NCBI GenBank assembly: GCA_022572885.1
Contig: JACZVC010000008.1
Location: 1 to 64,000, forward strand
Length of the DNA stretch: 64,000 nt
Direction of reading: 5' to 3'
Source: Pseudomonadota bacterium
GTDB lineage: Bacteria; Pseudomonadota; Gammaproteobacteria; Steroidobacterales; MnTg04
Every line of letters starts with the position of its first letter. Positions within the stretch are counted from its first letter, which is position 1. Shown piece after piece: positions 1 to 64,000 of the stretch. The position numbers were made by a program, and so were the translations under genes. Under the pieces are notes generated by a model. The model made no database searches. It was given only the letters and a program-made list of their open reading frames with translations, and was not told where the DNA came from.

Positions 1-213
<213 letters not shown>

Positions 214-473
214 TCAGGGTGAATGGGTTGCTCCTGTCCTGCGCTTCGCCGAAAACGAGACTAAGGGTCTGAATTTCATAATAAAACACCCTCGCAGACC
301 AGAATCGCAGGGCAGCCAATTGTACACAAAGACGCTTTTGTTTGTAGCGGGCGCGCCTGAGGGCTTTGCGGGTCGTGGTCACAACGGGCAAAGTCACGCC
401 GGCCTGTATCTTGCAACAGGCTTGAATCCGGTAATTTCCTTCACCCGGGAAGGCTGATACCGGGTTTTCCAAG

Positions 474-501
474 TTGCGCTATCCGGCGTTTTTGCTATGC
501 T
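474..501 (+). promoter_or_regulatory. Possible sigma70 promoter of the TonB receptor gene
   Basis: TTGCGC at 474-479 and TATGCT at 496-501 are separated by 16 bases, about 40 bases before the receptor ATG. The boxes match consensus at only 3/6 and 4/6, so this is a weak prediction. It is the best hexamer pair in the gap. Confidence 0.35.
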
Positions 502-541
502 GTGAGTACCAAAAAGAACATCCATTTTCAGGGGAAAAATA

Positions 542-2893
542 ATGATCAGGGCAATCAGAAGATCAGTTTTCTGCGTGTTTGTTTCTGCTGTGGCGGTGAG
601 TTTTGCCAGCAGCCCGGCCGTTGCTCAGGATGAGGAAGGAGGCGCTACCGAGCGCTTGCTGCCGGAGGTCGTGGTTACCGCACAAAAACGCGAGCAAAAC
701 ATCCAGGATGTGCCGATTTCGGTATCGACGCTGAGCGGCGATGAGCTTGCTGCAATCAATTCAGCGGGCGCGGATATTCGGGCTTTATCGAACCGGGTAC
801 CCAGCCTGCAGATCGAGTCGTCATTCGGGCGGACCTTTCCACGCTTTTATATACGCGGTCTGGGTAATACCGATTTCGACCTGAACTCTTCGCAGCCGGT
901 TTCGCTGGTCTATGACGAGGTGGTCCTGGAAAACCCGATCGTCAAGGGTTTCCCGATGTTCGACATGGATCGCGTCGAAGTGCTGCGCGGCCCGCAGGGC
1001 ACGTTGTTCGGACGAAATACGCCGGCCGGCATCGTCAAGTTCGAATCGGTCAAGCCCTCCCAGGACCAGGACGGGTATGCGCGGTTTTCCTATGGAACCG
1101 ATGCCCAGATAGACTTCGAAGGAGCTTTTGGGGGAGCGTTATCGGACACCACGTCGGCCCGTATCTCAGTCCTTTACACCGAACGTGACGACTGGGTAGA
1201 TAACACCTTTACCGGCCAGTCCGACGCACTCGGCGGTTACGATGAACTGGCGGTTCGCGCCCAGTTGCTGATCGAGCCGAGCGATGATTTCAGCGCGCTG
1301 CTCAATGTGCATTCGCGCAACCTGAACGGTACGGCACGTCTGTTCCGCGCCAATATTATTAACCCCGGAACAAACGACCTGGTCTCCGGGTTTACCCCCG
1401 ACACCGGGTTTGACCGCGACTCAATCAGCATCGATGGCGAGAACTTCCAGGACCTGGACGCCTTCGGCGCATCGGCGAAGCTGGTATGGGATCTTGGGAC
1501 GACCACGCTGACCTCGGTCACCGGTTACGAGAGCGTCGAATTGTTTAGCCGCGGCGACATCGATGGCGGTTTTGGCGCGTCTTTCTTACCATCATCCGGC
1601 CCCGGCTTTATTCCGTTTTCCGCGGAAAGCGCTGACGGTATCCCGAATCTGGACCAGTTCAGCCAGGAATTCCGGCTCTCAAGCAACGATTGGGACAAGG
1701 GAGTCTGGCAGGCCGGCTTCTATTATTTTACTGAAGACATCGATATTGAGAGCTTTTCCTACGATACCTTGTTTGGGGGTGTCGACTGCTCGCAATTCGG
1801 TGAGACCTTTTGCGATGGCTACGCAACGCAGTCGCAGGAAACCGACGCCTGGGCGATATTTGCTTCGGTTGATCTCGCGATCTCTGATGTTTGGTCGGTC
1901 GCCGGTGGACTGCGTTACTCGGATGACCAAAAAGACTTCGTGGCCCAACGGTTTCTACCCCTGGGCTTCAACGCCGCCATGTTCGGAACCATGCCGACCG
2001 GTCCGATTCCACGAAAAACGGATGACAACGTGATCACCTGGGATATCAGCACGACCTATGCTGTCAATGATCATGTCAACTTTTACAGCAGGCTCGCAAA
2101 AGGCTTCCGTGCACCGAGCATCCAGGGCCGCGTATTGTTTAACAACGATATCGACGGTACCGACCCGGCCATCGATGGTGTTTCGGTGGCGAAAAGCGAA
2201 GAAATCATCTCGATTGAGGCCGGGTTCAAGACCGAATCGGTTGATGGCCGTATGCGCTTCAACATCAACGGCTTTTATTTCGTGGTCGACGACCAGCAGG
2301 TTACGGCCGTCGGTGGCGCAATCAACATCAATACCTTGTTCAATGTCGATAAGACGATCGGCTATGGGTTTGAGGGCGATCTGCAATTTGTGCCGAATGA
2401 CAACTGGAGTTTCAGTGCCGGCATCAGCTACAACAACACCGAGATCGATGACCCGAACCTGACCGTTACTCCTTGTGGCGCACCGTTTATTCTTTGTACG
2501 GTTCTCGATCCGTTGGTCGCAGGACCGGGCGGGAGCATGCTTGCGGCTATCGATGGCAACAGCCTGCCACAGGCGCCCGAGTGGGTAATCAGCGGGACCG
2601 CACGGTATTCGGCTCCGATGGCGAACGGCGAATTCTATGTCCTGCTCGACGGTTCGTATCGCAGCGACATAATTTTCACCCTGTATGAATCGGCGGAATT
2701 CAGCAGCGATTCTCTGGTGAATCTGGGCTTGCGTGCGGGATACGTCGTCAACGACGGCCAATATGAGTTTGCTGTCTTTGGCCGCAACATCACCGACGAA
2801 GTGGAACTGGTTGGCGGCATCGACTTTAATAACCTGACCGGTTTCGTCAACGCTCCGCGGACCTGGGGTGTGGAGGTTATTACGCGCTTCTAG
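542..2893 (+). CDS. TonB-dependent outer-membrane receptor, probably for nucleosides
   Basis: This 783-residue protein is an outer-membrane active transporter energised by TonB. Residues 1-28 form a signal peptide ending PAVAQ. A TonB-box-like EVVVTAQKR follows at about 42-50. A plug domain contains FYIRGLGNTDFDL and VEVLRGPQGTLFGRNTPAG, and a long beta-barrel ends with the usual terminal phenylalanine (VEVITRF). Length is typical of the family. The ATG has a good AGGGGAAAA Shine-Dalgarno. Its substrate cannot be read from sequence. Neighbours (deoD, a deaminase-type amidohydrolase, deoB, a nucleoside permease) make nucleosides or nucleotides the best inference. It reads as a single gene with a terminator directly behind it. 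Confidence 0.9.
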   Translation: MIRAIRRSVFCVFVSAVAVSFASSPAVAQDEEGGATERLLPEVVVTAQKREQNIQDVPISVSTLSGDELAAINSAGADIRALSNRVPSLQIESSFGRTFPRFYIRGLGNTDFDLNSSQPVSLVYDEVVLENPIVKGFPMFDMDRVEVLRGPQGTLFGRNTPAGIVKFESVKPSQDQDGYARFSYGTDAQIDFEGAFGGALSDTTSARISVLYTERDDWVDNTFTGQSDALGGYDELAVRAQLLIEPSDDFSALLNVHSRNLNGTARLFRANIINPGTNDLVSGFTPDTGFDRDSISIDGENFQDLDAFGASAKLVWDLGTTTLTSVTGYESVELFSRGDIDGGFGASFLPSSGPGFIPFSAESADGIPNLDQFSQEFRLSSNDWDKGVWQAGFYYFTEDIDIESFSYDTLFGGVDCSQFGETFCDGYATQSQETDAWAIFASVDLAISDVWSVAGGLRYSDDQKDFVAQRFLPLGFNAAMFGTMPTGPIPRKTDDNVITWDISTTYAVNDHVNFYSRLAKGFRAPSIQGRVLFNNDIDGTDPAIDGVSVAKSEEIISIEAGFKTESVDGRMRFNINGFYFVVDDQQVTAVGGAININTLFNVDKTIGYGFEGDLQFVPNDNWSFSAGISYNNTEIDDPNLTVTPCGAPFILCTVLDPLVAGPGGSMLAAIDGNSLPQAPEWVISGTARYSAPMANGEFYVLLDGSYRSDIIFTLYESAEFSSDSLVNLGLRAGYVVNDGQYEFAVFGRNITDEVELVGGIDFNNLTGFVNAPRTWGVEVITRF

Positions 2894-2919
2894 TCAATTA
2901 TCAAGTAGTAGACGATGGC

Positions 2920-2953
2920 AAAAGGCCCGGCCCGAACAGCCGGGCCTTTTTTT
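2920..2953 (+). terminator. Rho-independent terminator after the TonB receptor
   Basis: AAAGGCCCGGC at 2921-2931 and GCCGGGCCTTT at 2939-2949 form an 11-bp perfect stem with a 7-base loop. A run of T follows, to 2953. Confidence 0.93.
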
Positions 2954-3033
2954 GATTCCATCGCGTGCTTTTGCTTGCAACGGCAACCGGTATAATTGAG
3001 CAGGTGTCAACCAATGAAAAGAGTGAATAGACC

Positions 3034-4449
3034 ATGAAAGGAAAGAATCAAATGCCGGCAATTTTTCTGTTTCTTTTGGCGGTGCTCACAATACCGACTG
3101 CCTGTGCCAGCGATTCGCAAAAGGTCGACCTGATCATCAGGGGTGACCACGTCCTGACCATGGACCCTGATCAGACGGTGATCACCGACGGCGCCGTGGC
3201 AGTCAACGACGGCATCATCGTCGCCATCGGTCCGGCCGAGGGGATCATGGCCAGCTACCAGGCCAAAGAGCTGCTGGATGGCACCGGCAAGATCGTGATG
3301 CCGGGCCTGATCAACGGGCACTCTCATGCCGCAATGACCTTGCTCAGGGGCATTGCCGACGACCTCGAACTGATGGAGTGGCTGACCCAATATATTTTCC
3401 CGGCCGAAAACCGCTTCGTCGATGCAGCATTCGTTCGTCTCGGTACCGAGCTGGCCTGCTGGGAGATGTTGCGCGGCGGTACCACGACGTTCGTGGACAT
3501 GTATTACTTCCCGGACAGCGTTGCCGAGGCCGTGGAGACCTGCGGAATGCGAGCGGTCATCGTGCCATCGACGATAGATCAGAAAAGCCCGGACGCCGAG
3601 AACGGCGAGCAGTCCTTGCGCCAGGCGGTCGATTTCGTGCAGCGGTGGCGGGGCAGGAACAACCGGATTATTCCGATTATCGGCACCCATTCCGTCTATA
3701 CAGTCTCACCCGAGAATCTCGTGCAGGTGCGGGCCGAGGCCAAAAAGCTCGGCGTTGCGGTCGGCATCCACCTGGAGGAGTCGCCATTCGAGATCGATAT
3801 CACCCGGGAAAATCACGATATGACCCCGGTCGAATTGCTCGATTCGCTGGGGTTTTTCGATGGCCCCACCATAGGCGCGCACGTGGTCTGGCCCAGCGAG
3901 ACGGATATTGCGGTGCTGGTGGAAAAGAATATCGGCGTCATTCATAACCCCACGTCGAATATGAAGACTTCAGCAGGCGTTTCCCCGGTGGTCGAGATGC
4001 TGGCGGCCGGTGTTAAAGTCGGTCTGGGCACCGACGGCGCCGCCAGCAACAACGATCTCGATATGTGGGAGGAAATGCGCCTGGCCGCTTTCCTGCAAAA
4101 AGTCAGCACCATGGACCCGAAAGCCTTGCCGGCGTCCGCGGTCTTGCAGATGGCCACCAGCGGCGGTGCGCAGGCGATCGGGCTGGGCGCTGAAATCGGT
4201 TCGCTGACGGTCGGCCGCAGAGCGGACCTGATCCAGGTCAGCTTTGCCGATGTCCACTTCGTGCCCACTTACGATATCGTTTCTCACCTGGTCTACGTAG
4301 CTGACGAGCAGGATGTCGAATCAGTCATCGTCGATGGCAAAATTGTCGTCAAAGACAAGCAGGTTCTGACCGTAGATACAAAGCGCGTCCGCGCCGAAGC
4401 CAATGCGCTGGCCGCAAGAATACAGGCGGCCCTGGCGGCAAATCCCTAG
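3034..4449 (+). CDS. Amidohydrolase of the MTA/SAH/adenosine deaminase type, with signal peptide
   Basis: 471 residues of the metal-dependent amidohydrolase superfamily, subgroup of 5'-methylthioadenosine/S-adenosylhomocysteine deaminases (MtaD/TrzN-like). Metal and active-site residues are visible: HxH in NGHSHAAM (His96, His98), His219 in GTHSVYT, His246-Glu in GIHLEES, and Asp334 in [11 protein letters not shown]. The family hydrolytically deaminates adenosine-type nucleosides to inosine-type products. The first 25 residues are a hydrophobic leader ending TACAS, so the enzyme is probably periplasmic. That is unusual, because homologues are mostly cytoplasmic. A second ATG at 3052 has a better Shine-Dalgarno (AAAGGAAAG), but it removes the basic N-region, so 3034 is kept. 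Its stop overlaps the deoB stop by 4 bases (CTAG). The precise substrate is not established. Confidence 0.86.
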
Positions 4450-5660
4450 CCCAGAAAACTGGCGCCATACTCCATCGGGGAAAGATCGAAGTACGCGGCC
4501 AGGCTTTGCCCGATATCGGCAAAGGTCTCCCGGCGGCCCAAAGAGCCTGGCTGCACAGCGTTGCCATAGACCAGTACCGGTATATGCTCACGGGTATGGT
4601 TAGTGCCCGGCCAGGTCGGGTCGCAGCCGTGGTCGGCGCTGATGATCAGCAGGTCCTCGTCGCCCAATACGGCGAACAAGTCCGGCAGCCGTGAATCGAA
4701 ATACTCGAGCGCGTTCGCATAACCGAGCACATCCCGCCGGTGGCCGTAGAGCATGTCGAAGTCCACGAAATTGGTGAACACGATGGACCGGTCGGGAGCC
4801 GAGGCGAGCGCGGCCAGCGTGGTATCGAATAAGGCGGCATTGCCGTTGGCCTTGAGCTTTTGGGTGATCCCCCGGTGCGCAAAAATATCTGCTATTTTGC
4901 CGACGCTGATGACTTCGCCGCCGGATTCCACCAATTTATCCAGGACCGTCGGCGCCGGTGGCGGCACGGAAAAATCACGGCGATTACCGGTACGCTCAAA
5001 ACTGTCTTTGTCATCGCCGACGAAGGGTCGTGCTATCACTCGCCCGATGTTGTAGTCGTCCACCAGTTTCCGGGCGATTTTTGACAATGCCAGCAATCGA
5101 TCGAGACCGAAAGACTCCTCATGGCAGGCGATCTGGAACACGCTGTCGGTCGAGGCATAAACGATCGGTTTGCCCGTTCGCATATGTTCCGTGCCCAATT
5201 CCGCGATAATCACGGTGCCCGATGCGTGACAGTTGCCCAAAACACCGGGTAGGTCAGCCTGTTCGATCAGTTTTTCCAGCAGTTCGGGCGGAAAAGTATG
5301 CTCGCGTTCCGTGAAATACCCCCAGTCGAACAACACCGGCACGCCGGCCATTTCCCAGTGCCCGCTCGGCGTGTCCTTACCGGTGCTCAGTTCGGCCGCA
5401 TGGCCATAGGCGCCAATGATTTCGATATCGCGGTCGAGGCCGGCCGGAAATTCGCCGCAACTTTCCTTGCTTGCGTGCAGCAGGCCCAGGCGCGAAAGAT
5501 TGGGCAGGACCAGTGCTCCGCGCGAGTCGCCGGCCAACCCGCGGGCGCAATGTTCCGCGATATGGCCGAAGGTATTGGCACCGCTGTCGCCGAAGCTTTC
5601 AGCATCCTCGGTCTCGCCGATGCCGAAAGAATCCATAATCAGGATGATGGCTCTTTTCAT
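4446..5660 (-). CDS. deoB: Phosphopentomutase DeoB
   Basis: 404 residues, full length for DeoB. The enzyme interconverts (deoxy)ribose-1-phosphate and the 5-phosphate in nucleoside catabolism and is cytoplasmic. It belongs to the alkaline-phosphatase superfamily. Metal ligands are visible in LIMDSFGIG (Asp10) and [20 protein letters not shown] near residues 340-360. The phosphorylated threonine is in [11 protein letters not shown] (Thr97). It lies 33 bases behind the nucleoside transporter gene on the same strand and is probably co-transcribed with it. It converges with the amidohydrolase gene with overlapping stop codons. Confidence 0.96.
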
Positions 5661-5693
5661 TTTCGTGACCCGCGGTCCTGAACCGTTGTCAGG

Positions 5694-6923
5694 TCACATC
5701 CCTTGCAGCGACAGGAAGAAACCGGCGAGCGCGGCATTCATCAGGTTTGCCAGCATGCCTGCGACAACCGCCATTAAACCCAGCCGGGCAATATCGTGGC
5801 GGCGTTTCGGCACGATACTCCCGAGCCCGCCCATCAGTATGGCGATGGACGACAGGTTGGCGAAGCCGCACAGGGCAAACGTCACAATGGCTTGGGTGTG
5901 TACGGACAAAGTGTCCTTGATCTGCACAAAGTTCACATAGGCATAGAATTCGTTGATGACAAATTTCTGCCCGATCAGGTTTCCTGCTACGACCGCCTCC
6001 GACCATGGCACGCCGAGTACGAAGGCAAGCGGCGCGAATAACTGGCCAAGGAAAAATTGTAGGGTGATGTCCTGATAGCCAAACAAACCGGCGACGCCGG
6101 AAATCAGGCCATTGAGCAATGCGATCATCGCCACGAAGGCCAGCAGCATCGCGCCCACATTCAGTGCCAGTTTAAGCCCGATCAGTGCGCCGCTGCCGAC
6201 CGCATCGAAAATGTTGACCGGTTTATCCTCGTCTTTCTCGGGTTCGATCTTCGCATCTGCTGCCCGATCATCCGTTTCCGGCTTGATGATCTTGGCCATC
6301 AACAGGCCGCCAGGCGCCGCCATGAAGCTGGCCGTGATCAGGTAATTGAGATCGACGCCCATGGACGCGTAGGCCGCCATGACGGCACCGGCAATGGTGG
6401 CGCAGCCGCCGGTCATCACGGCGAACAACTCGGACTCCGACATGTTGGCGAGATATGGCTTGACCACCAGGGGCGCTTCGGTGTGGCCGACAAAAATATT
6501 GGATGCCGCCGACATGGATTCGGTACGACTGGTCTGCAGCAGGCGATGAAGACCGCCGCCGACAAAGGCGACTACTTTTTGCATGATCCCCAGGTAATAA
6601 AGCGTCGACATCAATGCCGAAAAGAAAACGATTACCGGTAAGACATTCAGTGCAATCGTAAAACCCAGGCTTTCTTTTGCCCGTGTCCCAAAAACAAATT
6701 CAGTGCCCGCGTTCCCATAATCGATGACATGCTGCACACCAGATACCACGCCACTGAGTAAATCCCTGCCCGCGGGAAAATACAGAATCAGCGCAGCGAT
6801 GGTCGCCTGCAAGGAGAAAGCGAGCACGATCGTTCGATAATTGATTTTCTTGCGGTTATTGGAAAGCAGCATCGCTAGCGCGATGAGAACCATCATTCCG
6901 ACCAGGCTCATGAGTATCGGCAT
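5694..6923 (-). CDS. nupX: Concentrative nucleoside transporter, NupC/NupX family
   Basis: 409 residues with multiple hydrophobic helices. It is a cation-coupled nucleoside symporter of the inner membrane. Conserved family blocks are visible: the AGTEFVFG segment, NIFVGHTEAPLVVKPYL, FAVMTGGCATIAGAVM, and near the C-terminus IGQKFVINEFYAYVNF and FALCGFANLSSIAI. The frame extends nine codons upstream to 6950. However, alignment with NupX-type N-termini (short leader, GM-VLIALAMLLS, then a KKI motif) favours the ATG at 6923. Neither start has a strong Shine-Dalgarno. It lies directly upstream of deoB. NupX is preferred over NupC from overall similarity. Confidence 0.92.
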   Translation of the reverse strand: MPILMSLVGMMVLIALAMLLSNNRKKINYRTIVLAFSLQATIAALILYFPAGRDLLSGVVSGVQHVIDYGNAGTEFVFGTRAKESLGFTIALNVLPVIVFFSALMSTLYYLGIMQKVVAFVGGGLHRLLQTSRTESMSAASNIFVGHTEAPLVVKPYLANMSESELFAVMTGGCATIAGAVMAAYASMGVDLNYLITASFMAAPGGLLMAKIIKPETDDRAADAKIEPEKDEDKPVNIFDAVGSGALIGLKLALNVGAMLLAFVAMIALLNGLISGVAGLFGYQDITLQFFLGQLFAPLAFVLGVPWSEAVVAGNLIGQKFVINEFYAYVNFVQIKDTLSVHTQAIVTFALCGFANLSSIAILMGGLGSIVPKRRHDIARLGLMAVVAGMLANLMNAALAGFFLSLQGM

Positions 6924-7033
6924 TGGAGAATCTCTGTAACGCAGGGTCATGGTAATTTACTATCAATTGCCACGCGTTTGCACTCAGTGTGTGAATTTAT
7001 AGGAAAAAAAGGCGTTTCGCCGGGAGAGAAGCA

Positions 7034-7213
7034 ATGAAAATGGTGATCGGATCCTTATTGGCGTTTGCAATCGGAGCCCTGTGCAAGGTCACAGGCGTAC
7101 CGGTGCCGGCGCCGCCGGCCATTATGGGTGCGCTGCTGGTGTTCTCGATGACCAGTGGCTATGTGCTGGCCGGGCGCTATGCCCGCGCCAGGCAAGAAGG
7201 AGACCCGTCATGA
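7034..7213 (+). CDS. XapX-like small membrane protein 1
   Basis: 59 residues: MKMVIGSLLAFAIGALCKVT, then a PVPAPPAIMGALLVFSMTSG stretch, ending in a short basic tail. Two hydrophobic segments are separated by a PAPP turn. This is the pattern of the XapX domain (DUF1427), a family of about 50-residue membrane proteins of unknown function. A GGGAGAG Shine-Dalgarno precedes the ATG. Its stop overlaps the start of the next, paralogous gene (ATGA). It is divergent from the nucleoside transporter gene, 110 bases away. Confidence 0.8.
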   Translation: MKMVIGSLLAFAIGALCKVTGVPVPAPPAIMGALLVFSMTSGYVLAGRYARARQEGDPS

Positions 7214-7371
7214 TTCCATCCGCTATCGGTCTGATCCTGGGCATGGGTATCGGGATCGCTTGCTACTGGTTCGATATTCCGCCCCCGGCGCCGCCAAAGC
7301 TTGCCGGCGCACTGCTGGTGATTGCGATGACCGCGGGATTTGTTGCTACCGATTTGTTGATCGGTGGGTGA
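7210..7371 (+). CDS. XapX-like small membrane protein 2
   Basis: 53 residues: MIPSAIGLILGMGIGIACYW, then a DIPPPAPPKLAGALLVIAMT stretch. It has two membrane segments around a P-rich turn, clearly related to the preceding 59-residue protein. The ATG overlaps the upstream stop as ATGA, and AAGAAGGAG lies just before it, so translation is coupled. The pair looks like a duplication, and the two proteins may form a heteromer. A bidirectional terminator follows at 7450-7476. Function unknown. Confidence 0.82.
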   Translation: MIPSAIGLILGMGIGIACYWFDIPPPAPPKLAGALLVIAMTAGFVATDLLIGG

Positions 7372-7449
7372 AGTAGTCCGGACTGGCAGAGACTTTCGAT
7401 AGCCAGGCCTGGCGGGATTGGCTGAGAATTCCATGTATCGTCCAGGCAG

Positions 7450-7476
7450 AAAAAAGGCGCCAGCGGCGCCTTTTTT
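7450..7476. terminator. Bidirectional terminator between xapX pair and cytochrome c5
   Basis: A GGCGCC-AGC-GGCGCC hairpin is flanked by six A on the left and six T on the right. It can therefore end transcripts arriving from either side. Confidence 0.9.
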
Positions 7477-7492
7477 GCAATCCACCGCGAGC

Positions 7493-7987
7493 TCAATGAT
7501 ACAGGCGCGCCATGTAATCCACGGCCGCTTTGACATCATCGTCGCTCAGGCTCATCGCGCCACCCTTTGGCGGCATCATCCCGGTATCGCCCTGGTAGCC
7601 ATTAATCGCATGCTCGTACAATGTCGGCAGGCCCTGGTCTATACGCGGTGCCCAGGCGTCGTGGTCACCGACTTTCGGCGCGCCGGCAATGCCGATACCA
7701 TGACAGGCGATGCAACTGGTGTTGTAAATATCTTCACCGGACGTTGCAGCGGCAACCGGTTCCGGCTCCCGCGCCACGGCCCCATCGGACTGGCCGGCGA
7801 TGGCAACCCGGGCGACCGGCGCAATACGCTTGGCCAGTTCTGCCTGGTAAGTCGGATCTTCCATCACGAAAACATTTTGGGTTTCCTCAATAATTGCCTG
7901 CGCCACAAAAAAAATAACAAAAGTGAATACAACCAGCAGGCCGAGAACCAAACCCATTTTATCGAAGAATTTGCGGTCGTGGCTCAC
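7493..7987 (-). CDS. Membrane-anchored cytochrome c5-type monohaem cytochrome
   Basis: 164 residues. One N-terminal helix (about 12-33) anchors the protein in the inner membrane. A flexible A/P/E-rich linker precedes a class I cytochrome c domain with haem site CIACH (about 90-94) and distal ligand in GMMPPKGG. This resembles cytochrome c5. In the periplasm such proteins shuttle electrons to terminal oxidases, which fits the cox genes nearby. It has its own promoter (8027-8055), shared in sequence with the copper-oxidase operon, and a terminator just downstream. Confidence 0.9.
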   Translation of the reverse strand: MSHDRKFFDKMGLVLGLLVVFTFVIFFVAQAIIEETQNVFVMEDPTYQAELAKRIAPVARVAIAGQSDGAVAREPEPVAAATSGEDIYNTSCIACHGIGIAGAPKVGDHDAWAPRIDQGLPTLYEHAINGYQGDTGMMPPKGGAMSLSDDDVKAAVDYMARLYH

Positions 7988-8026
7988 AGCGCTGCTCCTG
8001 ATTCCGGTGCGTAAATGGGCGCGCGA

Positions 8027-8055
8027 AGTATACTGGCAAGGCCGGCCGCTATAAA
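8027..8055 (-). promoter_or_regulatory. Promoter of the cytochrome c5 gene (copy 1 of a duplicated block)
   Basis: On the minus strand TTTATA (8050-8055) and TATACT (8027-8032) are spaced by 17 bases that contain the palindrome GGCCGGCC. The boxes match sigma70 consensus 4/6 and 5/6. A nearly identical block with the same spacing lies at 17915-17943, ahead of the multicopper oxidase operon. Confidence 0.7.
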
Positions 8056-8110
8056 GGAAGGCGCTTGATATCGCCCGGTTTAATCATCCGCGCGCCACTG
8101 CATGTGGCGT

Positions 8111-8977
8111 TTATGCGAGAAAGAGCCTATCCAGAATGGCCGCCGTGAGCAGTAGACCCAACTGCACGATCGATGCGGCGAATGTTCGCCAACTTTGCGA
8201 AACACTGGGTTGGATCACGAGGCGTATGCTTGCAGCAATGAAAAACGTGCCGCCAGCGGCGGCGCCCAATAAGTAGATCCACCCCAAACCGAACCACACA
8301 AGTGTAAGGGATAATGTCACCATGGCCACCGTATGGGCGAGAATCGCCCGAGTTGCGGTGCTTTCGGTGACTACCACCGGCAACATCGGAATTTCCGCTG
8401 CCGCATAGTCCTTTTTACAGGCGAGGGCTAACGCCCAGAAATGTGGTGGTGTCCATAAGAACAGCACGGTTGCCAGTATGATTGGAGCTGGCGCGAGGGA
8501 GGAATCCACCGCGGCTGCGCCCGCCATAACCGCAAAACTGCCCGAGAGACCCCCAATCACGATATTGAGCCAGGTGCGGCGCTTCAGCCACACGGTGTAA
8601 ACCACACCATAGGTGAAAGCACCGAGAAATATGTACGCGCCAGCGATTATGTTGGTTGCCAGCGTCGCTGCCACCAGCCCCACGAACAAGACCAAACCAA
8701 TCGATCCCAGCCAGTAGCCATCGGCCTTAAATCGCCCGGTCACGAACGGTCGCTGCTGGGTCCGCGTCATCTGCGCGTCGATATCGCGCTCGTACAGCTG
8801 GTTGAACGCTCCAGCGCTGGCCGAGGACAACAGCACCCCGAGCCCGAGTACCAGTACCTGCCAAGGGGACAACCCGCTACCCGGGCTGACGGCAATGCCT
8901 GCAAGCGCGCATGCCATGATCAAGAACCCCAGTCGTACCTTTGCGGTGGCGTAAATCAGCTTTAGCGTTTGAATCAT
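8111..8977 (-). CDS. ctaB: Protoheme IX farnesyltransferase (haem O synthase) CtaB/CyoE
   Basis: 288 residues, polytopic, UbiA superfamily. It transfers farnesyl to haem B, giving haem O, the precursor of haem A for aa3-type oxidases, and acts in the inner membrane. The Asp-rich prenyl-diphosphate site is NQLYERDIDAQMTRTQQRP at about 59-77. A second conserved block, LFLWTPPHFWALALACKKDY, lies at about 172-191. It is opposite in strand to the cox operon it serves. The 120 bases between it and the cytochrome c5 gene hold the duplicated promoter block. No ctaA or ctaG is present in this window. Confidence 0.95.
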   Translation of the reverse strand: MIQTLKLIYATAKVRLGFLIMACALAGIAVSPGSGLSPWQVLVLGLGVLLSSASAGAFNQLYERDIDAQMTRTQQRPFVTGRFKADGYWLGSIGLVLFVGLVAATLATNIIAGAYIFLGAFTYGVVYTVWLKRRTWLNIVIGGLSGSFAVMAGAAAVDSSLAPAPIILATVLFLWTPPHFWALALACKKDYAAAEIPMLPVVVTESTATRAILAHTVAMVTLSLTLVWFGLGWIYLLGAAAGGTFFIAASIRLVIQPSVSQSWRTFAASIVQLGLLLTAAILDRLFLA

Positions 8978-9305
8978 CGAAAAATCAATGTTATGGCGAA
9001 AGTGCTGGGACGTTACCAGAGCATCGCGACATTATAACTCAAACGGGAAATACGCAGAGATTCCACTTTGGAGGCGGATACTTGCGGTGTGGCCGGTGGC
9101 CATGCACCGGATTGGCAAGGAGCCGCAATCCGGCCGCGGCGAGTCACGGAACATTACGACAACCGGCGAGGGTGAGGCTGCTCAAGCAATCGAAATCCGC
9201 TGGCTGCGGCGCCACGGTCCTGCGCATAAGGTCAGGGTACGTGGTTTATCGCACCGTGTGCTAGTATTTCATCGAGTTGGCCGATCTGCCAGCTCGGGGG
9301 GGGAA
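8978..9305. other. Divergent intergenic region between ctaB and the cox operon
   Basis: 328 bases with no supported gene. A frame reads through it into the following gene, but the strong GGGGGGGAA Shine-Dalgarno at its right end shows that the real start is 9306. Promoters for ctaB and the cox operon should lie here. No hexamer pair is convincing. Confidence 0.5.
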
Positions 9306-9848
9306 ATGATGAAATGTTTGTATTACCTCGCGCCCACGCTGGTCAGTAGCCACAACATTTCTGATGATTTACATGAGGCTGGCATTGATGACTGGTTCTT
9401 TCACATTCTAAGTAAAGACGAAGCCGGGCTAAAAAAAGAAAAATTACATTCCAGTAACTATATCGAAACATTAGATATTATTCGCGACGGAGTGATAGGC
9501 GCGAATCTGGGCTTTATCATCGGAGCAATAGTTGCCGCTGTGTTTATGTACTTCGAGCCATTTGGCCCGGACAGGCCAACTTACATTTATTTTATTTTTG
9601 CCGCTTTTGTAACACTGTTTGGTGCCTGGGTAGGTGGTTTGACGGGTATCGACAACGAGAACGCCAAGCTGCGCAGATTCCACGACGACATCGAAGCCGG
9701 CAAATATCTGATTTTAATTTACGCCCGGAAAATGCACGAAGAGACGATCAGAGCAATGATGGGTAATAAGCATACGGAAGCTTCGCTGGTCGGGGTTGAC
9801 ACGCATTTCATCAATCCGTTTAGTCGCGTGCGGCGCCGCCGGAAATAA
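9306..9848 (+). CDS. Unknown two-helix membrane protein ahead of the cox operon
   Basis: 180 residues: a soluble N-terminal part of about 60 residues (MMKCLYYLAPTLVSSHNISD...), two hydrophobic glycine-rich helices (about 63-85 and 96-117), then a charged C-terminal part ending in an arginine-rich tail. The layout resembles DUF1269/general-stress-17M-like proteins, in which a glycine-zipper hairpin sits inside a soluble domain. That relation is a guess. The ATG pair follows a very strong Shine-Dalgarno. Only 33 bases separate it from coxB, so it may be the first gene of the oxidase operon. Function unknown. Confidence 0.75.
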   Translation: MMKCLYYLAPTLVSSHNISDDLHEAGIDDWFFHILSKDEAGLKKEKLHSSNYIETLDIIRDGVIGANLGFIIGAIVAAVFMYFEPFGPDRPTYIYFIFAAFVTLFGAWVGGLTGIDNENAKLRRFHDDIEAGKYLILIYARKMHEETIRAMMGNKHTEASLVGVDTHFINPFSRVRRRRK

Positions 9849-9881
9849 TGAATTCTTGGCCCACATGAAAGGCGCTAGGGT

Positions 9882-11234
9882 ATGGCATTAGCAATTGTTC
9901 TGGCTTTACTGGTTATCGGGTCTGTCATATTCCACTTCTGGAGCCCATGGTGGTTTACACCGGTAGCGTCGAACTGGGGATCGATAGACGACACAGTAGA
10001 AATCACCTTTTGGATCACCGGGATTGTCTTTGTCGCGATCAATTTATTTTTGGCCTACGCGGTTTTCCGCTACCGCAAAAAGAAGGGGTCGAAGGCACAC
10101 TACGAACCGGAAAATACCAAGCTTGAGATCTGGCTTACGGTAATTACCACTGTCGGGGTGGTTATATTGCTGGCGCCGGGCCTGATTGTCTGGGCAAAAT
10201 TTGTCAACGTCCCCGAAGGTGCGGCGGAGGTTGAGGTCATTGGTCAACAGTGGCATTGGAGCTATCGTTTTCCAGGAGTAGACGGCGAGTTCGGCACTAT
10301 CGATCCTAAGCTTTATAGCTTCGATAACCCCTTCGGCATGAATCCTGACGATCCCAACGGTCAGGACGATATTTTGGTATCGAGTCAGGAAGTACACTTG
10401 CCGATAGACGAGCCGGTTAAAATTCTGCTCCGTTCCAAAGACGTGCTGCATAACTTCACCGTGGCGCAATTCCGGGTCAAGATGGATATGGTGCCGGGTC
10501 TGGTCACTTACATGTGGTTTACCCCCACTCGAACCGGAACATTCGACGTGCTTTGCGAAGAATTGTGTGGTGTGGCGCATTACGCCATGCGTGGGCGAGT
10601 CGTGGTGGATGAAGCGGACGCGTTCCAAGCGTGGCTGAGCGGCCACCCCACCTACGCCGAGACCCTGATTAAGACACCGGCTGATGCCCATGCGGGCCAG
10701 GCCTTGTATGCGGTGTGCAGCGCTTGCCATGGACCAGACGGGGGCGGCAATGCAGCGTTGAACGCACCGAAATTGGCCGGTCAACATGCTTGGTACCTCG
10801 AGCGTCAATTGAACAACTACAAAGCGGGCGCCCGCGGCACGCACGAAGACGATGTTTTTGGCAGGCAGATGGCGCCCATGGCCGCAACTTTGGTTGATGA
10901 CGCCGCGATTGCGAACGTAATCGCCTATATCGATACGCTTCCGGATGATGCCGCCCCGGCCACCGTGACCGGGGATGCCAGGAGGGGCAAAAAACTTTAT
11001 ATGACCTGTGCCGCCTGTCACGCGCCTGATGCGAGCGGTATTTGGTCGCAGAAAGCTCCTCGCTTAGCCGGTATGAGTGACTGGTATATGAGCAATCAAA
11101 TCAAGAACTTCAAACAAGGTATACGTGGCACCCATCTAAAAGACACCTATGGCGGGCAGATGGCGTTGATGGCGAGGATGTTGCGTAACGAAAAGGACAT
11201 AAATGATGTCATTGCCTACATCAATACTTTGTGA
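9882..11234 (+). CDS. coxB: Cytochrome c oxidase subunit II with two fused cytochrome c domains
   Basis: 450 residues. Two N-terminal helices (about 5-25 and 43-62, then 86-108) anchor a periplasmic cupredoxin. Its CuA site is complete: the His of VLHNFTV, then CEELCGVAHYAM near 224-235. Two class I cytochrome c domains follow, with haem motifs CSACH (about 279-283) and CAACH (about 370-374) and axial methionines in GGQMA/GRQMA-type segments. QQWHWSYRFPG is the aromatic patch for electron entry. Subunit II normally carries zero or one cytochrome domain, so the diheme tail is unusual. It should allow electrons to be taken from donors without a separate cytochrome c. Equivalent to coxM of the coxMNOP layout. 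Confidence 0.94.
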   Translation: MALAIVLALLVIGSVIFHFWSPWWFTPVASNWGSIDDTVEITFWITGIVFVAINLFLAYAVFRYRKKKGSKAHYEPENTKLEIWLTVITTVGVVILLAPGLIVWAKFVNVPEGAAEVEVIGQQWHWSYRFPGVDGEFGTIDPKLYSFDNPFGMNPDDPNGQDDILVSSQEVHLPIDEPVKILLRSKDVLHNFTVAQFRVKMDMVPGLVTYMWFTPTRTGTFDVLCEELCGVAHYAMRGRVVVDEADAFQAWLSGHPTYAETLIKTPADAHAGQALYAVCSACHGPDGGGNAALNAPKLAGQHAWYLERQLNNYKAGARGTHEDDVFGRQMAPMAATLVDDAAIANVIAYIDTLPDDAAPATVTGDARRGKKLYMTCAACHAPDASGIWSQKAPRLAGMSDWYMSNQIKNFKQGIRGTHLKDTYGGQMALMARMLRNEKDINDVIAYINTL

Positions 11235-11307
11235 CGGCCGCCGGGAATGGAATGATGATATTCCGATCAGCAACGCGCATTGAGAAAATAGACTAGAGGT
11301 TTTTCTG

Positions 11308-13056
11308 ATGGAACATGTAGCAATCGCCGACCAGGTGCACGAGCTTCACCACCCGAAAAGCTGGTTTACAACCTATATCTGGAGCCAGGACCACAAGGTC
11401 ATTGCCGTTCAGTACACCATCACCGCAGTCAGCGTCGGTTTGGTCGCCCTGGGCATGTCGTTATTGATGCGTCTGCAACTGGGGTTCCCAGACACCTTCT
11501 CTTTGATTGCGCCATACGAGTATTACCAGTATGTAACCATGCACGGCATGATCATGGTCATATACCTGCTCACCGCACTGTTTCTCGGAGGCTTTGGGAA
11601 CTACCTGATCCCGCTGATGCTGGGTGCCCGCGACATGGTTTTCCCGTACTTAAACATGCTGAGTTTCTGGGTGTATTTGCTCGCGGTCATCGTTTTAATG
11701 GCGAGTTTTTTCATACCGGGCGGACCAACCGGCGCCGGTTGGACCCTGTACCCGCCACAGGCCATTTTGACAGGCACGCCGGGCGCCGACGGCGGCATTT
11801 TCCTGATGCTTGTTTCTCTTGCGATTTTCATTATTGCGTTCACCATGGGCGGGCTGAACTACGTGGTGACTGTGCTGCAGGCGCGTACCCGCGGCATGAC
11901 CCTGATGCGCATGCCGCTAACCATTTGGGCAATTTTCACCGCCACCGTTCTTGGCCTCCTCGCGTTCCCGGCTTTATTCGTCAGCGCGGTAATGATGTCG
12001 TTTGATATGAAGCTTGGCACCAGCTTTTTTATGCCCGCGATTTTGTCCATGGGTGAAACGCTCGATCACGACGGTGGCAGCCCGATATTGTTTCAACACT
12101 TGTTCTGGTTTTTTGGTCATCCCGAGGTTTACATCGTCGCGTTGCCAGCCTTCGGTCTGGTTTCGGATGTGCTCAGTTGCCATGCCAGGAAAAATATATT
12201 TGGTTATCGGATGATGGTATGGGCGATCCTGGCGATCGGCAGCATCAGCTTTGTCGTGTGGGCCCACCACATGTACGTCAGTGGTATGAACCCCTATTTT
12301 GGCTTCTTCTTTGCGACCACGACACTAATTATCGCGATCCCGACGGCCATCAAGGTATACAACTGGGTGCTGACCCTTTGGCGGGGGAACATCCACCTCA
12401 CCGTCCCGATGCTGTTTGCGATCGCCTTCATTTTTACCTTTATTCACGGCGGACTGACTGGCCTGTTTCTGGGTAACGTGATTGTGGATATCCCGCTTTC
12501 AGATACCTATTTCGTTGTGGCTCATTTTCATATGGTAATGGGTGTGTCGCCGGTGCTGGTTGTATTCGCCGCGCTCTACCATTGGTTTCCAAAAATCACC
12601 GGAAAGATGTTTAACAAAACTCTGGGCATGATCCATTTCTGGCTAACTTTCCTCGGCACTTATGCGATCTACCTGCCGATGCACTATCTTGGCTTTTTGG
12701 GCGTGCCACGCCGCTACTACGCCCTGGGAAGCACCGACTTTATCCCCGAGTCGGTCCAAACGCTGAATGCAGGCATTACCGTGGCGGCCTTGATCGTTGG
12801 CACGGCCCAGCTCGTGTTTATCGTCAATATGATCTGGAGCCTGAGCAAAGGCAAGAAAGCCGAGTCCAATCCGTGGGGAGCTACGACTCTGGAATGGCAG
12901 ACCCCCGATACCCCTCCCAAGCACGGTAACTGGGGTCCCACACTGCCGGTGGTTCATCGCTGGGCTTACGATTACAGCGTACCTGGTGCCAAGCGGGACT
13001 TCATTCCGCAAAACGAGCCCGATGAAGAAGCGGGCACGAGCGGTAGCCGGGACTGA
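11308..13056 (+). CDS. coxA: Cytochrome c oxidase subunit I
   Basis: 582 residues and 12 hydrophobic helices, the catalytic haem-copper subunit. Visible ligands are MHGMIM (haem a His), GHPEVYIVALPAFG (CuB His, cross-linked Tyr, and the Glu of type A1 oxidases), WAHHMYVSG (two CuB His) and VAHFHMVMG (haem a3 and a His). The GNYLIPLMLGARDM segment contains the D-channel entry. It follows coxB by 73 bases. The N-terminal 30 residues are His-rich and the C-terminal 60 are hydrophilic. Sequence and gene order look closer to CoxN of coxMNOP clusters than to the standard CtaD. Confidence 0.97.
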   Translation: MEHVAIADQVHELHHPKSWFTTYIWSQDHKVIAVQYTITAVSVGLVALGMSLLMRLQLGFPDTFSLIAPYEYYQYVTMHGMIMVIYLLTALFLGGFGNYLIPLMLGARDMVFPYLNMLSFWVYLLAVIVLMASFFIPGGPTGAGWTLYPPQAILTGTPGADGGIFLMLVSLAIFIIAFTMGGLNYVVTVLQARTRGMTLMRMPLTIWAIFTATVLGLLAFPALFVSAVMMSFDMKLGTSFFMPAILSMGETLDHDGGSPILFQHLFWFFGHPEVYIVALPAFGLVSDVLSCHARKNIFGYRMMVWAILAIGSISFVVWAHHMYVSGMNPYFGFFFATTTLIIAIPTAIKVYNWVLTLWRGNIHLTVPMLFAIAFIFTFIHGGLTGLFLGNVIVDIPLSDTYFVVAHFHMVMGVSPVLVVFAALYHWFPKITGKMFNKTLGMIHFWLTFLGTYAIYLPMHYLGFLGVPRRYYALGSTDFIPESVQTLNAGITVAALIVGTAQLVFIVNMIWSLSKGKKAESNPWGATTLEWQTPDTPPKHGNWGPTLPVVHRWAYDYSVPGAKRDFIPQNEPDEEAGTSGSRD

Positions 13057-13059
13057 GTT

Positions 13060-13719
13060 GTGATTGTCACACTAGCGTTCCTGGTGGTAGTCGCCATCAT
13101 CGTCGTGTGGTGGTTGCTGCCGCAAAACCTGACCGCCAAACCATGGCTGGCGCATGGCCCCATCGAGGACCCCGGACCGGAACGCGATTTCGCAACGGCA
13201 AAAATCGGTCTGTGGGTGTTCCTTGCGGTAGTCAGTTCAGTGTTCGCCTTGTTCGTCAGCGCCTATTCGATACGCATGGAGCTTGCCGATTGGAATCCGC
13301 TGCCGGATCCCAGATTGTTGTGGATCAATACGGGCGTGTTGTTATTGAGCAGCGCTGCCTTTCAACTTGCACGTAACGCTACTCAAAGAGAACAACTGCA
13401 CGGCGTGAGGACCAGTCTCATAGCAGCGGGTATCCTTACATTTGCATTTCTGGCTGGGCAGCTATTGGCGTGGCGACAGTTAAACGCCAGCGGCTATTTC
13501 ATATATGCTAACCCGGCCAATGCGTTCTTTTACTTGATTACCGCCCTGCATGGCTTGCACCTGCTGGGTGGTTTGTGGGTGTGGAGCAGGACCACTTACA
13601 AGGTATTTGGCGGTGCTGACGCGAGCAAAATAGCCCTAAGCGTGGAGCTGTGTACCATTTACTGGCACTATTTATTGTTGGTTTGGTTGGCGTTGTTTGG
13701 TTTGCTGTTGTCCACGTAG
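13060..13719 (+). CDS. coxO: Cytochrome c oxidase subunit III-like protein, first copy
   Basis: 219 residues, about six helices, haem-copper oxidase subunit III family. The characteristic region near the C-terminus is present: NAFFYLITALHGLHLLGGL, then ELCTIYWHYLLLVWLALFGL. The start is GTG, three bases after the coxA stop, so it is translationally coupled. It keeps the two N-terminal helices that are weak in the next gene. The paired subunit III genes match the coxO/coxP arrangement of coxMNOP clusters, and the symbol is given on that basis. Confidence 0.85.
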   Translation: MIVTLAFLVVVAIIVVWWLLPQNLTAKPWLAHGPIEDPGPERDFATAKIGLWVFLAVVSSVFALFVSAYSIRMELADWNPLPDPRLLWINTGVLLLSSAAFQLARNATQREQLHGVRTSLIAAGILTFAFLAGQLLAWRQLNASGYFIYANPANAFFYLITALHGLHLLGGLWVWSRTTYKVFGGADASKIALSVELCTIYWHYLLLVWLALFGLLLST

Positions 13720-13733
13720 AAGGATAAACGCGT

Positions 13734-14426
13734 ATGGCACAAGATGCCCTAACAAGTACAGGTGAATCTATCGCCGTGCCAGATGGCCTGGCTGGGGTAG
13801 CTTCCGATTGGTCCGCGGATAAGGAAGCCTTCGGTGTCCCTTGGGGCAAGGCGATGATGTGGATATTCCTGGTCAGCGATACCTTCATCTTTGCCAGCTT
13901 CCTGACCGGCTACATGACGGTGCGGATATCTACCACCGTGCCGTGGCCAAACACTAGCGAGGTCTTCGCTCTCACGATTGCCGGCCAGCATATTCCCCTC
14001 GTCCTGATCGCCATCATGACCTTCGTTTTGATTACCAGCAGCGGAACCATGGCCATGGCCGTTAATTTTGGTTACCGTGGCGATCGCAAAAAAACCGCCA
14101 TGTTGATGATGGCCACCGCCGTTCTTGGCGCAATGTTTGTCAGCATGCAGGCATTCGAATGGACCAAACTGATCATGGAAGGCGTGCGGCCCTGGGGTAA
14201 TCCCTTTGGGGCTGCGCAATTTGGTTCGACATTTTTTATGATTACCGGCTTCCACGGCCTGCATGTGTCAGTAGGGGTAATCTACCTGAGCATCGTCGCT
14301 TTTAAAGTCTGGAGGGGTGACTACGCGCGGAAAGGCAACTACCAGATTGTGGAAATCACGGGGCTTTACTGGCATTTCGTTGACCTGGTCTGGATATTTA
14401 TCTTCGCACTCTTCTATCTGTGGTAG
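13734..14426 (+). CDS. coxP: Cytochrome c oxidase subunit III-like protein, second copy
   Basis: 230 residues with five to six helices, and the more canonical subunit III of the two. It contains WGKAMMWIFLVSDTFIFASF, a QAFEWTKLI segment, TGFHGLHVSVGVIYL (the conserved TGFHGxHV) and GLYWHFVDLVWIFIFALFYL. AGAAGGATAA precedes the ATG. It lies 14 bases after the first subunit III gene and is followed by a subunit IV-like gene. Subunit III stabilises proton pumping in the family. Two divergent copies in one operon suggest a heteromeric module. Confidence 0.9.
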   Translation: MAQDALTSTGESIAVPDGLAGVASDWSADKEAFGVPWGKAMMWIFLVSDTFIFASFLTGYMTVRISTTVPWPNTSEVFALTIAGQHIPLVLIAIMTFVLITSSGTMAMAVNFGYRGDRKKTAMLMMATAVLGAMFVSMQAFEWTKLIMEGVRPWGNPFGAAQFGSTFFMITGFHGLHVSVGVIYLSIVAFKVWRGDYARKGNYQIVEITGLYWHFVDLVWIFIFALFYLW

Positions 14427-14435
14427 GGGGAAAAC

Positions 14436-14753
14436 ATGGCGCACGCAGAAGGGCAACAACATCCGATTAAGATTTATTTGTGGATCTGGCTATTGCTGTT
14501 TGTTCTCAGCGCGTTCTCCTATATGGTGGACTACCTGCAAATCCAGGGATATCTCCGCTGGACTTTGATCCTCATATTTATGTTTTTGAAGGCAGGCCTG
14601 ATCGTCTCCGTCTTTATGCACATGGCCTGGGAGCGGCTTGCATTGGTCTACGCCATCCTGGTGCCGCCCCTTTGCTTGTTCGTATTGGTCGGCCTGATGG
14701 CCACCGAAGCTGACTATACTTTCCTGACGCGGCTGGCGTTCTTTGCGAAGTAA
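14436..14753 (+). CDS. Small cytochrome c oxidase subunit IV (COX4_pro-like)
   Basis: 105 residues with three hydrophobic helices (about 12-30, 39-60, 68-90), beginning MAHAEGQQHPIKIYLWIWLL. Length and pattern fit bacterial cytochrome oxidase subunit IV, which stabilises the complex. A strong TAGGGGGAAA Shine-Dalgarno precedes the ATG, 9 bases after the second subunit III gene. It is the last gene of the oxidase operon and converges with the cupredoxin gene. Confidence 0.82.
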   Translation: MAHAEGQQHPIKIYLWIWLLLFVLSAFSYMVDYLQIQGYLRWTLILIFMFLKAGLIVSVFMHMAWERLALVYAILVPPLCLFVLVGLMATEADYTFLTRLAFFAK

Positions 14754-14784
14754 ATCGTTAGTAACCCAGGTTGTGATCAGCCTG

Positions 14785-15474
14785 TCAAAAGATTCTCTTC
14801 CGCAACAACAGGAGCGTGGTCAGCACAAAGGCGGCGACGGCGGACAGGCCCACGTACCACTCGATTTCTTCAGGCACATAGGCGTCAGCAATGAAATTGC
14901 CGCTGACACCTGGAATACTCCACAGATCCCCACTGCCACGGCCAACTTTTAGCTGGCCTTTCATGCCTTTCTCCATGTGTTGTGCGACATCACAATGCAC
15001 CAGGTAGGTCTGGTGATCGCTCGGCACGATGAACGTACCCGTTCGACTGTGACCACCGGCAGCTTCCAGGTGAAACATGCCGCCCGGGTAAAGATACCTG
15101 GGCAGACCGTGGATCATCCATTGGTGCCTTACTTGATCCTTGTTGACAAGAGTTATCGTCACCCGGCTGCAAGGTTCCACCAGGAATTCGTGCTGGCTAA
15201 AGCCATACACGGTCCCTGGATTATCGGTTGCGAATTCGGTGCCGGCGGAGACTGTAAATTCATAATCGGGGCCGAATTGCTTGCAGTCGCGAGGCAACAC
15301 ATCGGTGTTGCTGTTCATCACGACGCCGCCATTATCCAGGGTCATATTGTGCTGGTGAGCGGAGTGTTGCGCAGTCTGCGCTGGGCCGGGTTGCTGTGAA
15401 GCTCCCGCCGCCATTGCGACGCAGCCGAGGATTACCGCTAGAAACGCACTGCCGGTGTTTGCAGATCCCAGCAT
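14785..15474 (-). CDS. Membrane-anchored cupredoxin-domain copper protein
   Basis: 229 residues with a signal peptide (about 1-25), a His-rich stretch (QHSAHQHNM), a cupredoxin domain and one C-terminal helix ending in RKRIF. Copper ligands are visible: His in VRHQWMIHG, then the Cys/His/Met set in HCDVAQHMEKGMKG. It is probably a periplasm-facing electron carrier for the multicopper oxidase next door. The frame opens with TTG and GTG, but the ATG at 15474 overlaps the oxidase stop (TGATG) and is the likelier coupled start. Confidence 0.82.
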   Translation of the reverse strand: MLGSANTGSAFLAVILGCVAMAAGASQQPGPAQTAQHSAHQHNMTLDNGGVVMNSNTDVLPRDCKQFGPDYEFTVSAGTEFATDNPGTVYGFSQHEFLVEPCSRVTITLVNKDQVRHQWMIHGLPRYLYPGGMFHLEAAGGHSRTGTFIVPSDHQTYLVHCDVAQHMEKGMKGQLKVGRGSGDLWSIPGVSGNFIADAYVPEEIEWYVGLSAVAAFVLTTLLLLRKRIF

Positions 15475-17147
15475 CACCAACGCTCAGGATGTCTGGACGC
15501 CACAAGGACCAGCGAGAAGACTGCACCGAGGGCGATGGCAAACCCCAGCAGCCGCACAATCATCCAGCCATCCATCCTGGGCTCAGAGAACAAACCCGGC
15601 GCGTAGCTCTCCCATACAGGTGTTTGTCTGCGGTAATACGCTTCGGTGAAGTAAGGCTGCCAATTCACGCCGTAAGTCTTCGGCCAGCCATCGTCCTGGA
15701 GGTAGTCCTCGTAAACGATTGCGCTGATATTGCCGCCGGGTCCTATACCATCAGTGGTAACCCCCCTGCTTTGATGGTCGTGAAATAGCCACACCCCACT
15801 GCCGTAGGAATTCAGGCCATCGTTTGTGGTCACCAAGCTTAGATCGAGGCGCTGTGCAGTGGCGATCCAGACCACGTCTCGGGTAATCCGTGAGGCGGGC
15901 TCGACGGCGATGCCGTCACGGTGGGTAATGGTGACGGTGTGCCCATGCGTATGTAAAGCAATCCCGTTACTGCCACCGTTGGCCACGCGGAGTTTAATGC
16001 GTTCATCGGGTCGTGCGATTACCAGGGATTCCCTGAAAGTGTAAGGAAAGGACCGGCCATTGAGCACGAAGTAGTCGCTGGTTGCATCGGTGACGTCGTA
16101 GCGTCGATGCATTGATTCGGTAATCAGGCGCGGGTCGTTGAAACGCTGAATGCGGTTATTGAGATCGCTGTCTATGTCCATATAATGCAGGTCGTACTCC
16201 CTGTCAAATTGTTCCTTGACGGCCTGCGAAGGCACGCGGACATGGCCAGCGCCTATATTCAGTGTTTGTAACCAGTTATTCGGACGGTTTTCTTCAACAA
16301 CAAATAGTCCCTGTAGCCCCATCATGACATGGACATGGGGCTGCACATGGCAGTGATAAAATTTGGTACCCGCCGTGCGCGGATTTAGATCATAGGTTCG
16401 TGCCTGACCCGGCAAGACGGGCACTTCACTCGTAAAGGGCACGCCATCGTTGCCTTCGCCGGAAGCGTCACGGAAGGAATGATCCACGCCGTGAAAATGC
16501 AGGGTATGGGGCATGTAATGACCATTTTCCAAGGTTATCCGGACCTGATCGCCTTGCTCGATTCGAATTACCGGGGAAGGCAACCGTAGCAATGCACGTG
16601 CCTTTAGCGACTGAAAATTTTCCGTGTCCATACCAAAATGCTTGGGTACAAACACCCAGAAACCCGGCTTGATACCAGGCGCAATGGCGAATTGAGTCAC
16701 CGGTTGTTGCAACTCCGGGGACCCGCCATTCAACTCCACGACTTCAAGCCGGATGTGAATTTCATCGGGATCGCCATCGCCATCCAGGTCACGCCCTTTC
16801 ACCACCGCATCAGGCGTCAAGCCACTTTTCATCAGCGTCTGATGAGACACATTGTTGGTGCCACGCACGAATGCGGCGATCGCGTGGGGATTATCGGCAA
16901 CACAGGTGGGTGAACGACGTATCTCAACGCCCTCGATGGTTTGCGCGTCCCGCCAGCCCAACACATCGGTGGGGCACGGCTCTTCCCCCGTCTCGCCCGC
17001 CGGCGGCCTCGATTCTGGCAGAGGTCTGTAACTACTTACTCCAAACCACTGGGCAAACTGAAGGCGCAGAGACTTCGGATACCACTGTGGCGGGAAACAC
17101 AGCAGTGCGACCAGAACTGATATCAACAACCACCAACGAGTACGCAT
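15474..17147 (-). CDS. Multicopper oxidase, membrane-anchored, type-1 copper in the first domain
   Basis: 557 residues. An N-terminal helix (about 4-20) and a C-terminal helix (about 530-550) flank two cupredoxin-type domains. Copper motifs in order: LHFHGVDHSF, FYHCHVQPHVHVMMG, LHTHGHTV and LFHDHQS. The Cys type-1 site (HCHxxxxH...M) is in the first domain, and the last motif has Asp where three-domain oxidases have Cys. It therefore resembles two-domain oxidases and nitrite reductases rather than laccase or CopA. Substrate unknown. The frame extends to 17210, but the ATG at 17147 has a TGAGG Shine-Dalgarno and sits five bases after the upstream stop. Operon with the genes on both sides. Confidence 0.85.
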   Translation of the reverse strand: MRTRWWLLISVLVALLCFPPQWYPKSLRLQFAQWFGVSSYRPLPESRPPAGETGEEPCPTDVLGWRDAQTIEGVEIRRSPTCVADNPHAIAAFVRGTNNVSHQTLMKSGLTPDAVVKGRDLDGDGDPDEIHIRLEVVELNGGSPELQQPVTQFAIAPGIKPGFWVFVPKHFGMDTENFQSLKARALLRLPSPVIRIEQGDQVRITLENGHYMPHTLHFHGVDHSFRDASGEGNDGVPFTSEVPVLPGQARTYDLNPRTAGTKFYHCHVQPHVHVMMGLQGLFVVEENRPNNWLQTLNIGAGHVRVPSQAVKEQFDREYDLHYMDIDSDLNNRIQRFNDPRLITESMHRRYDVTDATSDYFVLNGRSFPYTFRESLVIARPDERIKLRVANGGSNGIALHTHGHTVTITHRDGIAVEPASRITRDVVWIATAQRLDLSLVTTNDGLNSYGSGVWLFHDHQSRGVTTDGIGPGGNISAIVYEDYLQDDGWPKTYGVNWQPYFTEAYYRRQTPVWESYAPGLFSEPRMDGWMIVRLLGFAIALGAVFSLVLVASRHPERW

Positions 17148-17152
17148 GGTTA

Positions 17153-17779
17153 CTACCTCATACGAGCAGCCTTGGCGCGCCAGCGGGCGAAACCACCGCT
17201 CATAACCCAATAATTGATTTGCACAAGAATTACCAAACCGATAAACAGTGGCAGATATCCAAAGCCCGTGCCGCCTACTTCAAAAGGGAATACTGCCCGG
17301 TAGATTTTGCCTTTGGTCGGGTGCTTTGTTGTTACGATGCCGATGTAATTGCCTGGTTCTTCAAAGGTATATTCCACCGTAAATACTGCATTAGGCCGTT
17401 TTACGGGAGGTTGATAAAAGACCGTCTGACGTTCGAGGTATTCGCTTTGGGCAATATCCTCCCATTTCGCAAAACGACCGAGATCTTTTATATCCCGAAT
17501 AATCCGGAAGTCCAGCGGCATCTCTTTCAGGCTGTTATGCAGGTAGTCAAGCACGAACACAGTGCCGGTTACATCTGGAATATCCTCACAATACTCCTTA
17601 TTTGCCCTCGTTTCTGGCTGGTAGATGGTGAAGTGTGCCTGGAAGAAATCGATTTGAATGATGCACAAATCGTCCTCAGAAGAGACCCCTCCATGTGCTG
17701 CCGCTTTCAGGCAAAAACACAGCGCGCCCAGCAGGGGCAACCAGCGAGCGTTGTGCGAGGATAGTAGATTGCAGCGCAT
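17153..17779 (-). CDS. Unknown exported membrane-anchored protein of the copper-oxidase operon
   Basis: 208 residues from the second Met (the frame opens at 17797). A signal peptide ends near AAAHGG, so the mature protein starts with His-Gly-Gly, a possible copper site. A beta-rich periplasmic domain contains a CIIQIDFFQAHFTIYQPET segment and a second cysteine in NKEYCEDIPD. One C-terminal helix (about 180-200) is followed by a basic tail. I recognise no family. Its position as first gene of the operon suggests a metallochaperone or a structural partner of the oxidase. Confidence 0.7.
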   Translation of the reverse strand: MRCNLLSSHNARWLPLLGALCFCLKAAAHGGVSSEDDLCIIQIDFFQAHFTIYQPETRANKEYCEDIPDVTGTVFVLDYLHNSLKEMPLDFRIIRDIKDLGRFAKWEDIAQSEYLERQTVFYQPPVKRPNAVFTVEYTFEEPGNYIGIVTTKHPTKGKIYRAVFPFEVGGTGFGYLPLFIGLVILVQINYWVMSGGFARWRAKAARMR

Positions 17780-17914
17780 ATAATTTACAGGCTCCATCGC
17801 CCTGAACCGCCGGCCTAAGGGAGCGGGGAATTTTTACTGGCATCTATAACTACATAACTTCACGCCGGCACCACTCTCAACCGGCGCCAATTTCATCACG
17901 AATATGGCGCGCGA

Positions 17915-17943
17915 ATTATACCGGCAAGGCCGGCCGCCTTAAA
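17915..17943 (-). promoter_or_regulatory. Promoter of the multicopper oxidase operon (copy 2 of the duplicated block)
   Basis: On the minus strand TTTAAG (17938-17943) and a perfect TATAAT (17915-17920) are 17 bases apart. The spacer contains GGCCGGCC and is almost identical to the spacer before the cytochrome c5 gene. The similarity covers about 50 bases (8021-8070 and 17909-17958). Confidence 0.75.
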
Positions 17944-17952
17944 GGGAGGCGC

Positions 17953-17980
17953 TTGATTTCGGCAGGTCCTGGGTTAGAGT
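17953..17980 (+). promoter_or_regulatory. Possible promoter of the PQQ dehydrogenase gene
   Basis: TTGATT (17953-17958) and TAGAGT (17975-17980) are 16 bases apart, 22 bases before the ATG at 18003. Each box is 4/6. It would be back-to-back with the copper-operon promoter. Confidence 0.4.
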
Positions 17981-18002
17981 GACTGAACGGTGGGAGGTAG
18001 AT

Positions 18003-19925
18003 ATGTGCCGATTACTGATCGTAGTTGTTTTTTTGTATGCCGGAGTCGCTAACACAGAAGGTAGCTGGCCATATTACGGTAATGACGCTGGTGGCAGTCG
18101 ATACTCGCCTCTGACCCAAATCGACGCAGCTAGGCTCGACCAACTCGAGATCGCCTGGCAATTCCGTACTGGGGAAATGGGCCAGAACGCCAGGCAGGGA
18201 GACCGGCTCACCTTTCAGGCTACGCCAGTGCTTTGGGACGGCAAGCTCTTTCTAAGCACCGCTTTTGGTGAGGCAATTGCTGTCGACGCCGCAACTGGTA
18301 AAGAGGTCTGGCGTTTCAATTCCGACGTTCCGCGCGACATGCGTTTCGGGGAAGTTGCGTCGCGTGGGGTCACGATCTGGGAAGACGACATCACGAATCC
18401 ATCTTCCGAATGCGCAGCCCGTGTCTTCATGGGAAATATCCTTGGCCAGCTTTATGCCCTGGACGCCAGGACCGGCTTGCCCTGTGAGGATTTTGGCGAA
18501 CAGGGCATGGTTGACATGCGCCAGGGCGCGCGCTCAAAAAAAGCAGGAAACTACACGATAACCTCGCCACCTGCCTTGGCCGGGGAACGCCTGATCGTCG
18601 GCTCTGCGATCGGCGATAACAGTGCAGTTGATTTGGCGCGCGGTATCGTTCGTGCGCTGGATGTGCGCAGCGGAGAAGTGCTGTGGACCTGGGACCCGAT
18701 TCCGACCGACCCCGATGATCCGGCGTTTTCGACATGGGAAACCGGAGTCAAAGAAACCGGTGGCGCCAATGCCTGGCCGCCGCTGTCCGTGGATCCCGAA
18801 AACGGGCTGGTTTTTGTTCCGACAGGATCGCCGTCGCCTGATTTTTACGGGGGCGAGCGCATTGGTGATGGTGTTTACGCCAATTCCATCGTGGCTTTGA
18901 GTATCGATAGCGGGGAAGTGGTCTGGTACCGCCAGCTTGTGCACCATGACGTCTGGGACTATGACCTGCCAGCCCAGCCGTTGCTGATTGACCTGCAAAA
19001 AGACGAACAAAACATTCCGGTTGTGGTGCAGACGACCAAGATGGGAATGGTGTTTGTCTTCAACCGAATCAATGGCGAGCCGGTATTTCCGATTGAAGAA
19101 AGAGCTGTCCCACAAGAAGGAGTAGAAGGCGAACATCTCTCACCCACCCAACCGTTTTCGTCACTGCCGCCACTGGTCAGCCACGAAGCGATTACCAAAG
19201 ACGATGCCTGGGGCCTGTTGTTCTTTGACAAACGGTCTTGCGCCAGAAAACTTGAGCAATTCCGTTCCGAAGGAATATTTACCCCTCCCAGTTTGCAGGG
19301 AACGATGATGAATCCCGGCTATGCGGGTGGATCAAACTGGGGTGGGCTGGCCTGGGATCCGAATCAACAGATTATTGTCGCCACGGTCATGGAGCTACCA
19401 TTGTGGGTCAGGTTGACACCCAGAGAAGAAGCGATACGACTTCAGGAGCTCGGCGAGCTTGACCGGGAAGGGTTGTCTCCCATGAGTGGCACACCCTATG
19501 TTATGAATCGCGGATTGGTTGAGTCACCGCTTGGCGTGCCCTGCACTAAACCCCCATGGGGAAGCCTCGTCGCGATGGACCTGGGCAAAGGCGAAATTAT
19601 CTGGAAAAAACCACTGGGGACGATTGAAGATGTGGCGCCGGCCATCGTGCCGAATCTTGAGCTAGGGACACCCCTGATTGGTGGCGCCATCATTACTGCT
19701 TCCGGTCTGGTCTTTGTCGGGGCCGCGTCGGACAATTATCTGCGCGCGATTGACCTGAACACCGGTGAGGAGCTTTGGAAGGGACGACTGCCCGCCGGCG
19801 GCCAGGCGACGCCAATGACGTACGAGTTAAATGGGCGCCAGTTTGTGGTTATCGCCGCCGGTGGACACGGAGCGTATGGCACTACACGCGGCGATTACCT
19901 GGTGGCTTTCTCGCTGGGTGATTGA
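18003..19925 (+). CDS. PQQ-dependent (quinoprotein) dehydrogenase
   Basis: 640 residues. A signal peptide ([20 protein letters not shown]) leads into an eight-bladed propeller typical of quinoprotein alcohol/glucose dehydrogenases. Visible blocks are [19 protein letters not shown], the ALDxxTG blade repeats, [17 protein letters not shown] and [13 protein letters not shown]. The enzyme is periplasmic, oxidises an alcohol or sugar and passes electrons to the respiratory chain, which suits the oxidase cluster beside it. No fused cytochrome domain or transmembrane region is present. A frame begins with GTG at 17979, but the ATG at 18003 follows GGGAGGTAG and gives a clean signal peptide. The substrate cannot be told. 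Confidence 0.9.
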
Positions 19926-20015
19926 AAGTTCTGGCACTGGAAAGTGAGTGAATGCCTCTCGAATAGACGGGTCGAAAGAATCAGGGCTTGCTGGTATCCT
20001 TTGCGACCTTATTAA

Positions 20016-20092
20016 GCGCCCGTAGCTCAGTTGGATAGAGTACTGCCCTCCGAAGGCAGGGGTCACAGGTTCGAATCCTGTCGGGCGCGCCA
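20016..20092 (+). tRNA. tRNA-Arg (anticodon CCG)
   Basis: A 77-base cloverleaf: acceptor GCGCCCG/CGGGCGC, D arm AGCTCAGTTGGATAGAGT, anticodon stem CTGCC/GGCAG with loop CTCCGAA (anticodon CCG), T arm ending GGTTCGAATCC, and an encoded CCA. Accessory DNA begins immediately after its 3' end. No duplicated 3' end was found downstream. Confidence 0.97.
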
Positions 20093-20621
20093 ATTAAAAC
20101 AGCGGGTTAAGCTGCGTTTTGCAGCGTAAGAACACCTGATACGGAACACGTACGGAAATGCTTCCGGAGACCAGCTCTCTGCCTCAGTCGCCTGATTGGC
20201 GAACGGCCGGAGGGTATTACGCCCCTCACGGCGGTAACAGGGATTCAAGTCTCCTAGGGAGTACCATATTTATCAATCACTTAGCGAAAATTCTGTCCTT
20301 GAAAGAATGTTTTCCCAAACGGCTCCCAAAAGGAGAGACGCTATGTCTATCATTATCAATCTAAGGAAATTTGTATCGCGGTATGTACACGAGAACGCGG
20401 CTCCCGAGTTATACCTCGACACGATTCGCGTGAAATAGGGCGGGTTGGGGCGCTGCCAAGAATGTCCGCTTACTGTTGGTCGATAGCAAACAGTCGCCAA
20501 AAAGCTACCTTGGCCGACTAATCACACTTTACGAGCATCATATTCAATTTGGACCAGCGTAAAATCCAGAGTTGGGCGCTCAGTGGGCGCGGTAGAGCAG
20601 AGGATTGGATCGGGGGGAGCA
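20093..20621 (+). other. Gene-free stretch after tRNA-Arg, with a tRNA-3'-end-like remnant
   Basis: About 530 bases without a supported gene. At 20240-20266 GGGATTCAAGTCTCC is followed 8 bases later by ACCA, like the T arm and 3' end of a tRNA. No matching acceptor 5' strand or anticodon arm is seen upstream. It may be a decayed tRNA fragment left by an earlier insertion. Confidence 0.35.
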
Positions 20622-20687
20622 ATGACGAACGGGAAGGCCTACCTTGAGCTCTCAGGAGAGTGCACTTCTCATTGGTCGTCGTAGCCG
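20622..20687 (+). other. Short frame with strong ribosome site, out of phase with the next gene
   Basis: The ATG at 20622 follows GGGGGGAGC and would encode MTNGKAYLELSGECTSHWSS plus one residue before a stop. It overlaps the opening of the 424-residue frame in another phase. It is either the true start of that gene separated by a one-base frameshift near 20655-20660, or a leader peptide. Confidence 0.4.
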
Positions 20688-21934
20688 TCGGTTTGGCGCT
20701 GACCATTGTAATGAGTCGACCCGCCGAGATCTCGCGGGCGATAGACGATTTCGAGAAGATTCAACGAGTCATTTCCTTGTGGAGCGGTACGTGGCTGCAG
20801 AATTATGCATTCGCGAAGTTTCCGGAACTCCAAGATGTTAGTTATCTGCCAACGGAGGCACAACTTAAGTTCAGTAGTCCTTGGTTAGGCAAACGTAGTG
20901 AGTCGCTCGCCGTGCCAGTTCGTTTAAAGATAATACCTGGCATCGTCGCTCGCTCAAGCTCCGGCGAACTCGGTGTATACGAGGGCCTAGGGTATTTCTC
21001 AACGCTCGCGTCTTTTCGCCGCCTGTGGGACGGTCTTGGCGAGAGTTTGGACCTTCTCTCACCATCCGAAGGATCCCTGATAGGAAGCAATTTCCAAGTC
21101 GCTCTCTGGGAACAAGAAGGAGACCAAGACATTGAAGAGATGCTGTATGGCGAAGTTGTAGAAGCGAGCGATACGGAGGTTGCGGGTGGTCCGTCGGAAT
21201 TGATCTTGTCGATTACTCATGCTGGATACTCCACTCCCAGGATGCGGGGCTCACACAAACCGATGGTCAGCGGCGTCTACCTAGTTGCCAGTGTCACACG
21301 ATGGGTCGACGCCGACGATCGCTGGATCTCCGCTCTGCTGGGTTCGAACGCTCCCGCATTTGGCGACGTACTCATTCCAATTCAGGCCTATCGGACCCGA
21401 TCGATACACGGGCAGGCAGCGCTGAGCGAGTTCTTCGGCGTCGACTTCGAGCGTTATGGATCCTTTGCTGAAGCATTTCGCGAACTCGATGGCTTCACGA
21501 GCGAGATCGGGGATGTCCGGCTGGACAGCGTTGCGCGAGTGTTGGAGAATGAACGGAAACGGACGTCCGAGTCGTTCCAAGCCTTCGGTTTGAAGGTGCC
21601 GGCGGCGGAGCTATATAGATGGGGCTCGCCCCTGCTTGTCGTGATTCAACTCTATTTCCTTCTCCACCTGAACGCCTTGACGAGCGCGGTGGCTGCTAGC
21701 GAGAGGCGATCCGTGCCTTGGATCGGAATATACAACAATCGGTTGTCGCGAACGGTCACGGTCACATCGGCCGTGATGCTCCCGTTGGCGGTTGTCGTTG
21801 TACTCCAATTGGATGGTTGGTCCTCTCACTGGTTGGGATGGCTGTTGAATGGCACGCTAGTGGCCGCAAGCACAACTATTGGGGGCTTCACGGCAGCAGC
21901 CCTACACAAGATCCACCAAGAGTCAGCGTCGTAG
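20660..21934 (+). CDS. Unknown membrane protein with three to four helices
   Basis: Up to 424 residues. A hydrophobic segment lies at the very start (FSLVVVAVGLALTIVMS), then a large soluble, probably extracytoplasmic part of about 300 residues, then hydrophobic segments near 315-335, 358-378 and 385-405. No family is recognised. The frame opens with GTG, and AGGAG is too close to it to serve. The only good ribosome site is at the ATG 20622 in another phase, so the N-terminus may be frameshifted. Base use is less GC-rich than the backbone, fitting transferred DNA after tRNA-Arg. Confidence 0.6.
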   Translation: MHFSLVVVAVGLALTIVMSRPAEISRAIDDFEKIQRVISLWSGTWLQNYAFAKFPELQDVSYLPTEAQLKFSSPWLGKRSESLAVPVRLKIIPGIVARSSSGELGVYEGLGYFSTLASFRRLWDGLGESLDLLSPSEGSLIGSNFQVALWEQEGDQDIEEMLYGEVVEASDTEVAGGPSELILSITHAGYSTPRMRGSHKPMVSGVYLVASVTRWVDADDRWISALLGSNAPAFGDVLIPIQAYRTRSIHGQAALSEFFGVDFERYGSFAEAFRELDGFTSEIGDVRLDSVARVLENERKRTSESFQAFGLKVPAAELYRWGSPLLVVIQLYFLLHLNALTSAVAASERRSVPWIGIYNNRLSRTVTVTSAVMLPLAVVVVLQLDGWSSHWLGWLLNGTLVAASTTIGGFTAAALHKIHQESAS

Positions 21935-22485
21935 GGAATCGGGCGGGACCTCTGCTCACAAGCTTGTGATTTCGCTCTTTCATGCGGTGCAGACCAGCTT
22001 AGGCTCCCCATATCTAAGCGATAACGCTAGGCCAGAGTCCAAATTAGCGCATGTCCGTTCAGCTTCGAAAGCGGAATTTTAGCGAGGTCCCTCGGTCCAG
22101 CCTGCAACCGAAGTCGGGATGCATCGCCCGTTCGCAACGGGCCGTGAACAAAATGATCCACATCGATTGATTGATATTTGCGGCGCGCCAACGCGTTACC
22201 GACTTTTTATCTACAACGCATATTGCTCAAATGAACGGATTTTAAGTCGTTCCTGCGCTGTTTTTCAGCGTTTCTAACGATACCAGAATCGTTATCTAAC
22301 TTACTGACACAACAAGCAATTGGAGTGGTTTCCTACTTCTCTCTTGCCTTGGTTGTTTGAGGCTCGTTTTGGGTGAGTGTGGCCCAAATTTGGACCATTT
22401 CATTGAAAAGTTCAGTTCCGGTAGCTTGTCTGTAACGGAATTTTTGTGAATTATAAAAACTCAATGCGTCAAGCTCGTCAATTGG
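21935..22485. other. AT-rich gene-free stretch with a tRNA-Leu-like anticodon-arm motif
   Basis: About 550 bases without a supported gene. CGGATTTTAAGTC at 22236-22248 looks like the reverse complement of a tRNA-Leu(UAA) anticodon arm. It differs by one base from the tRNA-Phe-derived CGGATTTTCAGTC found at the island ends. It could be an old attachment site. Confidence 0.35.
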
Positions 22486-23169
22486 CTAAACCTCCTCGAT
22501 GTCTTCGAATTCCGCTAACGGGTCGGCATGTATGCAGCGAGCAACGAAAATACCTAAGATATGCACCTTAGGTAGCTGGTGCTTGATGAGATTGGCGCAG
22601 CATTTGAAGTGCTTTCCTGTGGTGAGGACGTCGTCAAATAGTACGATTCCTTTTGACCGTACGTCTTTCGCATTGAGCAGGTCTATATCAATTTCTAAGA
22701 TCTCGGACAGCCGGTTTGGACTTATTCGATCATGGTCGCGGTGATGGTCAGCGTTAACGCTTTCGGTCTGCCGTATCATCTGCCGAATATCGGCGTCGAA
22801 ACCATCAAATGCCTCTGTGAGCGTCTGAGTCAATCGAGGGTCATAGTCGGCATGGCCTTCCGCCTTTGAGCACGGAATTGGCACCCAGGTGTATGACTCA
22901 ATATCGTGCTGCTTGATAGATCTTCGGAGCCCTTGAGCGATCAACCTAATCGCTTGCTTCTTGTAACGTCTACGATAGATATTATTTGCAATTGCGGACG
23001 GTTTGGCCTTGAAATTGAAAATCAATTGGTTTGTAGGGCCGCCGCTATAACCTTGCCCACCGAAATACTCGCCAAAGTAAATACAGCGATCATCATCCGT
23101 TAAGTAGTAGTGACTACCTCGGCTGGTTTCGTCTATCCATGTTAACCGGCTAGGTAGCGAGGTGCTCAT
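22486..23169 (-). CDS. Phosphoribosyltransferase-like protein paired with DprA-like protein
   Basis: 227 residues from the ATG at 23169 (the frame opens at 23205 inside the upstream gene). The type I phosphoribosyltransferase PRPP loop is clear: GIVLFDDVLTTGKHF at about 175-188, the two Asp preceding TTGK. An upstream WVPIPCSKAEGH segment is the usual second strand. ComF-like proteins share the motif, but no zinc ribbon is present. The start overlaps the 3' end of the dprA-like gene by 20 bases, so the two proteins are made together. DprA/SLOG and PRTase domains have been noted together in predicted nucleotide-based conflict systems. A defence or nucleotide-signalling role is inferred. Confidence 0.8.
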   Translation of the reverse strand: MSTSLPSRLTWIDETSRGSHYYLTDDDRCIYFGEYFGGQGYSGGPTNQLIFNFKAKPSAIANNIYRRRYKKQAIRLIAQGLRRSIKQHDIESYTWVPIPCSKAEGHADYDPRLTQTLTEAFDGFDADIRQMIRQTESVNADHHRDHDRISPNRLSEILEIDIDLLNAKDVRSKGIVLFDDVLTTGKHFKCCANLIKHQLPKVHILGIFVARCIHADPLAEFEDIEEV

Positions 23170-23995
23170 GGATTTCGTCGAACTCACGAACACGAATAGC
23201 GCCACGCTCTAAAAACTTAGCGGGCCAATCCAGTTTTGGATCGCGAAAGCAACTGTCAAGAATGAACAGTTTTCGCTCTTGCAAAATCGCGTGTCGTGCC
23301 TGAACCAAGGTACCAGAAGTGTTGCCAGCCTCGACAATTACCGTGGCGTCGGTAAGGGCGGACATAGTGATATTTCGCTCTGGAAAGAAAAGCCGGTTCC
23401 CGCGCCAGGTCTGACGAGAGTACCGAACGATTGGGATTTGACTGATGAGCAAGTATTGATCGGCGATGCGGCGCTGAAGATCCGCATTGTCGGCTGGGTA
23501 TGACGATGTAATCGGCGTACCCAGCACTGCGATGGTTTGGCCGTCCGACTCGATCGCCGTTTCGTGAGCTATCGTATCGATTCCTGCTGCAAGACCGGAC
23601 ACAATAGTAAAGTCGTTTTCAACAAACTTCATCACCAGCTTTTCCGCGCGTCGCCGACCATCATCGGATGGCTTACGGGTTCCTACAATCGCGACGCAAC
23701 GCGTTGAGGTGATATCCCAATTTCCCTGGAAATACAGCAGTTCGACGGGGTGTGCAGCATCGCGGAGCTTCGGCGGATATTCCCCGGCCCCATGAACCCG
23801 AACACCGAAATGTTTGATCCCAAACTCGCGTATTGAACCGATAGCAAGGCGCGAAAATTTCTGAGCTTCCGCCTCAGACACAAAATCAGACGGCACTGCG
23901 TCGGAATGGTCCCGGAATATATCGGCCAATGTCTTGAAAGATGTGCCCTCCCGTGCCCAAAGCGCCTCGTATGCGCCAAGTTCCCGGGCTGGCAT
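23150..23995 (-). CDS. DprA/Smf-like Rossmann (SLOG) protein
   Basis: 281 residues. The DprA Rossmann core is visible: VAIVGTRKPSDDG (about 102-114), IVSGLAAGIDTIAHETAI (about 131-148), FFPERNITMSALTDATVIVE and SGTLVQARHAIL. The C-terminal winged helix of housekeeping DprA is missing, and the N-terminal helical part is divergent. This looks like a specialised paralogue rather than the transformation protein. The frame is open upstream of the ATG (23995) to about 24080 without a good start codon. It is first in a two-gene unit with a phosphoribosyltransferase. A LexA-type box lies about 85 bases upstream. Confidence 0.84.
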   Translation of the reverse strand: MPARELGAYEALWAREGTSFKTLADIFRDHSDAVPSDFVSEAEAQKFSRLAIGSIREFGIKHFGVRVHGAGEYPPKLRDAAHPVELLYFQGNWDITSTRCVAIVGTRKPSDDGRRRAEKLVMKFVENDFTIVSGLAAGIDTIAHETAIESDGQTIAVLGTPITSSYPADNADLQRRIADQYLLISQIPIVRYSRQTWRGNRLFFPERNITMSALTDATVIVEAGNTSGTLVQARHAILQERKLFILDSCFRDPKLDWPAKFLERGAIRVREFDEIHEHLAT

Positions 23996-24079
23996 TACCG
24001 CTCGGGCTCTAAAGTCCGGAGAGGCCGCCTGAGAAATCAGATCACTAATTTTGTCCCACTCCCAGAGTTGTCCAATCAG

Positions 24080-24099
24080 TACTGTATAGAATCACAGTA
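24080..24099 (-). promoter_or_regulatory. LexA/SOS-type operator upstream of the dprA-like operon
   Basis: TACTGTATAGAATCACAGTA contains CTG-N10-CAG and matches 16 of 20 positions of the gammaproteobacterial LexA consensus. On the minus strand it overlaps a plausible promoter (TTGTAA, 18 bases, TATACA). The 24 kb locus lacks other phage repressor genes, so DNA-damage control is the simplest reading. Confidence 0.65.
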
Positions 24100-24169
24100 T
24101 AACGATTTACAAAGTGTTTCGATACTAGGCAAAGTCCCAAGCCTAGACTTTTCTTCTCCTGCCCGCATC

Positions 24170-24667
24170 CTATTTGCGATTGCTGCCGAGCTTATCGGCG
24201 AGCGTCGTCAACGCCTGGTCAACCTCATCAGCGAGAATCGCTTTGATCGCCGTGATTTTCTTGACTCCGATCACCATCGGCGCAACCCGAGAGATCATTT
24301 GCTTGAGCCTGGTCCGGATCTCGATCGATGCCGCCGTGACCTGGCGCTCAAATTCGTCAAGATCTCCGACCTGGCCGCGAGCCTTTGCCGCGTCCAGCTC
24401 GGCAATGATCGTCTCGGCCCGGAGCTTGCGCTTTCGCAGCTCGTTGATATCCGTCTCGCGAACATCGCCGATCGCCTCTTTCACGGCCTCATCGATTCGC
24501 CATTGAGCAACCTCGGCCGTGTTTAATTGCCACTCGATGCCCTTCGCTCGATTCGCTCTCGCGATGTACGGACAACCACGGCGAACCATAGACAGCAACG
24601 TATTGCGCTGAACTCCGATGATCCGCGCAAGCTCGGCGAGACTCACAATTTGTCCCTTGTCAGCCAT
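24170..24667 (-). CDS. Phage terminase small subunit-like protein (Nu1/DUF1441), orphan
   Basis: 165 residues. An N-terminal winged-helix/HTH (MADKGQIVSLAELARIIGVQ, then RNTLLSMVRRGCP) is followed by a W-containing strand and a long charged coiled-coil of about 70 residues (ETDINELRKRKLRAETII...). This is the layout of lambda Nu1-like and DUF1441 proteins, which recognise phage DNA for packaging. No large terminase, portal or capsid gene is nearby, so it is a prophage relic or belongs to a phage satellite. It has no obvious Shine-Dalgarno. Confidence 0.75.
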   Translation of the reverse strand: MADKGQIVSLAELARIIGVQRNTLLSMVRRGCPYIARANRAKGIEWQLNTAEVAQWRIDEAVKEAIGDVRETDINELRKRKLRAETIIAELDAAKARGQVGDLDEFERQVTAASIEIRTRLKQMISRVAPMVIGVKKITAIKAILADEVDQALTTLADKLGSNRK

Positions 24668-25011
24668 TGAGGGTGATCATCATCAATCCACTTTCCAGCG
24701 CAAAAAAAAACATGAAACTCTGCGCTGCTGCGTACCCACAATGCCGCCACCGCCGAGGTAGGACCCGAAAGATTCTAGTCGATATGCTAAATGTCATTGT
24801 TCAGTCTCAGTTCTACAGGCAATGTCGTGTCAGATCGAAATAGAATGCTGCCTTCGCCGGAATAAGTAGTTCAATCAATCCGAAGTTTACCGCGGCGACA
24901 GATACATGCCGGCTGTTCTATCAAAAATCTCCGAAACGACAAATTTCTTTAGAAATGCCCTAAGCGTCTGAGGCGCATTTGACAGTTATTTTCTACGCTG
25001 ATGCCGTACCA

Positions 25012-25032
25012 CCAACACACGGATTTTCAGTC
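25012..25032 (+). repeat. Left attachment-like site of the island
   Basis: CCAACACACGGATTTTCAGT plus C matches the tRNA-Phe segment at 44417-44437 in 19 of 21 positions (A/G differences at positions 3 and 8). Confidence 0.55.
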
Positions 25033-25126
25033 GCGAGTTGGTTCGCCTGAGGCTATATATTTCAATGAGTTACCGGGGCGCCCGTTGCCCAATTCGCACT
25101 ACAATGCATAACGATGCAGAGCTAGT

Positions 25127-25143
25127 TCACGCAAAATTCACGC
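25127..25143 (+). repeat. Arm-type repeat, left end
   Basis: TCACGCAAAATTCACGC, itself two TCACGC units 11 bases apart. It recurs in the same orientation at 44326-44342 with a single change. It lies about 95 bases inside the left core, a likely integrase arm-binding site. Confidence 0.65.
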
Positions 25144-25254
25144 GGCGCTAAGACTGCGTTAGCGCACTGCTATTGCTCCTCGGATTCCAGATCACCAAGT
25201 CTTACTGACGCGAATTTTCCTTCGCGCTTCTTAAACTCGCCAAGGTGGCAAAAT

Positions 25255-25286
25255 GGAGGTGCCTAACGTCGATGTTAAGCACCTCC
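25255..25286 (-). terminator. Hairpin terminator of the leftmost island gene
   Basis: GGAGGTGC pairs with GCACCTCC, and after one mismatch TAAC pairs with GTTA, around a 6-base loop. Read on the minus strand the stem is followed by ATTTT. The U-run is short. Confidence 0.55.
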
Positions 25287-25293
25287 TCTCCTT

Positions 25294-25373
25294 GCCCGGC
25301 CGCGCCTATCCAAGCTCTGCAATGCCTGGCCAAGCCGATCCTGGCCTTTGCAGGCCGAACCCAGCGAAACCTA
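25294..25373 (-). repeat. Degenerate 10-base phased GGC array
   Basis: Eight consecutive 10-base units, each starting GC or GCC on the plus strand (starts 25294, 25304, 25314, 25324, 25334, 25344, 25354, 25364). The other bases vary. On the minus strand every unit ends in GC, mostly GGC. The last unit ends exactly at the stop codon of the gene at 25371. Confidence 0.6.
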
Positions 25374-25988
25374 GTGTGCGCTTACCTCTTCAACTGTGAA
25401 GCGGCCGAAGTCCCCAGACTTCTCGGGCCGCCAATCTCCTATTCCGATGATCCGCCCGGCGGTCTCTAGCCATCGCACAATGTCGCTCGCATTTGCCTGT
25501 GAAGTGTCATAGTGAATATCGACTTCCGCAGACCAGTCGTGAAACTGGGGCCGAGTTCTCATCACGCGCGATGAAGCTATTTTGACCGACACGCGGTGAA
25601 CATTCTGTGTATCTCCGTCGCCCCAAAGCTCGTCCAAATTATTTCCCGACGCGTTGTGCTCAAGAACTGGAGAGCCTCGGACGAAGGTACCGCCTCTAGC
25701 TTGTGGACCACTTTTCTCTTTTTTCGCGCCACCAATTAGCGCCGCTTTGATCGACTCGGCTGGAAGTATCACGTTCTCGTCTTTATCGACATACAAACTT
25801 CCTCGCCATTCGAGAAAAGCCATTTGAAGTAGATCTGCGTCGGTCTTCTTGCGTTTGCCGCTTATCTCCTTTATCGCCTTGGCGGTCGGATTTAGCGGAT
25901 CTGATAATCGTGCAGAGTGCTGCAAGAGCGGCGTTACTCCATTGAGTCTTAAACGTACCGCCTCCAGCGTATTTGGTTGTGATGTCAT
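25371..25988 (-). CDS. Phage-type conserved protein of unknown function
   Basis: 205 residues. It starts MTSQPNTLEAVRLRLNGVTP and contains HSARLSDPLNPTAKAIKEIS, a GKRKKTDAD block, VILPAESIKAALIGGAKKE, RVMRTRPQF and a glycine-rich ending (GIGDWRPEKSGDFGRF). I recall similar proteins in tailed phages without an assigned role. The P-x-x-x-I-K-x-A-L block and the G-rich end recall RAMP-fold (Cas7-like) proteins, but that is only a resemblance. A strong AGGAG lies 7 bases before the ATG. It is probably co-transcribed with the HNH gene 27 bases upstream. Confidence 0.7.
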   Translation of the reverse strand: MTSQPNTLEAVRLRLNGVTPLLQHSARLSDPLNPTAKAIKEISGKRKKTDADLLQMAFLEWRGSLYVDKDENVILPAESIKAALIGGAKKEKSGPQARGGTFVRGSPVLEHNASGNNLDELWGDGDTQNVHRVSVKIASSRVMRTRPQFHDWSAEVDIHYDTSQANASDIVRWLETAGRIIGIGDWRPEKSGDFGRFTVEEVSAH

Positions 25989-26015
25989 GAATTTTCTCCT
26001 AAGTTTTTATAGCTT

Positions 26016-26444
26016 TCAAAAGTGAAGTCTCTTGTGCGTTGGCACAAAAGTTGCGAGAGATTCTTGGTGCGGTGTTGTTCCTATTTCATTTCGCACGAAC
26101 GGAACGAACGAGTCCGACGAATCTGGTATTGCGTAAACTGGAATTAGTGACGAAGCAGCATGTCGAGCGCGTCGGACGTCATTGGTATGAAGGTCGTGGC
26201 AACGGATACAGAGAATAACGACCTCGTCTAAATGTTCAGCGCCCCAGTTGTCATAGTGCCGGTGGTGGCACTCCAGTGCGTATCCATCTTTTTCTGTTCG
26301 CCAGCACGTCCTGCATGCGTGGCGATCCCGCTCAAGGGCCGCGCCGCGTATGACACTCCAATGTCTTGGATTTGGATAGTTCGAGCGCGGTCGAGCAATT
26401 CGATGGCCGTTGGCCACGTAGCCATTGTTTGAAAATGTAGACAT
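26016..26444 (-). CDS. Small HNH endonuclease
   Basis: 142 residues. The HNH core is complete: CRTC zinc pair, ECHHRHYDNWG with the catalytic His, then HLDEVVILCIRCHDLHT with the second zinc pair and final His. Such proteins nick or cut DNA. The tail of about 60 residues is unassigned. A strong AAGGAG precedes the ATG. It lies between a phage-type gene and an unknown gene at the left end of the island and could be a phage-derived or defence nuclease. Confidence 0.88.
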   Translation of the reverse strand: MSTFSNNGYVANGHRIARPRSNYPNPRHWSVIRGAALERDRHACRTCWRTEKDGYALECHHRHYDNWGAEHLDEVVILCIRCHDLHTNDVRRARHAASSLIPVYAIPDSSDSFVPFVRNEIGTTPHQESLATFVPTHKRLHF

Positions 26445-26539
26445 GGTGAACTCCTTGGTCGTTGGACGGACTGGCGTCCTAAGGAGATCAGTATATGTGG
26501 TGGGTAGAGTTCGATGGTGTAGAAACCGTCCCGGGAAAA

Positions 26540-27397
26540 CTAGGTTTTTGCGGGACGTTTAAGCTTTAGATACTTTTGAGCGCTCGGTGGAAACGAATCC
26601 AGAAAATCTTGAGCAGCATTGTCCGTAAGCCAACAAGTCGCAGAACTGGCTAACTCATCCGAGTGTTTATCCAGCGCCTTACGAACGAGGTCGGGGAATT
26701 TGGATCTGGATTTGTAATTATTGACCAGGGTTTTTGGCATGTGCTCTAGATTGTACTTCTCGATCACGGCGTTTGCGGCCTTCGTTTGTGAAACGCCAAA
26801 CTCCTCTACTAGCGTCTTCATATCCAGATTGATTCGAGCGCCATCAAGTTGCCGGGTGTGTTCTTGAAGTGGCGATGTCGAACCGCTGCCCTTTGCCTGC
26901 AGTTTCAGTCGCGCCGCAACCAATTCGGGATCTCGGTCGTTCAAAATCTTGCTGAAAGCTTCCGCCAATGGATCAAGAATCCATTGGCCTGGCGCAACGC
27001 CGTTCTCGACCAAAATGACGAACGCATCGAGCAACATGGGCATGTTGCCACTTACACTGTGCTGATACCTCAACTCGTCATACTCGAACCAGTCCTCGAA
27101 TTCGAGCGCTTCTGCCGTTATACAGGGAAGCGGCTCGTCTGCCATACACTCGACGATTCGCTTTAAGTGCTCGATTGCTGATTCAAGTTCTCGACGTTTC
27201 TGTTCGCCGTATTGTTCACAGTCCAGCGACTCAACCACGTCGCTAAGCGCTTTTTGCGCCCTGGAGCGAAGTAGCGGGCGCTCACGTTCATTGTAAGTGC
27301 GCAGAGCCTCGTTGGCATCCTCGACTTCGTCACATGGCTCGAATGGTTCGTTTCCATTTGACGGTTGGCGATCGTCGGACTTATTGGAATTGGACAT
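26540..27397 (-). CDS. Unknown acidic, mostly helical protein
   Basis: 285 residues from the ATG at 27397 (the frame opens with GTG at 27412). The N-terminal 25 residues are low-complexity and polar, followed by charged helices with a coiled-coil tendency (RERPLLRSRAQKALSDVVES). The C-terminal third has an HTH-like stretch (LVEEFGVSQTKAANAVIEKY). No family is recognised. The HTH-like part suggests a regulator or DNA-binding partner of the nearby nucleases. Gaps on both sides are short (72-95 bases) and all neighbours are on the same strand. Confidence 0.7.
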   Translation of the reverse strand: MSNSNKSDDRQPSNGNEPFEPCDEVEDANEALRTYNERERPLLRSRAQKALSDVVESLDCEQYGEQKRRELESAIEHLKRIVECMADEPLPCITAEALEFEDWFEYDELRYQHSVSGNMPMLLDAFVILVENGVAPGQWILDPLAEAFSKILNDRDPELVAARLKLQAKGSGSTSPLQEHTRQLDGARINLDMKTLVEEFGVSQTKAANAVIEKYNLEHMPKTLVNNYKSRSKFPDLVRKALDKHSDELASSATCWLTDNAAQDFLDSFPPSAQKYLKLKRPAKT

Positions 27398-27469
27398 TTG
27401 ACACCAGTTCACCTTTGAGAAGACTAAATGATCCGTTCACTTCGTAGCATTCCCTCAGTGCCTCCAGAA

Positions 27470-28297
27470 TCATAGTTCCCACCGTTGGGATCCCTTGATC
27501 AGCTTGTGGGTCCAGCGCACCACTGGCTCGTCCGCATTAATAACGTACTCCTGTGCTCGCGGATAGGACTGAAAGTAATCCTCCTTCCATGAATTATCTG
27601 TGTGGTAGCTAATCTGCAGATGCCGAAACAACTTGGGATCGAGGGACCATCTGCTTCGCGAGAAACCCAACTTGGTCAAAATAAGCGCGTCCCTAAATTT
27701 GAAGACGCCGGCGCCTTGAACTCCCGCATCGCTACCAAGCGACTTGCTTGCAACGTAAATTACATTTGTTGGCTTCGCCAATCGTTTCTGATTCGCGTGA
27801 GGATGATCCTGGAGCCACTCCGGCAGGTCGACCAGATTATTCGCACAAATAATGTCGCCCACCTGAAGATATCCATAGATCGCATGATATTCGGGGCAAT
27901 CCGTTCGAAATCGCAAACGACTGTCGATCTCCTCAGTATGCCGAAACCACCCATAGAATAAGAACAAATCGCCAACCTGAACGCCCTGGTTTCTTAGATG
28001 GCCAGAGGCGGAGCCTATCTGACCTAACGAGGGCAACCATCCGGCCCCTCTCTTTCGCGCACCTGCAATCAGATCTGGATCGGCGTGGGCTCCTTTGCCA
28101 CCAATCTTCGCCCCGGCGTCCAATTCACCAATGATGCCAGCAATTGTCCTCCCACCCGGTGCTGGTAACGAATCATAGTCAATAGAGTCCAGATCGCTTG
28201 GAATTGGCAGACTGATCATAGTGCCATCTGGGAGTATGGGGTTGGCGTGGCCTCCCACACTGCTGTCAAATCCTTTGCGACTCAGGATGACTTTCAA
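27470..28297 (-). CDS. Nucleotide modification associated domain 3 (Nmad3) protein
   Basis: 275 residues beginning MKVILSRKGFDSSVGGHANP, then ILPDGTMISLPIP, the signature start of Nmad3. Other conserved stretches are GLDPDL-type residues (GAHADPDLIAGA), GDLFLFYGWFR and YLQVGDI. Family members are predicted to act in base modification or its sensing in phage and defence contexts. No catalytic site is proven. The start is TTG, three bases after the Nmad2 stop, and GGAG lies upstream. The exact match of the family start justifies it. It is coupled to the Nmad2 gene. Confidence 0.85.
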   Translation of the reverse strand: MKVILSRKGFDSSVGGHANPILPDGTMISLPIPSDLDSIDYDSLPAPGGRTIAGIIGELDAGAKIGGKGAHADPDLIAGARKRGAGWLPSLGQIGSASGHLRNQGVQVGDLFLFYGWFRHTEEIDSRLRFRTDCPEYHAIYGYLQVGDIICANNLVDLPEWLQDHPHANQKRLAKPTNVIYVASKSLGSDAGVQGAGVFKFRDALILTKLGFSRSRWSLDPKLFRHLQISYHTDNSWKEDYFQSYPRAQEYVINADEPVVRWTHKLIKGSQRWEL

Positions 28298-28299
28298 GT

Positions 28300-28953
28300 T
28301 TAGCCACTCCAGCTATCATCATCTGGCCAATCGTGTGGTGGCGCAATGACCTGTATGCCGTCAGCTTGTTCGAATACGTAGTCGACGAGAAGTTGAACCT
28401 TCTCCTGATCGTGTGTTGGCGCGCCATAAGGGGATACGCCGTTTGGCACCGCTGGCCGCAATTCAACGGGAATATGCAGCGCTTCTCGACCGAAATACAC
28501 GAATCGTTTCCCGATGAGGACGAACTCACCATTGACGTCGCGCTTTCTCGCATCGCCGACGCGACATTTGCTAGAACCATCCCAATGGTGCGGATTACGC
28601 TGTTGCTCAAAGTCGGAGGGCAGCACTGCGCCCGGTAGCCGTGGTTTATAGATATTGTCGCCGGCTCGGCGCACTGCCAGCTCTGAATCTGGGCTCGATC
28701 TCTTGTCGGCGAATCGGTCGTCCTCAAAGTAATCCGCGATACTAAGCTTCTCACCGACGTGCATGATATAGATCAGTCTTTCCCCTCCTGGTCGATCGCC
28801 ACATAGACTCGTGGATGTAAATCCGGCGATCCAATCCCCCTCGACCCTTTTTTGGCGCATTTTCGGCTTGCAGGTCGCGAGTGTCAGAAAACTCCAGAAC
28901 GGATTCGGTGCGAAACCAGTGTCGTGAGTCAACTTATAAGAGTAGAGCGACAT
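28300..28953 (-). CDS. Nucleotide modification associated domain 2 (Nmad2) protein
   Basis: 217 residues beginning MSLYSYKLTHDTGFAPNPFW, with LATCKPKMRQ, VEGDWIAGFTS and the RLIYIMHVGEKLSIADYFED block. This is the Nmad2 pattern, a domain often beside Nmad3 in putative DNA-modification or defence loci. The two genes are two bases apart, Nmad2 first. Mechanism unknown; ligand or modified-base binding is the published prediction. The gap of 230 bases to the divergent STAND gene should hold promoters for both directions. Confidence 0.85.
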   Translation of the reverse strand: MSLYSYKLTHDTGFAPNPFWSFLTLATCKPKMRQKRVEGDWIAGFTSTSLCGDRPGGERLIYIMHVGEKLSIADYFEDDRFADKRSSPDSELAVRRAGDNIYKPRLPGAVLPSDFEQQRNPHHWDGSSKCRVGDARKRDVNGEFVLIGKRFVYFGREALHIPVELRPAVPNGVSPYGAPTHDQEKVQLLVDYVFEQADGIQVIAPPHDWPDDDSWSG

Positions 28954-29183
28954 CTATCGATTACCCAGTGATCAATCGTCCCATATTCACGCTACAATAC
29001 TCCGATTCCAAGTAATAATGCGTGGCACGTTTCAAGATATCACTGCGAATCAGGACGAAGCGTAGTCAGCACATTTTGGGGCTTGCGCCTGCATTTAGTC
29101 GCTCGCATTAGTAAGATTTTGACGGGCATCTTTACCGAATCTGTGGCTGAGAAACCGATGTATAGGATGTAAGCTCCGACCTA

Positions 29184-32100
29184 ATGACAGATTATCTCGA
29201 TTTGGGCCGTCAATTCATGCCATTCCAGGACGAAGAGTCTTGGGAGGTGCAGTATCAGTCTTTCTTGTCCGATGAGTTCTATGGTTGTGAGGGCTGGCCG
29301 AGCCTGCTTGAGAACAAGCGCATAGTAATACTGGCGGAAGCAGGCGCAGGAAAGACCGCAGAAATGCGCGAGAAAGCTATGGCGCTAGTCCATGCCGGGT
29401 CAACCGCGTTTTTCGCGACAGTCAACGAACTTGCAGTAGCTCCGTTTTCGGACTCTCTTTTTACAGCCAAAGAGAAACAGCGGTTTCATGACTGGCTCAA
29501 TGGCAATTGCGAAGCAATTTTCTTTCTGGACTCCGTCGACGAAGCACGCTTGTCAGGCCGTAGTTTGCGAAGCGCATTGTCTCGGCTTGCTAATGACATA
29601 GAAGGGCACGCCGCCCGTGCCACGATTTTGATTTCGTGCCGCGTCAGCGACTGGCGGGCGACACAAGATCTAAACACAGTAAAGGAGATTCTCTGTAAGC
29701 CGTCAGAGGTTCCGTCCGAAGATTGGCCTTTGCCGCCGGGCGGCGATGACGAGGCATTATATGCGCCACTTTTCTCGGACACCCGAGAGGCCGAAGAAAA
29801 TGAAGAGCAAACAACGCCGATAAGTTACGAGCTCCATGTGGTAGCGCTTGCCCCGCTAACCTTGAAGCAAGCTAAGCGCTTGGCGGAATTCGTCGGCGTG
29901 TCAAATTCAGAAGAGTTCATCCAAGCAGTACGGGATGCGGACGCTGAGGATCTTGTTAACCGACCTCAAGACTTGCTCAATTTGGCCAGCCTTTGGCGGG
30001 ATAGAACATCTGTCGGATCAAAGTACGAAATTTTGAAGTGGTCGATCGTCCAACGACTTCGCGAGACAAACTTAGATCTTAGCGCGATAGATGCTCTGTC
30101 CGAAGAAAGCGCACATGTTGGCGCGAAAGCTGTTGCAGCCGCTCTAACTTTCGGACAGAGGCGTTTCATTGCCTGGCCTTTGGATACGCCGACGAGCGCC
30201 GCCGACGCTCTTTCGTTGAACCCGCAAGATGTACTTCAAGACTGGAGTGGACAACTTCAAAAAACGTTGCTTAATCGTGCCCTGTTCGATCCAGCTTCTC
30301 ATGGGCGTGTACGGTTCCATCATCGGTCTGTACAAGAGTTGCTATGCGCGGAATGGCTATGCGATCAATTGAGCGCCGGCTGCCCTATACGACGAATATG
30401 GGCGTTGCTTGCCGAAGAAAAGTACGGAAGTGTTCGCATCCGTCCGGCTATGCGTCCGGTTACCGCGTGGCTAGCCCAACTTAACACTCACATCCGCCAT
30501 TTAGTATTGCGAGTTTCGCCTGATCTGCTAATCGAAGGAGGCGATCCAGAACTGCTTCCGATCGCAGCACGCGAGACTGTTCTAGCAAAGTTCGCGGAGA
30601 CCTATCGCGGGCGAAACGATGCTGGCGTAAGCATCGATATCGATCAGATTGAACGGCTAGCTGATCCGGTGCTGGCCAAAAAGATCAGGGCGTTATGGAA
30701 CGAGGGTGCCAAAGACGGGGAATTGCGGGAGTTACTATTGCGAATTATCTGGATTGGTAAGATCAAAGCTTGTAGCGACATCGCGCTACGTTCCGCAATG
30801 AGCAGATGGGGATACTACGAACGCTTGCTGGGTGCCAAGGCAATTGCTGAGTTCGGCAATTCGAGTCAACGACGAAAACTTGCGGACCATCTGATCAAAT
30901 ATGCCAGAACTTATCCGAAAAAGGCCTTCGCGGAAGCTCTACAGGCCGTCTTTCCATCGACACTTACTATTGATGAGCTTGAAGAACTGATCCGGAAATC
31001 TCCGCCAGACAACATGAAGGCCATTCATTCTGGTTTGTACTATGGGCTCACAACAATCGTACAAAGTGCTTATTTGCCAGACAAAGAGGGACTTGTAATT
31101 CTCCTTCAAAATCTTGCTATGGAAAAGCCGTGGATAGATCAACGTTATAGACACTTCTCCAAGCGATTCACAGGCGTGCGAGCACCACTAGCAGATCTCT
31201 GTGCTCGATTGATTCGAGACGCAGATAGTGCAGAGGTGACCGAAAGAGTTGCTGAAGCGACTCGTTTAGTCGGCCGAATATCGGCTCACTCCGGTGAGTT
31301 TCAGATAGAAAAGTCCGCCGAACGTCTTTCGAAAGCTGTGTCCAACAATAGCGCGGTTAACCGCCAATTGTATTGGAGTGCCGTTAAAGAGCAGCGAGCG
31401 AAAAACGTCGACCTTTGGGGGCATTTGGCCGTCAACCCGTATGGCGAGCTGTGGCGAATTCAAGAGAAGGATCTTGACTGGCTATTATCTGACCTGATGA
31501 CTCGGACTCATTCCAATGACAAAACGATGGCACTTGGTGCTTCACTGCAGGCTTGGAATGCGAGCGGTCGAGACCCAAAAATACTCGAGAAAATCCAAGG
31601 CGCTGTAGCCGGATCGGCCGAACTTGAGAGCCAGCTTGAGAGCACGCTCAACCCGCCGGCTCGCGAAGAAGAAGAATGGGAAAGAGAACATGCGGAACAA
31701 ACTGCCGAGTTAAAGGCGCGTCGCGAAGCGGATCGTTCGAAAGTTAAAGAAAGCTGGAGGGAGTTCCGAGATCGTCTCGTCTCCGATCCAACAAGGCTAG
31801 CCGATGGAAAAGCGGTCAATGATCTGTATCACCTTGCGCGATGGCTCGGGCTTCGCAACCGTCGTGATTCATATTCGCTCTCGGATTGGCAGTCTCTTGC
31901 ATCGGCGTTTTCGCCTGAGGTGGCCGAATCTGCTCGACTTGGATTTATTGCGTACTGGCGCACCTATGATCCAGGAGTGGCGAAAGCGCGCAAGAGCTCA
32001 ACGCCAGTATTAGCCTTAATCGCATTGATCGGATTGGAGATCGAGTCCAAAGAAAGTCCCAATTTCCTGACAGGTTGCACAAAAGATGAAGTTGCCTGTG

Positions 32101-33515
32101 CGACTGTGCTAGCACTATATGAAATGAATGGATTTCCTGACTGGGCACCCAATCTGTGGATTAGCCAGCCCAAAACTGCAGAACGTGTCTTGCGCAATGA
32201 AGCGCGATGGGAGCTCGCTAGGACTGCGAGGCAAGGCGCTGCGCACCATGTCATCGCTATTTTTGCCTACGCAGAAGAGCCGTTCCGGTCTTTGGCCGCA
32301 AACTGGATGTTGTGCGAGCTAGAGGAAAAAACGCCAAGAAACGATGCCGCGCTGTCACGAGCGCTGGACGTTATCGCGGGCGCGGAAAGAGACTTCACTA
32401 GTCGTTTAGCGTTACTAGCAGCGTCTAGATTTGGATCAGAGCGCAGAATTTCGCGCCGTCTAGTATGGCTCGCGATTTGGTTGGGAGTGGATTCTAATTC
32501 GGCGCTCGATCATTTGGATTTATGGATCAAGAAGCAAAGGGCGAAATCGAAACAAGACGATCTCGTGATGAATCTCTTAAACGGTATGTTTGATAGCGGA
32601 GTCTATCGATTCGGCTCACAGTATCGCGATTTTGCCAAATTCGAATCTGTCACGCGTCTACTACGAATCGCGTATGCACACGTTCGGCGAGACGACGATA
32701 GGGAACATGAGGGGTCGTATTCACCAAACGCCCGCGACAACGCAGAACAAGCTCGTAGCAATCTTCTTGGCATTCTTCTGGAGATTCCCGGCGAACAGAC
32801 CTACTGGCAGCTTATCGAGATGAGCGAGGAGCCGAACTTTGAAACAGTAAGTGAGCGGTTTCGAGTCTTGGCAGACCGTCGCGCAACTGCGGATGCCGAC
32901 CTGGTGCCCTGGAAGCCTGCCGATGTCGTACGATTCCAAAGAGACTTCGAACGGGCTCCATCGACACTGGAAGATTTGCACCAAGTCGTTCTCGACCGAC
33001 TTTGGGACATTGAAGACGAAATGCAAGTCGGCCGGTTCAGTGGCAAAGCCGCGTTGCGACAGGACCACCTAGAGCGAGCGGAGGAAAGGGTAGTCCAGCT
33101 TGGCATAGCAGAGCAGTTGCGCCTGCGTGCAAGTGGCGCCTATTCGTTGGAGCGGGAACCCGAACTGGAGTCACACGATGAACCGGATATTAGTATACAA
33201 AGAGCGGGGATCGAGGAGGCCCTTCCCGTTGAGATCAAAGTTGCAGATAGTTGGTCATGTACTCAGCTAACCGAAGCAATATCTGGCCAACTGATTGGCC
33301 AATACATGCGACCACGATCAGCGACTTGCGGGCATCTTGTCATTACGCACCACGGCAAGAAGCGCTACTGGCGTCCCGGTAAAGGGTGTCCCCAATTAGA
33401 CTTTCCACGCCTTGTGCAGTCCCTTCAAGCGAAGGCAGATGAGTTTGCTAATGCCGATTCCGACATCGATCGAGTATCGGTTACGGGCATCGATCTAACT
33501 GAATCGCTAAATTAG
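29184..33515 (+). CDS. Large STAND-type NTPase with C-terminal PD-(D/E)xK-like nuclease
   Basis: 1443 residues. P-loop ILAEAGAGKTAEM (Walker A about 51-58) lies near the N-terminus, Walker B EAIFFLDSVDEA at about 110-121 and a sensor strand TILISCRVSDW near 147-157. This is NACHT/AAA-like STAND architecture. A long alpha-helical repeat region of about 900 residues follows, the usual sensor part. Near the end DEPDISIQ, then LPVEIKVADSW (Asp about 1334, Glu about 1350, Lys about 1352) and a Gln-rich helix (TEAISGQLIGQYM) form a PD-(D/E)xK-like site, and a GHLVITHHGKKRYW strand follows. Effector and sensor order is the reverse of most Avs proteins. No Shine-Dalgarno is evident. Its stop overlaps the hsdR stop. 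Probably a phage sensor with a suicide or anti-DNA nuclease (inferred). Confidence 0.82.
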   Translation: MTDYLDLGRQFMPFQDEESWEVQYQSFLSDEFYGCEGWPSLLENKRIVILAEAGAGKTAEMREKAMALVHAGSTAFFATVNELAVAPFSDSLFTAKEKQRFHDWLNGNCEAIFFLDSVDEARLSGRSLRSALSRLANDIEGHAARATILISCRVSDWRATQDLNTVKEILCKPSEVPSEDWPLPPGGDDEALYAPLFSDTREAEENEEQTTPISYELHVVALAPLTLKQAKRLAEFVGVSNSEEFIQAVRDADAEDLVNRPQDLLNLASLWRDRTSVGSKYEILKWSIVQRLRETNLDLSAIDALSEESAHVGAKAVAAALTFGQRRFIAWPLDTPTSAADALSLNPQDVLQDWSGQLQKTLLNRALFDPASHGRVRFHHRSVQELLCAEWLCDQLSAGCPIRRIWALLAEEKYGSVRIRPAMRPVTAWLAQLNTHIRHLVLRVSPDLLIEGGDPELLPIAARETVLAKFAETYRGRNDAGVSIDIDQIERLADPVLAKKIRALWNEGAKDGELRELLLRIIWIGKIKACSDIALRSAMSRWGYYERLLGAKAIAEFGNSSQRRKLADHLIKYARTYPKKAFAEALQAVFPSTLTIDELEELIRKSPPDNMKAIHSGLYYGLTTIVQSAYLPDKEGLVILLQNLAMEKPWIDQRYRHFSKRFTGVRAPLADLCARLIRDADSAEVTERVAEATRLVGRISAHSGEFQIEKSAERLSKAVSNNSAVNRQLYWSAVKEQRAKNVDLWGHLAVNPYGELWRIQEKDLDWLLSDLMTRTHSNDKTMALGASLQAWNASGRDPKILEKIQGAVAGSAELESQLESTLNPPAREEEEWEREHAEQTAELKARREADRSKVKESWREFRDRLVSDPTRLADGKAVNDLYHLARWLGLRNRRDSYSLSDWQSLASAFSPEVAESARLGFIAYWRTYDPGVAKARKSSTPVLALIALIGLEIESKESPNFLTGCTKDEVACATVLALYEMNGFPDWAPNLWISQPKTAERVLRNEARWELARTARQGAAHHVIAIFAYAEEPFRSLAANWMLCELEEKTPRNDAALSRALDVIAGAERDFTSRLALLAASRFGSERRISRRLVWLAIWLGVDSNSALDHLDLWIKKQRAKSKQDDLVMNLLNGMFDSGVYRFGSQYRDFAKFESVTRLLRIAYAHVRRDDDREHEGSYSPNARDNAEQARSNLLGILLEIPGEQTYWQLIEMSEEPNFETVSERFRVLADRRATADADLVPWKPADVVRFQRDFERAPSTLEDLHQVVLDRLWDIEDEMQVGRFSGKAALRQDHLERAEERVVQLGIAEQLRLRASGAYSLEREPELESHDEPDISIQRAGIEEALPVEIKVADSWSCTQLTEAISGQLIGQYMRPRSATCGHLVITHHGKKRYWRPGKGCPQLDFPRLVQSLQAKADEFANADSDIDRVSVTGIDLTESLN

Positions 33516-36500
33516 CCGGCTTCAGCGTTTTGATTCTTCAATAATTTCTCAAACCAAACGACCGCCGCCTCGCCCTCCTTCTTAACGACCTCGTCTATAG
33601 TACGACTGTGTCGAATTACATTTCGCAATTCAGCCATTTGGCCTAATCGCTTTTGCAAAACCAACTTTTGCCCGAGCTTGGGCTCGAATCTCGGCCAAAG
33701 ATCCTTGCTCACTATCGCCGCCTCTAGCTCCCTCAAATCGAAAAACTCCAAGACAGATTCAGTAGTTTGATAATCTTCGCGTTTCTTCGTGGCGTCTTTC
33801 TTCAATAACCCGGCAATTCGCTCGTTAGCTTTTTCAACGACGTGGTTCGGAAAAGACTTCGGATCCGGCCCGATCGATTCTGCAATCAATTTTCTCAGCG
33901 ACAGCTCAACACTCTCGATCGATTCATCGAGATGCCGGACGGAGACTTCCTGATATCCCGAGTCCTCGTAGGTCAGCCCAAACACAGTATCTGTCAGCCA
34001 ATGCCTGAATGACTCGTTATCCTGAAACTGCTTGAACAACTGCGCATCGTCCGAGAATAGCGCCGTTACAACTTGCTTGAGCGCCTTATCATGCTCAATT
34101 CGCGCATTCTGCTTATCCGAATGCTTCTTGGCATTTTGGTAGGCTTGATCGGCGGACACCCTACGCGGTAACTCATCGATGATGCGCTGCTCCATACGCT
34201 CTATGTCATCAAATAGCCCGCCAAACTGGTCGTTGAACGACTTGATAATATTTGACAGGCGGTCCATCTCCGGCTCGGCTACTCGTCCGCCACCGGATGT
34301 CGGCACTGGCCCGATTTCCGCGTCCTCGTCGGGCAATGCTATGGCCATAGTTGCTTTTTTCTCGGCTCGATAGCTGTCCATATCGATCGCCTCGAGAATA
34401 CCTTTCGAGAGATCCTCTTCAATTGGCGCTGGAAGTTTCGGTATTAGGAAATTGAGAAAAATTGAGAGCTTCTCCCAGTCCTGCAAACCATAGTCCAATA
34501 TTGTTGCAAGGAAATCGTATGTTCTAGTAAATGCCTTGGCCTTGCCTTTGAAATCAACCTGGCCGTCCTCATCCAGGTCGGTAACGTATACCGCAACACA
34601 CGCATCCAATATCGGGTCGAGCATATCGCGATCGGCACCTCCTAAGTAGCGCTCCACCACCGTGTCAATCTGCAGCTGCGCATATACCTGGTAAGCATCT
34701 AAATCAGCTTTCAAAGAGTGTAGTTTGTCAGGGTCAGTCTCTTTGCTAAGTATGGTGGTCCGATAGTAATCTGCGAAGGAGTCTTCGATCGTGTCCGTAT
34801 CGTTCTGGAAATCCAAAACGAAGACGTCGTGTTTCTTCGGATGGGATCGATTAAGGCGCGAAAGCGTCTGTACCGCCTTGATCCCAGATAACATCTTGTC
34901 GACGTACATCGTATGCAGCAGCGGCTCGTCATAACCCATCTGGAATTTATCGGCACAGACAAGGAAGCGATACGGGTCTTCCTGAATCCTGTCAGGAATG
35001 TCGTTACTGGAAAAACTATTTAGCTTTGCTTCGGTAACCTTTTCGCCCTTGTAGACCGGTTCTCCCGAGAAGGCGACGATCGCCTTATACGGGCTCTTAT
35101 TTGTCTCCAAGTATTGTTGAATGGCGAAGTAATACTTTATCGCTCGTTGAATACCGTCAGTGACTACCATCGCCCTTGCTTGCCCGCCAATCTTTCGCTG
35201 CCCAATCACCTGCTCTACAAAGTGATCGACCATGATTTCCGCTTTCTCTCGGATGGCTGTTTCGTGGCCTTCAACGTAGCGGCGCAGCTTCTTGCGCGCC
35301 TTTTTCACATCGAATTCAGGGTCGCCCTCAATCGTTTTAGCTAATCGATAGTAACTCTTGACCGGCGTGTAATACTTCAAGACATCAAGAATGAATCCTT
35401 CCTGGATTGCCTGTTTCATGGTGTAACTGTGGAAGGGTCTATGCTTGATTTCGTCGCCCACGCGATACGGAATACCGAACAACTGCAAGGTCTTGTTTTT
35501 CGGCGTCGCCGTGAAAGCGAAGTAGCTGGCATTCGTAAGCAATTTCCGCGATTCAATAATCTTATTGATTTTGTCCTCTGTTGTTTCTTCCTCCTCGGCC
35601 GGCCTTTCGTCCGCTAATGCCATATTCATTTTGGCTGCTGTACGCCCGCCTTGGCTCGAATGAGCTTCGTCAATAATGATCGCGAATCGCTTGCCGCGAT
35701 GTTCCTCGCCGATTGTATCCAGTACGAACGGGAAGGTTTGTACTGTTGATATGACGATTTTCTTGCCGTCTTTGAGGTATTTCGCCAATTGCTTGGTCTT
35801 GGAGGCGCCGTCACCCTCCTTCACCGCGCCGATGATCGAAGAAACCTGTGCGAAGGCTTTGATGGTCTCGCGAATCTGCTTATCGAGAATCCGCCGATCT
35901 GTAATGACGATGATGGTGTCGAATACATCAGCGCCTGCTTGGCGCAGCCCGATTAGCTGATGCGCCAGCCAGGCGATCGAGTTGGACTTGCCGCTGCCGG
36001 CTGAATGCTGGACCAGGTACCGCTTACCTGCGCCACTCCATGCCGCGTCGGCCAGCAGCTTGCGAACGACATCGAGCTGTTGGTATCTGGGGAATATTTG
36101 TACTCGTTTCTTTTTGCCCGTCTTTTCATTCTTTTCTTCCACGATCTGTGCGTAGTTCTCAAGGATATCGGTCAAACCACCGGGCGTAAGGATTCGCCGC
36201 CACAGGTAGTCGGTTTTGATTCCATAGGGATTCGGTGGGTTACCCGCCCCGTGATTCCAACCCTGGTTGAACGGCAAGAACCACGAGGCTTTTGCCATCC
36301 CTTTGGTGCCCTTCAGGTGTGTGCACATCCGCACTTCGTGGTCATCCATTGCGAAATGCACGACGCAGCGCCCAAAAAGGAATAGTGTCTCTCGCGGGTC
36401 ACGATCGCGTTTGTATTGTTCCTCTGCATCTTCGGCGGTTTGCTTCGTGAGGCTGTTCTTTAGCTCGAAGGTCGCTACGGGCAAACCGTTGATAAACAGC

Positions 36501-37567
36501 CCCAGATCCAATGCGCGCTTTGTTTCTTCTCGGCTATACCGCAGTTGACGGGTATTGCTGAATCGATTGAGCGCGTGGCGCTCGACGGCACGCTCATTCT
36601 CGGGGGACGGCGTACCATAAAAGAGATCTACGTGATGCTTGCCGTGACTCACTCCTTTACGCAGCACGTCTATGCTGCCGCGCCGAGTGATCTCGCCCTG
36701 GAGCCGCGAGAGAAACTTCCTGCGCACCGGGCCATCGATGCGCAGTTCTAGCGCCTCGACAAGATTTTCCTGGGTCGCCTCGACGAAACACGCCAACTGC
36801 TCCAGATCGAGCGCGAATTCGCGATCGTAATCCGTGTTCTTGCCTTCGATCCACCCGAACGCCAGCATCGAGTCAAAAATCAACGACTCGAGGCCTTCTT
36901 CTTTAACGTTGGTCACCGGCGGTCGGTCGGCAGGCGTTGGTCGCGCTGTTTCAATTAACTTGATGCCGCCCTCAGGTCCAAATCGGGTTATCGCCTTCGC
37001 ATCATCGCGGATAACTTCATGAATTCGCTCCAATGGCACCGAGAACTCGTCGAGAAAAGCCGCAAGCCGCGGATCTTCTGATTGAAAGCCCAGAATCACT
37101 TTTTCAGCCGCACCGCGTGGCATTTCCAACCGAATCAAAGAGCTGTTCGTTGGCGCCACAGTGACAACTCTAACCTCTGAGATATGTACATCGGAGTAGG
37201 CCGCCATCATGCGTACAAGCCGGGCACGTTCCGCATCAGTCATCGAATCGACAGGTGCGGCGGCAATCAAGTCAATCATTGCCTTTTGGTCAGCCGAAAC
37301 CGGAGGCAGCCGATCACGCTCTAATGCGCACGGCGACTCCTTGAATCGACGCAGCTGGGATTCTGGCCAGTTCTCAGAATGTGAACGCGTATGACAGTTG
37401 GCACACAGCACGACCAAGTTCTCGAAGCTATGATCTTTTGTCTTGGACCAGCGAATAATGTGGGCCTTCTCGAGCGCAACCGGCTCACAGCAGCACGCAC
37501 ATCGATAACGGCACTCGAACATCAAGTCGCGCTGGATAGCCGCAGGGATGGCAGGGCGATTACTCAT
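33512..37567 (-). CDS. hsdR: Type I restriction subunit HsdR with N-terminal HNH nuclease fusion
   Basis: 1351 residues from the ATG at 37567 (GGAGGAA ribosome site; the frame opens at 37615). Residues 19-63 form an HNH domain: CRYRCACC zinc pair, KAHIIRW (His36), ENLVVLCANCH (Asn50, His59). After a linker the normal HsdR follows. Its restriction nuclease has HHVDLFYG and VATFELKNS (E-x-K). The motor has HSAGSGKSNSIAWLAH (Walker A), IIIDEAHSSQGG and FTATPKNKT. A helicase C domain and the C-terminal helical part complete it. HsdR translocates DNA and cuts it when the HsdM/HsdS complex finds unmodified sites. The extra HNH is unusual and gives the protein two nucleases. The start overlaps the hsdS stop by 8 bases. 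Confidence 0.93.
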   Translation of the reverse strand: MSNRPAIPAAIQRDLMFECRYRCACCCEPVALEKAHIIRWSKTKDHSFENLVVLCANCHTRSHSENWPESQLRRFKESPCALERDRLPPVSADQKAMIDLIAAAPVDSMTDAERARLVRMMAAYSDVHISEVRVVTVAPTNSSLIRLEMPRGAAEKVILGFQSEDPRLAAFLDEFSVPLERIHEVIRDDAKAITRFGPEGGIKLIETARPTPADRPPVTNVKEEGLESLIFDSMLAFGWIEGKNTDYDREFALDLEQLACFVEATQENLVEALELRIDGPVRRKFLSRLQGEITRRGSIDVLRKGVSHGKHHVDLFYGTPSPENERAVERHALNRFSNTRQLRYSREETKRALDLGLFINGLPVATFELKNSLTKQTAEDAEEQYKRDRDPRETLFLFGRCVVHFAMDDHEVRMCTHLKGTKGMAKASWFLPFNQGWNHGAGNPPNPYGIKTDYLWRRILTPGGLTDILENYAQIVEEKNEKTGKKKRVQIFPRYQQLDVVRKLLADAAWSGAGKRYLVQHSAGSGKSNSIAWLAHQLIGLRQAGADVFDTIIVITDRRILDKQIRETIKAFAQVSSIIGAVKEGDGASKTKQLAKYLKDGKKIVISTVQTFPFVLDTIGEEHRGKRFAIIIDEAHSSQGGRTAAKMNMALADERPAEEEETTEDKINKIIESRKLLTNASYFAFTATPKNKTLQLFGIPYRVGDEIKHRPFHSYTMKQAIQEGFILDVLKYYTPVKSYYRLAKTIEGDPEFDVKKARKKLRRYVEGHETAIREKAEIMVDHFVEQVIGQRKIGGQARAMVVTDGIQRAIKYYFAIQQYLETNKSPYKAIVAFSGEPVYKGEKVTEAKLNSFSSNDIPDRIQEDPYRFLVCADKFQMGYDEPLLHTMYVDKMLSGIKAVQTLSRLNRSHPKKHDVFVLDFQNDTDTIEDSFADYYRTTILSKETDPDKLHSLKADLDAYQVYAQLQIDTVVERYLGGADRDMLDPILDACVAVYVTDLDEDGQVDFKGKAKAFTRTYDFLATILDYGLQDWEKLSIFLNFLIPKLPAPIEEDLSKGILEAIDMDSYRAEKKATMAIALPDEDAEIGPVPTSGGGRVAEPEMDRLSNIIKSFNDQFGGLFDDIERMEQRIIDELPRRVSADQAYQNAKKHSDKQNARIEHDKALKQVVTALFSDDAQLFKQFQDNESFRHWLTDTVFGLTYEDSGYQEVSVRHLDESIESVELSLRKLIAESIGPDPKSFPNHVVEKANERIAGLLKKDATKKREDYQTTESVLEFFDLRELEAAIVSKDLWPRFEPKLGQKLVLQKRLGQMAELRNVIRHSRTIDEVVKKEGEAAVVWFEKLLKNQNAEAG

Positions 37568-38963
37568 CCACTTCCTCCATATCAAATTCGTCTCCCAACT
37601 CGTCGCCAAGTCCATCGGCGCCAGCGATCAAGGCCTCAGGTGTGGGCAGTTCCGGCAACTGTGCCGCAGCGGCACGAACATCCAGCTTGCCAGTGACGAT
37701 ATCGGACGTAAGCCGCGCGCTATATTCTTGCATCAAGGCGATTTCTCTATTGGCCCGATCAATTGCTGCAGTTGGAATTGCAGTTTCATTATTCACGAAG
37801 TCTACAATTTCTCGCTGCTCGTCTTTTGGAGGAATGACGATTGGTATTTTGAAAAACTCTTTAGGATAGAGGCGAAGACGGGAAGCCCTAATACCTGTGG
37901 AACGAGTTATATAATTTGCTTTGTAAGGCTCAGTACGCAGGAGCAAATCGCCATAGTCGTCAACCAACCGCTTCGGCTCTCTTTGACGATAAACAGCATA
38001 AGCTGGGCTTATGACTCCCTCGTGCTTAGAAAAGCCTAGCGCGGCCATCCAAGCCCACATAGTGTTAATCGCGAGATCGCCGGGCCGACATATCTTGTGC
38101 CCCACATTTGATTCGGCCTTGAACATTGTTATGTTCTTCTCGCTTCTCGGCGTAACTCCCGTTAGATGGGAAACCGACAGCATTTCCTCACGACCGGTTT
38201 TCGAGCGCTCATCAATTTCCTTGAAAACGTTTTTTGCGCGCCTTATATCCCAGTGCTCGGGAATGTCACCAAGCCACTTAACGCCCGAGGACTTGAGCTT
38301 GACGTTAGGGTCCAGGCCGCGAGTAACGGCTCGCTGGACAATGCTCTGCTTTTGCTCGTTCAGCAGCCCAATGAGTCGCCGCTTGGCGCGAATGAAACTA
38401 TCAATCTTTTGGTTTGCATGACCCAGAAAATTAACGATATCTGATTGTTCATCAGGAGGCGGAAGAATTGCGCCTATAACTTTGAAGTGCTCTGGCCGGA
38501 GACTCCACATATCAGACGAAATACCATACGACCATCGTTCTGCTTCTTTAGCAAATCCTGGCGTGCGATAGAGGTGATGAAAATACCACGGGTTAACCGC
38601 ATGTCGAGGCCGGACAACAATGTAGGCGGGACTAATAATTCCTCTCAACTCCGAGGCACCCAACGCCCCTTGCCACGCTCGCATCTTGTTGTATGCAAGC
38701 TCGCCCGGCCGCACAAGCTTATACTTGGACTTATTAGTATTCGAACTATCTTTCTTAGAAGTGCCAGCCAGAAGCTCTCTTTGCTTGATAATTCCGCGAC
38801 CAATAGTTACAGATAGCATCTCTTCTTCTGGGTGATTCTGATCTTTCACCTCATCAAATAAAGCCCGATTGGGTAATAGAGACCAATGAATTGGTACTCG
38901 ACCGAGCCATTTCTGACCAGAATCTTTGTACTCGGAGTACGGTTTGAGGTTTCTAATCATCAC
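37560..38963 (-). CDS. hsdS: Type I restriction specificity subunit HsdS
   Basis: 467 residues with two target-recognition domains. Each begins with a WLG-IP-HW block (KWLGRVPIHW near 18-28 and KWLGDIPEHW near 233-243) and ends in a helical spacer with a PPPDEQSDIV or PPKDEQREIV signature. It sets the DNA sequence recognised by the methylase and restriction complex. The C-terminus is extended by an acidic tail (DELGDEFDMEEVDE). Its ATG overlaps the stop of the DUF4062 gene (ATGA), and its stop overlaps hsdR. The target sequence cannot be predicted by eye. Confidence 0.95.
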   Translation of the reverse strand: MMIRNLKPYSEYKDSGQKWLGRVPIHWSLLPNRALFDEVKDQNHPEEEMLSVTIGRGIIKQRELLAGTSKKDSSNTNKSKYKLVRPGELAYNKMRAWQGALGASELRGIISPAYIVVRPRHAVNPWYFHHLYRTPGFAKEAERWSYGISSDMWSLRPEHFKVIGAILPPPDEQSDIVNFLGHANQKIDSFIRAKRRLIGLLNEQKQSIVQRAVTRGLDPNVKLKSSGVKWLGDIPEHWDIRRAKNVFKEIDERSKTGREEMLSVSHLTGVTPRSEKNITMFKAESNVGHKICRPGDLAINTMWAWMAALGFSKHEGVISPAYAVYRQREPKRLVDDYGDLLLRTEPYKANYITRSTGIRASRLRLYPKEFFKIPIVIPPKDEQREIVDFVNNETAIPTAAIDRANREIALMQEYSARLTSDIVTGKLDVRAAAAQLPELPTPEALIAGADGLGDELGDEFDMEEVDE

Positions 38964-40081
38964 TTCGCCTCTTTTGCGATGGCACGCACAATCCGCGCTC
39001 TTGCCATCGCCCGCTCTGCCATAAGCGATTCTTCACCCGTCTGGTTTAGCCATTCGAAAAAGCGTTGAACTCCGTGGCGCGTGTTCGCCTCGTCGCGACA
39101 GTTGGTGATGAATACGAACTGCACTTTCTGCACAGGGTCGGCCACAAAAACACCGAACGGTGCTGTGACAACTGTTGCATCCGGAAAGCCCAGCAGTTTC
39201 ATCGCCTGCCCTTCGGTCGCATTCTTGTTACAGGCAATGACATGCACCGGGCCACCCCGCTTGCCGGCCAACGCATCGGCGAGCAGATGGTCACGAAGGA
39301 ATGGTTGCCCGACCATCTCCCTAGCTGCACCTACAGAAAGAGAAGCCGGTATTGCGTGAGGCTCGACAAGAATGTCTCGCCCATCGACTTGAGCAAACAC
39401 TTTCTTACCATCTTCCTCCGATCCGCTACGGGCAAGCATTGAATCCCGTAGCACACGAACCATCTCGGCCTGACGAGTGGCGAAGTCGAGCCGCGTCCAA
39501 TCCAGCGCCGCACCGCTGTGAAACTTCCCTTTGGATGCTTCGCGGACGCCCGATTGCGTTAATGAGACGATGGCTTCATGAAGCGCCTCCTGAACACGCT
39601 TTTTGAGGTCTTTTACTGTCTTAACCGTCCCGCCGCGAAACAGGCTTTGCTGTGCCACGTAATCCTGAAAGCGTTGGTTGCGACTGCCTTCTGCGGTCTT
39701 TTTAGTCAGAATGTTGTCGAGCCCGATCAAACGTACTTTGGCCGGTGCGATGGACAAACCCGTCATCAGCTCCGCATGGCAAATACCTATATCGCCGGCA
39801 CCATCGGCCCAGCCGGCATTGCCGTTGCTGATGACGATCAGGACATCACAATCTTTAACCGCTTGCAGGCAGACATCCCAGGAATCCCAGGTGCCGCCCT
39901 TCGGCGGTGTTTCTTCGTTGATCCAGACTTCGAAAGGCTTCTTGCCCAGCAGCTCTATCGCTTCGATGTCCTTTTTGAGCTCTTTGCGTATGGCGGACAA
40001 GTCCGTCTTTTTCTGGCCGGCCGGAAAGGGATCGACACAGCGGCTGGAGATCATGACGCGAAGTTTAGAAGATGCCGCCAT
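38960..40081 (-). CDS. DUF4062/TIR-like protein inside the hsd operon
   Basis: 373 residues. The N-terminal 150 residues are DUF4062-like: LRVMISSRCVDPFP, then PFEVWINEETPPKGGTWDSW, VKDCDVLIVISNGNAGW and GICHAELMTGLS. This is a Rossmann-like fold related to TIR and SLOG, where CHAEL holds a Glu in the position of the TIR catalytic residue. The rest is an unassigned mixed domain. It sits two bases after hsdM and overlaps hsdS, so it is made with the restriction enzyme. It could be a backup effector or a regulator of restriction. Enzyme activity is not shown by sequence. Confidence 0.75.
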   Translation of the reverse strand: MAASSKLRVMISSRCVDPFPAGQKKTDLSAIRKELKKDIEAIELLGKKPFEVWINEETPPKGGTWDSWDVCLQAVKDCDVLIVISNGNAGWADGAGDIGICHAELMTGLSIAPAKVRLIGLDNILTKKTAEGSRNQRFQDYVAQQSLFRGGTVKTVKDLKKRVQEALHEAIVSLTQSGVREASKGKFHSGAALDWTRLDFATRQAEMVRVLRDSMLARSGSEEDGKKVFAQVDGRDILVEPHAIPASLSVGAAREMVGQPFLRDHLLADALAGKRGGPVHVIACNKNATEGQAMKLLGFPDATVVTAPFGVFVADPVQKVQFVFITNCRDEANTRHGVQRFFEWLNQTGEESLMAERAMARARIVRAIAKEAK

Positions 40082-40083
40082 CG

Positions 40084-42477
40084 CTATTTCTCGCTTCCAG
40101 TAATCTCGCCGAGCAACCCTTCGGTTTCCTGTTCCAGAGCGAGGATGTCGGCACTGATTTCTTCAAGGCTGCGCAACACTGGCGGCTTGTAGAAGTGCCG
40201 GGTGAAGCTGATCTCGTAACCAATTTTGGTATCACCCTCGACAATCCAGGCGTCTGGTATGTAGGGCAGCACCTCGCGCCGAATGAATGACTCGATGCCT
40301 TGTTTTGTTGTGGCTTCCGTTGGCAGTTCGCCTGGCAGGCCGGACGCGGGTGCTTCGAGAAAGGGAATCTGCTCATGGTCGCGCAGTTCGCTGTCTGGCT
40401 CGTATTCAACCACGCATTGCTCGCCATTAAGCTCCACCTCGTAAAGGCCGCGGAGTGGATCCGGTTCAAAAATAGCCCCTTTCTTGCCTTCGCCGGCTTT
40501 ATGGATCTTCTTGATCACGCAGGGCGCACCCTCGACCCGCCAACTCACAGCGTTGATTATCGCCTTGAGATCGGCCGCGCCGAGTTTGATATCGAGTTTC
40601 TTAAGCGCCGCTTTAACTGATTTAATAAAGACGTTGTGATCCTCGAACAAGCTATCGCCAATCTCCGCACGCAGTCGACCACCAATGTCAAGGAGCTTGG
40701 CATCACGCTTCCACGTTTCTTCTTTAAATAATTTCTTTTTCTTAGCGGCGGTCAAACCCTTCTTCGATGACTTAGCTTCACCTTCTTCGTCGGCTTCATC
40801 ATCCTCTTCTTTGCCCCAGTTCTCGACCAACTCTTTCAGTTGCTTACGTATGGTGGCGGGTTTATCGAACAGCGGCTCGCCCAGCTCATCATAGAGGGCT
40901 GCGCGAATCTCCTCATCACCAGAGGCGAAGCGGAGGCCCTCGATAGCTTTGCGGCTGAACTGGCTATGCAGGCGCAGCGGGCGTTCAACCTTGACCTTCC
41001 AGTAGCCGAACTCGGCATTCGGAAATATCTTCGATTGCTCAGTCTCGGCAAAATCAATAAAAGTATCGCAAACTTGCTTGATATTGGCGGGTGATAACTC
41101 GCAGTTTTTCTTACCCATGTTCTTGCGCAAGGGCTCGAACCATTCGGTGCCGTCGATGAGCTGGACTTTGCCCTTGCGCTCGTCGGGCTTGCGGTTGGTC
41201 AGTACCCAGACGTAAGTGGCGAGTGGGGTGTTATAGAACATATTCTGTGGCAGCGCGACGATGGCTTCCAGCCAGTCATTTTCAATGATCCACCGCCGAA
41301 TGTTGCTCTCGCCCTGCCCGGCATCGCCGGTAAAGAGCGACGAGCCGTTATGGACTTCGGCGATGCGGCTGCCCAGCGGGGTGTCGTGCTTCATTTTGCT
41401 CAGCATGTTCGCTAGGAACATCATTTGCCCATCGCTCGAGCGAGTGACAAGAGAGTATTCGGAGTCGCCCGCATGGCTGATAACGAAGCGCGGGTCAGCC
41501 AACTCCTTTTTGCCACCCATTTTCTCGAGATCGACCTTCCAACTCTTGCCGTACGGTGGATTAGCCAGCATGAAATCGAACTCGCGGGAGCGGTAGGCAT
41601 CGTTCGACAAGGTTGAATGCGCCGGTCCGCCAACTATGTTATCGGCCGCGTCGCCTTCTCCCTTCAGCAGCAGGTCTGCCTTGCAGATCGCGTAGGTCTC
41701 GGCAGAAATCTCCTGACCGTATAGATGAGTAGCAACTTGCTTGCCATGGTCTTTGGCGATCTGCTGCAAAGTTTCCTCAGCAACGGTGAGCATACCGCCA
41801 GTGCCGCAGGCGCAGTCGTAGAGGAGGTAGGTGCCAGATTCGACCTCGTTGGCAATAGGCAGAAACATTAGGTTTGTCATCAGGCGCACCGCATCTCGGG
41901 GTGTCCAGTGTTCCCCGGCTTCCTCGTTATTCTCCTCGTTAAAACGACGAACCAGTTCCTCAAACATCGTGCCCATCGAATGATTGTCGAGCGCCGGCAA
42001 ATCGCCGACCGCCTCAGGCGTTAGATTGATGTCTTTATCAAGAAACTTCTCGATGAGCGGCCCGAGCAAATCGCCTTTCGATAAACGAGGAATCTGATTA
42101 CGAAACTCGAAATTGGTCAGAATATCTTGGACGTTCGGGGAGAAACCATCGAGGTATGCCTCAAAATCATCCTTTAGCTTTTGTTCGGTGCCTCGAGACT
42201 TAAGGTCCCGAAGCAGGAATGGCGAAGTATTGTAGAAAGCCTGGCCGGCAGCTGCTCGTAAAGCATCGTCTTGATTCGCGACCTTCTCGCGATCAAGCGC
42301 TTTTTTCATATCGAGCACATCTTGTTTGGTTGGCTCGAGAACCGCATCGAGTCGACGCAGGACCGTCATCGGCAATATCACATCTCGATACTTGCCTCGG
42401 TTATAGACGTCTCGCAGGAGGTCGTCGGCGATACTCCAGATGAAGTTGGTAAGCCAGTTGAGTTGATTTTGATCCAT
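40084..42477 (-). CDS. hsdM: Type I restriction methyltransferase HsdM
   Basis: 797 residues from the ATG at 42477 (the frame opens with TTG at 42489). The N-terminal helical HsdM_N domain (MDQNQLNWLTNFIWSIADDL) is followed by the N6-adenine methylase: SAM motif I LLYDCACGTGGML and catalytic motif IV MLANPPYGKSW. A charged low-complexity stretch (GKEEDDEADEEGEAKSSKK) separates an extra C-terminal part of about 270 residues, longer than the EcoKI type. It modifies adenine at the site chosen by HsdS, protecting host DNA. First gene of the operon hsdM-DUF4062-hsdS-hsdR. Confidence 0.95.
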   Translation of the reverse strand: MDQNQLNWLTNFIWSIADDLLRDVYNRGKYRDVILPMTVLRRLDAVLEPTKQDVLDMKKALDREKVANQDDALRAAAGQAFYNTSPFLLRDLKSRGTEQKLKDDFEAYLDGFSPNVQDILTNFEFRNQIPRLSKGDLLGPLIEKFLDKDINLTPEAVGDLPALDNHSMGTMFEELVRRFNEENNEEAGEHWTPRDAVRLMTNLMFLPIANEVESGTYLLYDCACGTGGMLTVAEETLQQIAKDHGKQVATHLYGQEISAETYAICKADLLLKGEGDAADNIVGGPAHSTLSNDAYRSREFDFMLANPPYGKSWKVDLEKMGGKKELADPRFVISHAGDSEYSLVTRSSDGQMMFLANMLSKMKHDTPLGSRIAEVHNGSSLFTGDAGQGESNIRRWIIENDWLEAIVALPQNMFYNTPLATYVWVLTNRKPDERKGKVQLIDGTEWFEPLRKNMGKKNCELSPANIKQVCDTFIDFAETEQSKIFPNAEFGYWKVKVERPLRLHSQFSRKAIEGLRFASGDEEIRAALYDELGEPLFDKPATIRKQLKELVENWGKEEDDEADEEGEAKSSKKGLTAAKKKKLFKEETWKRDAKLLDIGGRLRAEIGDSLFEDHNVFIKSVKAALKKLDIKLGAADLKAIINAVSWRVEGAPCVIKKIHKAGEGKKGAIFEPDPLRGLYEVELNGEQCVVEYEPDSELRDHEQIPFLEAPASGLPGELPTEATTKQGIESFIRREVLPYIPDAWIVEGDTKIGYEISFTRHFYKPPVLRSLEEISADILALEQETEGLLGEITGSEK

Positions 42478-42989
42478 GCTTCTCGACAATATCGCTGTTC
42501 GAATGTTGAGCTATTGTGCCACAGAGTTAGTTGGACTTTGTGCCGTAGATACTTAATCGCCGCCGGCTTGTCGGGCGGGGAGCCGGCAACCTCAACCTAA
42601 CGTTTCTCATCGTGCAAATTCAACTGACCAGAGCCGCACGATATGCGTTGAACTTTGAGAAGAGCAGCTTTTGTAAATGCATGCATCGACACCCCGCGGC
42701 TTTTTCGCGCATTTCTCAACAAGTTTCTTCAATTTCGTTCGCATTGCGAAATAATTTTCACAATTTTCGGCGTCCGAAAGCGGCAAAAACTATTGTTCTT
42801 CGCGATGTTGATAAGCATGATAAGCGAATATCAATCACTTAGGCAGTTTTCACCTTATCAATTCCTTATCACCACCCTTATCAAGGCCTTATCAACACCC
42901 TTATCATTTTCGCCGAAGAGCCTGAGTCCAGACTCTGTTTACCCTCCTTGGTCGATTGACTCGGCGGCGCTCATCACTAATCTGATCGC
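42478..42989. other. Regulatory and gene-free stretch between hsdM and the Xis-like gene
   Basis: About 510 bases with no supported gene. It contains the phased TTATCA array described separately (42809-42906) and presumably the divergent promoters of the hsd operon and the integrase unit. The rest is AT-rich without recognised signals. Confidence 0.6.
42809..42906 (+). repeat. Helically phased CTTATCA repeat array
   Basis: Five CTTATCA copies start at 42854, 42865, 42877, 42888 and 42900, so spacing alternates 11 and 12 bases. Two inverted copies (TGATAAG at 42809-42815 and 42818-42824) lie to the left. They are about 85 bases before the Xis-like gene. Likely operator or directionality-factor sites. 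Confidence 0.8.
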
Positions 42990-43439
42990 ATGACCACCCC
43001 AGAATCCAGCCAAGCTAAGCGAGGAACATCTCGGTTCCTACCGAGGTTCATCCGCCTTCGTGACGCGCCGGAATACCTGGGCATGGATCGCAATCGGTTC
43101 AACCGGTCGGTGCGACCGCTTCTGGTTGCCATACCCATTGGCACCCAAGGCATCGCGTTCGACCGGCTTGATCTCGATGACTGGGCAGACCAATATAAGT
43201 CCCGCAACGGGCGTCCCGGTCTGCCGAAAGGAGACAGGATATGGGACGCAAAAGAACGCCAGGGCTCGTCAAGAGACAAGGGCTTTGGCACATCGACAAA
43301 CGCATCGGCGGGCGGCGTGTTTGCCAAAGCACTGGAACAGATCAACTTGAAGAAGCAGAGCTGTTCCTCGCGAGGCAAATCGACGAAACCCGGCAAGCGC
43401 AAGTCTACGGCGTTCGGCCAGCGAGGCCATTCGAGTTAG
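42990..43439 (+). CDS. AlpA/excisionase-like DNA-binding protein
   Basis: 149 residues. The N-terminal 70 residues hold a winged-helix of the AlpA/MerR-like excisionase type (FIRLRDAPEYLGMDRNRFNR, then IPIGTQGIAFDRLDLDDWAD). The polar C-terminal part overlaps the integrase start by 199 bases in another frame. I recall similar tails (GTSTN...FAKAL) in proteins beside this integrase type, so the overlap may be real. It is probably the recombination directionality factor or a regulator of the integrase. The phased array upstream is its natural candidate target. Confidence 0.75.
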   Translation: MTTPESSQAKRGTSRFLPRFIRLRDAPEYLGMDRNRFNRSVRPLLVAIPIGTQGIAFDRLDLDDWADQYKSRNGRPGLPKGDRIWDAKERQGSSRDKGFGTSTNASAGGVFAKALEQINLKKQSCSSRGKSTKPGKRKSTAFGQRGHSS

Positions 43440-44323
43440 CGGCGGCAAAGTTTGTTCGCGAGAACCAGCACAAGCGCACGATTCGAAATGACATCGCTCA
43501 GCTGAAACGGCTGTTGCCCTGGATAGGGTCGGTTCCTCTGAATCGAATTCACATCGGGACAATGCAGCCGTGGATCGAACACCGACGTAAAGAGGGAGTA
43601 GCCACTGGAACCATTAACCACGGGCTTAAAGTCGTTCGACGAATCCTGAACCTCGCACAAAGTGAGTGGCTGGATGAGAACGGACTGACCTGGCTCGCGG
43701 CAGCACCGAAGATCAAACTGTTACCCGATACCAGCAAGCGGCAACCATATCCGCTGAACTGGGACGAACAGCAGCAATTGTTCTCGGCGCTCCCGGCGCA
43801 TCTTGCAGAAATGGCATTGTTCGCAGTCAATACCGGCTGCCGCGATGCCGAAATCTGCAACCTGCGATGGTACTGGGAGGTAAAGGTGCCAACCCTCGAC
43901 ACGTTTGTGTTTATCGTGCCGGGAGAGTTCGTCAAGAATGGAGACGACAGGCTGGTGGTTCTAAATAACATTGCCAAATCAGTCGTGAATGCACGCCGGG
44001 GAAAACATCCGACGCATGTGTTTGCCTACAAGGGCAAACCGGTCACAAGGATGCTGAACAGCTCCTGGTGCCGAGTCAGGAAGAACTTAGGCTTGAGACA
44101 GGTAAGAGTGCATGACCTGAAGCACACTTTTGGCCGGAGGCTGCGTGCCGCCGGAGTGAGCTTCGAGGATCGGCAGGACTTACTAGGTCATCGTTCCGGG
44201 CGAATAACGACACACTACTCGGCTGCAGAGCTCTCACAGCTCATTGAAGCGGCAAACAGTGTGTGTGAAAGAAGCGGTAACAAGCCCGAATTGGTGGTTT
44301 TGCGGCGCCTAAGTATCAGTTAG
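43241..44323 (+). CDS. Tyrosine recombinase/integrase of the island
   Basis: 360 residues. An N-terminal SAM-like core-binding domain (about 70-165) is followed by the catalytic domain: Arg I in TGCRDAEICNLRW, box II HDLKHTFGRRLRAAGV, LLGHRSGRITTHYS with the final His and nucleophilic Tyr. Box II has Lys where most family members have the second catalytic Arg. I believe this variant occurs in relatives, but it should be verified. An AAAGGAGACAGG Shine-Dalgarno precedes the ATG. It integrates the element by recombining its att site with tRNA-Phe, whose 3' end lies 68 bases beyond the stop. Confidence 0.93.
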   Translation: MGRKRTPGLVKRQGLWHIDKRIGGRRVCQSTGTDQLEEAELFLARQIDETRQAQVYGVRPARPFELAAAKFVRENQHKRTIRNDIAQLKRLLPWIGSVPLNRIHIGTMQPWIEHRRKEGVATGTINHGLKVVRRILNLAQSEWLDENGLTWLAAAPKIKLLPDTSKRQPYPLNWDEQQQLFSALPAHLAEMALFAVNTGCRDAEICNLRWYWEVKVPTLDTFVFIVPGEFVKNGDDRLVVLNNIAKSVVNARRGKHPTHVFAYKGKPVTRMLNSSWCRVRKNLGLRQVRVHDLKHTFGRRLRAAGVSFEDRQDLLGHRSGRITTHYSAAELSQLIEAANSVCERSGNKPELVVLRRLSIS

Positions 44324-44325
44324 GG

Positions 44326-44342
44326 TCACGCAAAACTCACGC
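44326..44342 (+). repeat. Arm-type repeat, right end
   Basis: TCACGCAAAACTCACGC lies 2 bases after the integrase stop and 75 bases from the tRNA-Phe core. It matches the left-end repeat at 25127-25143 in 16 of 17 positions, same orientation. Confidence 0.65.
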
Positions 44343-44364
44343 ACGGGGTTTTTAAGGAAAGCTT

Positions 44365-44383
44365 GAAAACGACGTAAGTCGTT
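44365..44383 (-). terminator. Hairpin behind tRNA-Phe
   Basis: On the minus strand AACGAC-TTAC-GTCGTT is followed by TTC, and a T-run separates it from the tRNA 3' end. A modest terminator. Confidence 0.45.
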
Positions 44384-44390
44384 GAAAAAA

Positions 44391-44466
<76 letters not shown>

Positions 44467-44493
44467 ATGTTTGGTACTTTTCTTCAATTACAG

Positions 44494-44548
44494 GTGCGGA
44501 TTTTCAGTCCTTGCCTACCTTGTCGCTTTGCGACCCCGCTACCTGGCC
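44494..44548 (-). pseudogene. Degenerate tRNA-Phe-like 5' half
   Basis: On the minus strand GGCCAGGTAGC, an aberrant insert, AAGGTAGGCAAGG and GGACTGAAAATCCGC follow the order acceptor, D arm, anticodon arm of tRNA-Phe. The anticodon arm is identical over 15 bases to the intact gene 72 bases away. No T arm or 3' acceptor follows. It looks like a decayed copy from an earlier integration event. Confidence 0.5.
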
Positions 44549-44719
44549 GATACCGGCTCGATATTTGGCCTTTTTTGGCCCTAAAAGAGGCGCGTATTAA
44601 ACGCGAGCACCCGTTCTGAGTCAAGAAACAACGGGGTTTGCGGGAGGGTGTCATCCTTTGGCTTTGACAGCGCTTTGCGGCAATCGGTACCCTATGTGGC
44701 CTGAAATCCGGATCGGATC

Positions 44720-46000
44720 ATGAATTCCCCGCAACCACAGCAGCAACCGGCCGCCGAAACGGGTTCCCTGGCGAGCCGATATCGTCGAATCCGGCGCCAG
44801 ACCGAGAAGCTGGTCGAGCCTCTGGCGCCCGAGGACACGGTCGTCCAGAGCATGCCCGATGTCAGCCCGTCGAAGTGGCATCTGGCCCATACGAGCTGGC
44901 TTTTCGAGCATTTTGTCCTCGGCCCGAACCTGCCCGGCTACAAGGAATTCCATCCGCAGTTTCATTACCTGTTCAATTCCTATTATTACACGGCCGGCGA
45001 CATGCACCCGCGGCCGGAGCGTGGCCTGCTATCGCGACCGACGCTGGCTGAAATACTCGCTTACCGCCACCATGTGGACTGTCATTTGCTGGAGCTGCTC
45101 GAAAAGCAGGGCGACGATGGCGAGTTGGCTTTCCTGATCGAACTGGGGCTCAACCACGAGCAGCAGCATCAGGAACTGATCCTGACCGATATCAAACATG
45201 TGCTGTCCTGCAACCCGTTAAAACCGGCGTATCGCGAAATGAAGCTCGAACAATGCCCCGCCCCGCCCGCGCTCAGCTATCTGCAGATTCCCTCGGGTAC
45301 TGTCGAAACTGGTGCGGCCGGCACCGGCTTTTGTTTCGACAACGAAACGCCGAGGCATGAGGAACTGTTGTATGGCGGCAGCCTGGCCAGCCGCCTGATT
45401 AGCAACGCGGAGTTTCGGGAGTTTATCGACGACAACGGCTATCGGACACCCGAGCTTTGGCTGTCGGACGGTTGGGCTGCGGTTCAACAGCAACAATGGG
45501 CGCATCCGCTTTATTGGTCCACTGACCTGGAGACCGAATTCACACTGCACGGCGAACAAGCGCTGGACCCGAACCGGCCGGTCTGTCATATCAGTTTGTA
45601 CGAGGCCGACGCTTTCGCCCGCTGGGCCGGCGCTCGCCTGCCCCGGGAAGCGGAATGGGAAAGCATTGCCGCCGGTCAAGACTTAGCCGGCAATTTTTAT
45701 AATGAGAGCATCGATCAGCCGTTGCACCCGGTTTCCGTTTCCGGTCCCGGCATGCAACAAATGTTTGGCGATGCCTGGGAGTGGACCGCTTCCGCATACG
45801 CCCCCTACCCTGGCTTCAAACCGCTGCAAGGGACGCTCGGTGAATACAATGGCAAGTTCATGTGCAACCAGCAGGTGCTGCGCGGCGGCTCCTGCGTGAC
45901 GCCGGTGGGGCACATCCGCGCCAGCTATCGCAACTTTTTTTACCCGAGTTCCCGCTGGCAATTCAGCGGCATTCGTCTTGCCCGGGATGAAAATGCATGA
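44720..46000 (+). CDS. egtB: Ergothioneine biosynthesis sulfoxide synthase EgtB
   Basis: 426 residues. An N-terminal DinB-like four-helix domain carries the iron ligands WHLAHTSW and NHEQQHQEL. The C-terminal formylglycine-generating-enzyme-like domain (about 190-425) includes ARLPREAEWE, GDAWEWTASAY and RGGSCVTP. EgtB joins hercynine (trimethyl-histidine) to a thiol donor with oxygen. The stop overlaps the egtD start (ATGA). Expected length. The gene lies just outside the island border. Confidence 0.95.
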   Translation: MNSPQPQQQPAAETGSLASRYRRIRRQTEKLVEPLAPEDTVVQSMPDVSPSKWHLAHTSWLFEHFVLGPNLPGYKEFHPQFHYLFNSYYYTAGDMHPRPERGLLSRPTLAEILAYRHHVDCHLLELLEKQGDDGELAFLIELGLNHEQQHQELILTDIKHVLSCNPLKPAYREMKLEQCPAPPALSYLQIPSGTVETGAAGTGFCFDNETPRHEELLYGGSLASRLISNAEFREFIDDNGYRTPELWLSDGWAAVQQQQWAHPLYWSTDLETEFTLHGEQALDPNRPVCHISLYEADAFARWAGARLPREAEWESIAAGQDLAGNFYNESIDQPLHPVSVSGPGMQQMFGDAWEWTASAYAPYPGFKPLQGTLGEYNGKFMCNQQVLRGGSCVTPVGHIRASYRNFFYPSSRWQFSGIRLARDENA

Positions 46001-46971
46001 GTGCGCCGGCCCAAAAACACATAAGCTTGGTCGACTACCACCCGCCAAGCGGCGACATTACTCAGGAAGTGCTGGCAAGCCTGGCACAGCCGCAGAAACG
46101 CCTGTCGCCGAAGTGGTTTTACGACGAAAAAGGATCGCGATTGTTCGACCGGATCACGAAGCTGCCCGAGTACTACCCGACCCGCACCGAACTTGGTATT
46201 TTGAATACTCATATCGGTGAGATGGCTGACTTGATCGGCAGTCGTGCCGCGATTGTGGAATTCGGCGCCGGCTCGAGCGTCAAGATCCGGATATTGCTCG
46301 ACAACCTCGAAACACCCGCCGCCTTTATTCCGGTCGATATTTCCGGCGAGCATCTGCTGGATGCGGCGCGGCAACTCGCGATGGATTATCCGGACCTGGA
46401 AATCCTGCCGGTCTGCGCCGACTTTACTCAGCCGTTCGACCTGCCCGTACCGGTGGCGGCGGTAAATCGCAACCTGGTGTTCTTCCCGGGTTCGACGATC
46501 GGCAATTTCAGTCTCGGGCAGGCCAGACAGTTACTCAAGGTCATAGCGATGGAAGCTGGCGCCGGTGGCGGCCTGCTGATTGGTGTGGATCTTAAAAAAG
46601 ACCGCGCCACACTGGAAAGTGCGTACAACGATGAGGCCGGCGTAACCGCGGATTTCAACCTGAACCTGCTGGTTCGACTGAACCGGGAAATTGGCGCCGG
46701 TTTCGACCTCCGCCAGTTCAAGCACCGCGCCATCTACAACCAACACAAGGGCCGGATCGAGATGCACCTGGTCAGCGAAAAAAACCAGTCGGTCAACATT
46801 GCCGGTCAAACTATCGACTTTGCGGCTGGCGAGCACATCCTGACCGAATGCTCGCACAAGTATGAGTTACGGGAATTTGCGGATCTGGCCGGCGAGGCGG
46901 GTTTCGATGTTCGCAAGGTCTGGACCGACCCGGAGCGGATGTTCAGCGTGCAGTATCTCGAACTTGCTTAG
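45997..46971 (+). CDS. egtD: Histidine N-alpha-methyltransferase EgtD
   Basis: 324 residues. It trimethylates L-histidine to hercynine with S-adenosylmethionine, the first step of ergothioneine synthesis. Visible features are PKWFYDEKGSRLFDRIT, LPEYYPTRTE, SAM-site VEFGAGSSVKIRILL, and NRNLVFFPGSTIGNF near 158-172, typical of the DUF2260/EgtD family. The start overlaps egtB by four bases, so the pathway proteins are co-translated. No egtC or egtE is visible here. Confidence 0.95.
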   Translation: MSAPAQKHISLVDYHPPSGDITQEVLASLAQPQKRLSPKWFYDEKGSRLFDRITKLPEYYPTRTELGILNTHIGEMADLIGSRAAIVEFGAGSSVKIRILLDNLETPAAFIPVDISGEHLLDAARQLAMDYPDLEILPVCADFTQPFDLPVPVAAVNRNLVFFPGSTIGNFSLGQARQLLKVIAMEAGAGGGLLIGVDLKKDRATLESAYNDEAGVTADFNLNLLVRLNREIGAGFDLRQFKHRAIYNQHKGRIEMHLVSEKNQSVNIAGQTIDFAAGEHILTECSHKYELREFADLAGEAGFDVRKVWTDPERMFSVQYLELA

Positions 46972-46983
46972 GGAAGTTCTGAT

Positions 46984-47265
46984 CTATTCTGATTTCGAAT
47001 CGGGTTCGACAAATCCCTTCGGCCGCTCCGAACCCTCGCCAAAAAAGAATTTCTCCATCTCCGTTTCCAGAAACTTGCGCGCTTCAGGCCGCATCGCGAC
47101 CAGCCGGTATTCGTTGATCAGCATGGTCTGATGATCCCTCCATTCCTGCCAGGCTTGCCTGGAAACGTTGTCAAAAATCCGCTTGCCAAGATCTCCCGGC
47201 CACGGTGACGAATCCAGCCCTTCGGCCTCTTTTTTCAAACGAACACACTGGACCATGCGTGACAT
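46984..47265 (-). CDS. yggX: Fe(2+)-trafficking/oxidative damage protection protein YggX
   Basis: 93 residues, family length. It has [20 protein letters not shown] with the conserved Cys7, [20 protein letters not shown], and [20 protein letters not shown]. YggX protects iron-sulphur clusters in the cytoplasm. It directly follows mutY (stop and start share TGATG), the same order as in many gammaproteobacteria. Its iron-sulphur role suits MutY, which carries a 4Fe-4S cluster. Confidence 0.97.
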
Positions 47266-48344
47266 CAGTGTCTCTCCCCGCAGTTTGCGTATCGTGCCAT
47301 CAATTTGCCGACCGGCGCAGCCATCCCGATCGGCTGCGACGCGTCGCAGTTATACCAGACATTTTGCCGCTCATCCATGACCGCGTCGGCAACCCCGCTC
47401 GGTACGACATCCAGCAATATTGGCCGGATGTTCATGTCGAAATGGGTCAGGCTGTGTTTGATCTGCTCCAGCGCCTGACTGTGTTCTACCCGGCAGGACA
47501 ACCGGGCCTGGCACCAGTTCGCCGCCTCGCTTTCCCGGTCGATCTCCGGGAAGCTCCACAGGCCGCCCCAGATGCCCCTCGGCGGACGCCGCTCCAGATA
47601 CACCGAGCCATCCGCCAGGCGTGCAATCAACATGATGACATCGCATCGCCTTTTTTTGCCGGCCGGCTTTCGCCCGGGACAGGCGAGCTGGCGCCCGCTC
47701 GCTCTCGCCTGGCAACCGAGCGCCACCGGGCAGGCAGCACAATCGGGCCGCCGCCTGCAAACCGTGGCTCCCAGATCCATGATGGCCTGCGTATACAGGC
47801 TGATGTCCCGACCCGGCAAATGTCGTTCTGCCAGCGCCCAAAGTTCGCCGAGTACCGCGGACTTGCCTGGCCAGCCATCGATCTCGTGGTAGCGCGCCAA
47901 TACTCTTTTCACATTGCCATCGAGAATCGGGCAACGCTGTCCGGACGACAGGGCCAGGATCGCACCCGCGGTAGAGCGACCGATACCGGGAAGCCGCGTT
48001 AGCTTATCCAGCGAGACCGGCAGTTCGCCGCCGTGTTCTTGCATGACCAGCCTTGCCGCGGCATGCAGGTTTCTGGCACGCGCGTAATAGCCCAGACCGG
48101 ACCAGCAATGTAATACCTGGTCCTGCGTCGCCTCGGCCAGCATCGCGACACTGGCAAACTTTTGCACAAAATCGTTGAAGTAGGGAATCACGGTGCCAAC
48201 CTGGGTTTGCTGAAGCATGATTTCCGATACCCAGACCCGATACGGCGTCGGGTCGGTCTGCCAGGGCAGGTCCTTGCGGCCATTTTCTTCATACCAGCCC
48301 AGTAGCTGACTGGCGAAGATATCCGCTGCCTTGCTATTGCTCAT
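47265..48344 (-). CDS. mutY: A/G-specific adenine glycosylase MutY
   Basis: 359 residues. It removes adenine mispaired with 8-oxoguanine. The helix-hairpin-helix [17 protein letters not shown], the catalytic Asp region [17 protein letters not shown], and the 4Fe-4S ligands [16 protein letters not shown] (C-x6-C-x2-C-x5-C) are all present. The C-terminal NUDIX-like part (about 240-345) reads the 8-oxoG side. The gene overlaps its upstream neighbour by 11 bases and continues directly into yggX. Confidence 0.97.
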
Positions 48345-48951
48345 AGTCTGAGCGGCGTTTGCGCTTGCGCTTGAGCGGCGGGGGTTCTTCGGCGCTCAAC
48401 CCGGCCGCGATCCGCGCATAATACTCGACGCGCAATATCGCTCGCCGACCGCCTTGTCGCATCACCTTTTTGATCATCATCGGCCCAAAGACCGGCGGCA
48501 CCCAGAAATCCGGGTCGAGTTCCTGACGAAATTCGATGAGCGTGCCGTTATCCTGCTCACTCAAGCGCCACTCGGATAGCCCGCGGACGAGGTTACTGCG
48601 TTCGGGTATGGCGATAGCGGTAATATGGTGGAGCGGCTCCAGTTCAAGCCGCTCGACCTTTTCAATTTTTCCGCAGAACAAAAAGACGCACTTCCTGGTC
48701 AGCGTATAAACCAGCGGCGTTCCGTCTTCGGCCGGTTCCAGAATTCGGCTGTCCACTATATAGCTCGAGAGGCGGTCTAATTGATCGTAGTCAACCAGCA
48801 CATCGTAGACCTGGCTTATCGGCGCATCGACATAGCCTGCCAAGTCTACGAAAAAAACGCCCCCCGATTTCCAAACATCAAGCTTGCGAATTTCGGCGGC
48901 GTTCGCCGAAAACGCAAAAAAAACAAGCCATGTCAGAAAAACTTTTCTCAT
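48334..48951 (-). CDS. Secreted START/SRPBCC-like protein
   Basis: 205 residues. A signal peptide (MRKVFLTWLVFFAFSANAAE) precedes a START-like fold: AGYVDAPISQVYDVLVDYDQ near 40-58 is the typical polyketide-cyclase opening. A C-terminal helix with VMRQGGRRAILRVEYYARI follows and a basic tail (KRKRKRR). Such proteins bind a hydrophobic ligand. The role is unknown, likely periplasmic. It overlaps both mutY (11 bases) and the AsmA gene (ATGA), so it is embedded in one operon. Confidence 0.82.
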   Translation of the reverse strand: MRKVFLTWLVFFAFSANAAEIRKLDVWKSGGVFFVDLAGYVDAPISQVYDVLVDYDQLDRLSSYIVDSRILEPAEDGTPLVYTLTRKCVFLFCGKIEKVERLELEPLHHITAIAIPERSNLVRGLSEWRLSEQDNGTLIEFRQELDPDFWVPPVFGPMMIKKVMRQGGRRAILRVEYYARIAAGLSAEEPPPLKRKRKRRSDYEQ

Positions 48952-51116
48952 CCGCCACCGAACAGATCCTTGAGTTTGTCCTTGATTTTTTCTTCGATGT
49001 CTTCCTTGAGTTGCTCTTCCGGATCTTTCGGTTGCTGATCCGGGTTTTCGGGGTCGGCAGCGCCCTCCGGCGTATCCGGGTCAGCCCCCAGGAGACGCCC
49101 CAGGCCCAGTTTCTCCAGCAGTTTTTCTTTGGCTTTTTCTTTCAGCAGGTCGACGAAATCCGGTTGTATGCCTGGATCGTCCAGGGTACCGGTGATCTTC
49201 AGCGGGATTCGCTTGCCTGCGATGTCTTTGGTCAAACGGTCGGCCAGCAACTCGGGATCGCTGCGCACCACTGCAACCAGCTTGAGGTTGATTTCCGAAC
49301 TCGCCAGGTCAATCGTACCGCCACCGCTCAGAGTCAGAAACGGCAGCTCGGCGACCAGGTCGTTCGTGGTCATGACGCCTTCACTGACCGTTGCCGTTGC
49401 TTGCATACGGGAAAATACCGTGCGGTTTTCCGTGGGCGCCGCCGGTGGCGCCTGGCGTTTGAAAATCGCCAGCGCCTTGCGAATCTCGTACCAGATGTTG
49501 GCGCCTTCCCAGGCACCGTCATTGATCGCCAGGCCAATATCACCGGTCAGCCGGCGGCTGACCTGGCCGCTGGTCCGGCCTTCTCCGCTTAGCCTGACAT
49601 GGCCTGCGGCGGTTCCCGACAAGGCTGCGCCATCGAACAGGTCGGCTGCCATTTTCTCAAACTGGATGCCCTCAATTTTCTCGTTGATCGACAACACCGG
49701 CAGATCGGCGGAGCCATCCAGCCGGATATCGCCGCTATAGGTGCCGCCGTAGAACAAAGCCGACACTGGGTAAAGGCGCAAGCGCCTGTTTTTCACCGTT
49801 ACCCCCGCAACCATGTCGGTAAACGTCATGCCAACCGAAAGCACCGAACCAATCGTAAACTGTCCCTCGATATCCAGTCCTTCGAGCATAGCCACCGGCA
49901 ATTCGATGTTGGTCTCGCCGAGTGGCACCCCCTGCGTTGTAGTGTCGGACACTGGCTCGAAGTAACGATCCACTTCGATCCGGTCCAGGCTGAGTTCGAA
50001 ATCGATGGCGGGCCGGTCGAAATTTCGCACCGTCAGTTCGCCACTCAACTGGCTTTGGTCCAGGCGCATATCGATTTCTTTGAGCGCCAGCGACCGGCTG
50101 TTCCCACTGAACTTCAGCTCTCCCCGCGCCCGGGTCAGGGCGTCGGGGTCCGCAGTTTCGGGTATATCCATGCGTAGTTGCGTGAACAATTCGCGCGGTG
50201 AAAAATCGCTGATTCGAATCTGCCCGCTGTACCCGGGCTCATCGATAATGCCGGTCGCCGCCAACGCGCCGCTTAGCTGCAGGCCCATCATCGACAGCTC
50301 GAAACTGTCCGCGCTCAAAGTCTGTGCGTCCAGGTCCGAACGGATTTCCGGAACCTTCAGGCTCATCCGCTGACTGCCGCCGGGCAAATCCGGCGCAGCA
50401 ATTTCCGCCTGCACAACGAGATCGGCAAAATTGAACTGGTTCTTTGCCAGGTTTGCATCGATGACAGTCCGCGCTTCCACCTTGGCGCTCCGCCCGGCGA
50501 GCACATCATCCAGGCGCATCGTCAGTTCGACCGGTACCGGCCGGTTGCCACCGATTGCGCCAGACTCCAGCGAAAACTCACTGAGCGTGTAATGAGCGCT
50601 CGTCGACGCGTTCCGGTAATCGATCAGTGCGTTGCGGATGGTCAACCCGGCGATACCCCGGCCGTCAAAACCGATCGCCCCATCCTCTTCCGATCCGGCA
50701 TCAGTATCTTCTGTCTCCAGCAGATCCTGCCAATTGTTCCGTCCGTTCACCTTGACCGACAGGTTCAGCACGAAATCGTCCAGCGTCACCCGGCCCACCT
50801 CGATTTTCTTCTTTAACAAGGGCATCAGGCGCACGCCCAGGCTTAGCTGTCCGATCTCGGCAAAGGGCTCAGCGGGAAACCCCGGTGCGTTGCCTAGCCG
50901 GAGCTGGCTGACTTCGACCGCGAGCCATGGAAACACCGAAAAATCCAGGTCGCCGGCGATGGTCAGCTCGCGCCCGGTTTTTTCCAGCACTGCGTCACCG
51001 ATCGCCTGTTTCAGGTCATCCTTGTCAAACAGGAGAGGCAGCGACAACGCCGCCAGGACCAGTAAAACGATAAAGGCGCCAACAGCGCCGGCCAGGATTT
51101 TGATTAATTTTGCCAT
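48948..51116 (-). CDS. AsmA family protein
   Basis: 722 residues from the ATG at 51116; the frame runs on to 51347, but that part overlaps the upstream gene and looks non-coding. An N-terminal membrane helix (MAKLIKILAGAVGAFIVLLV) is followed by the AsmA beginning (FDKDDLKQAIGDAVLEKTGR and LTIAGDLDFSVFPWLAVEV), repeated beta-strands, and the C-terminal SGGGTIDLASSEINLKL block. AsmA-like proteins bridge inner and outer membrane and help phospholipid transport. The tail ends with a proline/acidic stretch and a Lys-rich helix. It is first in the operon with the START-like gene, mutY and yggX. Confidence 0.88.
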   Translation of the reverse strand: MAKLIKILAGAVGAFIVLLVLAALSLPLLFDKDDLKQAIGDAVLEKTGRELTIAGDLDFSVFPWLAVEVSQLRLGNAPGFPAEPFAEIGQLSLGVRLMPLLKKKIEVGRVTLDDFVLNLSVKVNGRNNWQDLLETEDTDAGSEEDGAIGFDGRGIAGLTIRNALIDYRNASTSAHYTLSEFSLESGAIGGNRPVPVELTMRLDDVLAGRSAKVEARTVIDANLAKNQFNFADLVVQAEIAAPDLPGGSQRMSLKVPEIRSDLDAQTLSADSFELSMMGLQLSGALAATGIIDEPGYSGQIRISDFSPRELFTQLRMDIPETADPDALTRARGELKFSGNSRSLALKEIDMRLDQSQLSGELTVRNFDRPAIDFELSLDRIEVDRYFEPVSDTTTQGVPLGETNIELPVAMLEGLDIEGQFTIGSVLSVGMTFTDMVAGVTVKNRRLRLYPVSALFYGGTYSGDIRLDGSADLPVLSINEKIEGIQFEKMAADLFDGAALSGTAAGHVRLSGEGRTSGQVSRRLTGDIGLAINDGAWEGANIWYEIRKALAIFKRQAPPAAPTENRTVFSRMQATATVSEGVMTTNDLVAELPFLTLSGGGTIDLASSEINLKLVAVVRSDPELLADRLTKDIAGKRIPLKITGTLDDPGIQPDFVDLLKEKAKEKLLEKLGLGRLLGADPDTPEGAADPENPDQQPKDPEEQLKEDIEEKIKDKLKDLFGGG

Positions 51117-51267
51117 CAATGGGTCTCTTTCACTGTTCGATTCGCAGACAACGTCAAGGTTGCATCGATATCGAGGGGCAATGGTACAGCGATGCGCCCG
51201 GCAGGTGCGAGACCCGCGCTGATAATCGGTGGCGATTCGATACGGCCTGGCGGCGAGAAAACCCGGA

Positions 51268-53088
51268 TCAGCTGCAAGTGATCCCATCGACGCTGGCCCG
51301 ACACATTTCGGACCAGCCATAGCGTTGCCAGTAATCCACCAGGCCAATCGAATCCAGAATCTCAGGGAACCGGGCCTGGGCCCTGAGCGCGGCGCTCTCC
51401 GGTGACCATATCAACGGCAGGTCGAGTTGCATCGGGTTGGTTTCGACGATCCGCCGGGCAACGGCCAACGCACGCGCCGGCCCGCCGAAATAGACATACA
51501 TCCTGAATTGTTCGCGTAACGGTACCTGGTCACCCGCCTGGTCGACCTTTTGCAAGAGTTCCATCGCGACCGCCGGATCGGTGATCGCCTGGATGGCCAG
51601 GCGCTGAAACTGATCCGGCGCCTGATCACCCTGAACCGAAAAACTGCTGGCAAACAGACGCTGGGCCTCATCCAGTTCATCCCGGCGCGCGTGGATCAGA
51701 ACGCGTGGCAGCACACCGACACTAGCCGCAAGACCCAGGCGTTCTGCTTCGTCGGCGTAGAACAACGCCTTTTCATTGTCTGCCATGGCCATGTATACGC
51801 TGGCCAGGTGGCTATTGATGATCGGTGAATTCGGTTCCAGCCTGTGTGCTTCCAGGGCTTGCTCGAGCGCTTTCGGCAAGCGGCCTGTACGCATAAGCAG
51901 GAACGAATACCACTGGTGAGTGGTCGCGTCATCGGGGTCGAGCGAGATCGCGTTGAAAAAATCGGCTTCGGCATCCGACCATTTCATCCCGGTCACATTG
52001 ATCAGCGCCAACACCGCATGCGCTTCCGCCAGCGTCGCGTCCAGCGCCAGCGCCTTGTAGACCGCCTCCTGCGCCAGCTTGTTGCCCTCCTCCTCCGGGA
52101 GCTCCGAATAGCCTGGAAGCACCACATAGGCCGCGGCAAGACCTGACGCGGCGCGAGCATAACTGGGGTCCAGCGCGAGGGCTTTCTGGAACAACTCGAT
52201 GCTGTCGGTCAGGGACCGCCCGCCCCGCTGGCGCCATTTGTGCCGCGCTTCCAGATAATATTTGTAAGCCTGCAAGTCGCCCGTCGGCGGCGCATTCAGC
52301 GTGGCGGCAAGCACCGGCTGTTGTTCACCGACGAACTGGATTTTGAGCGCATCGACAATTTTTCGCGAAATATCATCCTGGACCTCGAAAATATCCTTGA
52401 GTTCCCGATCATAGGTTTCCGACCAAAGATGAAATCCGTTGCTGACGTCTATCAACTGCGCCGTAATCCTAATTCGGTTATCGCCCGACCAGCGCACGCT
52501 GCCTTCCAGCACCGTATTGACACCCAGCTTTCTGCCGACCTCCCGCGCGTCTACCTTTTCACCACGAAAAGCAAATGACGAGGTCCGGGCCGCAACCTGC
52601 AGGTTCGGAATCTTGGCGAGCAGGTTGAGCAGTTCCTCCGATATCCCGTCGCTGAAGTAATCGTTTCCGGGATCGTTGCTGATGTTTTCGAAGGGCAGAA
52701 CCGCGATTGAGTTTGAGCGGTCGTCGGCGATCCAGTCATAGCCTTTCAATCCAAAGTGATACAGGGCCAGGGTCAGCAACGCGGTTCCCGTGACCAGAAG
52801 TGCCGTGTAAACAGCACGCCCGCGACCACTCTCCACTTCACGCTGACTTTCGGCCTCGGCCGTCGTGCGCACAACGCCACCCGGCCCGATATCGAAAACC
52901 CAGGCCAGGATCATGGCGACGGGGAACCCGATTATAAGAAGGACCACCACGACAGTGATGGCCCAGTCCGGCACGAACAGCGCCGGGAAAACAGTCGCTG
53001 AGACTTCAGTAATGAACCAGGAGGCAACCCCGTACATGGCGGCAACGCGAAAAACCCGCCGCCGTTTGAGTTCTGCCATCAAGGCCAT
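51268..53088 (-). CDS. Membrane TPR protein with TolB/FlgO-like domain
   Basis: 606 residues. A cytoplasmic N-terminus (MALMAELKRRRVFRVAAMYG) is followed by three membrane helices (about 15-35, 42-66, 92-112). A TolB N-terminal/FlgO-like domain then starts SIAVLPFENISNDPGNDYFS and continues to about residue 235. At least five TPR-like repeats (about 265-500) follow. Such proteins are common in Xanthomonadales and Woeseiales relatives, sometimes with cyclase or HTH domains in front; none is present here. A signalling or scaffold role is inferred. It is a stand-alone gene between AsmA and DUF4097. Confidence 0.85.
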   Translation of the reverse strand: MALMAELKRRRVFRVAAMYGVASWFITEVSATVFPALFVPDWAITVVVVLLIIGFPVAMILAWVFDIGPGGVVRTTAEAESQREVESGRGRAVYTALLVTGTALLTLALYHFGLKGYDWIADDRSNSIAVLPFENISNDPGNDYFSDGISEELLNLLAKIPNLQVAARTSSFAFRGEKVDAREVGRKLGVNTVLEGSVRWSGDNRIRITAQLIDVSNGFHLWSETYDRELKDIFEVQDDISRKIVDALKIQFVGEQQPVLAATLNAPPTGDLQAYKYYLEARHKWRQRGGRSLTDSIELFQKALALDPSYARAASGLAAAYVVLPGYSELPEEEGNKLAQEAVYKALALDATLAEAHAVLALINVTGMKWSDAEADFFNAISLDPDDATTHQWYSFLLMRTGRLPKALEQALEAHRLEPNSPIINSHLASVYMAMADNEKALFYADEAERLGLAASVGVLPRVLIHARRDELDEAQRLFASSFSVQGDQAPDQFQRLAIQAITDPAVAMELLQKVDQAGDQVPLREQFRMYVYFGGPARALAVARRIVETNPMQLDLPLIWSPESAALRAQARFPEILDSIGLVDYWQRYGWSEMCRASVDGITCS

Positions 53089-53174
53089 CGAGTCTCACCG
53101 TTATGGTCTGCAACCTCCGCGCTATTATTGCATGAACCACCCCAAAAGCCGGGCCAGCGTCGGCCAGGAGTCCA

Positions 53175-54059
53175 TTATTTTTTACACAGGGTCACGTCGC
53201 CGTTTAATGTCTTGATGCGAATCTCGCCATTACCGTCGCCCGCGGTGAAATTCAGCTCCCGGCCAGGCGCGTACTTACTGGTTCGCCTCGCTTCCGGACC
53301 GAAACAATTGTCGATATCACCGTTAAAGGTCTCGATTTCGATTTCGGCGCTCACCGGCCCGTGAAACATGAGGATCGCATCTCCGTTGATACTCTCGATC
53401 ATCACCCGGGCTCCTTTTGCCAGCTTGCCGGAAACCTCCATGTCACCGGTCGTCGACCGTACGCGGACGTCATTAATGTCTCCGAGCTCAAGATCCAGAT
53501 CGCCGCTGACAGACTGCACTTCGATTTTACCGGACACATTTTCAATATCGGCATTACCACTGACCAGGTTGATGGTGACCATGCCCGCGTGGCCGTGACC
53601 GGTTACATTTGCATCGCCGCTGATCGACCGGACATACAGGTCATTACCCCAAATCTGGGTATCCACCGTACCGCTGACGCTTTCCAGGCGTTGCTTGCCA
53701 TGCACATTGCCGACCTCGATATCCGCGCTAACCGTGATGACCTGGATTTCACTCATCCGCGGCAACCAGATTTCGAGATCGGTGCCACGGACCCTGCGGT
53801 TCCTGCCTTTCTCGATTTCGACCCGAATCTCAACATCAGAACCATCTCGCTCAAATATAAGTTCCTTGGTTCCCTTGCCAAGTTCACCGGTTACCCTGAC
53901 TTCTTTCCGATCCCAGCCATGAATAACGACCGTGCCGGCAATATTGGATACCAATACGTCGCCATCAGCGTCCGCGGCCAGCGTCCGGTCAAACTCTTCC
54001 CCTGCCAACGCAACGGATGACAACAACAGTCCGGCGAAAAAGATAATCCACTTGTTCAT
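53175..54059 (-). CDS. DUF4097-type secreted beta-helix protein
   Basis: 294 residues. A signal peptide (MNKWIIFFAGLLLSSVALAG) is followed by a right-handed beta-helix with repeats of the SxSGD/N-V type (SVSGTVDTQ, SISGDANVT, LVSGNADIE, SVSGDLDLE, STTGDMEVS, SINGDAILM). This matches DUF4097. Such proteins occur behind ECF sigma/anti-sigma pairs. It overlaps the anti-sigma gene by four bases, so it is their regulon member. It is probably cell-envelope located; its job is unknown. Confidence 0.87.
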   Translation of the reverse strand: MNKWIIFFAGLLLSSVALAGEEFDRTLAADADGDVLVSNIAGTVVIHGWDRKEVRVTGELGKGTKELIFERDGSDVEIRVEIEKGRNRRVRGTDLEIWLPRMSEIQVITVSADIEVGNVHGKQRLESVSGTVDTQIWGNDLYVRSISGDANVTGHGHAGMVTINLVSGNADIENVSGKIEVQSVSGDLDLELGDINDVRVRSTTGDMEVSGKLAKGARVMIESINGDAILMFHGPVSAEIEIETFNGDIDNCFGPEARRTSKYAPGRELNFTAGDGNGEIRIKTLNGDVTLCKK

Positions 54060-54658
54060 GATTCGGTCCTCCGGGCCTTTACGGCCGCGGTAATTTGATT
54101 CAGATCGTCGAGCAGCATCAGTTCTCTTTGATACATAGTCAGCAACAACTGTTGCAGAAATACATTGCCCGGATCGCCGGTCAGCTCCTGGCTGATATCC
54201 TGGAGCGCCCGCTGGATCGCCAGCAGATCGCTGGCCACTTTCTGCCGCGTCTCTTCGGGCAGCAACAAAATCTGTTTTTCCAGTGCTTGCACCAGCTCGG
54301 CGCGGTCTTGCAAATAGCGTGCACCTGGCACCTGCGTTTCGTCATAACTGGCCGGCAAAATCACCGGCCCAACCAGTGCAGTGAACTCACCATTGAGTGC
54401 CAGCGCCCTCTGTCGGCTCTCGCTCTGTGTTATCCACCAGCTGGTCGCCAGCGAGGAAACAACCACCAGGGAAGCCGCGATTGCCAGGCGTACAAATAAC
54501 GCCTGCCGGCTATCTCGAGCTTTTGGTTCGCGACCGGTCGCGATCGCCCGACCGATATTCAGCCAGAGATCGTTTTTCGGCGGTATTTCAATGGGCAACT
54601 CGTGCAATGCCTTATCCAGCCTTGCATCTGCATCCGTATTTTCGTGTCTTGTGCTCAT
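54056..54658 (-). CDS. Membrane-bound putative anti-sigma factor
   Basis: 200 residues. A cytoplasmic N-terminal part of about 50 residues (DKALHELPIEIPPKNDLWLN) precedes one membrane helix (VRLAIAASLVVVSSLATSWW, about 55-74). A periplasmic helical domain follows (ALEKQILLLPEETRQKVASD). No zinc-binding HxxxCxxC is present. The call depends on position: it lies one base after the ECF sigma gene and before the DUF4097 gene. It would hold the sigma factor at the membrane until an envelope signal arrives. Confidence 0.75.
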   Translation of the reverse strand: MSTRHENTDADARLDKALHELPIEIPPKNDLWLNIGRAIATGREPKARDSRQALFVRLAIAASLVVVSSLATSWWITQSESRQRALALNGEFTALVGPVILPASYDETQVPGARYLQDRAELVQALEKQILLLPEETRQKVASDLLAIQRALQDISQELTGDPGNVFLQQLLLTMYQRELMLLDDLNQITAAVKARRTES

Positions 54659-54659
54659 C

Positions 54660-55223
54660 TCAACTATCCAATTGATCTTTCAGTAATCGCCTGGCCCTGT
54701 GTAACTGCGCCTTGCTCGTTCCCACGGCTATTCCCAACATGCTGGAGGCTTCTTCGTGACTGAAACCGCTAACGCCGCAAAGCAACAGGACATCCCGTGC
54801 CCCTTCCGGTAGTCTGGCGATCGCATTTTCGATATCGAACCCCGCGCTGTCCGGGGCCGGCGACGAAGCACCGGCCATCTGCCCGGCAAGCAACTCAAGA
54901 TGCGCCCCGCGGCGCCGGCTGCTGCGTTTGTGGCCCAAAACCTGGTTGACCGCAATACGATGGATCCAGGTCCCGAATGCACTTTGTCCACGAAACTCAG
55001 GCAATTTACGCCAGGCGCGGATGAATGCTTCCTGGACACAATCGTCCGCCAGCGCCGGCTCACCGGTCATCCTCAGGCAAAGCGCGTAAACCCGGCCAAC
55101 ATGCTGGCGGTAAAGTATCTCGAATGCGGCGTGTTCTCCTTCCCGGGCACGAACCACGAGATTCTTTTCCGTCTGTCTTGAGTCCGGGTCAGTCATCGAT
55201 GTGGCCGCCAGACTGACACCCAT
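54660..55223 (-). CDS. ECF RNA polymerase sigma factor
   Basis: 187 residues with sigma regions 2 (FEILYRQHVGRVYALCLRMT, then DDCVQEAFIRAWRKLPEFRG) and 4 (IARLPEGARDVLLLCGVSGF and SHEEASSMLGIAVGTSKAQLHRARRLL). Such factors direct polymerase to envelope-stress-type promoters. The ATG at 55223 follows GGAG at a proper distance, so it is preferred over the internal ATG at 55196. It is first in an operon with a membrane anti-sigma protein and DUF4097. A matching ECF-type promoter is seen just upstream. Confidence 0.93.
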   Translation of the reverse strand: MGVSLAATSMTDPDSRQTEKNLVVRAREGEHAAFEILYRQHVGRVYALCLRMTGEPALADDCVQEAFIRAWRKLPEFRGQSAFGTWIHRIAVNQVLGHKRSSRRRGAHLELLAGQMAGASSPAPDSAGFDIENAIARLPEGARDVLLLCGVSGFSHEEASSMLGIAVGTSKAQLHRARRLLKDQLDS

Positions 55224-55251
55224 ACACGCTCCAGCCGTTGTTTACTGGGTT

Positions 55252-55278
55252 TTTGACGCCGGTGGACATGCAAGGGTT
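55252..55278 (-). promoter_or_regulatory. Putative autoregulated ECF promoter
   Basis: On the minus strand AACCCTT (55272-55278), 15 bases, then TCAAA (55252-55256) resemble RpoE-type GGAACTT/TCAAA elements. The leader to the ATG would be about 20 bases and include the Shine-Dalgarno. Predicted target of the encoded sigma factor. Confidence 0.45.
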
Positions 55279-55335
55279 TAAAAGGCGAGGGTTGGGGACT
55301 ATTTAAAATAAGGCAGGCTTGACCCTGGTGTACCG

Positions 55336-56550
55336 TCAGCCCGCCATCGACCACTGTTCGCGGATCTTCTTCTCCTGCTCCTCGACGTGTTTCGACCAGC
55401 GTGCAAGAAAACGATAGGCGCGGTCTTTCGGCAGCGGTTTGCAGACGTAATATCCCTGGGCGATATCACAGCCGACCGAGCGCAGGAAATTCAGGGTTGG
55501 TTCTGATTCCACACCTTCGGCGCAGACATTCAGCCCAAGCGCATGGGCCAGGTTGACAACAGCGGCAACCACGGCCCTGGCCTCCTCACTGCGCCGAACC
55601 TCGAGGATGAAACTGGTGTCTACCTTGACTTCGGAAAAGGGCATCCGGTAAAGCATCAGTAATGGCGACGAAGCAGTACCAAAATTGTCCAGACAAAGCT
55701 CGACCCCCTTTGCTCGCAATCGCTTGAGGATGACCAGGCTCTGCTCGGCATCTGTCATCGCCGAAGTTTCCGACAGCTCGAGCATCAGGCGGTCGGCTGG
55801 AACGTCGTAACGCGACAGCAATTCCTCGACCATGTCGGGGAAATCGTCTTCCACCAACTGGCGGGCCGACACATTGACACCGACATTGACCTCCTCGCCT
55901 TTTTCCGCCCACGCGGCATTTGCTTCAAGCACTTGCTCCAACACGCAGCGGGACAATTCACCGGACAGACCGAGTTCCTCGGCCTTCGCCAGGAACGACC
56001 CCGGCATCATCAAACCCTGGACCGGATGCTGCCACCTCACGAAGGCTTCCGCACCACACATATAGATGGGACCGGTCAGGCGCAGACGCGCCTTCGGCTG
56101 GTAATGCACCACCATCTGGCCGTCGTCCATGGCCTTCATTATCAGCTCTTTGGTCAGCCGCATTTCACCGCCGGGCACAGCCGTCAGCAGCGTTTCCAGA
56201 TCATCCAGCATGACTGGCTTGGCCAGGCTGCCAGCCATCCGAAGCCCCAGGCTGCGCCCCAGTTTTTCGGCCGATTTCAACACCCGGTCATCCAGACCGC
56301 TGATCAGAAGGACCGCAGCCTGGCACTCCTCGTCCGCGAGATACCGAATCAGCTGGATGCCATCAGCGTCTGGCATCTGCAGATCCATGACGATATAGCT
56401 CGGGTCGAACTCCTGTACCGCCCGCCTGAAATGATCCGCATCTTTGGCCAGCCTGACCTCAAACCCCTGCCCACGCCCGACCTCGCCGATAAAGCGCATT
56501 ATTTCCGCTTCATCGTCAATTACCAGCAGCCGTTTTTCGGGTTTGCTCAA
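55336..56550 (-). CDS. Response regulator with degenerate EAL domain
   Basis: 404 residues. An N-terminal receiver (LLVIDDEAEIMRFIGEVG, phospho-Asp in YIVMDLQMPDADG, Lys in LAKPVM) is fused to an EAL domain (about 135-385). EAL motifs: EAF instead of EAL in AEAFVRW, NVSARQL, LELSET, LDNFGTASSP where active phosphodiesterases have DDFG, VKVDTSFI, CAEGVES and QGYYVCKPLP. The DD-to-DN change removes a metal-binding residue. It may be a c-di-GMP sensor or weak enzyme rather than a full phosphodiesterase. The start is TTG with GGAG five bases upstream. It is downstream of the LuxR-type regulator gene. Confidence 0.88.
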   Translation of the reverse strand: MSKPEKRLLVIDDEAEIMRFIGEVGRGQGFEVRLAKDADHFRRAVQEFDPSYIVMDLQMPDADGIQLIRYLADEECQAAVLLISGLDDRVLKSAEKLGRSLGLRMAGSLAKPVMLDDLETLLTAVPGGEMRLTKELIMKAMDDGQMVVHYQPKARLRLTGPIYMCGAEAFVRWQHPVQGLMMPGSFLAKAEELGLSGELSRCVLEQVLEANAAWAEKGEEVNVGVNVSARQLVEDDFPDMVEELLSRYDVPADRLMLELSETSAMTDAEQSLVILKRLRAKGVELCLDNFGTASSPLLMLYRMPFSEVKVDTSFILEVRRSEEARAVVAAVVNLAHALGLNVCAEGVESEPTLNFLRSVGCDIAQGYYVCKPLPKDRAYRFLARWSKHVEEQEKKIREQWSMAG

Positions 56551-56695
56551 GGTTTCTCCATGTATGCACGGACCATCCGCCTGAAGCTAAGCGCAGCGGA
56601 GCGAAAAGTGCAAGAAATTCGTTTATTTCCGCAACCCCTGGGAGCCAATCGAACCACCCTTGCCAGCGGCCGCTACCTGACCGCCAGGCCTGATC

Positions 56696-57349
56696 TCAGC
56701 TATCGACAGAAATCAGCCCTTCACGAATCGCATAGCGAGTCAGATCGGCCAGGGTATTCAATGCAAGCTTTTTCATGATATTGCTGCGGTGCGTCTCAAT
56801 TGTCTTGGCGCTGACGTGCAGCAATTCTCCTACCTGGGCAGTTTTCTTTCCTTCCGCCAGCAATTGCAAAACCTCTCGCTCGCGACCGGTCAATAACTCT
56901 GGCAGCGAAGGCTCGCCATCGCTGAGCAGTGCCTCGAGCTGGTCTTTGTATTTGTCCCGGAGCACCTTGCTGAGATAAATCCCACCACCGGTCACGGTGG
57001 TTATGGCCAATTCCAACTCCTCGACAGCATTTTCCTTCAGAACGTAGCCACGAGCTCCGGCACGCATCATTGCCGCTATATAGCGCCGGTCATCGTGCAT
57101 GGTTAGCGCAATGACCGGCAATTTCGGATGCAATTTGTGCAATTTGCGAGTGGCATCGATGCCATTCAGCTCCGGCATCGCAATATCGATAATCACCAGG
57201 TCCGGCTCAAGTCGACGGACCATTCGTTCGACCTTACGACCCGAGTTCGCCATGCCCACCACATCGAACTTGTCCCCCCTCTCCAGCAGGACACGCAAGC
57301 CCTCGTTGCAAATCTGGTGATCATCCGCCAACAGTATCTTAAGGGGCAC
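56696..57349 (-). CDS. NarL/FixJ-family response regulator
   Basis: 217 residues from GTG at 57349 (the frame opens with another GTG at 57367; GGGGTGAG lies before the later one). A receiver domain (KILLADDHQICNEGLRVLLE, phospho-Asp in LVIIDIAMPELNG, Lys in GYVLKENAV) is fused to a LuxR-type HTH (LTGREREVLQLLAEGKKTAQ and VGELLHVSAKTIETHRSNIM). It is a DNA-binding transcription regulator. The start lies inside the 3' end of the histidine kinase gene, so the two form a two-component pair. Confidence 0.93.
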   Translation of the reverse strand: MPLKILLADDHQICNEGLRVLLERGDKFDVVGMANSGRKVERMVRRLEPDLVIIDIAMPELNGIDATRKLHKLHPKLPVIALTMHDDRRYIAAMMRAGARGYVLKENAVEELELAITTVTGGGIYLSKVLRDKYKDQLEALLSDGEPSLPELLTGREREVLQLLAEGKKTAQVGELLHVSAKTIETHRSNIMKKLALNTLADLTRYAIREGLISVDS

Positions 57350-58706
57350 TGGACTCACCCCGCTCACCCAACGGGATACAGATACCGACCGTGGAACCTT
57401 GTCCGGGCTCGCTATCGATATTCAATTCGCCATCCAGCGGTTTCAGTCTTTCGCGAATACTGAACAAACCGAATCCCGGCCTGACGGCGCTCATACTAAA
57501 ACCGCAGCCATTGTCTTTTACATCGACGCACAACATGCCGCCGTTTTCAGCAATACTGACGGTCGCCGATTTCGCCCCGGAGTGCTTGGTTACGTTGACC
57601 AATAGCTCCCTGACAAGCTGATACATCGTCACCCGCAAATCAAGATCGAGCAATAACTCACCACCCACGACCTTTACTCCGCATTCGATACCGTGGCGCT
57701 CGCTGAGCGTATCGCTCAACCATTCAACCGCCGCGACAAAGCCCAGCTCGTACAAAACGGGCGGACTGAGCTCGAAAACCAGTGTGCGGGTTTGGCGAAT
57801 GGCATGGTCGATCAATTCATTGATTTCGTTCAAGGAATCAAAACTTCCTTCATCACTGGAATCTTGCAGCACCGACCCCAGCTTAAGCTTGGCGATACTG
57901 AGCTGCTGAGCCACGGTATCGTGCAGGGCGACCGCTATGTCTCGCCGCACCTTTTCCTCCGCGAGGGCGAGTCGCGTCGTCATGGAGCGAAGCTGGCGTT
58001 CATAAATTCGCAGATTCTGCTCGGTTTTCCGGCGCTCGGTGACATCCAGCAATGCCGAGACTCTGAGACTTCTGCCACCAATATCCAGAGTTCGCGCACG
58101 TATTTCGACGACGATTTTTTCGCCGCCCTTGCGCACGCCGGTGACTAAGTATGTATCTTCCAGCCGGCCGGCGAGATGATCCTTTACAACTTGGCGGCTA
58201 TCCGGGTCGGTCAGGTCAATAACGGAACGTCCGACCAGTTCTTCCCGGCTGTACCCGAAATCATGACAGCCCCGCTGATTGACGGCGAGGATTTTGCCAT
58301 TTTCAGATATGAACAAGCCCTCAAAGCTGGCATCGCTCATGATGTTCAGCCAGGCCTGGCTTTCCTGCAGCTTCAGTTTGGCCTCGTAAAGACGACTCAC
58401 CAAGCCGTTGGCAGTCATGCCCAGCACCAGAAATGTCACCGTTGTGATTAGCCGGTGCGTCAGGTGGTCTTCGCCTGGTTTGACCAGGGCCACCAAAAAA
58501 CCTTGTTGCTCATCGAAAAAAGCCACCAGCCAGGCATCGAAGCACCAATACAGGACCGCGACCGCGAAAACACTCCAGAAAAAACTGCCAAAACAATGCT
58601 CCGCCATCGATTTTTTTTCGTTGGCGGCGCTGGCAACAGGGGTAGTTCGCTCATATTCATTATTGCCATACAATCGGTTGCAGGACGAAACCCGGGCTAC
58701 AGGCAT
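57339..58706 (-). CDS. PAS-containing HisKA_3 histidine kinase
   Basis: 455 residues. Two membrane helices (about 40-62 and 82-105) are followed by a PAS domain (about 125-235; GYSREELVGRSVIDLTDPDS). A HisKA_3 dimerisation domain has the phospho-His in RRDIAVALHDTVAQQLSIAK. A HATPase domain has a DNGCGF box and a GFGLFSIRERL G-box. It phosphorylates the overlapping NarL-type regulator. The start is well defined by GGAGGTG six bases before the ATG. The membrane segments are short, so the sensor input is probably PAS-based. Confidence 0.93.
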   Translation of the reverse strand: MPVARVSSCNRLYGNNEYERTTPVASAANEKKSMAEHCFGSFFWSVFAVAVLYWCFDAWLVAFFDEQQGFLVALVKPGEDHLTHRLITTVTFLVLGMTANGLVSRLYEAKLKLQESQAWLNIMSDASFEGLFISENGKILAVNQRGCHDFGYSREELVGRSVIDLTDPDSRQVVKDHLAGRLEDTYLVTGVRKGGEKIVVEIRARTLDIGGRSLRVSALLDVTERRKTEQNLRIYERQLRSMTTRLALAEEKVRRDIAVALHDTVAQQLSIAKLKLGSVLQDSSDEGSFDSLNEINELIDHAIRQTRTLVFELSPPVLYELGFVAAVEWLSDTLSERHGIECGVKVVGGELLLDLDLRVTMYQLVRELLVNVTKHSGAKSATVSIAENGGMLCVDVKDNGCGFSMSAVRPGFGLFSIRERLKPLDGELNIDSEPGQGSTVGICIPLGERGESSAP

Positions 58707-58775
58707 GCCCCACCTCCAAGGGGGGGTTATAGCTTGCGTCGGCCCGCATATTTCACCAAGGCGGTGACATGCAGG

Positions 58776-61487
58776 CTAGCCGGCTTTCTTGGCCGCTCCG
58801 GTGTTTTCTGCATCCAGCACCCGGCGGATTTTTCGGGCCAGCTCATCGTGGCCATAGGGCTTGCAGATTACGCTGTCCGGACCGGCTTCTACGCCTTTAT
58901 ACATGATCGTGCTTTCAGCAAAGCCCGTAGCAAACAGGACCGGTAAGTCAGGGCGGATATTTCCAGCTTTTTGCGCCAGCACCGGCCCTCGCATCCCACC
59001 TGGCATCATGACATCGCTAAACAACAAGTCGATTTCCGGGTGCGCCTGCAGCACGCGCAGCGCGGATGGCCCGTCCCCCGCTTCCAGGGTCTGGTAACCG
59101 AGGTCGCTGAGCAGAGCTATCGTGGTTTTTCTGACCTCGTTGTCGTCTTCGACGACCAGTATGCACTCATCGCCTTTTGGCATTTCAATTTCAATAATCT
59201 GCTGCTCGCTGCTCGCTGCTTCGTCATCTGACATCGGGAATAACAGTCTGACGCGAGTTCCGACACCGACATCGCTCCTGATGCTGGTAAAACCACCAGA
59301 CTTCTCGACAAAACCATGGACTATGCTCAGGCCCAGACCACTGCCCTTGCCGACGTCCTTGGTCGTAAAGAATGGCTCGAAAGCCCGATCGGCTACATCG
59401 GACGGCATTCCGCACCCGGTATCGCTTACCGCCAAAAATACATACTCACCTGGCGTCGCCTGAGGAAACTCGGGGGATCCGCTATCGGGGATGCTCAGGT
59501 TGCTGGTCTCGATCAGGAGTTGCCCGCCTTCCGGCATGGCATCCCGCGCGTTGATCGCGAGATTTAACAGCGCGCTTTCCAGTTGCCCCGGATCGATGGT
59601 TGCCGGATGCAGGTTTTTTTCGAATCGGGTTTCTATGTCAACGCTGCTGCCCAGCGTTCGCCTCAGCAACTCGTCCATTTCCATGACCAGTTCGTTGATA
59701 TCCAGCAATTTGGGTTCGAGCATCTGGCGGCGAGAGAGGGAAAGCAGCCTCTTGGTCAGTTCCGCACCCCGCATTGCTGCCTTCAGTGCGGCATCGATCA
59801 GCTCCATGAGTTTCTCCTGCCCTTTTAACGGCCTGGAAAGCAACTGGAGATTGCCGACGATAATGCTCAGAAGGTTATTGAAATCATGGGCTACGCCACC
59901 GGTAAGCTGACCGACTGCTTCCATTTTCTGCGCCTGGCGCAGCTCCGCTTCCAGCCGCCGGTGCATGGTCATATCCTGGACCACGGAAAAGAAACCGATG
60001 ACATCGCCGCTGTCGTCGCGGTGCGGAATATAGGTCACCTCCAGTTCAAAATCCTGCATCTCCCGCTCGGCGCCAGCCGAATAAGTGACCATCTCGCCGG
60101 CCAGGACTTTGTCGATTCTCGGCCGTATTATCCGGTACGATTCCTCCGAGGTGATATGTCTGATTTTCTTGCCAATCAATTCGGGTTGTCTTACCCGGAA
60201 CCAGTCGAGATAATTTTGATTGGCGAAGGTAATGGTTTCGTCTTTTTCAACATAGGCGATGCTGATCGGCACCGAATTCAGAATCAGTTGGAAAAAGGAC
60301 TGGCTGCTACGCAACGCTTCCTCGGCCTTCTTGCGCTCACCAATATCCGCCACTGAGCCGGCCATCCGGGTTGCTCTGCCATCCGCATTACGAACAGACT
60401 GACCCTTGGCCTGCAGCCACAGGTACTCGCCGTTCTCCCTGCGCAGCCTGAATTCCACGTTGAAGGGCCGATCGTCGCGCAGATGCTCGATCACCGCCTG
60501 CCAGACGCGCGGATGGTCATCGGGATGGGTGCGAGACTGAAATTGTTTGTAGCCGTCGTTTTCAAGCTGCGGGTCGAAACCCAGGAGGTCGACCAGTCTC
60601 GGCGATGCAAAGAACCGATCGGCGACCAGGTCCCAATCGTACAACCCATCCAGCGATCCCTTGACCGCCAGTTCAAAGCGTTCTTCGCTCTTGCGTAGCG
60701 CCGCCTCCGCCCGCATCCGCTCGGTCACGTCGATCAAAGTACCCTGGTAGTGGGATGGATTCCCATCGCTGTCGTAAACCAGGCAGGAATTCTCCAGCAC
60801 GGTAATTTCCCGGCCGTCTTTTCTTGTCAGCCTGAGCTCCGAGTTGACCATTTCGCCCGCTGCGTGAACCTGCTCGACCCAGCGTTGCCTTTGTTCCGGA
60901 CAGGCATGAATCTGGCTGGGGATATCGATCTTTAGCAACTCCTCCTCGCTGTCATATCCGAGAAGTTTTACCATGCTGGGGTTGGCGGAGATAAACTTGC
61001 CATCGAGCGTCGTGCTAAAAACACCGGCGACCACGTTGCCATAAAGAGCCCGGTATTTCTGCTCCGATGACTTGAGCTCGATTTTGATGCGGGCTCTCTC
61101 GGTCGCGTTGCGTATCGTTCTGACCAGAAGTTCACAGTCGAATTCATCCTTGACCAGGTAGTCCTCGGCGCCGCAGCGGACAGCTTCCAGCCCCAGTTCC
61201 CTGGGCTCCTGACCCGAAAGAACGATAACCGGTACGTCTCCGGCCAGCGGCAACAACTTCTTTAGCGCCTCCAGCCCTTTGCATCCGGGCAGCGCGAGGC
61301 TCAGCATGATGACATCGTATAGCTCGCCGTTAGCGACCGTAATATTGGTAGATGCTTCGATCTGCGGGATCTCCGTCAGCTCGAAGCTGACGGAGATCGC
61401 CTGGTCCAACTGCTCGCACAGGGATGCCCTGTCGCTGGCATCGTTGTCGATTAACAGCGCACGGATCAATGTCTTGTCTGCGGTCAT
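58776..61487 (-). CDS. Hybrid sensor histidine kinase with pseudo-receiver, PAS repeats and receiver
   Basis: 903 residues, soluble. Order: an N-terminal receiver-like domain (about 8-125; YDVIMLSLALPGCKG has Ser where the phospho-Asp should be, so it is a pseudo-receiver), three PAS/PAC domains (about 140-255, 270-390, 395-515), HisKA with phospho-His in GGVAHDFNNLLSIIVGNLQL, HATPase (VSDTGCGMP, GKGSGLGLSIVHGFVEKSGG), and a C-terminal receiver with intact Asp in LLFSDVMMPGG. It probably feeds phosphate to the neighbouring regulators. It lies 69 bases upstream of the HisKA_3 kinase gene on the same strand, so the four signalling genes may be one operon. Confidence 0.92.
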   Translation of the reverse strand: MTADKTLIRALLIDNDASDRASLCEQLDQAISVSFELTEIPQIEASTNITVANGELYDVIMLSLALPGCKGLEALKKLLPLAGDVPVIVLSGQEPRELGLEAVRCGAEDYLVKDEFDCELLVRTIRNATERARIKIELKSSEQKYRALYGNVVAGVFSTTLDGKFISANPSMVKLLGYDSEEELLKIDIPSQIHACPEQRQRWVEQVHAAGEMVNSELRLTRKDGREITVLENSCLVYDSDGNPSHYQGTLIDVTERMRAEAALRKSEERFELAVKGSLDGLYDWDLVADRFFASPRLVDLLGFDPQLENDGYKQFQSRTHPDDHPRVWQAVIEHLRDDRPFNVEFRLRRENGEYLWLQAKGQSVRNADGRATRMAGSVADIGERKKAEEALRSSQSFFQLILNSVPISIAYVEKDETITFANQNYLDWFRVRQPELIGKKIRHITSEESYRIIRPRIDKVLAGEMVTYSAGAEREMQDFELEVTYIPHRDDSGDVIGFFSVVQDMTMHRRLEAELRQAQKMEAVGQLTGGVAHDFNNLLSIIVGNLQLLSRPLKGQEKLMELIDAALKAAMRGAELTKRLLSLSRRQMLEPKLLDINELVMEMDELLRRTLGSSVDIETRFEKNLHPATIDPGQLESALLNLAINARDAMPEGGQLLIETSNLSIPDSGSPEFPQATPGEYVFLAVSDTGCGMPSDVADRAFEPFFTTKDVGKGSGLGLSIVHGFVEKSGGFTSIRSDVGVGTRVRLLFPMSDDEAASSEQQIIEIEMPKGDECILVVEDDNEVRKTTIALLSDLGYQTLEAGDGPSALRVLQAHPEIDLLFSDVMMPGGMRGPVLAQKAGNIRPDLPVLFATGFAESTIMYKGVEAGPDSVICKPYGHDELARKIRRVLDAENTGAAKKAG

Positions 61488-61701
61488 GAGCGTATTTCCC
61501 AGAAATCCCCGAGTTGCAAAGCAGACGCAGAATCTAGCATGGCGTTTCCGGCCTTTTGTGGCCCTGGTTCACATTATTCGGAGCGGGCAGAAATATCGCA
61601 GCCGGGTCGCCGCCGCCGCACCGTTCGATTACGATAGAGTCCGGGAGAAGTAGCACTGCGCCGGGGGCACGCTCGGTTACGCAGCAACGACAGCACTCTT
61701 G

Positions 61702-62331
61702 ATGAACAGAAAAAAACATTGGGACACCGTGTATGCCGCCAAGGCGTCAGACCAGCTGAGCTGGTACCAGGAAACTCCTGTTACCTCGCTGGACCTGATT
61801 GACCAAACCGGGGTCGCTCGCGAAGACGCAATTATCGATGTCGGCGGCGGCGCATCGGTCCTGGTCGATCACCTGCTGGCGCTCGGCTACACGGACTTGA
61901 CGGTACTGGATATCTCAGGCCGCGCGTTGCGCGCTGCACGGCGCAGACTCAGCGGCAAAGCGGATCAGGTCTGCTGGATAGAATCCGATATTACGATGCT
62001 GGAGCCGCAACGCCAGTATGCGCTCTGGCATGACCGTGCAGTATTTCATTTTTTGACCGCGCCTGCAGACCGGGCGAAATACGTCGCGCTTTTGAAAAAC
62101 AGCCTGGCCACCGATGGATTTTTGGTGATAGGCGCCTTCGCCGTAGATGGCCCCGCGCGCTGCAGCGGTCTGGATGTCGTCCGCTACGACCGGCAAGGAA
62201 TCTGCGCGGAACTGGGCGCGTGTTTCCGTTTGCTCGGCGAATTTGCTGATCCCCATAAGACGCCATGGGGAGCCGAACAGAAGTTTGCTTTCTTCAGCTT
62301 TCGATACCTGGGGAATGACGATCGGCACTGA
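61702..62331 (+). CDS. Class I SAM-dependent methyltransferase
   Basis: 209 residues from the ATG at 61702; a TTG codon directly precedes it. Short N-terminus NRKKHWDTVYAAKASDQLSW, then SAM motif I AIIDVGGGASVLVDHLL, VLDISGRALRAARRRL and CWIESDITML with the acidic loop. An RAVFHFLT motif follows. This is a small-molecule or thiopurine-like methyltransferase fold. The substrate cannot be told. It is transcribed away from the hybrid kinase. Confidence 0.85.
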   Translation: MNRKKHWDTVYAAKASDQLSWYQETPVTSLDLIDQTGVAREDAIIDVGGGASVLVDHLLALGYTDLTVLDISGRALRAARRRLSGKADQVCWIESDITMLEPQRQYALWHDRAVFHFLTAPADRAKYVALLKNSLATDGFLVIGAFAVDGPARCSGLDVVRYDRQGICAELGACFRLLGEFADPHKTPWGAEQKFAFFSFRYLGNDDRH

Positions 62332-62404
62332 CCATCCGGCGCGCTGGCCCGCAAGCGCCCCGTCACGGTATAGTGCATGGGTTGAGTCATTCGGGAGATA
62401 CCCT

Positions 62405-62845
62405 ATGTTGTGGTGGGGATGGATCGTACTCGGTGTAATTATCCTGGGCGCTGAGATGTTTGTGATCGACGCTCAGTTTTTCCTGGTGTTTATTGGTTTG
62501 TCGGCCATATTGGTCGGCCTGCTGGACCTGTTTGGGCTCGCCATGCCGGAATGGGGACAGTGGATGTTATTTGCCGCGCTGGCCTTGATCTCAATGTTCA
62601 CTTTTCGCAGGGCTCTGTATACCAAGTTCAAGGGCAGCGCGCCTGGTTTTCGCGCGAGCCTGGAAGGCGATATGATCCTGGTTGCGGATGAGCTGGCGCC
62701 GGGCGCCGAGAGCAGGGCCAGTCACCGCGGCACGAAATGGACCATTCGAAATGTCGGCGGTGATAGCATCCCGGCAGGACAAAGAGCTCGTGTGCTAAAA
62801 ACCGAGGGCCTGGTCCTGCATGTGTCAAACGATCCGGCGGATTGA
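62405..62845 (+). CDS. NfeD-like membrane protein
   Basis: 146 residues from an ATG with GGAGAT seven bases upstream (longer frames to 62147 overlap the methyltransferase and are not credible). Three hydrophobic helices are followed by a short OB-fold domain ending IPAGQRARVLKTEGLVLHV, as in NfeD/YbbK-type proteins. In many genomes NfeD-like proteins are encoded just before SPFH/QmcA proteins, as here. They are thought to regulate membrane microdomain complexes. Confidence 0.88.
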   Translation: MLWWGWIVLGVIILGAEMFVIDAQFFLVFIGLSAILVGLLDLFGLAMPEWGQWMLFAALALISMFTFRRALYTKFKGSAPGFRASLEGDMILVADELAPGAESRASHRGTKWTIRNVGGDSIPAGQRARVLKTEGLVLHVSNDPAD

Positions 62846-62886
62846 AGCCGGGCAATTACAAATTTACAAATACGGAGAAAAAACCC

Positions 62887-63813
62887 ATGGATTCATTGAT
62901 TGTCGCACTGGCGATCGTTGTCGTCGCCGTTATCATCATCGCCAAGACTGCGGTCGTGGTACCGCAGCAAAACGCCTACGTAATTGAAAAGCTGGGCAAA
63001 TTCAGCCGGACGCTCAAGGCCGGTTTTCATATTCTGGTGCCGTTTTTTGACCGGATCGCCTACAGGCACACCTTGAAGGAACAGGCGATCGATATTCCCG
63101 AACAAATCTGCATTACCAAGGACAACGTACAAGTGGGCGTTGACGGGATCCTGTACCTGCAGATCCTCGACGCGGGCAGGGCATCCTACGGGATCTCCGA
63201 TTACATCTGGGCCATCATTCAACTGGCGCAGACCACCCTGCGTAGCGAAATAGGCAAGATAGTCCTGGACCGGACATTCGAAGAACGCTCGATGATCAAT
63301 TTGAACGTGGTCACTGAACTCGACAAGGCGTCCGATCCCTGGGGCGTCAAAGTCTTGCGTTACGAAATCAAGAATATCAACCCGCCGCATGACGTCTTGA
63401 CCGCGATGGAAAAACAGATGCGCGCCGAGCGTGAAAAGCGTGCGGTCGTGCTGACCTCCGAAGGCGAACGCGATGCCAAGATCAACGAAGCCGAAGGCGA
63501 GAAACAGCGGGTGATCAAGGAATCGGAAGCGACCAAGCAAATGCAGATCAATGAAGCGGCCGGTGAGGCGCAGGCTATCCTGGCCGTGGCAACCGCGACC
63601 GCTGAAGGCATGCGGCGCATCGCAGCCGCCGTGATCGAGAAAGGCGGCAACGAAGCGATGCAATTGCGTATTGCGGAACAGTATATCGAGCAATTCGGCA
63701 AGCTGGCCAAGGAAGGCAACACCCTGGTCATCCCGGCACAGCTTGCGGATCTGAGTTCCATGATCGCGCTGGCAACCAACATCGCCAAGGGAGACAAGAC
63801 CGTTGTCGGTTAA
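62887..63813 (+). CDS. qmcA: SPFH/stomatin-like protein QmcA
   Basis: 308 residues from ATG 62887, with GGAG nine bases upstream (an earlier TTG frame opens at 62842). An N-terminal membrane helix (MDSLIVALAIVVVAVIIIAK) is followed by the SPFH domain (VVPQQNAYVIEKLGKFSRTL, DNVQVGVDGILYLQI, VVTELDKASDPWGVKVLRYE) and a long coiled-coil rich in EGE and EA repeats (SEGERDAKINEAEGEKQRVI). It matches E. coli QmcA in length and order. It lies 41 bases after the NfeD-like gene in a probable two-gene operon. It forms membrane microdomains and affects FtsH proteolysis. Confidence 0.93.
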   Translation: MDSLIVALAIVVVAVIIIAKTAVVVPQQNAYVIEKLGKFSRTLKAGFHILVPFFDRIAYRHTLKEQAIDIPEQICITKDNVQVGVDGILYLQILDAGRASYGISDYIWAIIQLAQTTLRSEIGKIVLDRTFEERSMINLNVVTELDKASDPWGVKVLRYEIKNINPPHDVLTAMEKQMRAEREKRAVVLTSEGERDAKINEAEGEKQRVIKESEATKQMQINEAAGEAQAILAVATATAEGMRRIAAAVIEKGGNEAMQLRIAEQYIEQFGKLAKEGNTLVIPAQLADLSSMIALATNIAKGDKTVVG

Positions 63814-63864
63814 GAAGCTGGCAGATCGCACGCAGAATTTGGAAGCCGCCTGACCCGGATTCCG

Positions 63865-64000
63865 ATGAAAACGGCGCTGCTGATTTTCTCCGTTGCCATG
63901 GCCGTTTTTCTGACCTGGCTGTTTTTCTCGCCGGTTTCCATTTCTCCATCCGGCTGGCAACCGGACGCCGATCCCGGGATGACCGGCGCTTTCCGCCGCA
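63865..64000 (+). CDS. Start of an exported protein (cut by window edge)
   Basis: 45 residues are visible: a signal peptide or membrane anchor (MKTALLIFSVAMAVFLTWLF) and then SPVSISPSGWQPDADPGMTG. The last part resembles the beginning of strictosidine synthase/SMP-30-type propellers, but too little is seen to assign it. The ribosome site is weak. It lies 51 bases behind qmcA. Confidence 0.55.
   Translation, partial: MKTALLIFSVAMAVFLTWLFFSPVSISPSGWQPDADPGMTGAFRR

What the first reader, a model, noticed from the sequence alone, without database searches (positions are those of the whole stretch)
22486..24099. SOS-controlled DprA-like/phosphoribosyltransferase pair
A LexA-type box (16/20 to consensus) precedes an operon coding for a DprA Rossmann protein without its winged helix and an overlapping PRTase with an intact PRPP loop. 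DprA/SLOG and PRTase domains have been predicted to work in nucleotide-based conflict systems. DNA-damage induction would be a new control layer, possibly triggering a response to phage-induced damage.
Basis: partly seen in the sequence, partly recalled or inferred. Interest (0 to 1): 0.75.

Follow-up and report, generated by a model that had tools for sequence, protein, structure and literature searches.

The report
SOS-controlled ShosTA phage-defence toxin–antitoxin
The gene pair is a known suicide-type virus defence of bacteria (ShosTA), and its promoter carries a near-copy of the cell's own DNA-damage switch; the same wiring recurs in many relatives in each lineage's own DNA code, so DNA damage probably turns this defence on.

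Summary
On the minus strand a LexA-type box (24080-24099, 16/20 to consensus) precedes a DprA-like gene and an overlapping phosphoribosyltransferase gene with an intact PRPP loop. The pair is a known anti-phage toxin-antitoxin system: PADLOC calls it ShosA (1.1e-97) and ShosT (2.1e-38). It belongs to a short-toxin subfamily, distant from the long form with solved structures. The new part is the control. In its own genome only two sites lie within two mismatches of the lexA gene's operator: that operator and this box. Of 100 non-redundant ShosA upstreams, 12 carry CTGT-N8-ACAG and 21 the alphaproteobacterial LexA box GTTC-N7-GTTC (about 0.5 and 1.1 expected), none both, and other spacings give 0-3. 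The motif follows the host: alpha box in 10/17 alphaproteobacterial and 0/20 gamma/beta loci; gamma box in 0/17 and 4/20. The tree needs 8 and 10 changes, so the wiring recurs. The studied long-form E. coli ShosTA lacks a box. Verdict: known system with recurrent, lineage-matched SOS control; LexA binding, induction and phage effect are untested here.

The parts
24080..24099 (-). LexA-type operator TACTGTGATTCTATACAGTA (palindromic), 32 nt core-to-start before shosA
   Evidence: Exact CTGT-N8-ACAG core; 15/16 to the genome's lexA operator, the only other site within 2 mismatches genome-wide; kept in the closest relatives L125, L126 and, with one arm mismatch, L127
24059..24063 (-). Probable ribosome-binding site GGGAG, 9 nt before the ATT start
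   Evidence: Read from sequence; inference
23150..24049 (-). shosA, DprA-like antitoxin, 299 codons if started at ATT 24049-24047 (or 281 aa from ATG 23995)
   Evidence: PADLOC ShosA PDLC03961 1.1e-97; Pfam DNA_processg_A 1.1e-55; 74% identity to L126 over 297 residues from the upstream start
22486..23169 (-). shosT, PRTase toxin, 227 aa, overlaps shosA by 20 nt
   Evidence: PADLOC ShosT PDLC03962 2.1e-38; model pLDDT 94.6 with ComF and ShosT as best structural matches
22612..22647 (-). PRPP loop IVLFDDVLTTGK of ShosT (residues 175-186)
   Evidence: D179, D180 and G185 invariant in 58 homologues

Best explanation
This is a ShosTA toxin-antitoxin operon of the short-toxin subfamily, sporadically held and so probably horizontally acquired, repressed by the host LexA and induced by the SOS response. 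Shown here: family membership of both proteins, the intact catalytic loop, and a LexA operator that matches the genome's own lexA operator and recurs, in the host's own motif, before many relatives. Inferred: LexA keeps the operon low; when infection or damage makes single-stranded DNA, RecA promotes LexA self-cleavage and the operon is transcribed. ShosA, reported to bind DNA, holds ShosT in check until DNA intermediates or a phage factor disturb it; freed ShosT then consumes PRPP, upsets purine pools and stops the infected cell. SOS control gives a low resting state and a large toxin pool when DNA is under attack, and a self-amplifying loop, because ShosT activity is itself reported to cause DNA duplications and filamentation.
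For: Family. Own-genome operator match. LexA identity: TIGR00498. Family-wide, spacing-specific enrichment of two LexA motifs against shuffles and against dprA-like controls. Host-matched motif swap: (alpha box 10/17 vs 0/20, Fisher p 5.6e-5). Position and palindrome kept in the nearest relatives. Recurrent gain or loss on the tree. Absent from all four same-genus genomes searched. Toxin mechanism and phage protection of the wider family: PMC12593503, PMC9122126.
Against: 16 of 20 gamma/beta loci, the Pseudomonas phage clade and the Bacteroidota clade have no exact box; the long-form E. coli loci have none. The gamma-box contrast between host groups alone is not significant (4/20 vs 0/17, p 0.11). 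No binding or expression data exist here. The ATT start raises the question whether shosA is well translated.
Confidence: 0.7

Rival explanations
1. SOS control serves the mobile element and not the cell: ShosTA rides on prophages, plasmids and islands, and LexA control ties it to element induction, as an addiction or superinfection-exclusion cargo that is expressed when the element wakes.
For: Many homologues lie on viral contigs, phages or plasmids; the window's pair lies between a terminase-small-subunit-like gene and an island that ends with an integrase beside tRNA-Phe.
Against: Box-bearing copies also sit on large chromosomal contigs such as Labrenzia L136 and Sinorhizobium L146. It is compatible with the best explanation on LexA control and differs only on who benefits.
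Confidence: 0.2
2. The box is a chance or relic palindrome without function.
For: The bare CTGT-N8-ACAG core is not enriched genome-wide (22 vs 22 in the reversed control), and many homologues have no box.
Against: Near-identity to the own lexA operator, conservation in the closest relatives, spacing-specific excess across the family and host-matched motif.
Confidence: 0.06
3. The site is bound by a phage or island repressor of the LexA/CI kind instead of the host LexA.
For: The neighbourhood holds phage-like genes, and such repressors can share operators with LexA (general knowledge).
Against: The motif follows the host lineage across unrelated elements and matches this genome's own lexA operator at 15/16.
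Confidence: 0.04

Closest known systems
ShosTA, short-toxin subfamily (PADLOC PDLC03961 ShosA and PDLC03962 ShosT)
   Same: Both proteins match at full length, same gene order, overlapping genes, PRPP loop intact
   Different: Nothing structural; a LexA operator before the operon, found here in about a third of the sampled family, was not found described in the held literature
ShosTA, long form with solved structures (PDB 8zvb, 8zvc, 8zvd for ShosT; 9vzo for ShosA)
   Same: DprA-like antitoxin plus PRTase toxin; the PRTase core aligns at Z 11.8
   Different: Toxin about twice as long; ShosA only distantly alike (95 bits); no LexA box upstream in the E. coli copies
ComF (ComFC) competence PRTase, H. 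pylori 7p0h
   Same: Best structural match of the ShosT model, Z 12.8 over 167 residues; weak comF profile match 1.4e-6
   Different: 16% identity, far below the ComF family cut-off (28.4 against 233.55 bits); partner is a DprA without winged helix in one operon
LexA-controlled toxin-antitoxin loci of E. coli (such as dinB-yafNO)
   Same: A toxin-antitoxin operon under a LexA operator (established knowledge; PMC2814082 turned up and was not read)
   Different: Unrelated mRNA-interferase toxins; not a PRTase defence system

Membership tests
ShosTA toxin-antitoxin / defence system | ShosA: DprA-family protein matching the ShosA model | tested here: met
   PDLC03961 1.1e-97 over 7-279
ShosTA toxin-antitoxin / defence system | ShosT: PRTase-fold toxin matching the ShosT model, with PRPP loop | tested here: met
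   PDLC03962 2.1e-38; loop invariant residues present; fold matches solved ShosT
ShosTA toxin-antitoxin / defence system | Two-gene operon, antitoxin first, toxin next to it | tested here: met
   Same strand, 20-nt overlap
ShosTA toxin-antitoxin / defence system | Toxicity of ShosT alone, neutralised by ShosA; phage protection | not testable with these tools
   Needs expression and phage challenge; known for relatives (PMC9122126, PMC12593503)
LexA (SOS) regulon of this genome | Operator of the genome's own LexA type in the promoter region | tested here: met
   15/16 to the lexA operator; only two such sites within 2 mismatches in the genome; 32 nt before the start
LexA (SOS) regulon of this genome | Conservation of the operator before orthologues | tested here: met
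   Closest relatives L125, L126 exact and L127 with one mismatch; family-wide excess with host-matched motif
LexA (SOS) regulon of this genome | LexA binding and damage induction | not testable with these tools
   Needs gel shift and reporter assays
ComF family | Match above the TIGR00201 cut-off | tested here: not met
   28.4 bits against 233.55, although ComF is the nearest solved fold

The most novel reading that the evidence does not exclude
Short-form ShosTA is a DNA-damage-licensed abortive-infection system in which LexA control has been gained repeatedly and rewritten in the LexA code of each new host lineage after horizontal transfer, so that the SOS response is the arming step of an immune suicide module built from ComF-like and DprA-like proteins.
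Probability: 0.45. Interest if true: 0.68.

Novelty: new variant of a known kind. Interest (0 to 1): 0.52.

Why it matters
ShosTA is known to defend against phage and a toxin mechanism has been described, but the papers found here do not describe how its expression is controlled. A LexA operator that follows the host's own motif across alpha-, beta- and gammaproteobacterial loci says that coupling to DNA damage is selected and not incidental. It would mean that SOS inducers, including some antibiotics, arm a suicide-type defence, and it gives a simple test in laboratory strains: operator mutants should lose damage induction and perhaps phage protection.

Tried and rejected
The whole-genome search with the ShosA model returned mostly ordinary dprA, so ShosA-specific alignments were used. 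ShosT alignments were too diverse for the genome scan; the ShosA alignment worked. Bacillus-type GAAC-N4-GTTC and Xanthomonas-type TTAG-N6-TACTA boxes showed no excess (1 and 1 of 88). recA of this genome shows no clear box upstream by eye. No sigma-70 consensus promoter was reported at the shosA start. No clear attachment-site repeat was found for the island, only 12-14 nt matches to tRNA-Phe. The second DprA-PRTase pair of the rhizobial plasmids has no alpha box in the stretch examined, and a viral-contig scan with that DprA found nothing. Papers were searched for SOS control of ShosTA without a hit; the primary ShosTA structure paper (Pu et al. 2025, known here only through a review) is not in the library, so prior mention cannot be excluded.

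Full report
What is there. On the minus strand, in order of transcription: a LexA-type palindrome TACTGTGATTCTATACAGTA (24099-24080), a GGGAG ribosome site, shosA (24049-23150) and shosT (23169-22486), overlapping by 20 nt. PADLOC identifies the two proteins as ShosA (1.1e-97) and ShosT (2.1e-38). Pfam sees only the DprA Rossmann domain in ShosA and weak PRTase matches in ShosT. The match of ShosA to the 374-position DprA model stops at 284, where the protein ends, so the winged helix is absent. The ORF-finder start of shosA (ATG 23995) cuts off 18 residues that are conserved in relatives; those relatives start with ATG where this sequence has ATT.

The toxin. An alignment of 58 ShosT proteins shows D179, D180 and G185 of the PRPP loop invariant. 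The AlphaFold model (pLDDT 94.6) matches solved ShosT by Foldseek (best E 5.6e-4). In the second look it matches H. pylori ComF at Z 12.8 (rmsd 3.3, 167 residues) and ShosT with PRPP-Mg at Z 11.8 (rmsd 3.9, 182 residues), above the bulk of purine PRTases at 7-8. Two ShosTA subfamilies can be told apart: the long form with solved structures (PADLOC PDLC02997 and PDLC03012) and the short form of this window (PDLC03961 and PDLC03962). Some rhizobial plasmids carry a short pair beside a convergent DprA-PRTase pair of the long kind.

The box against its own genome. The genome has one LexA (TIGR00498) with two operators just upstream, CTGTATATAATCACAG and CTGTTTATTTGCACAG. The shosA box reads CTGTATAGAATCACAG on the plus strand, 15/16 identical to the first. 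Within two mismatches of that operator the 2.76-Mb genome holds exactly two sites, the lexA operator and the shosA box, and none for the reversed pattern. The bare core CTGT-N8-ACAG is not enriched genome-wide (22 against 22 in the reversed control), so most bare cores are chance; the case rests on the full operator and on conservation.

The box across the family. Homologues came from phages, plasmids, viral contigs and genomes. True ShosA stands apart from dprA by profile score. The closest relatives (L125, L126, L127; 75-77% identical) keep the palindrome 22-25 nt before ATG, L127 with one arm mismatch, in upstream DNA that is otherwise hard to align. In 88 non-redundant upstreams CTGT-N8-ACAG occurs in 9 (shuffled mean 0.41, largest 2), and GTTC-N7-GTTC, the alphaproteobacterial LexA box (established knowledge), in 21 (shuffled mean 0.95, largest 3); neighbouring spacings give 0-4. 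In the extended set of 100 the numbers are 12 and 21, with none carrying both. The alpha box is in 10 of 17 loci of alphaproteobacterial host and 0 of 20 gamma/beta loci (17 assigned by record, 3 of the window's own class); the gamma box is in 4 of 20 and 0 of 17 (the second contrast alone is not significant, p 0.11). Among 67 upstreams of dprA and distant dprA-like genes there was no gamma box and 4 alpha boxes; all four belong to short DprA-like proteins of alphaproteobacteria, three with a weakly ShosT-like gene nearby, so they may be related systems. A few of the 21 alpha hits are likely chance: L049 (inside the gene start), L128 (far upstream) and L054 (in an enterobacterial clade). On a 100-protein tree the gamma box needs 8 changes and the alpha box 10, so the control has come or gone many times.

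Limits. Sixteen of 20 gamma/beta loci, the Pseudomonas phage clade and the Bacteroidota clade have no exact box, and the E. coli long form has none within 300 nt. LexA control is a recurrent option and not a defining trait of ShosTA.

How it probably works. From the literature: a DprA-PRTase pair of P2-like phages protects against T7 and lambda (PMC9122126). ShosT is reported to act as a phosphoribosyltransferase and pyrophosphatase that disturbs purine metabolism and leads to DNA duplications and filamentation; ShosA binds DNA and is thought to promote recombination; T7 Gp0.7 is a trigger (PMC12593503, reviewing Pu et al. 2025). Sensing of phage DNA-protein intermediates has also been suggested (PMC10732053). 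Inference: LexA keeps the operon low; infection or damage induces it and builds a toxin pool guarded by ShosA; disturbance of ShosA by DNA structures or phage factors frees ShosT. A toxin that itself provokes DNA trouble, placed under SOS control, makes a self-amplifying switch. Not shown: binding, induction, or whether cell or element benefits.

Context. The window's genome is the only one of five in its genus to carry ShosT, which fits horizontal acquisition. Next to the pair lie a terminase-small-subunit-like gene, an HNH gene, Nmad2 and Nmad3 genes, a large protein with a weak STAND NTPase match, a type I restriction-modification locus and an integrase beside tRNA-Phe.

Novelty. The system is known. 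SOS control of ShosTA was not found in the held literature, with the caveat that the primary structure paper could not be read. Toxin-antitoxin loci with LexA boxes are known in E. coli (established knowledge). Hence: new variant of a known kind.

Noticed in passing
24047-24049 (minus strand): shosA has ATT where its three closest relatives have the ATG start, with a good GGGAG site 9 nt upstream. Either a rare AUU start (as in infC) that lowers antitoxin translation, or a mutation or sequencing error.
   Followed up: partly
24170-44466: Defence-type island: terminase small subunit-like gene (24170-24667), HNH gene (26016-26444), Nmad3 (27470-28297) and Nmad2 (28300-28953), a 1443-aa protein with weak STAND NTPase match (29184-33515), type I restriction-modification genes R, S and M with a DUF4062 gene between S and M (33512-42489), integrase (43241-44323) beside tRNA-Phe (44391-44466).
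   Followed up: partly
25003-25034 and 44496-44509: Short pieces of tRNA-Phe sequence (12-14 nt exact) away from the tRNA gene, possibly remnants of attachment sites of successive insertions.
   Followed up: partly
L068, L070, L071 (about 3650-5890, minus strand): Rhizobial plasmids carry two ShosTA systems facing each other: a short pair with an alpha LexA box and a convergent long-type DprA-PRTase pair without one.
   Followed up: partly
L165, L168, L175, L189: Short DprA-like proteins of Bradyrhizobium and Novosphingobium, three of them with a weakly ShosT-like gene nearby, also have an alpha LexA box near the gene start; perhaps a further SOS-controlled DprA-PRTase family.
   Followed up: no
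L272:1489-2178 (G412, same order as the window): A ShosT relative (50% identical to the window's) without any ShosA in the 3.7-kb locus; an orphan toxin or another neutraliser.
   Followed up: partly
L011:1482-1516 (G000:C10:13955-13989): lexA of this genome has two operators 3 nt apart, and a gene with a weak RecA-family match follows lexA, reminiscent of lexA-imuA SOS operons.
   Followed up: no
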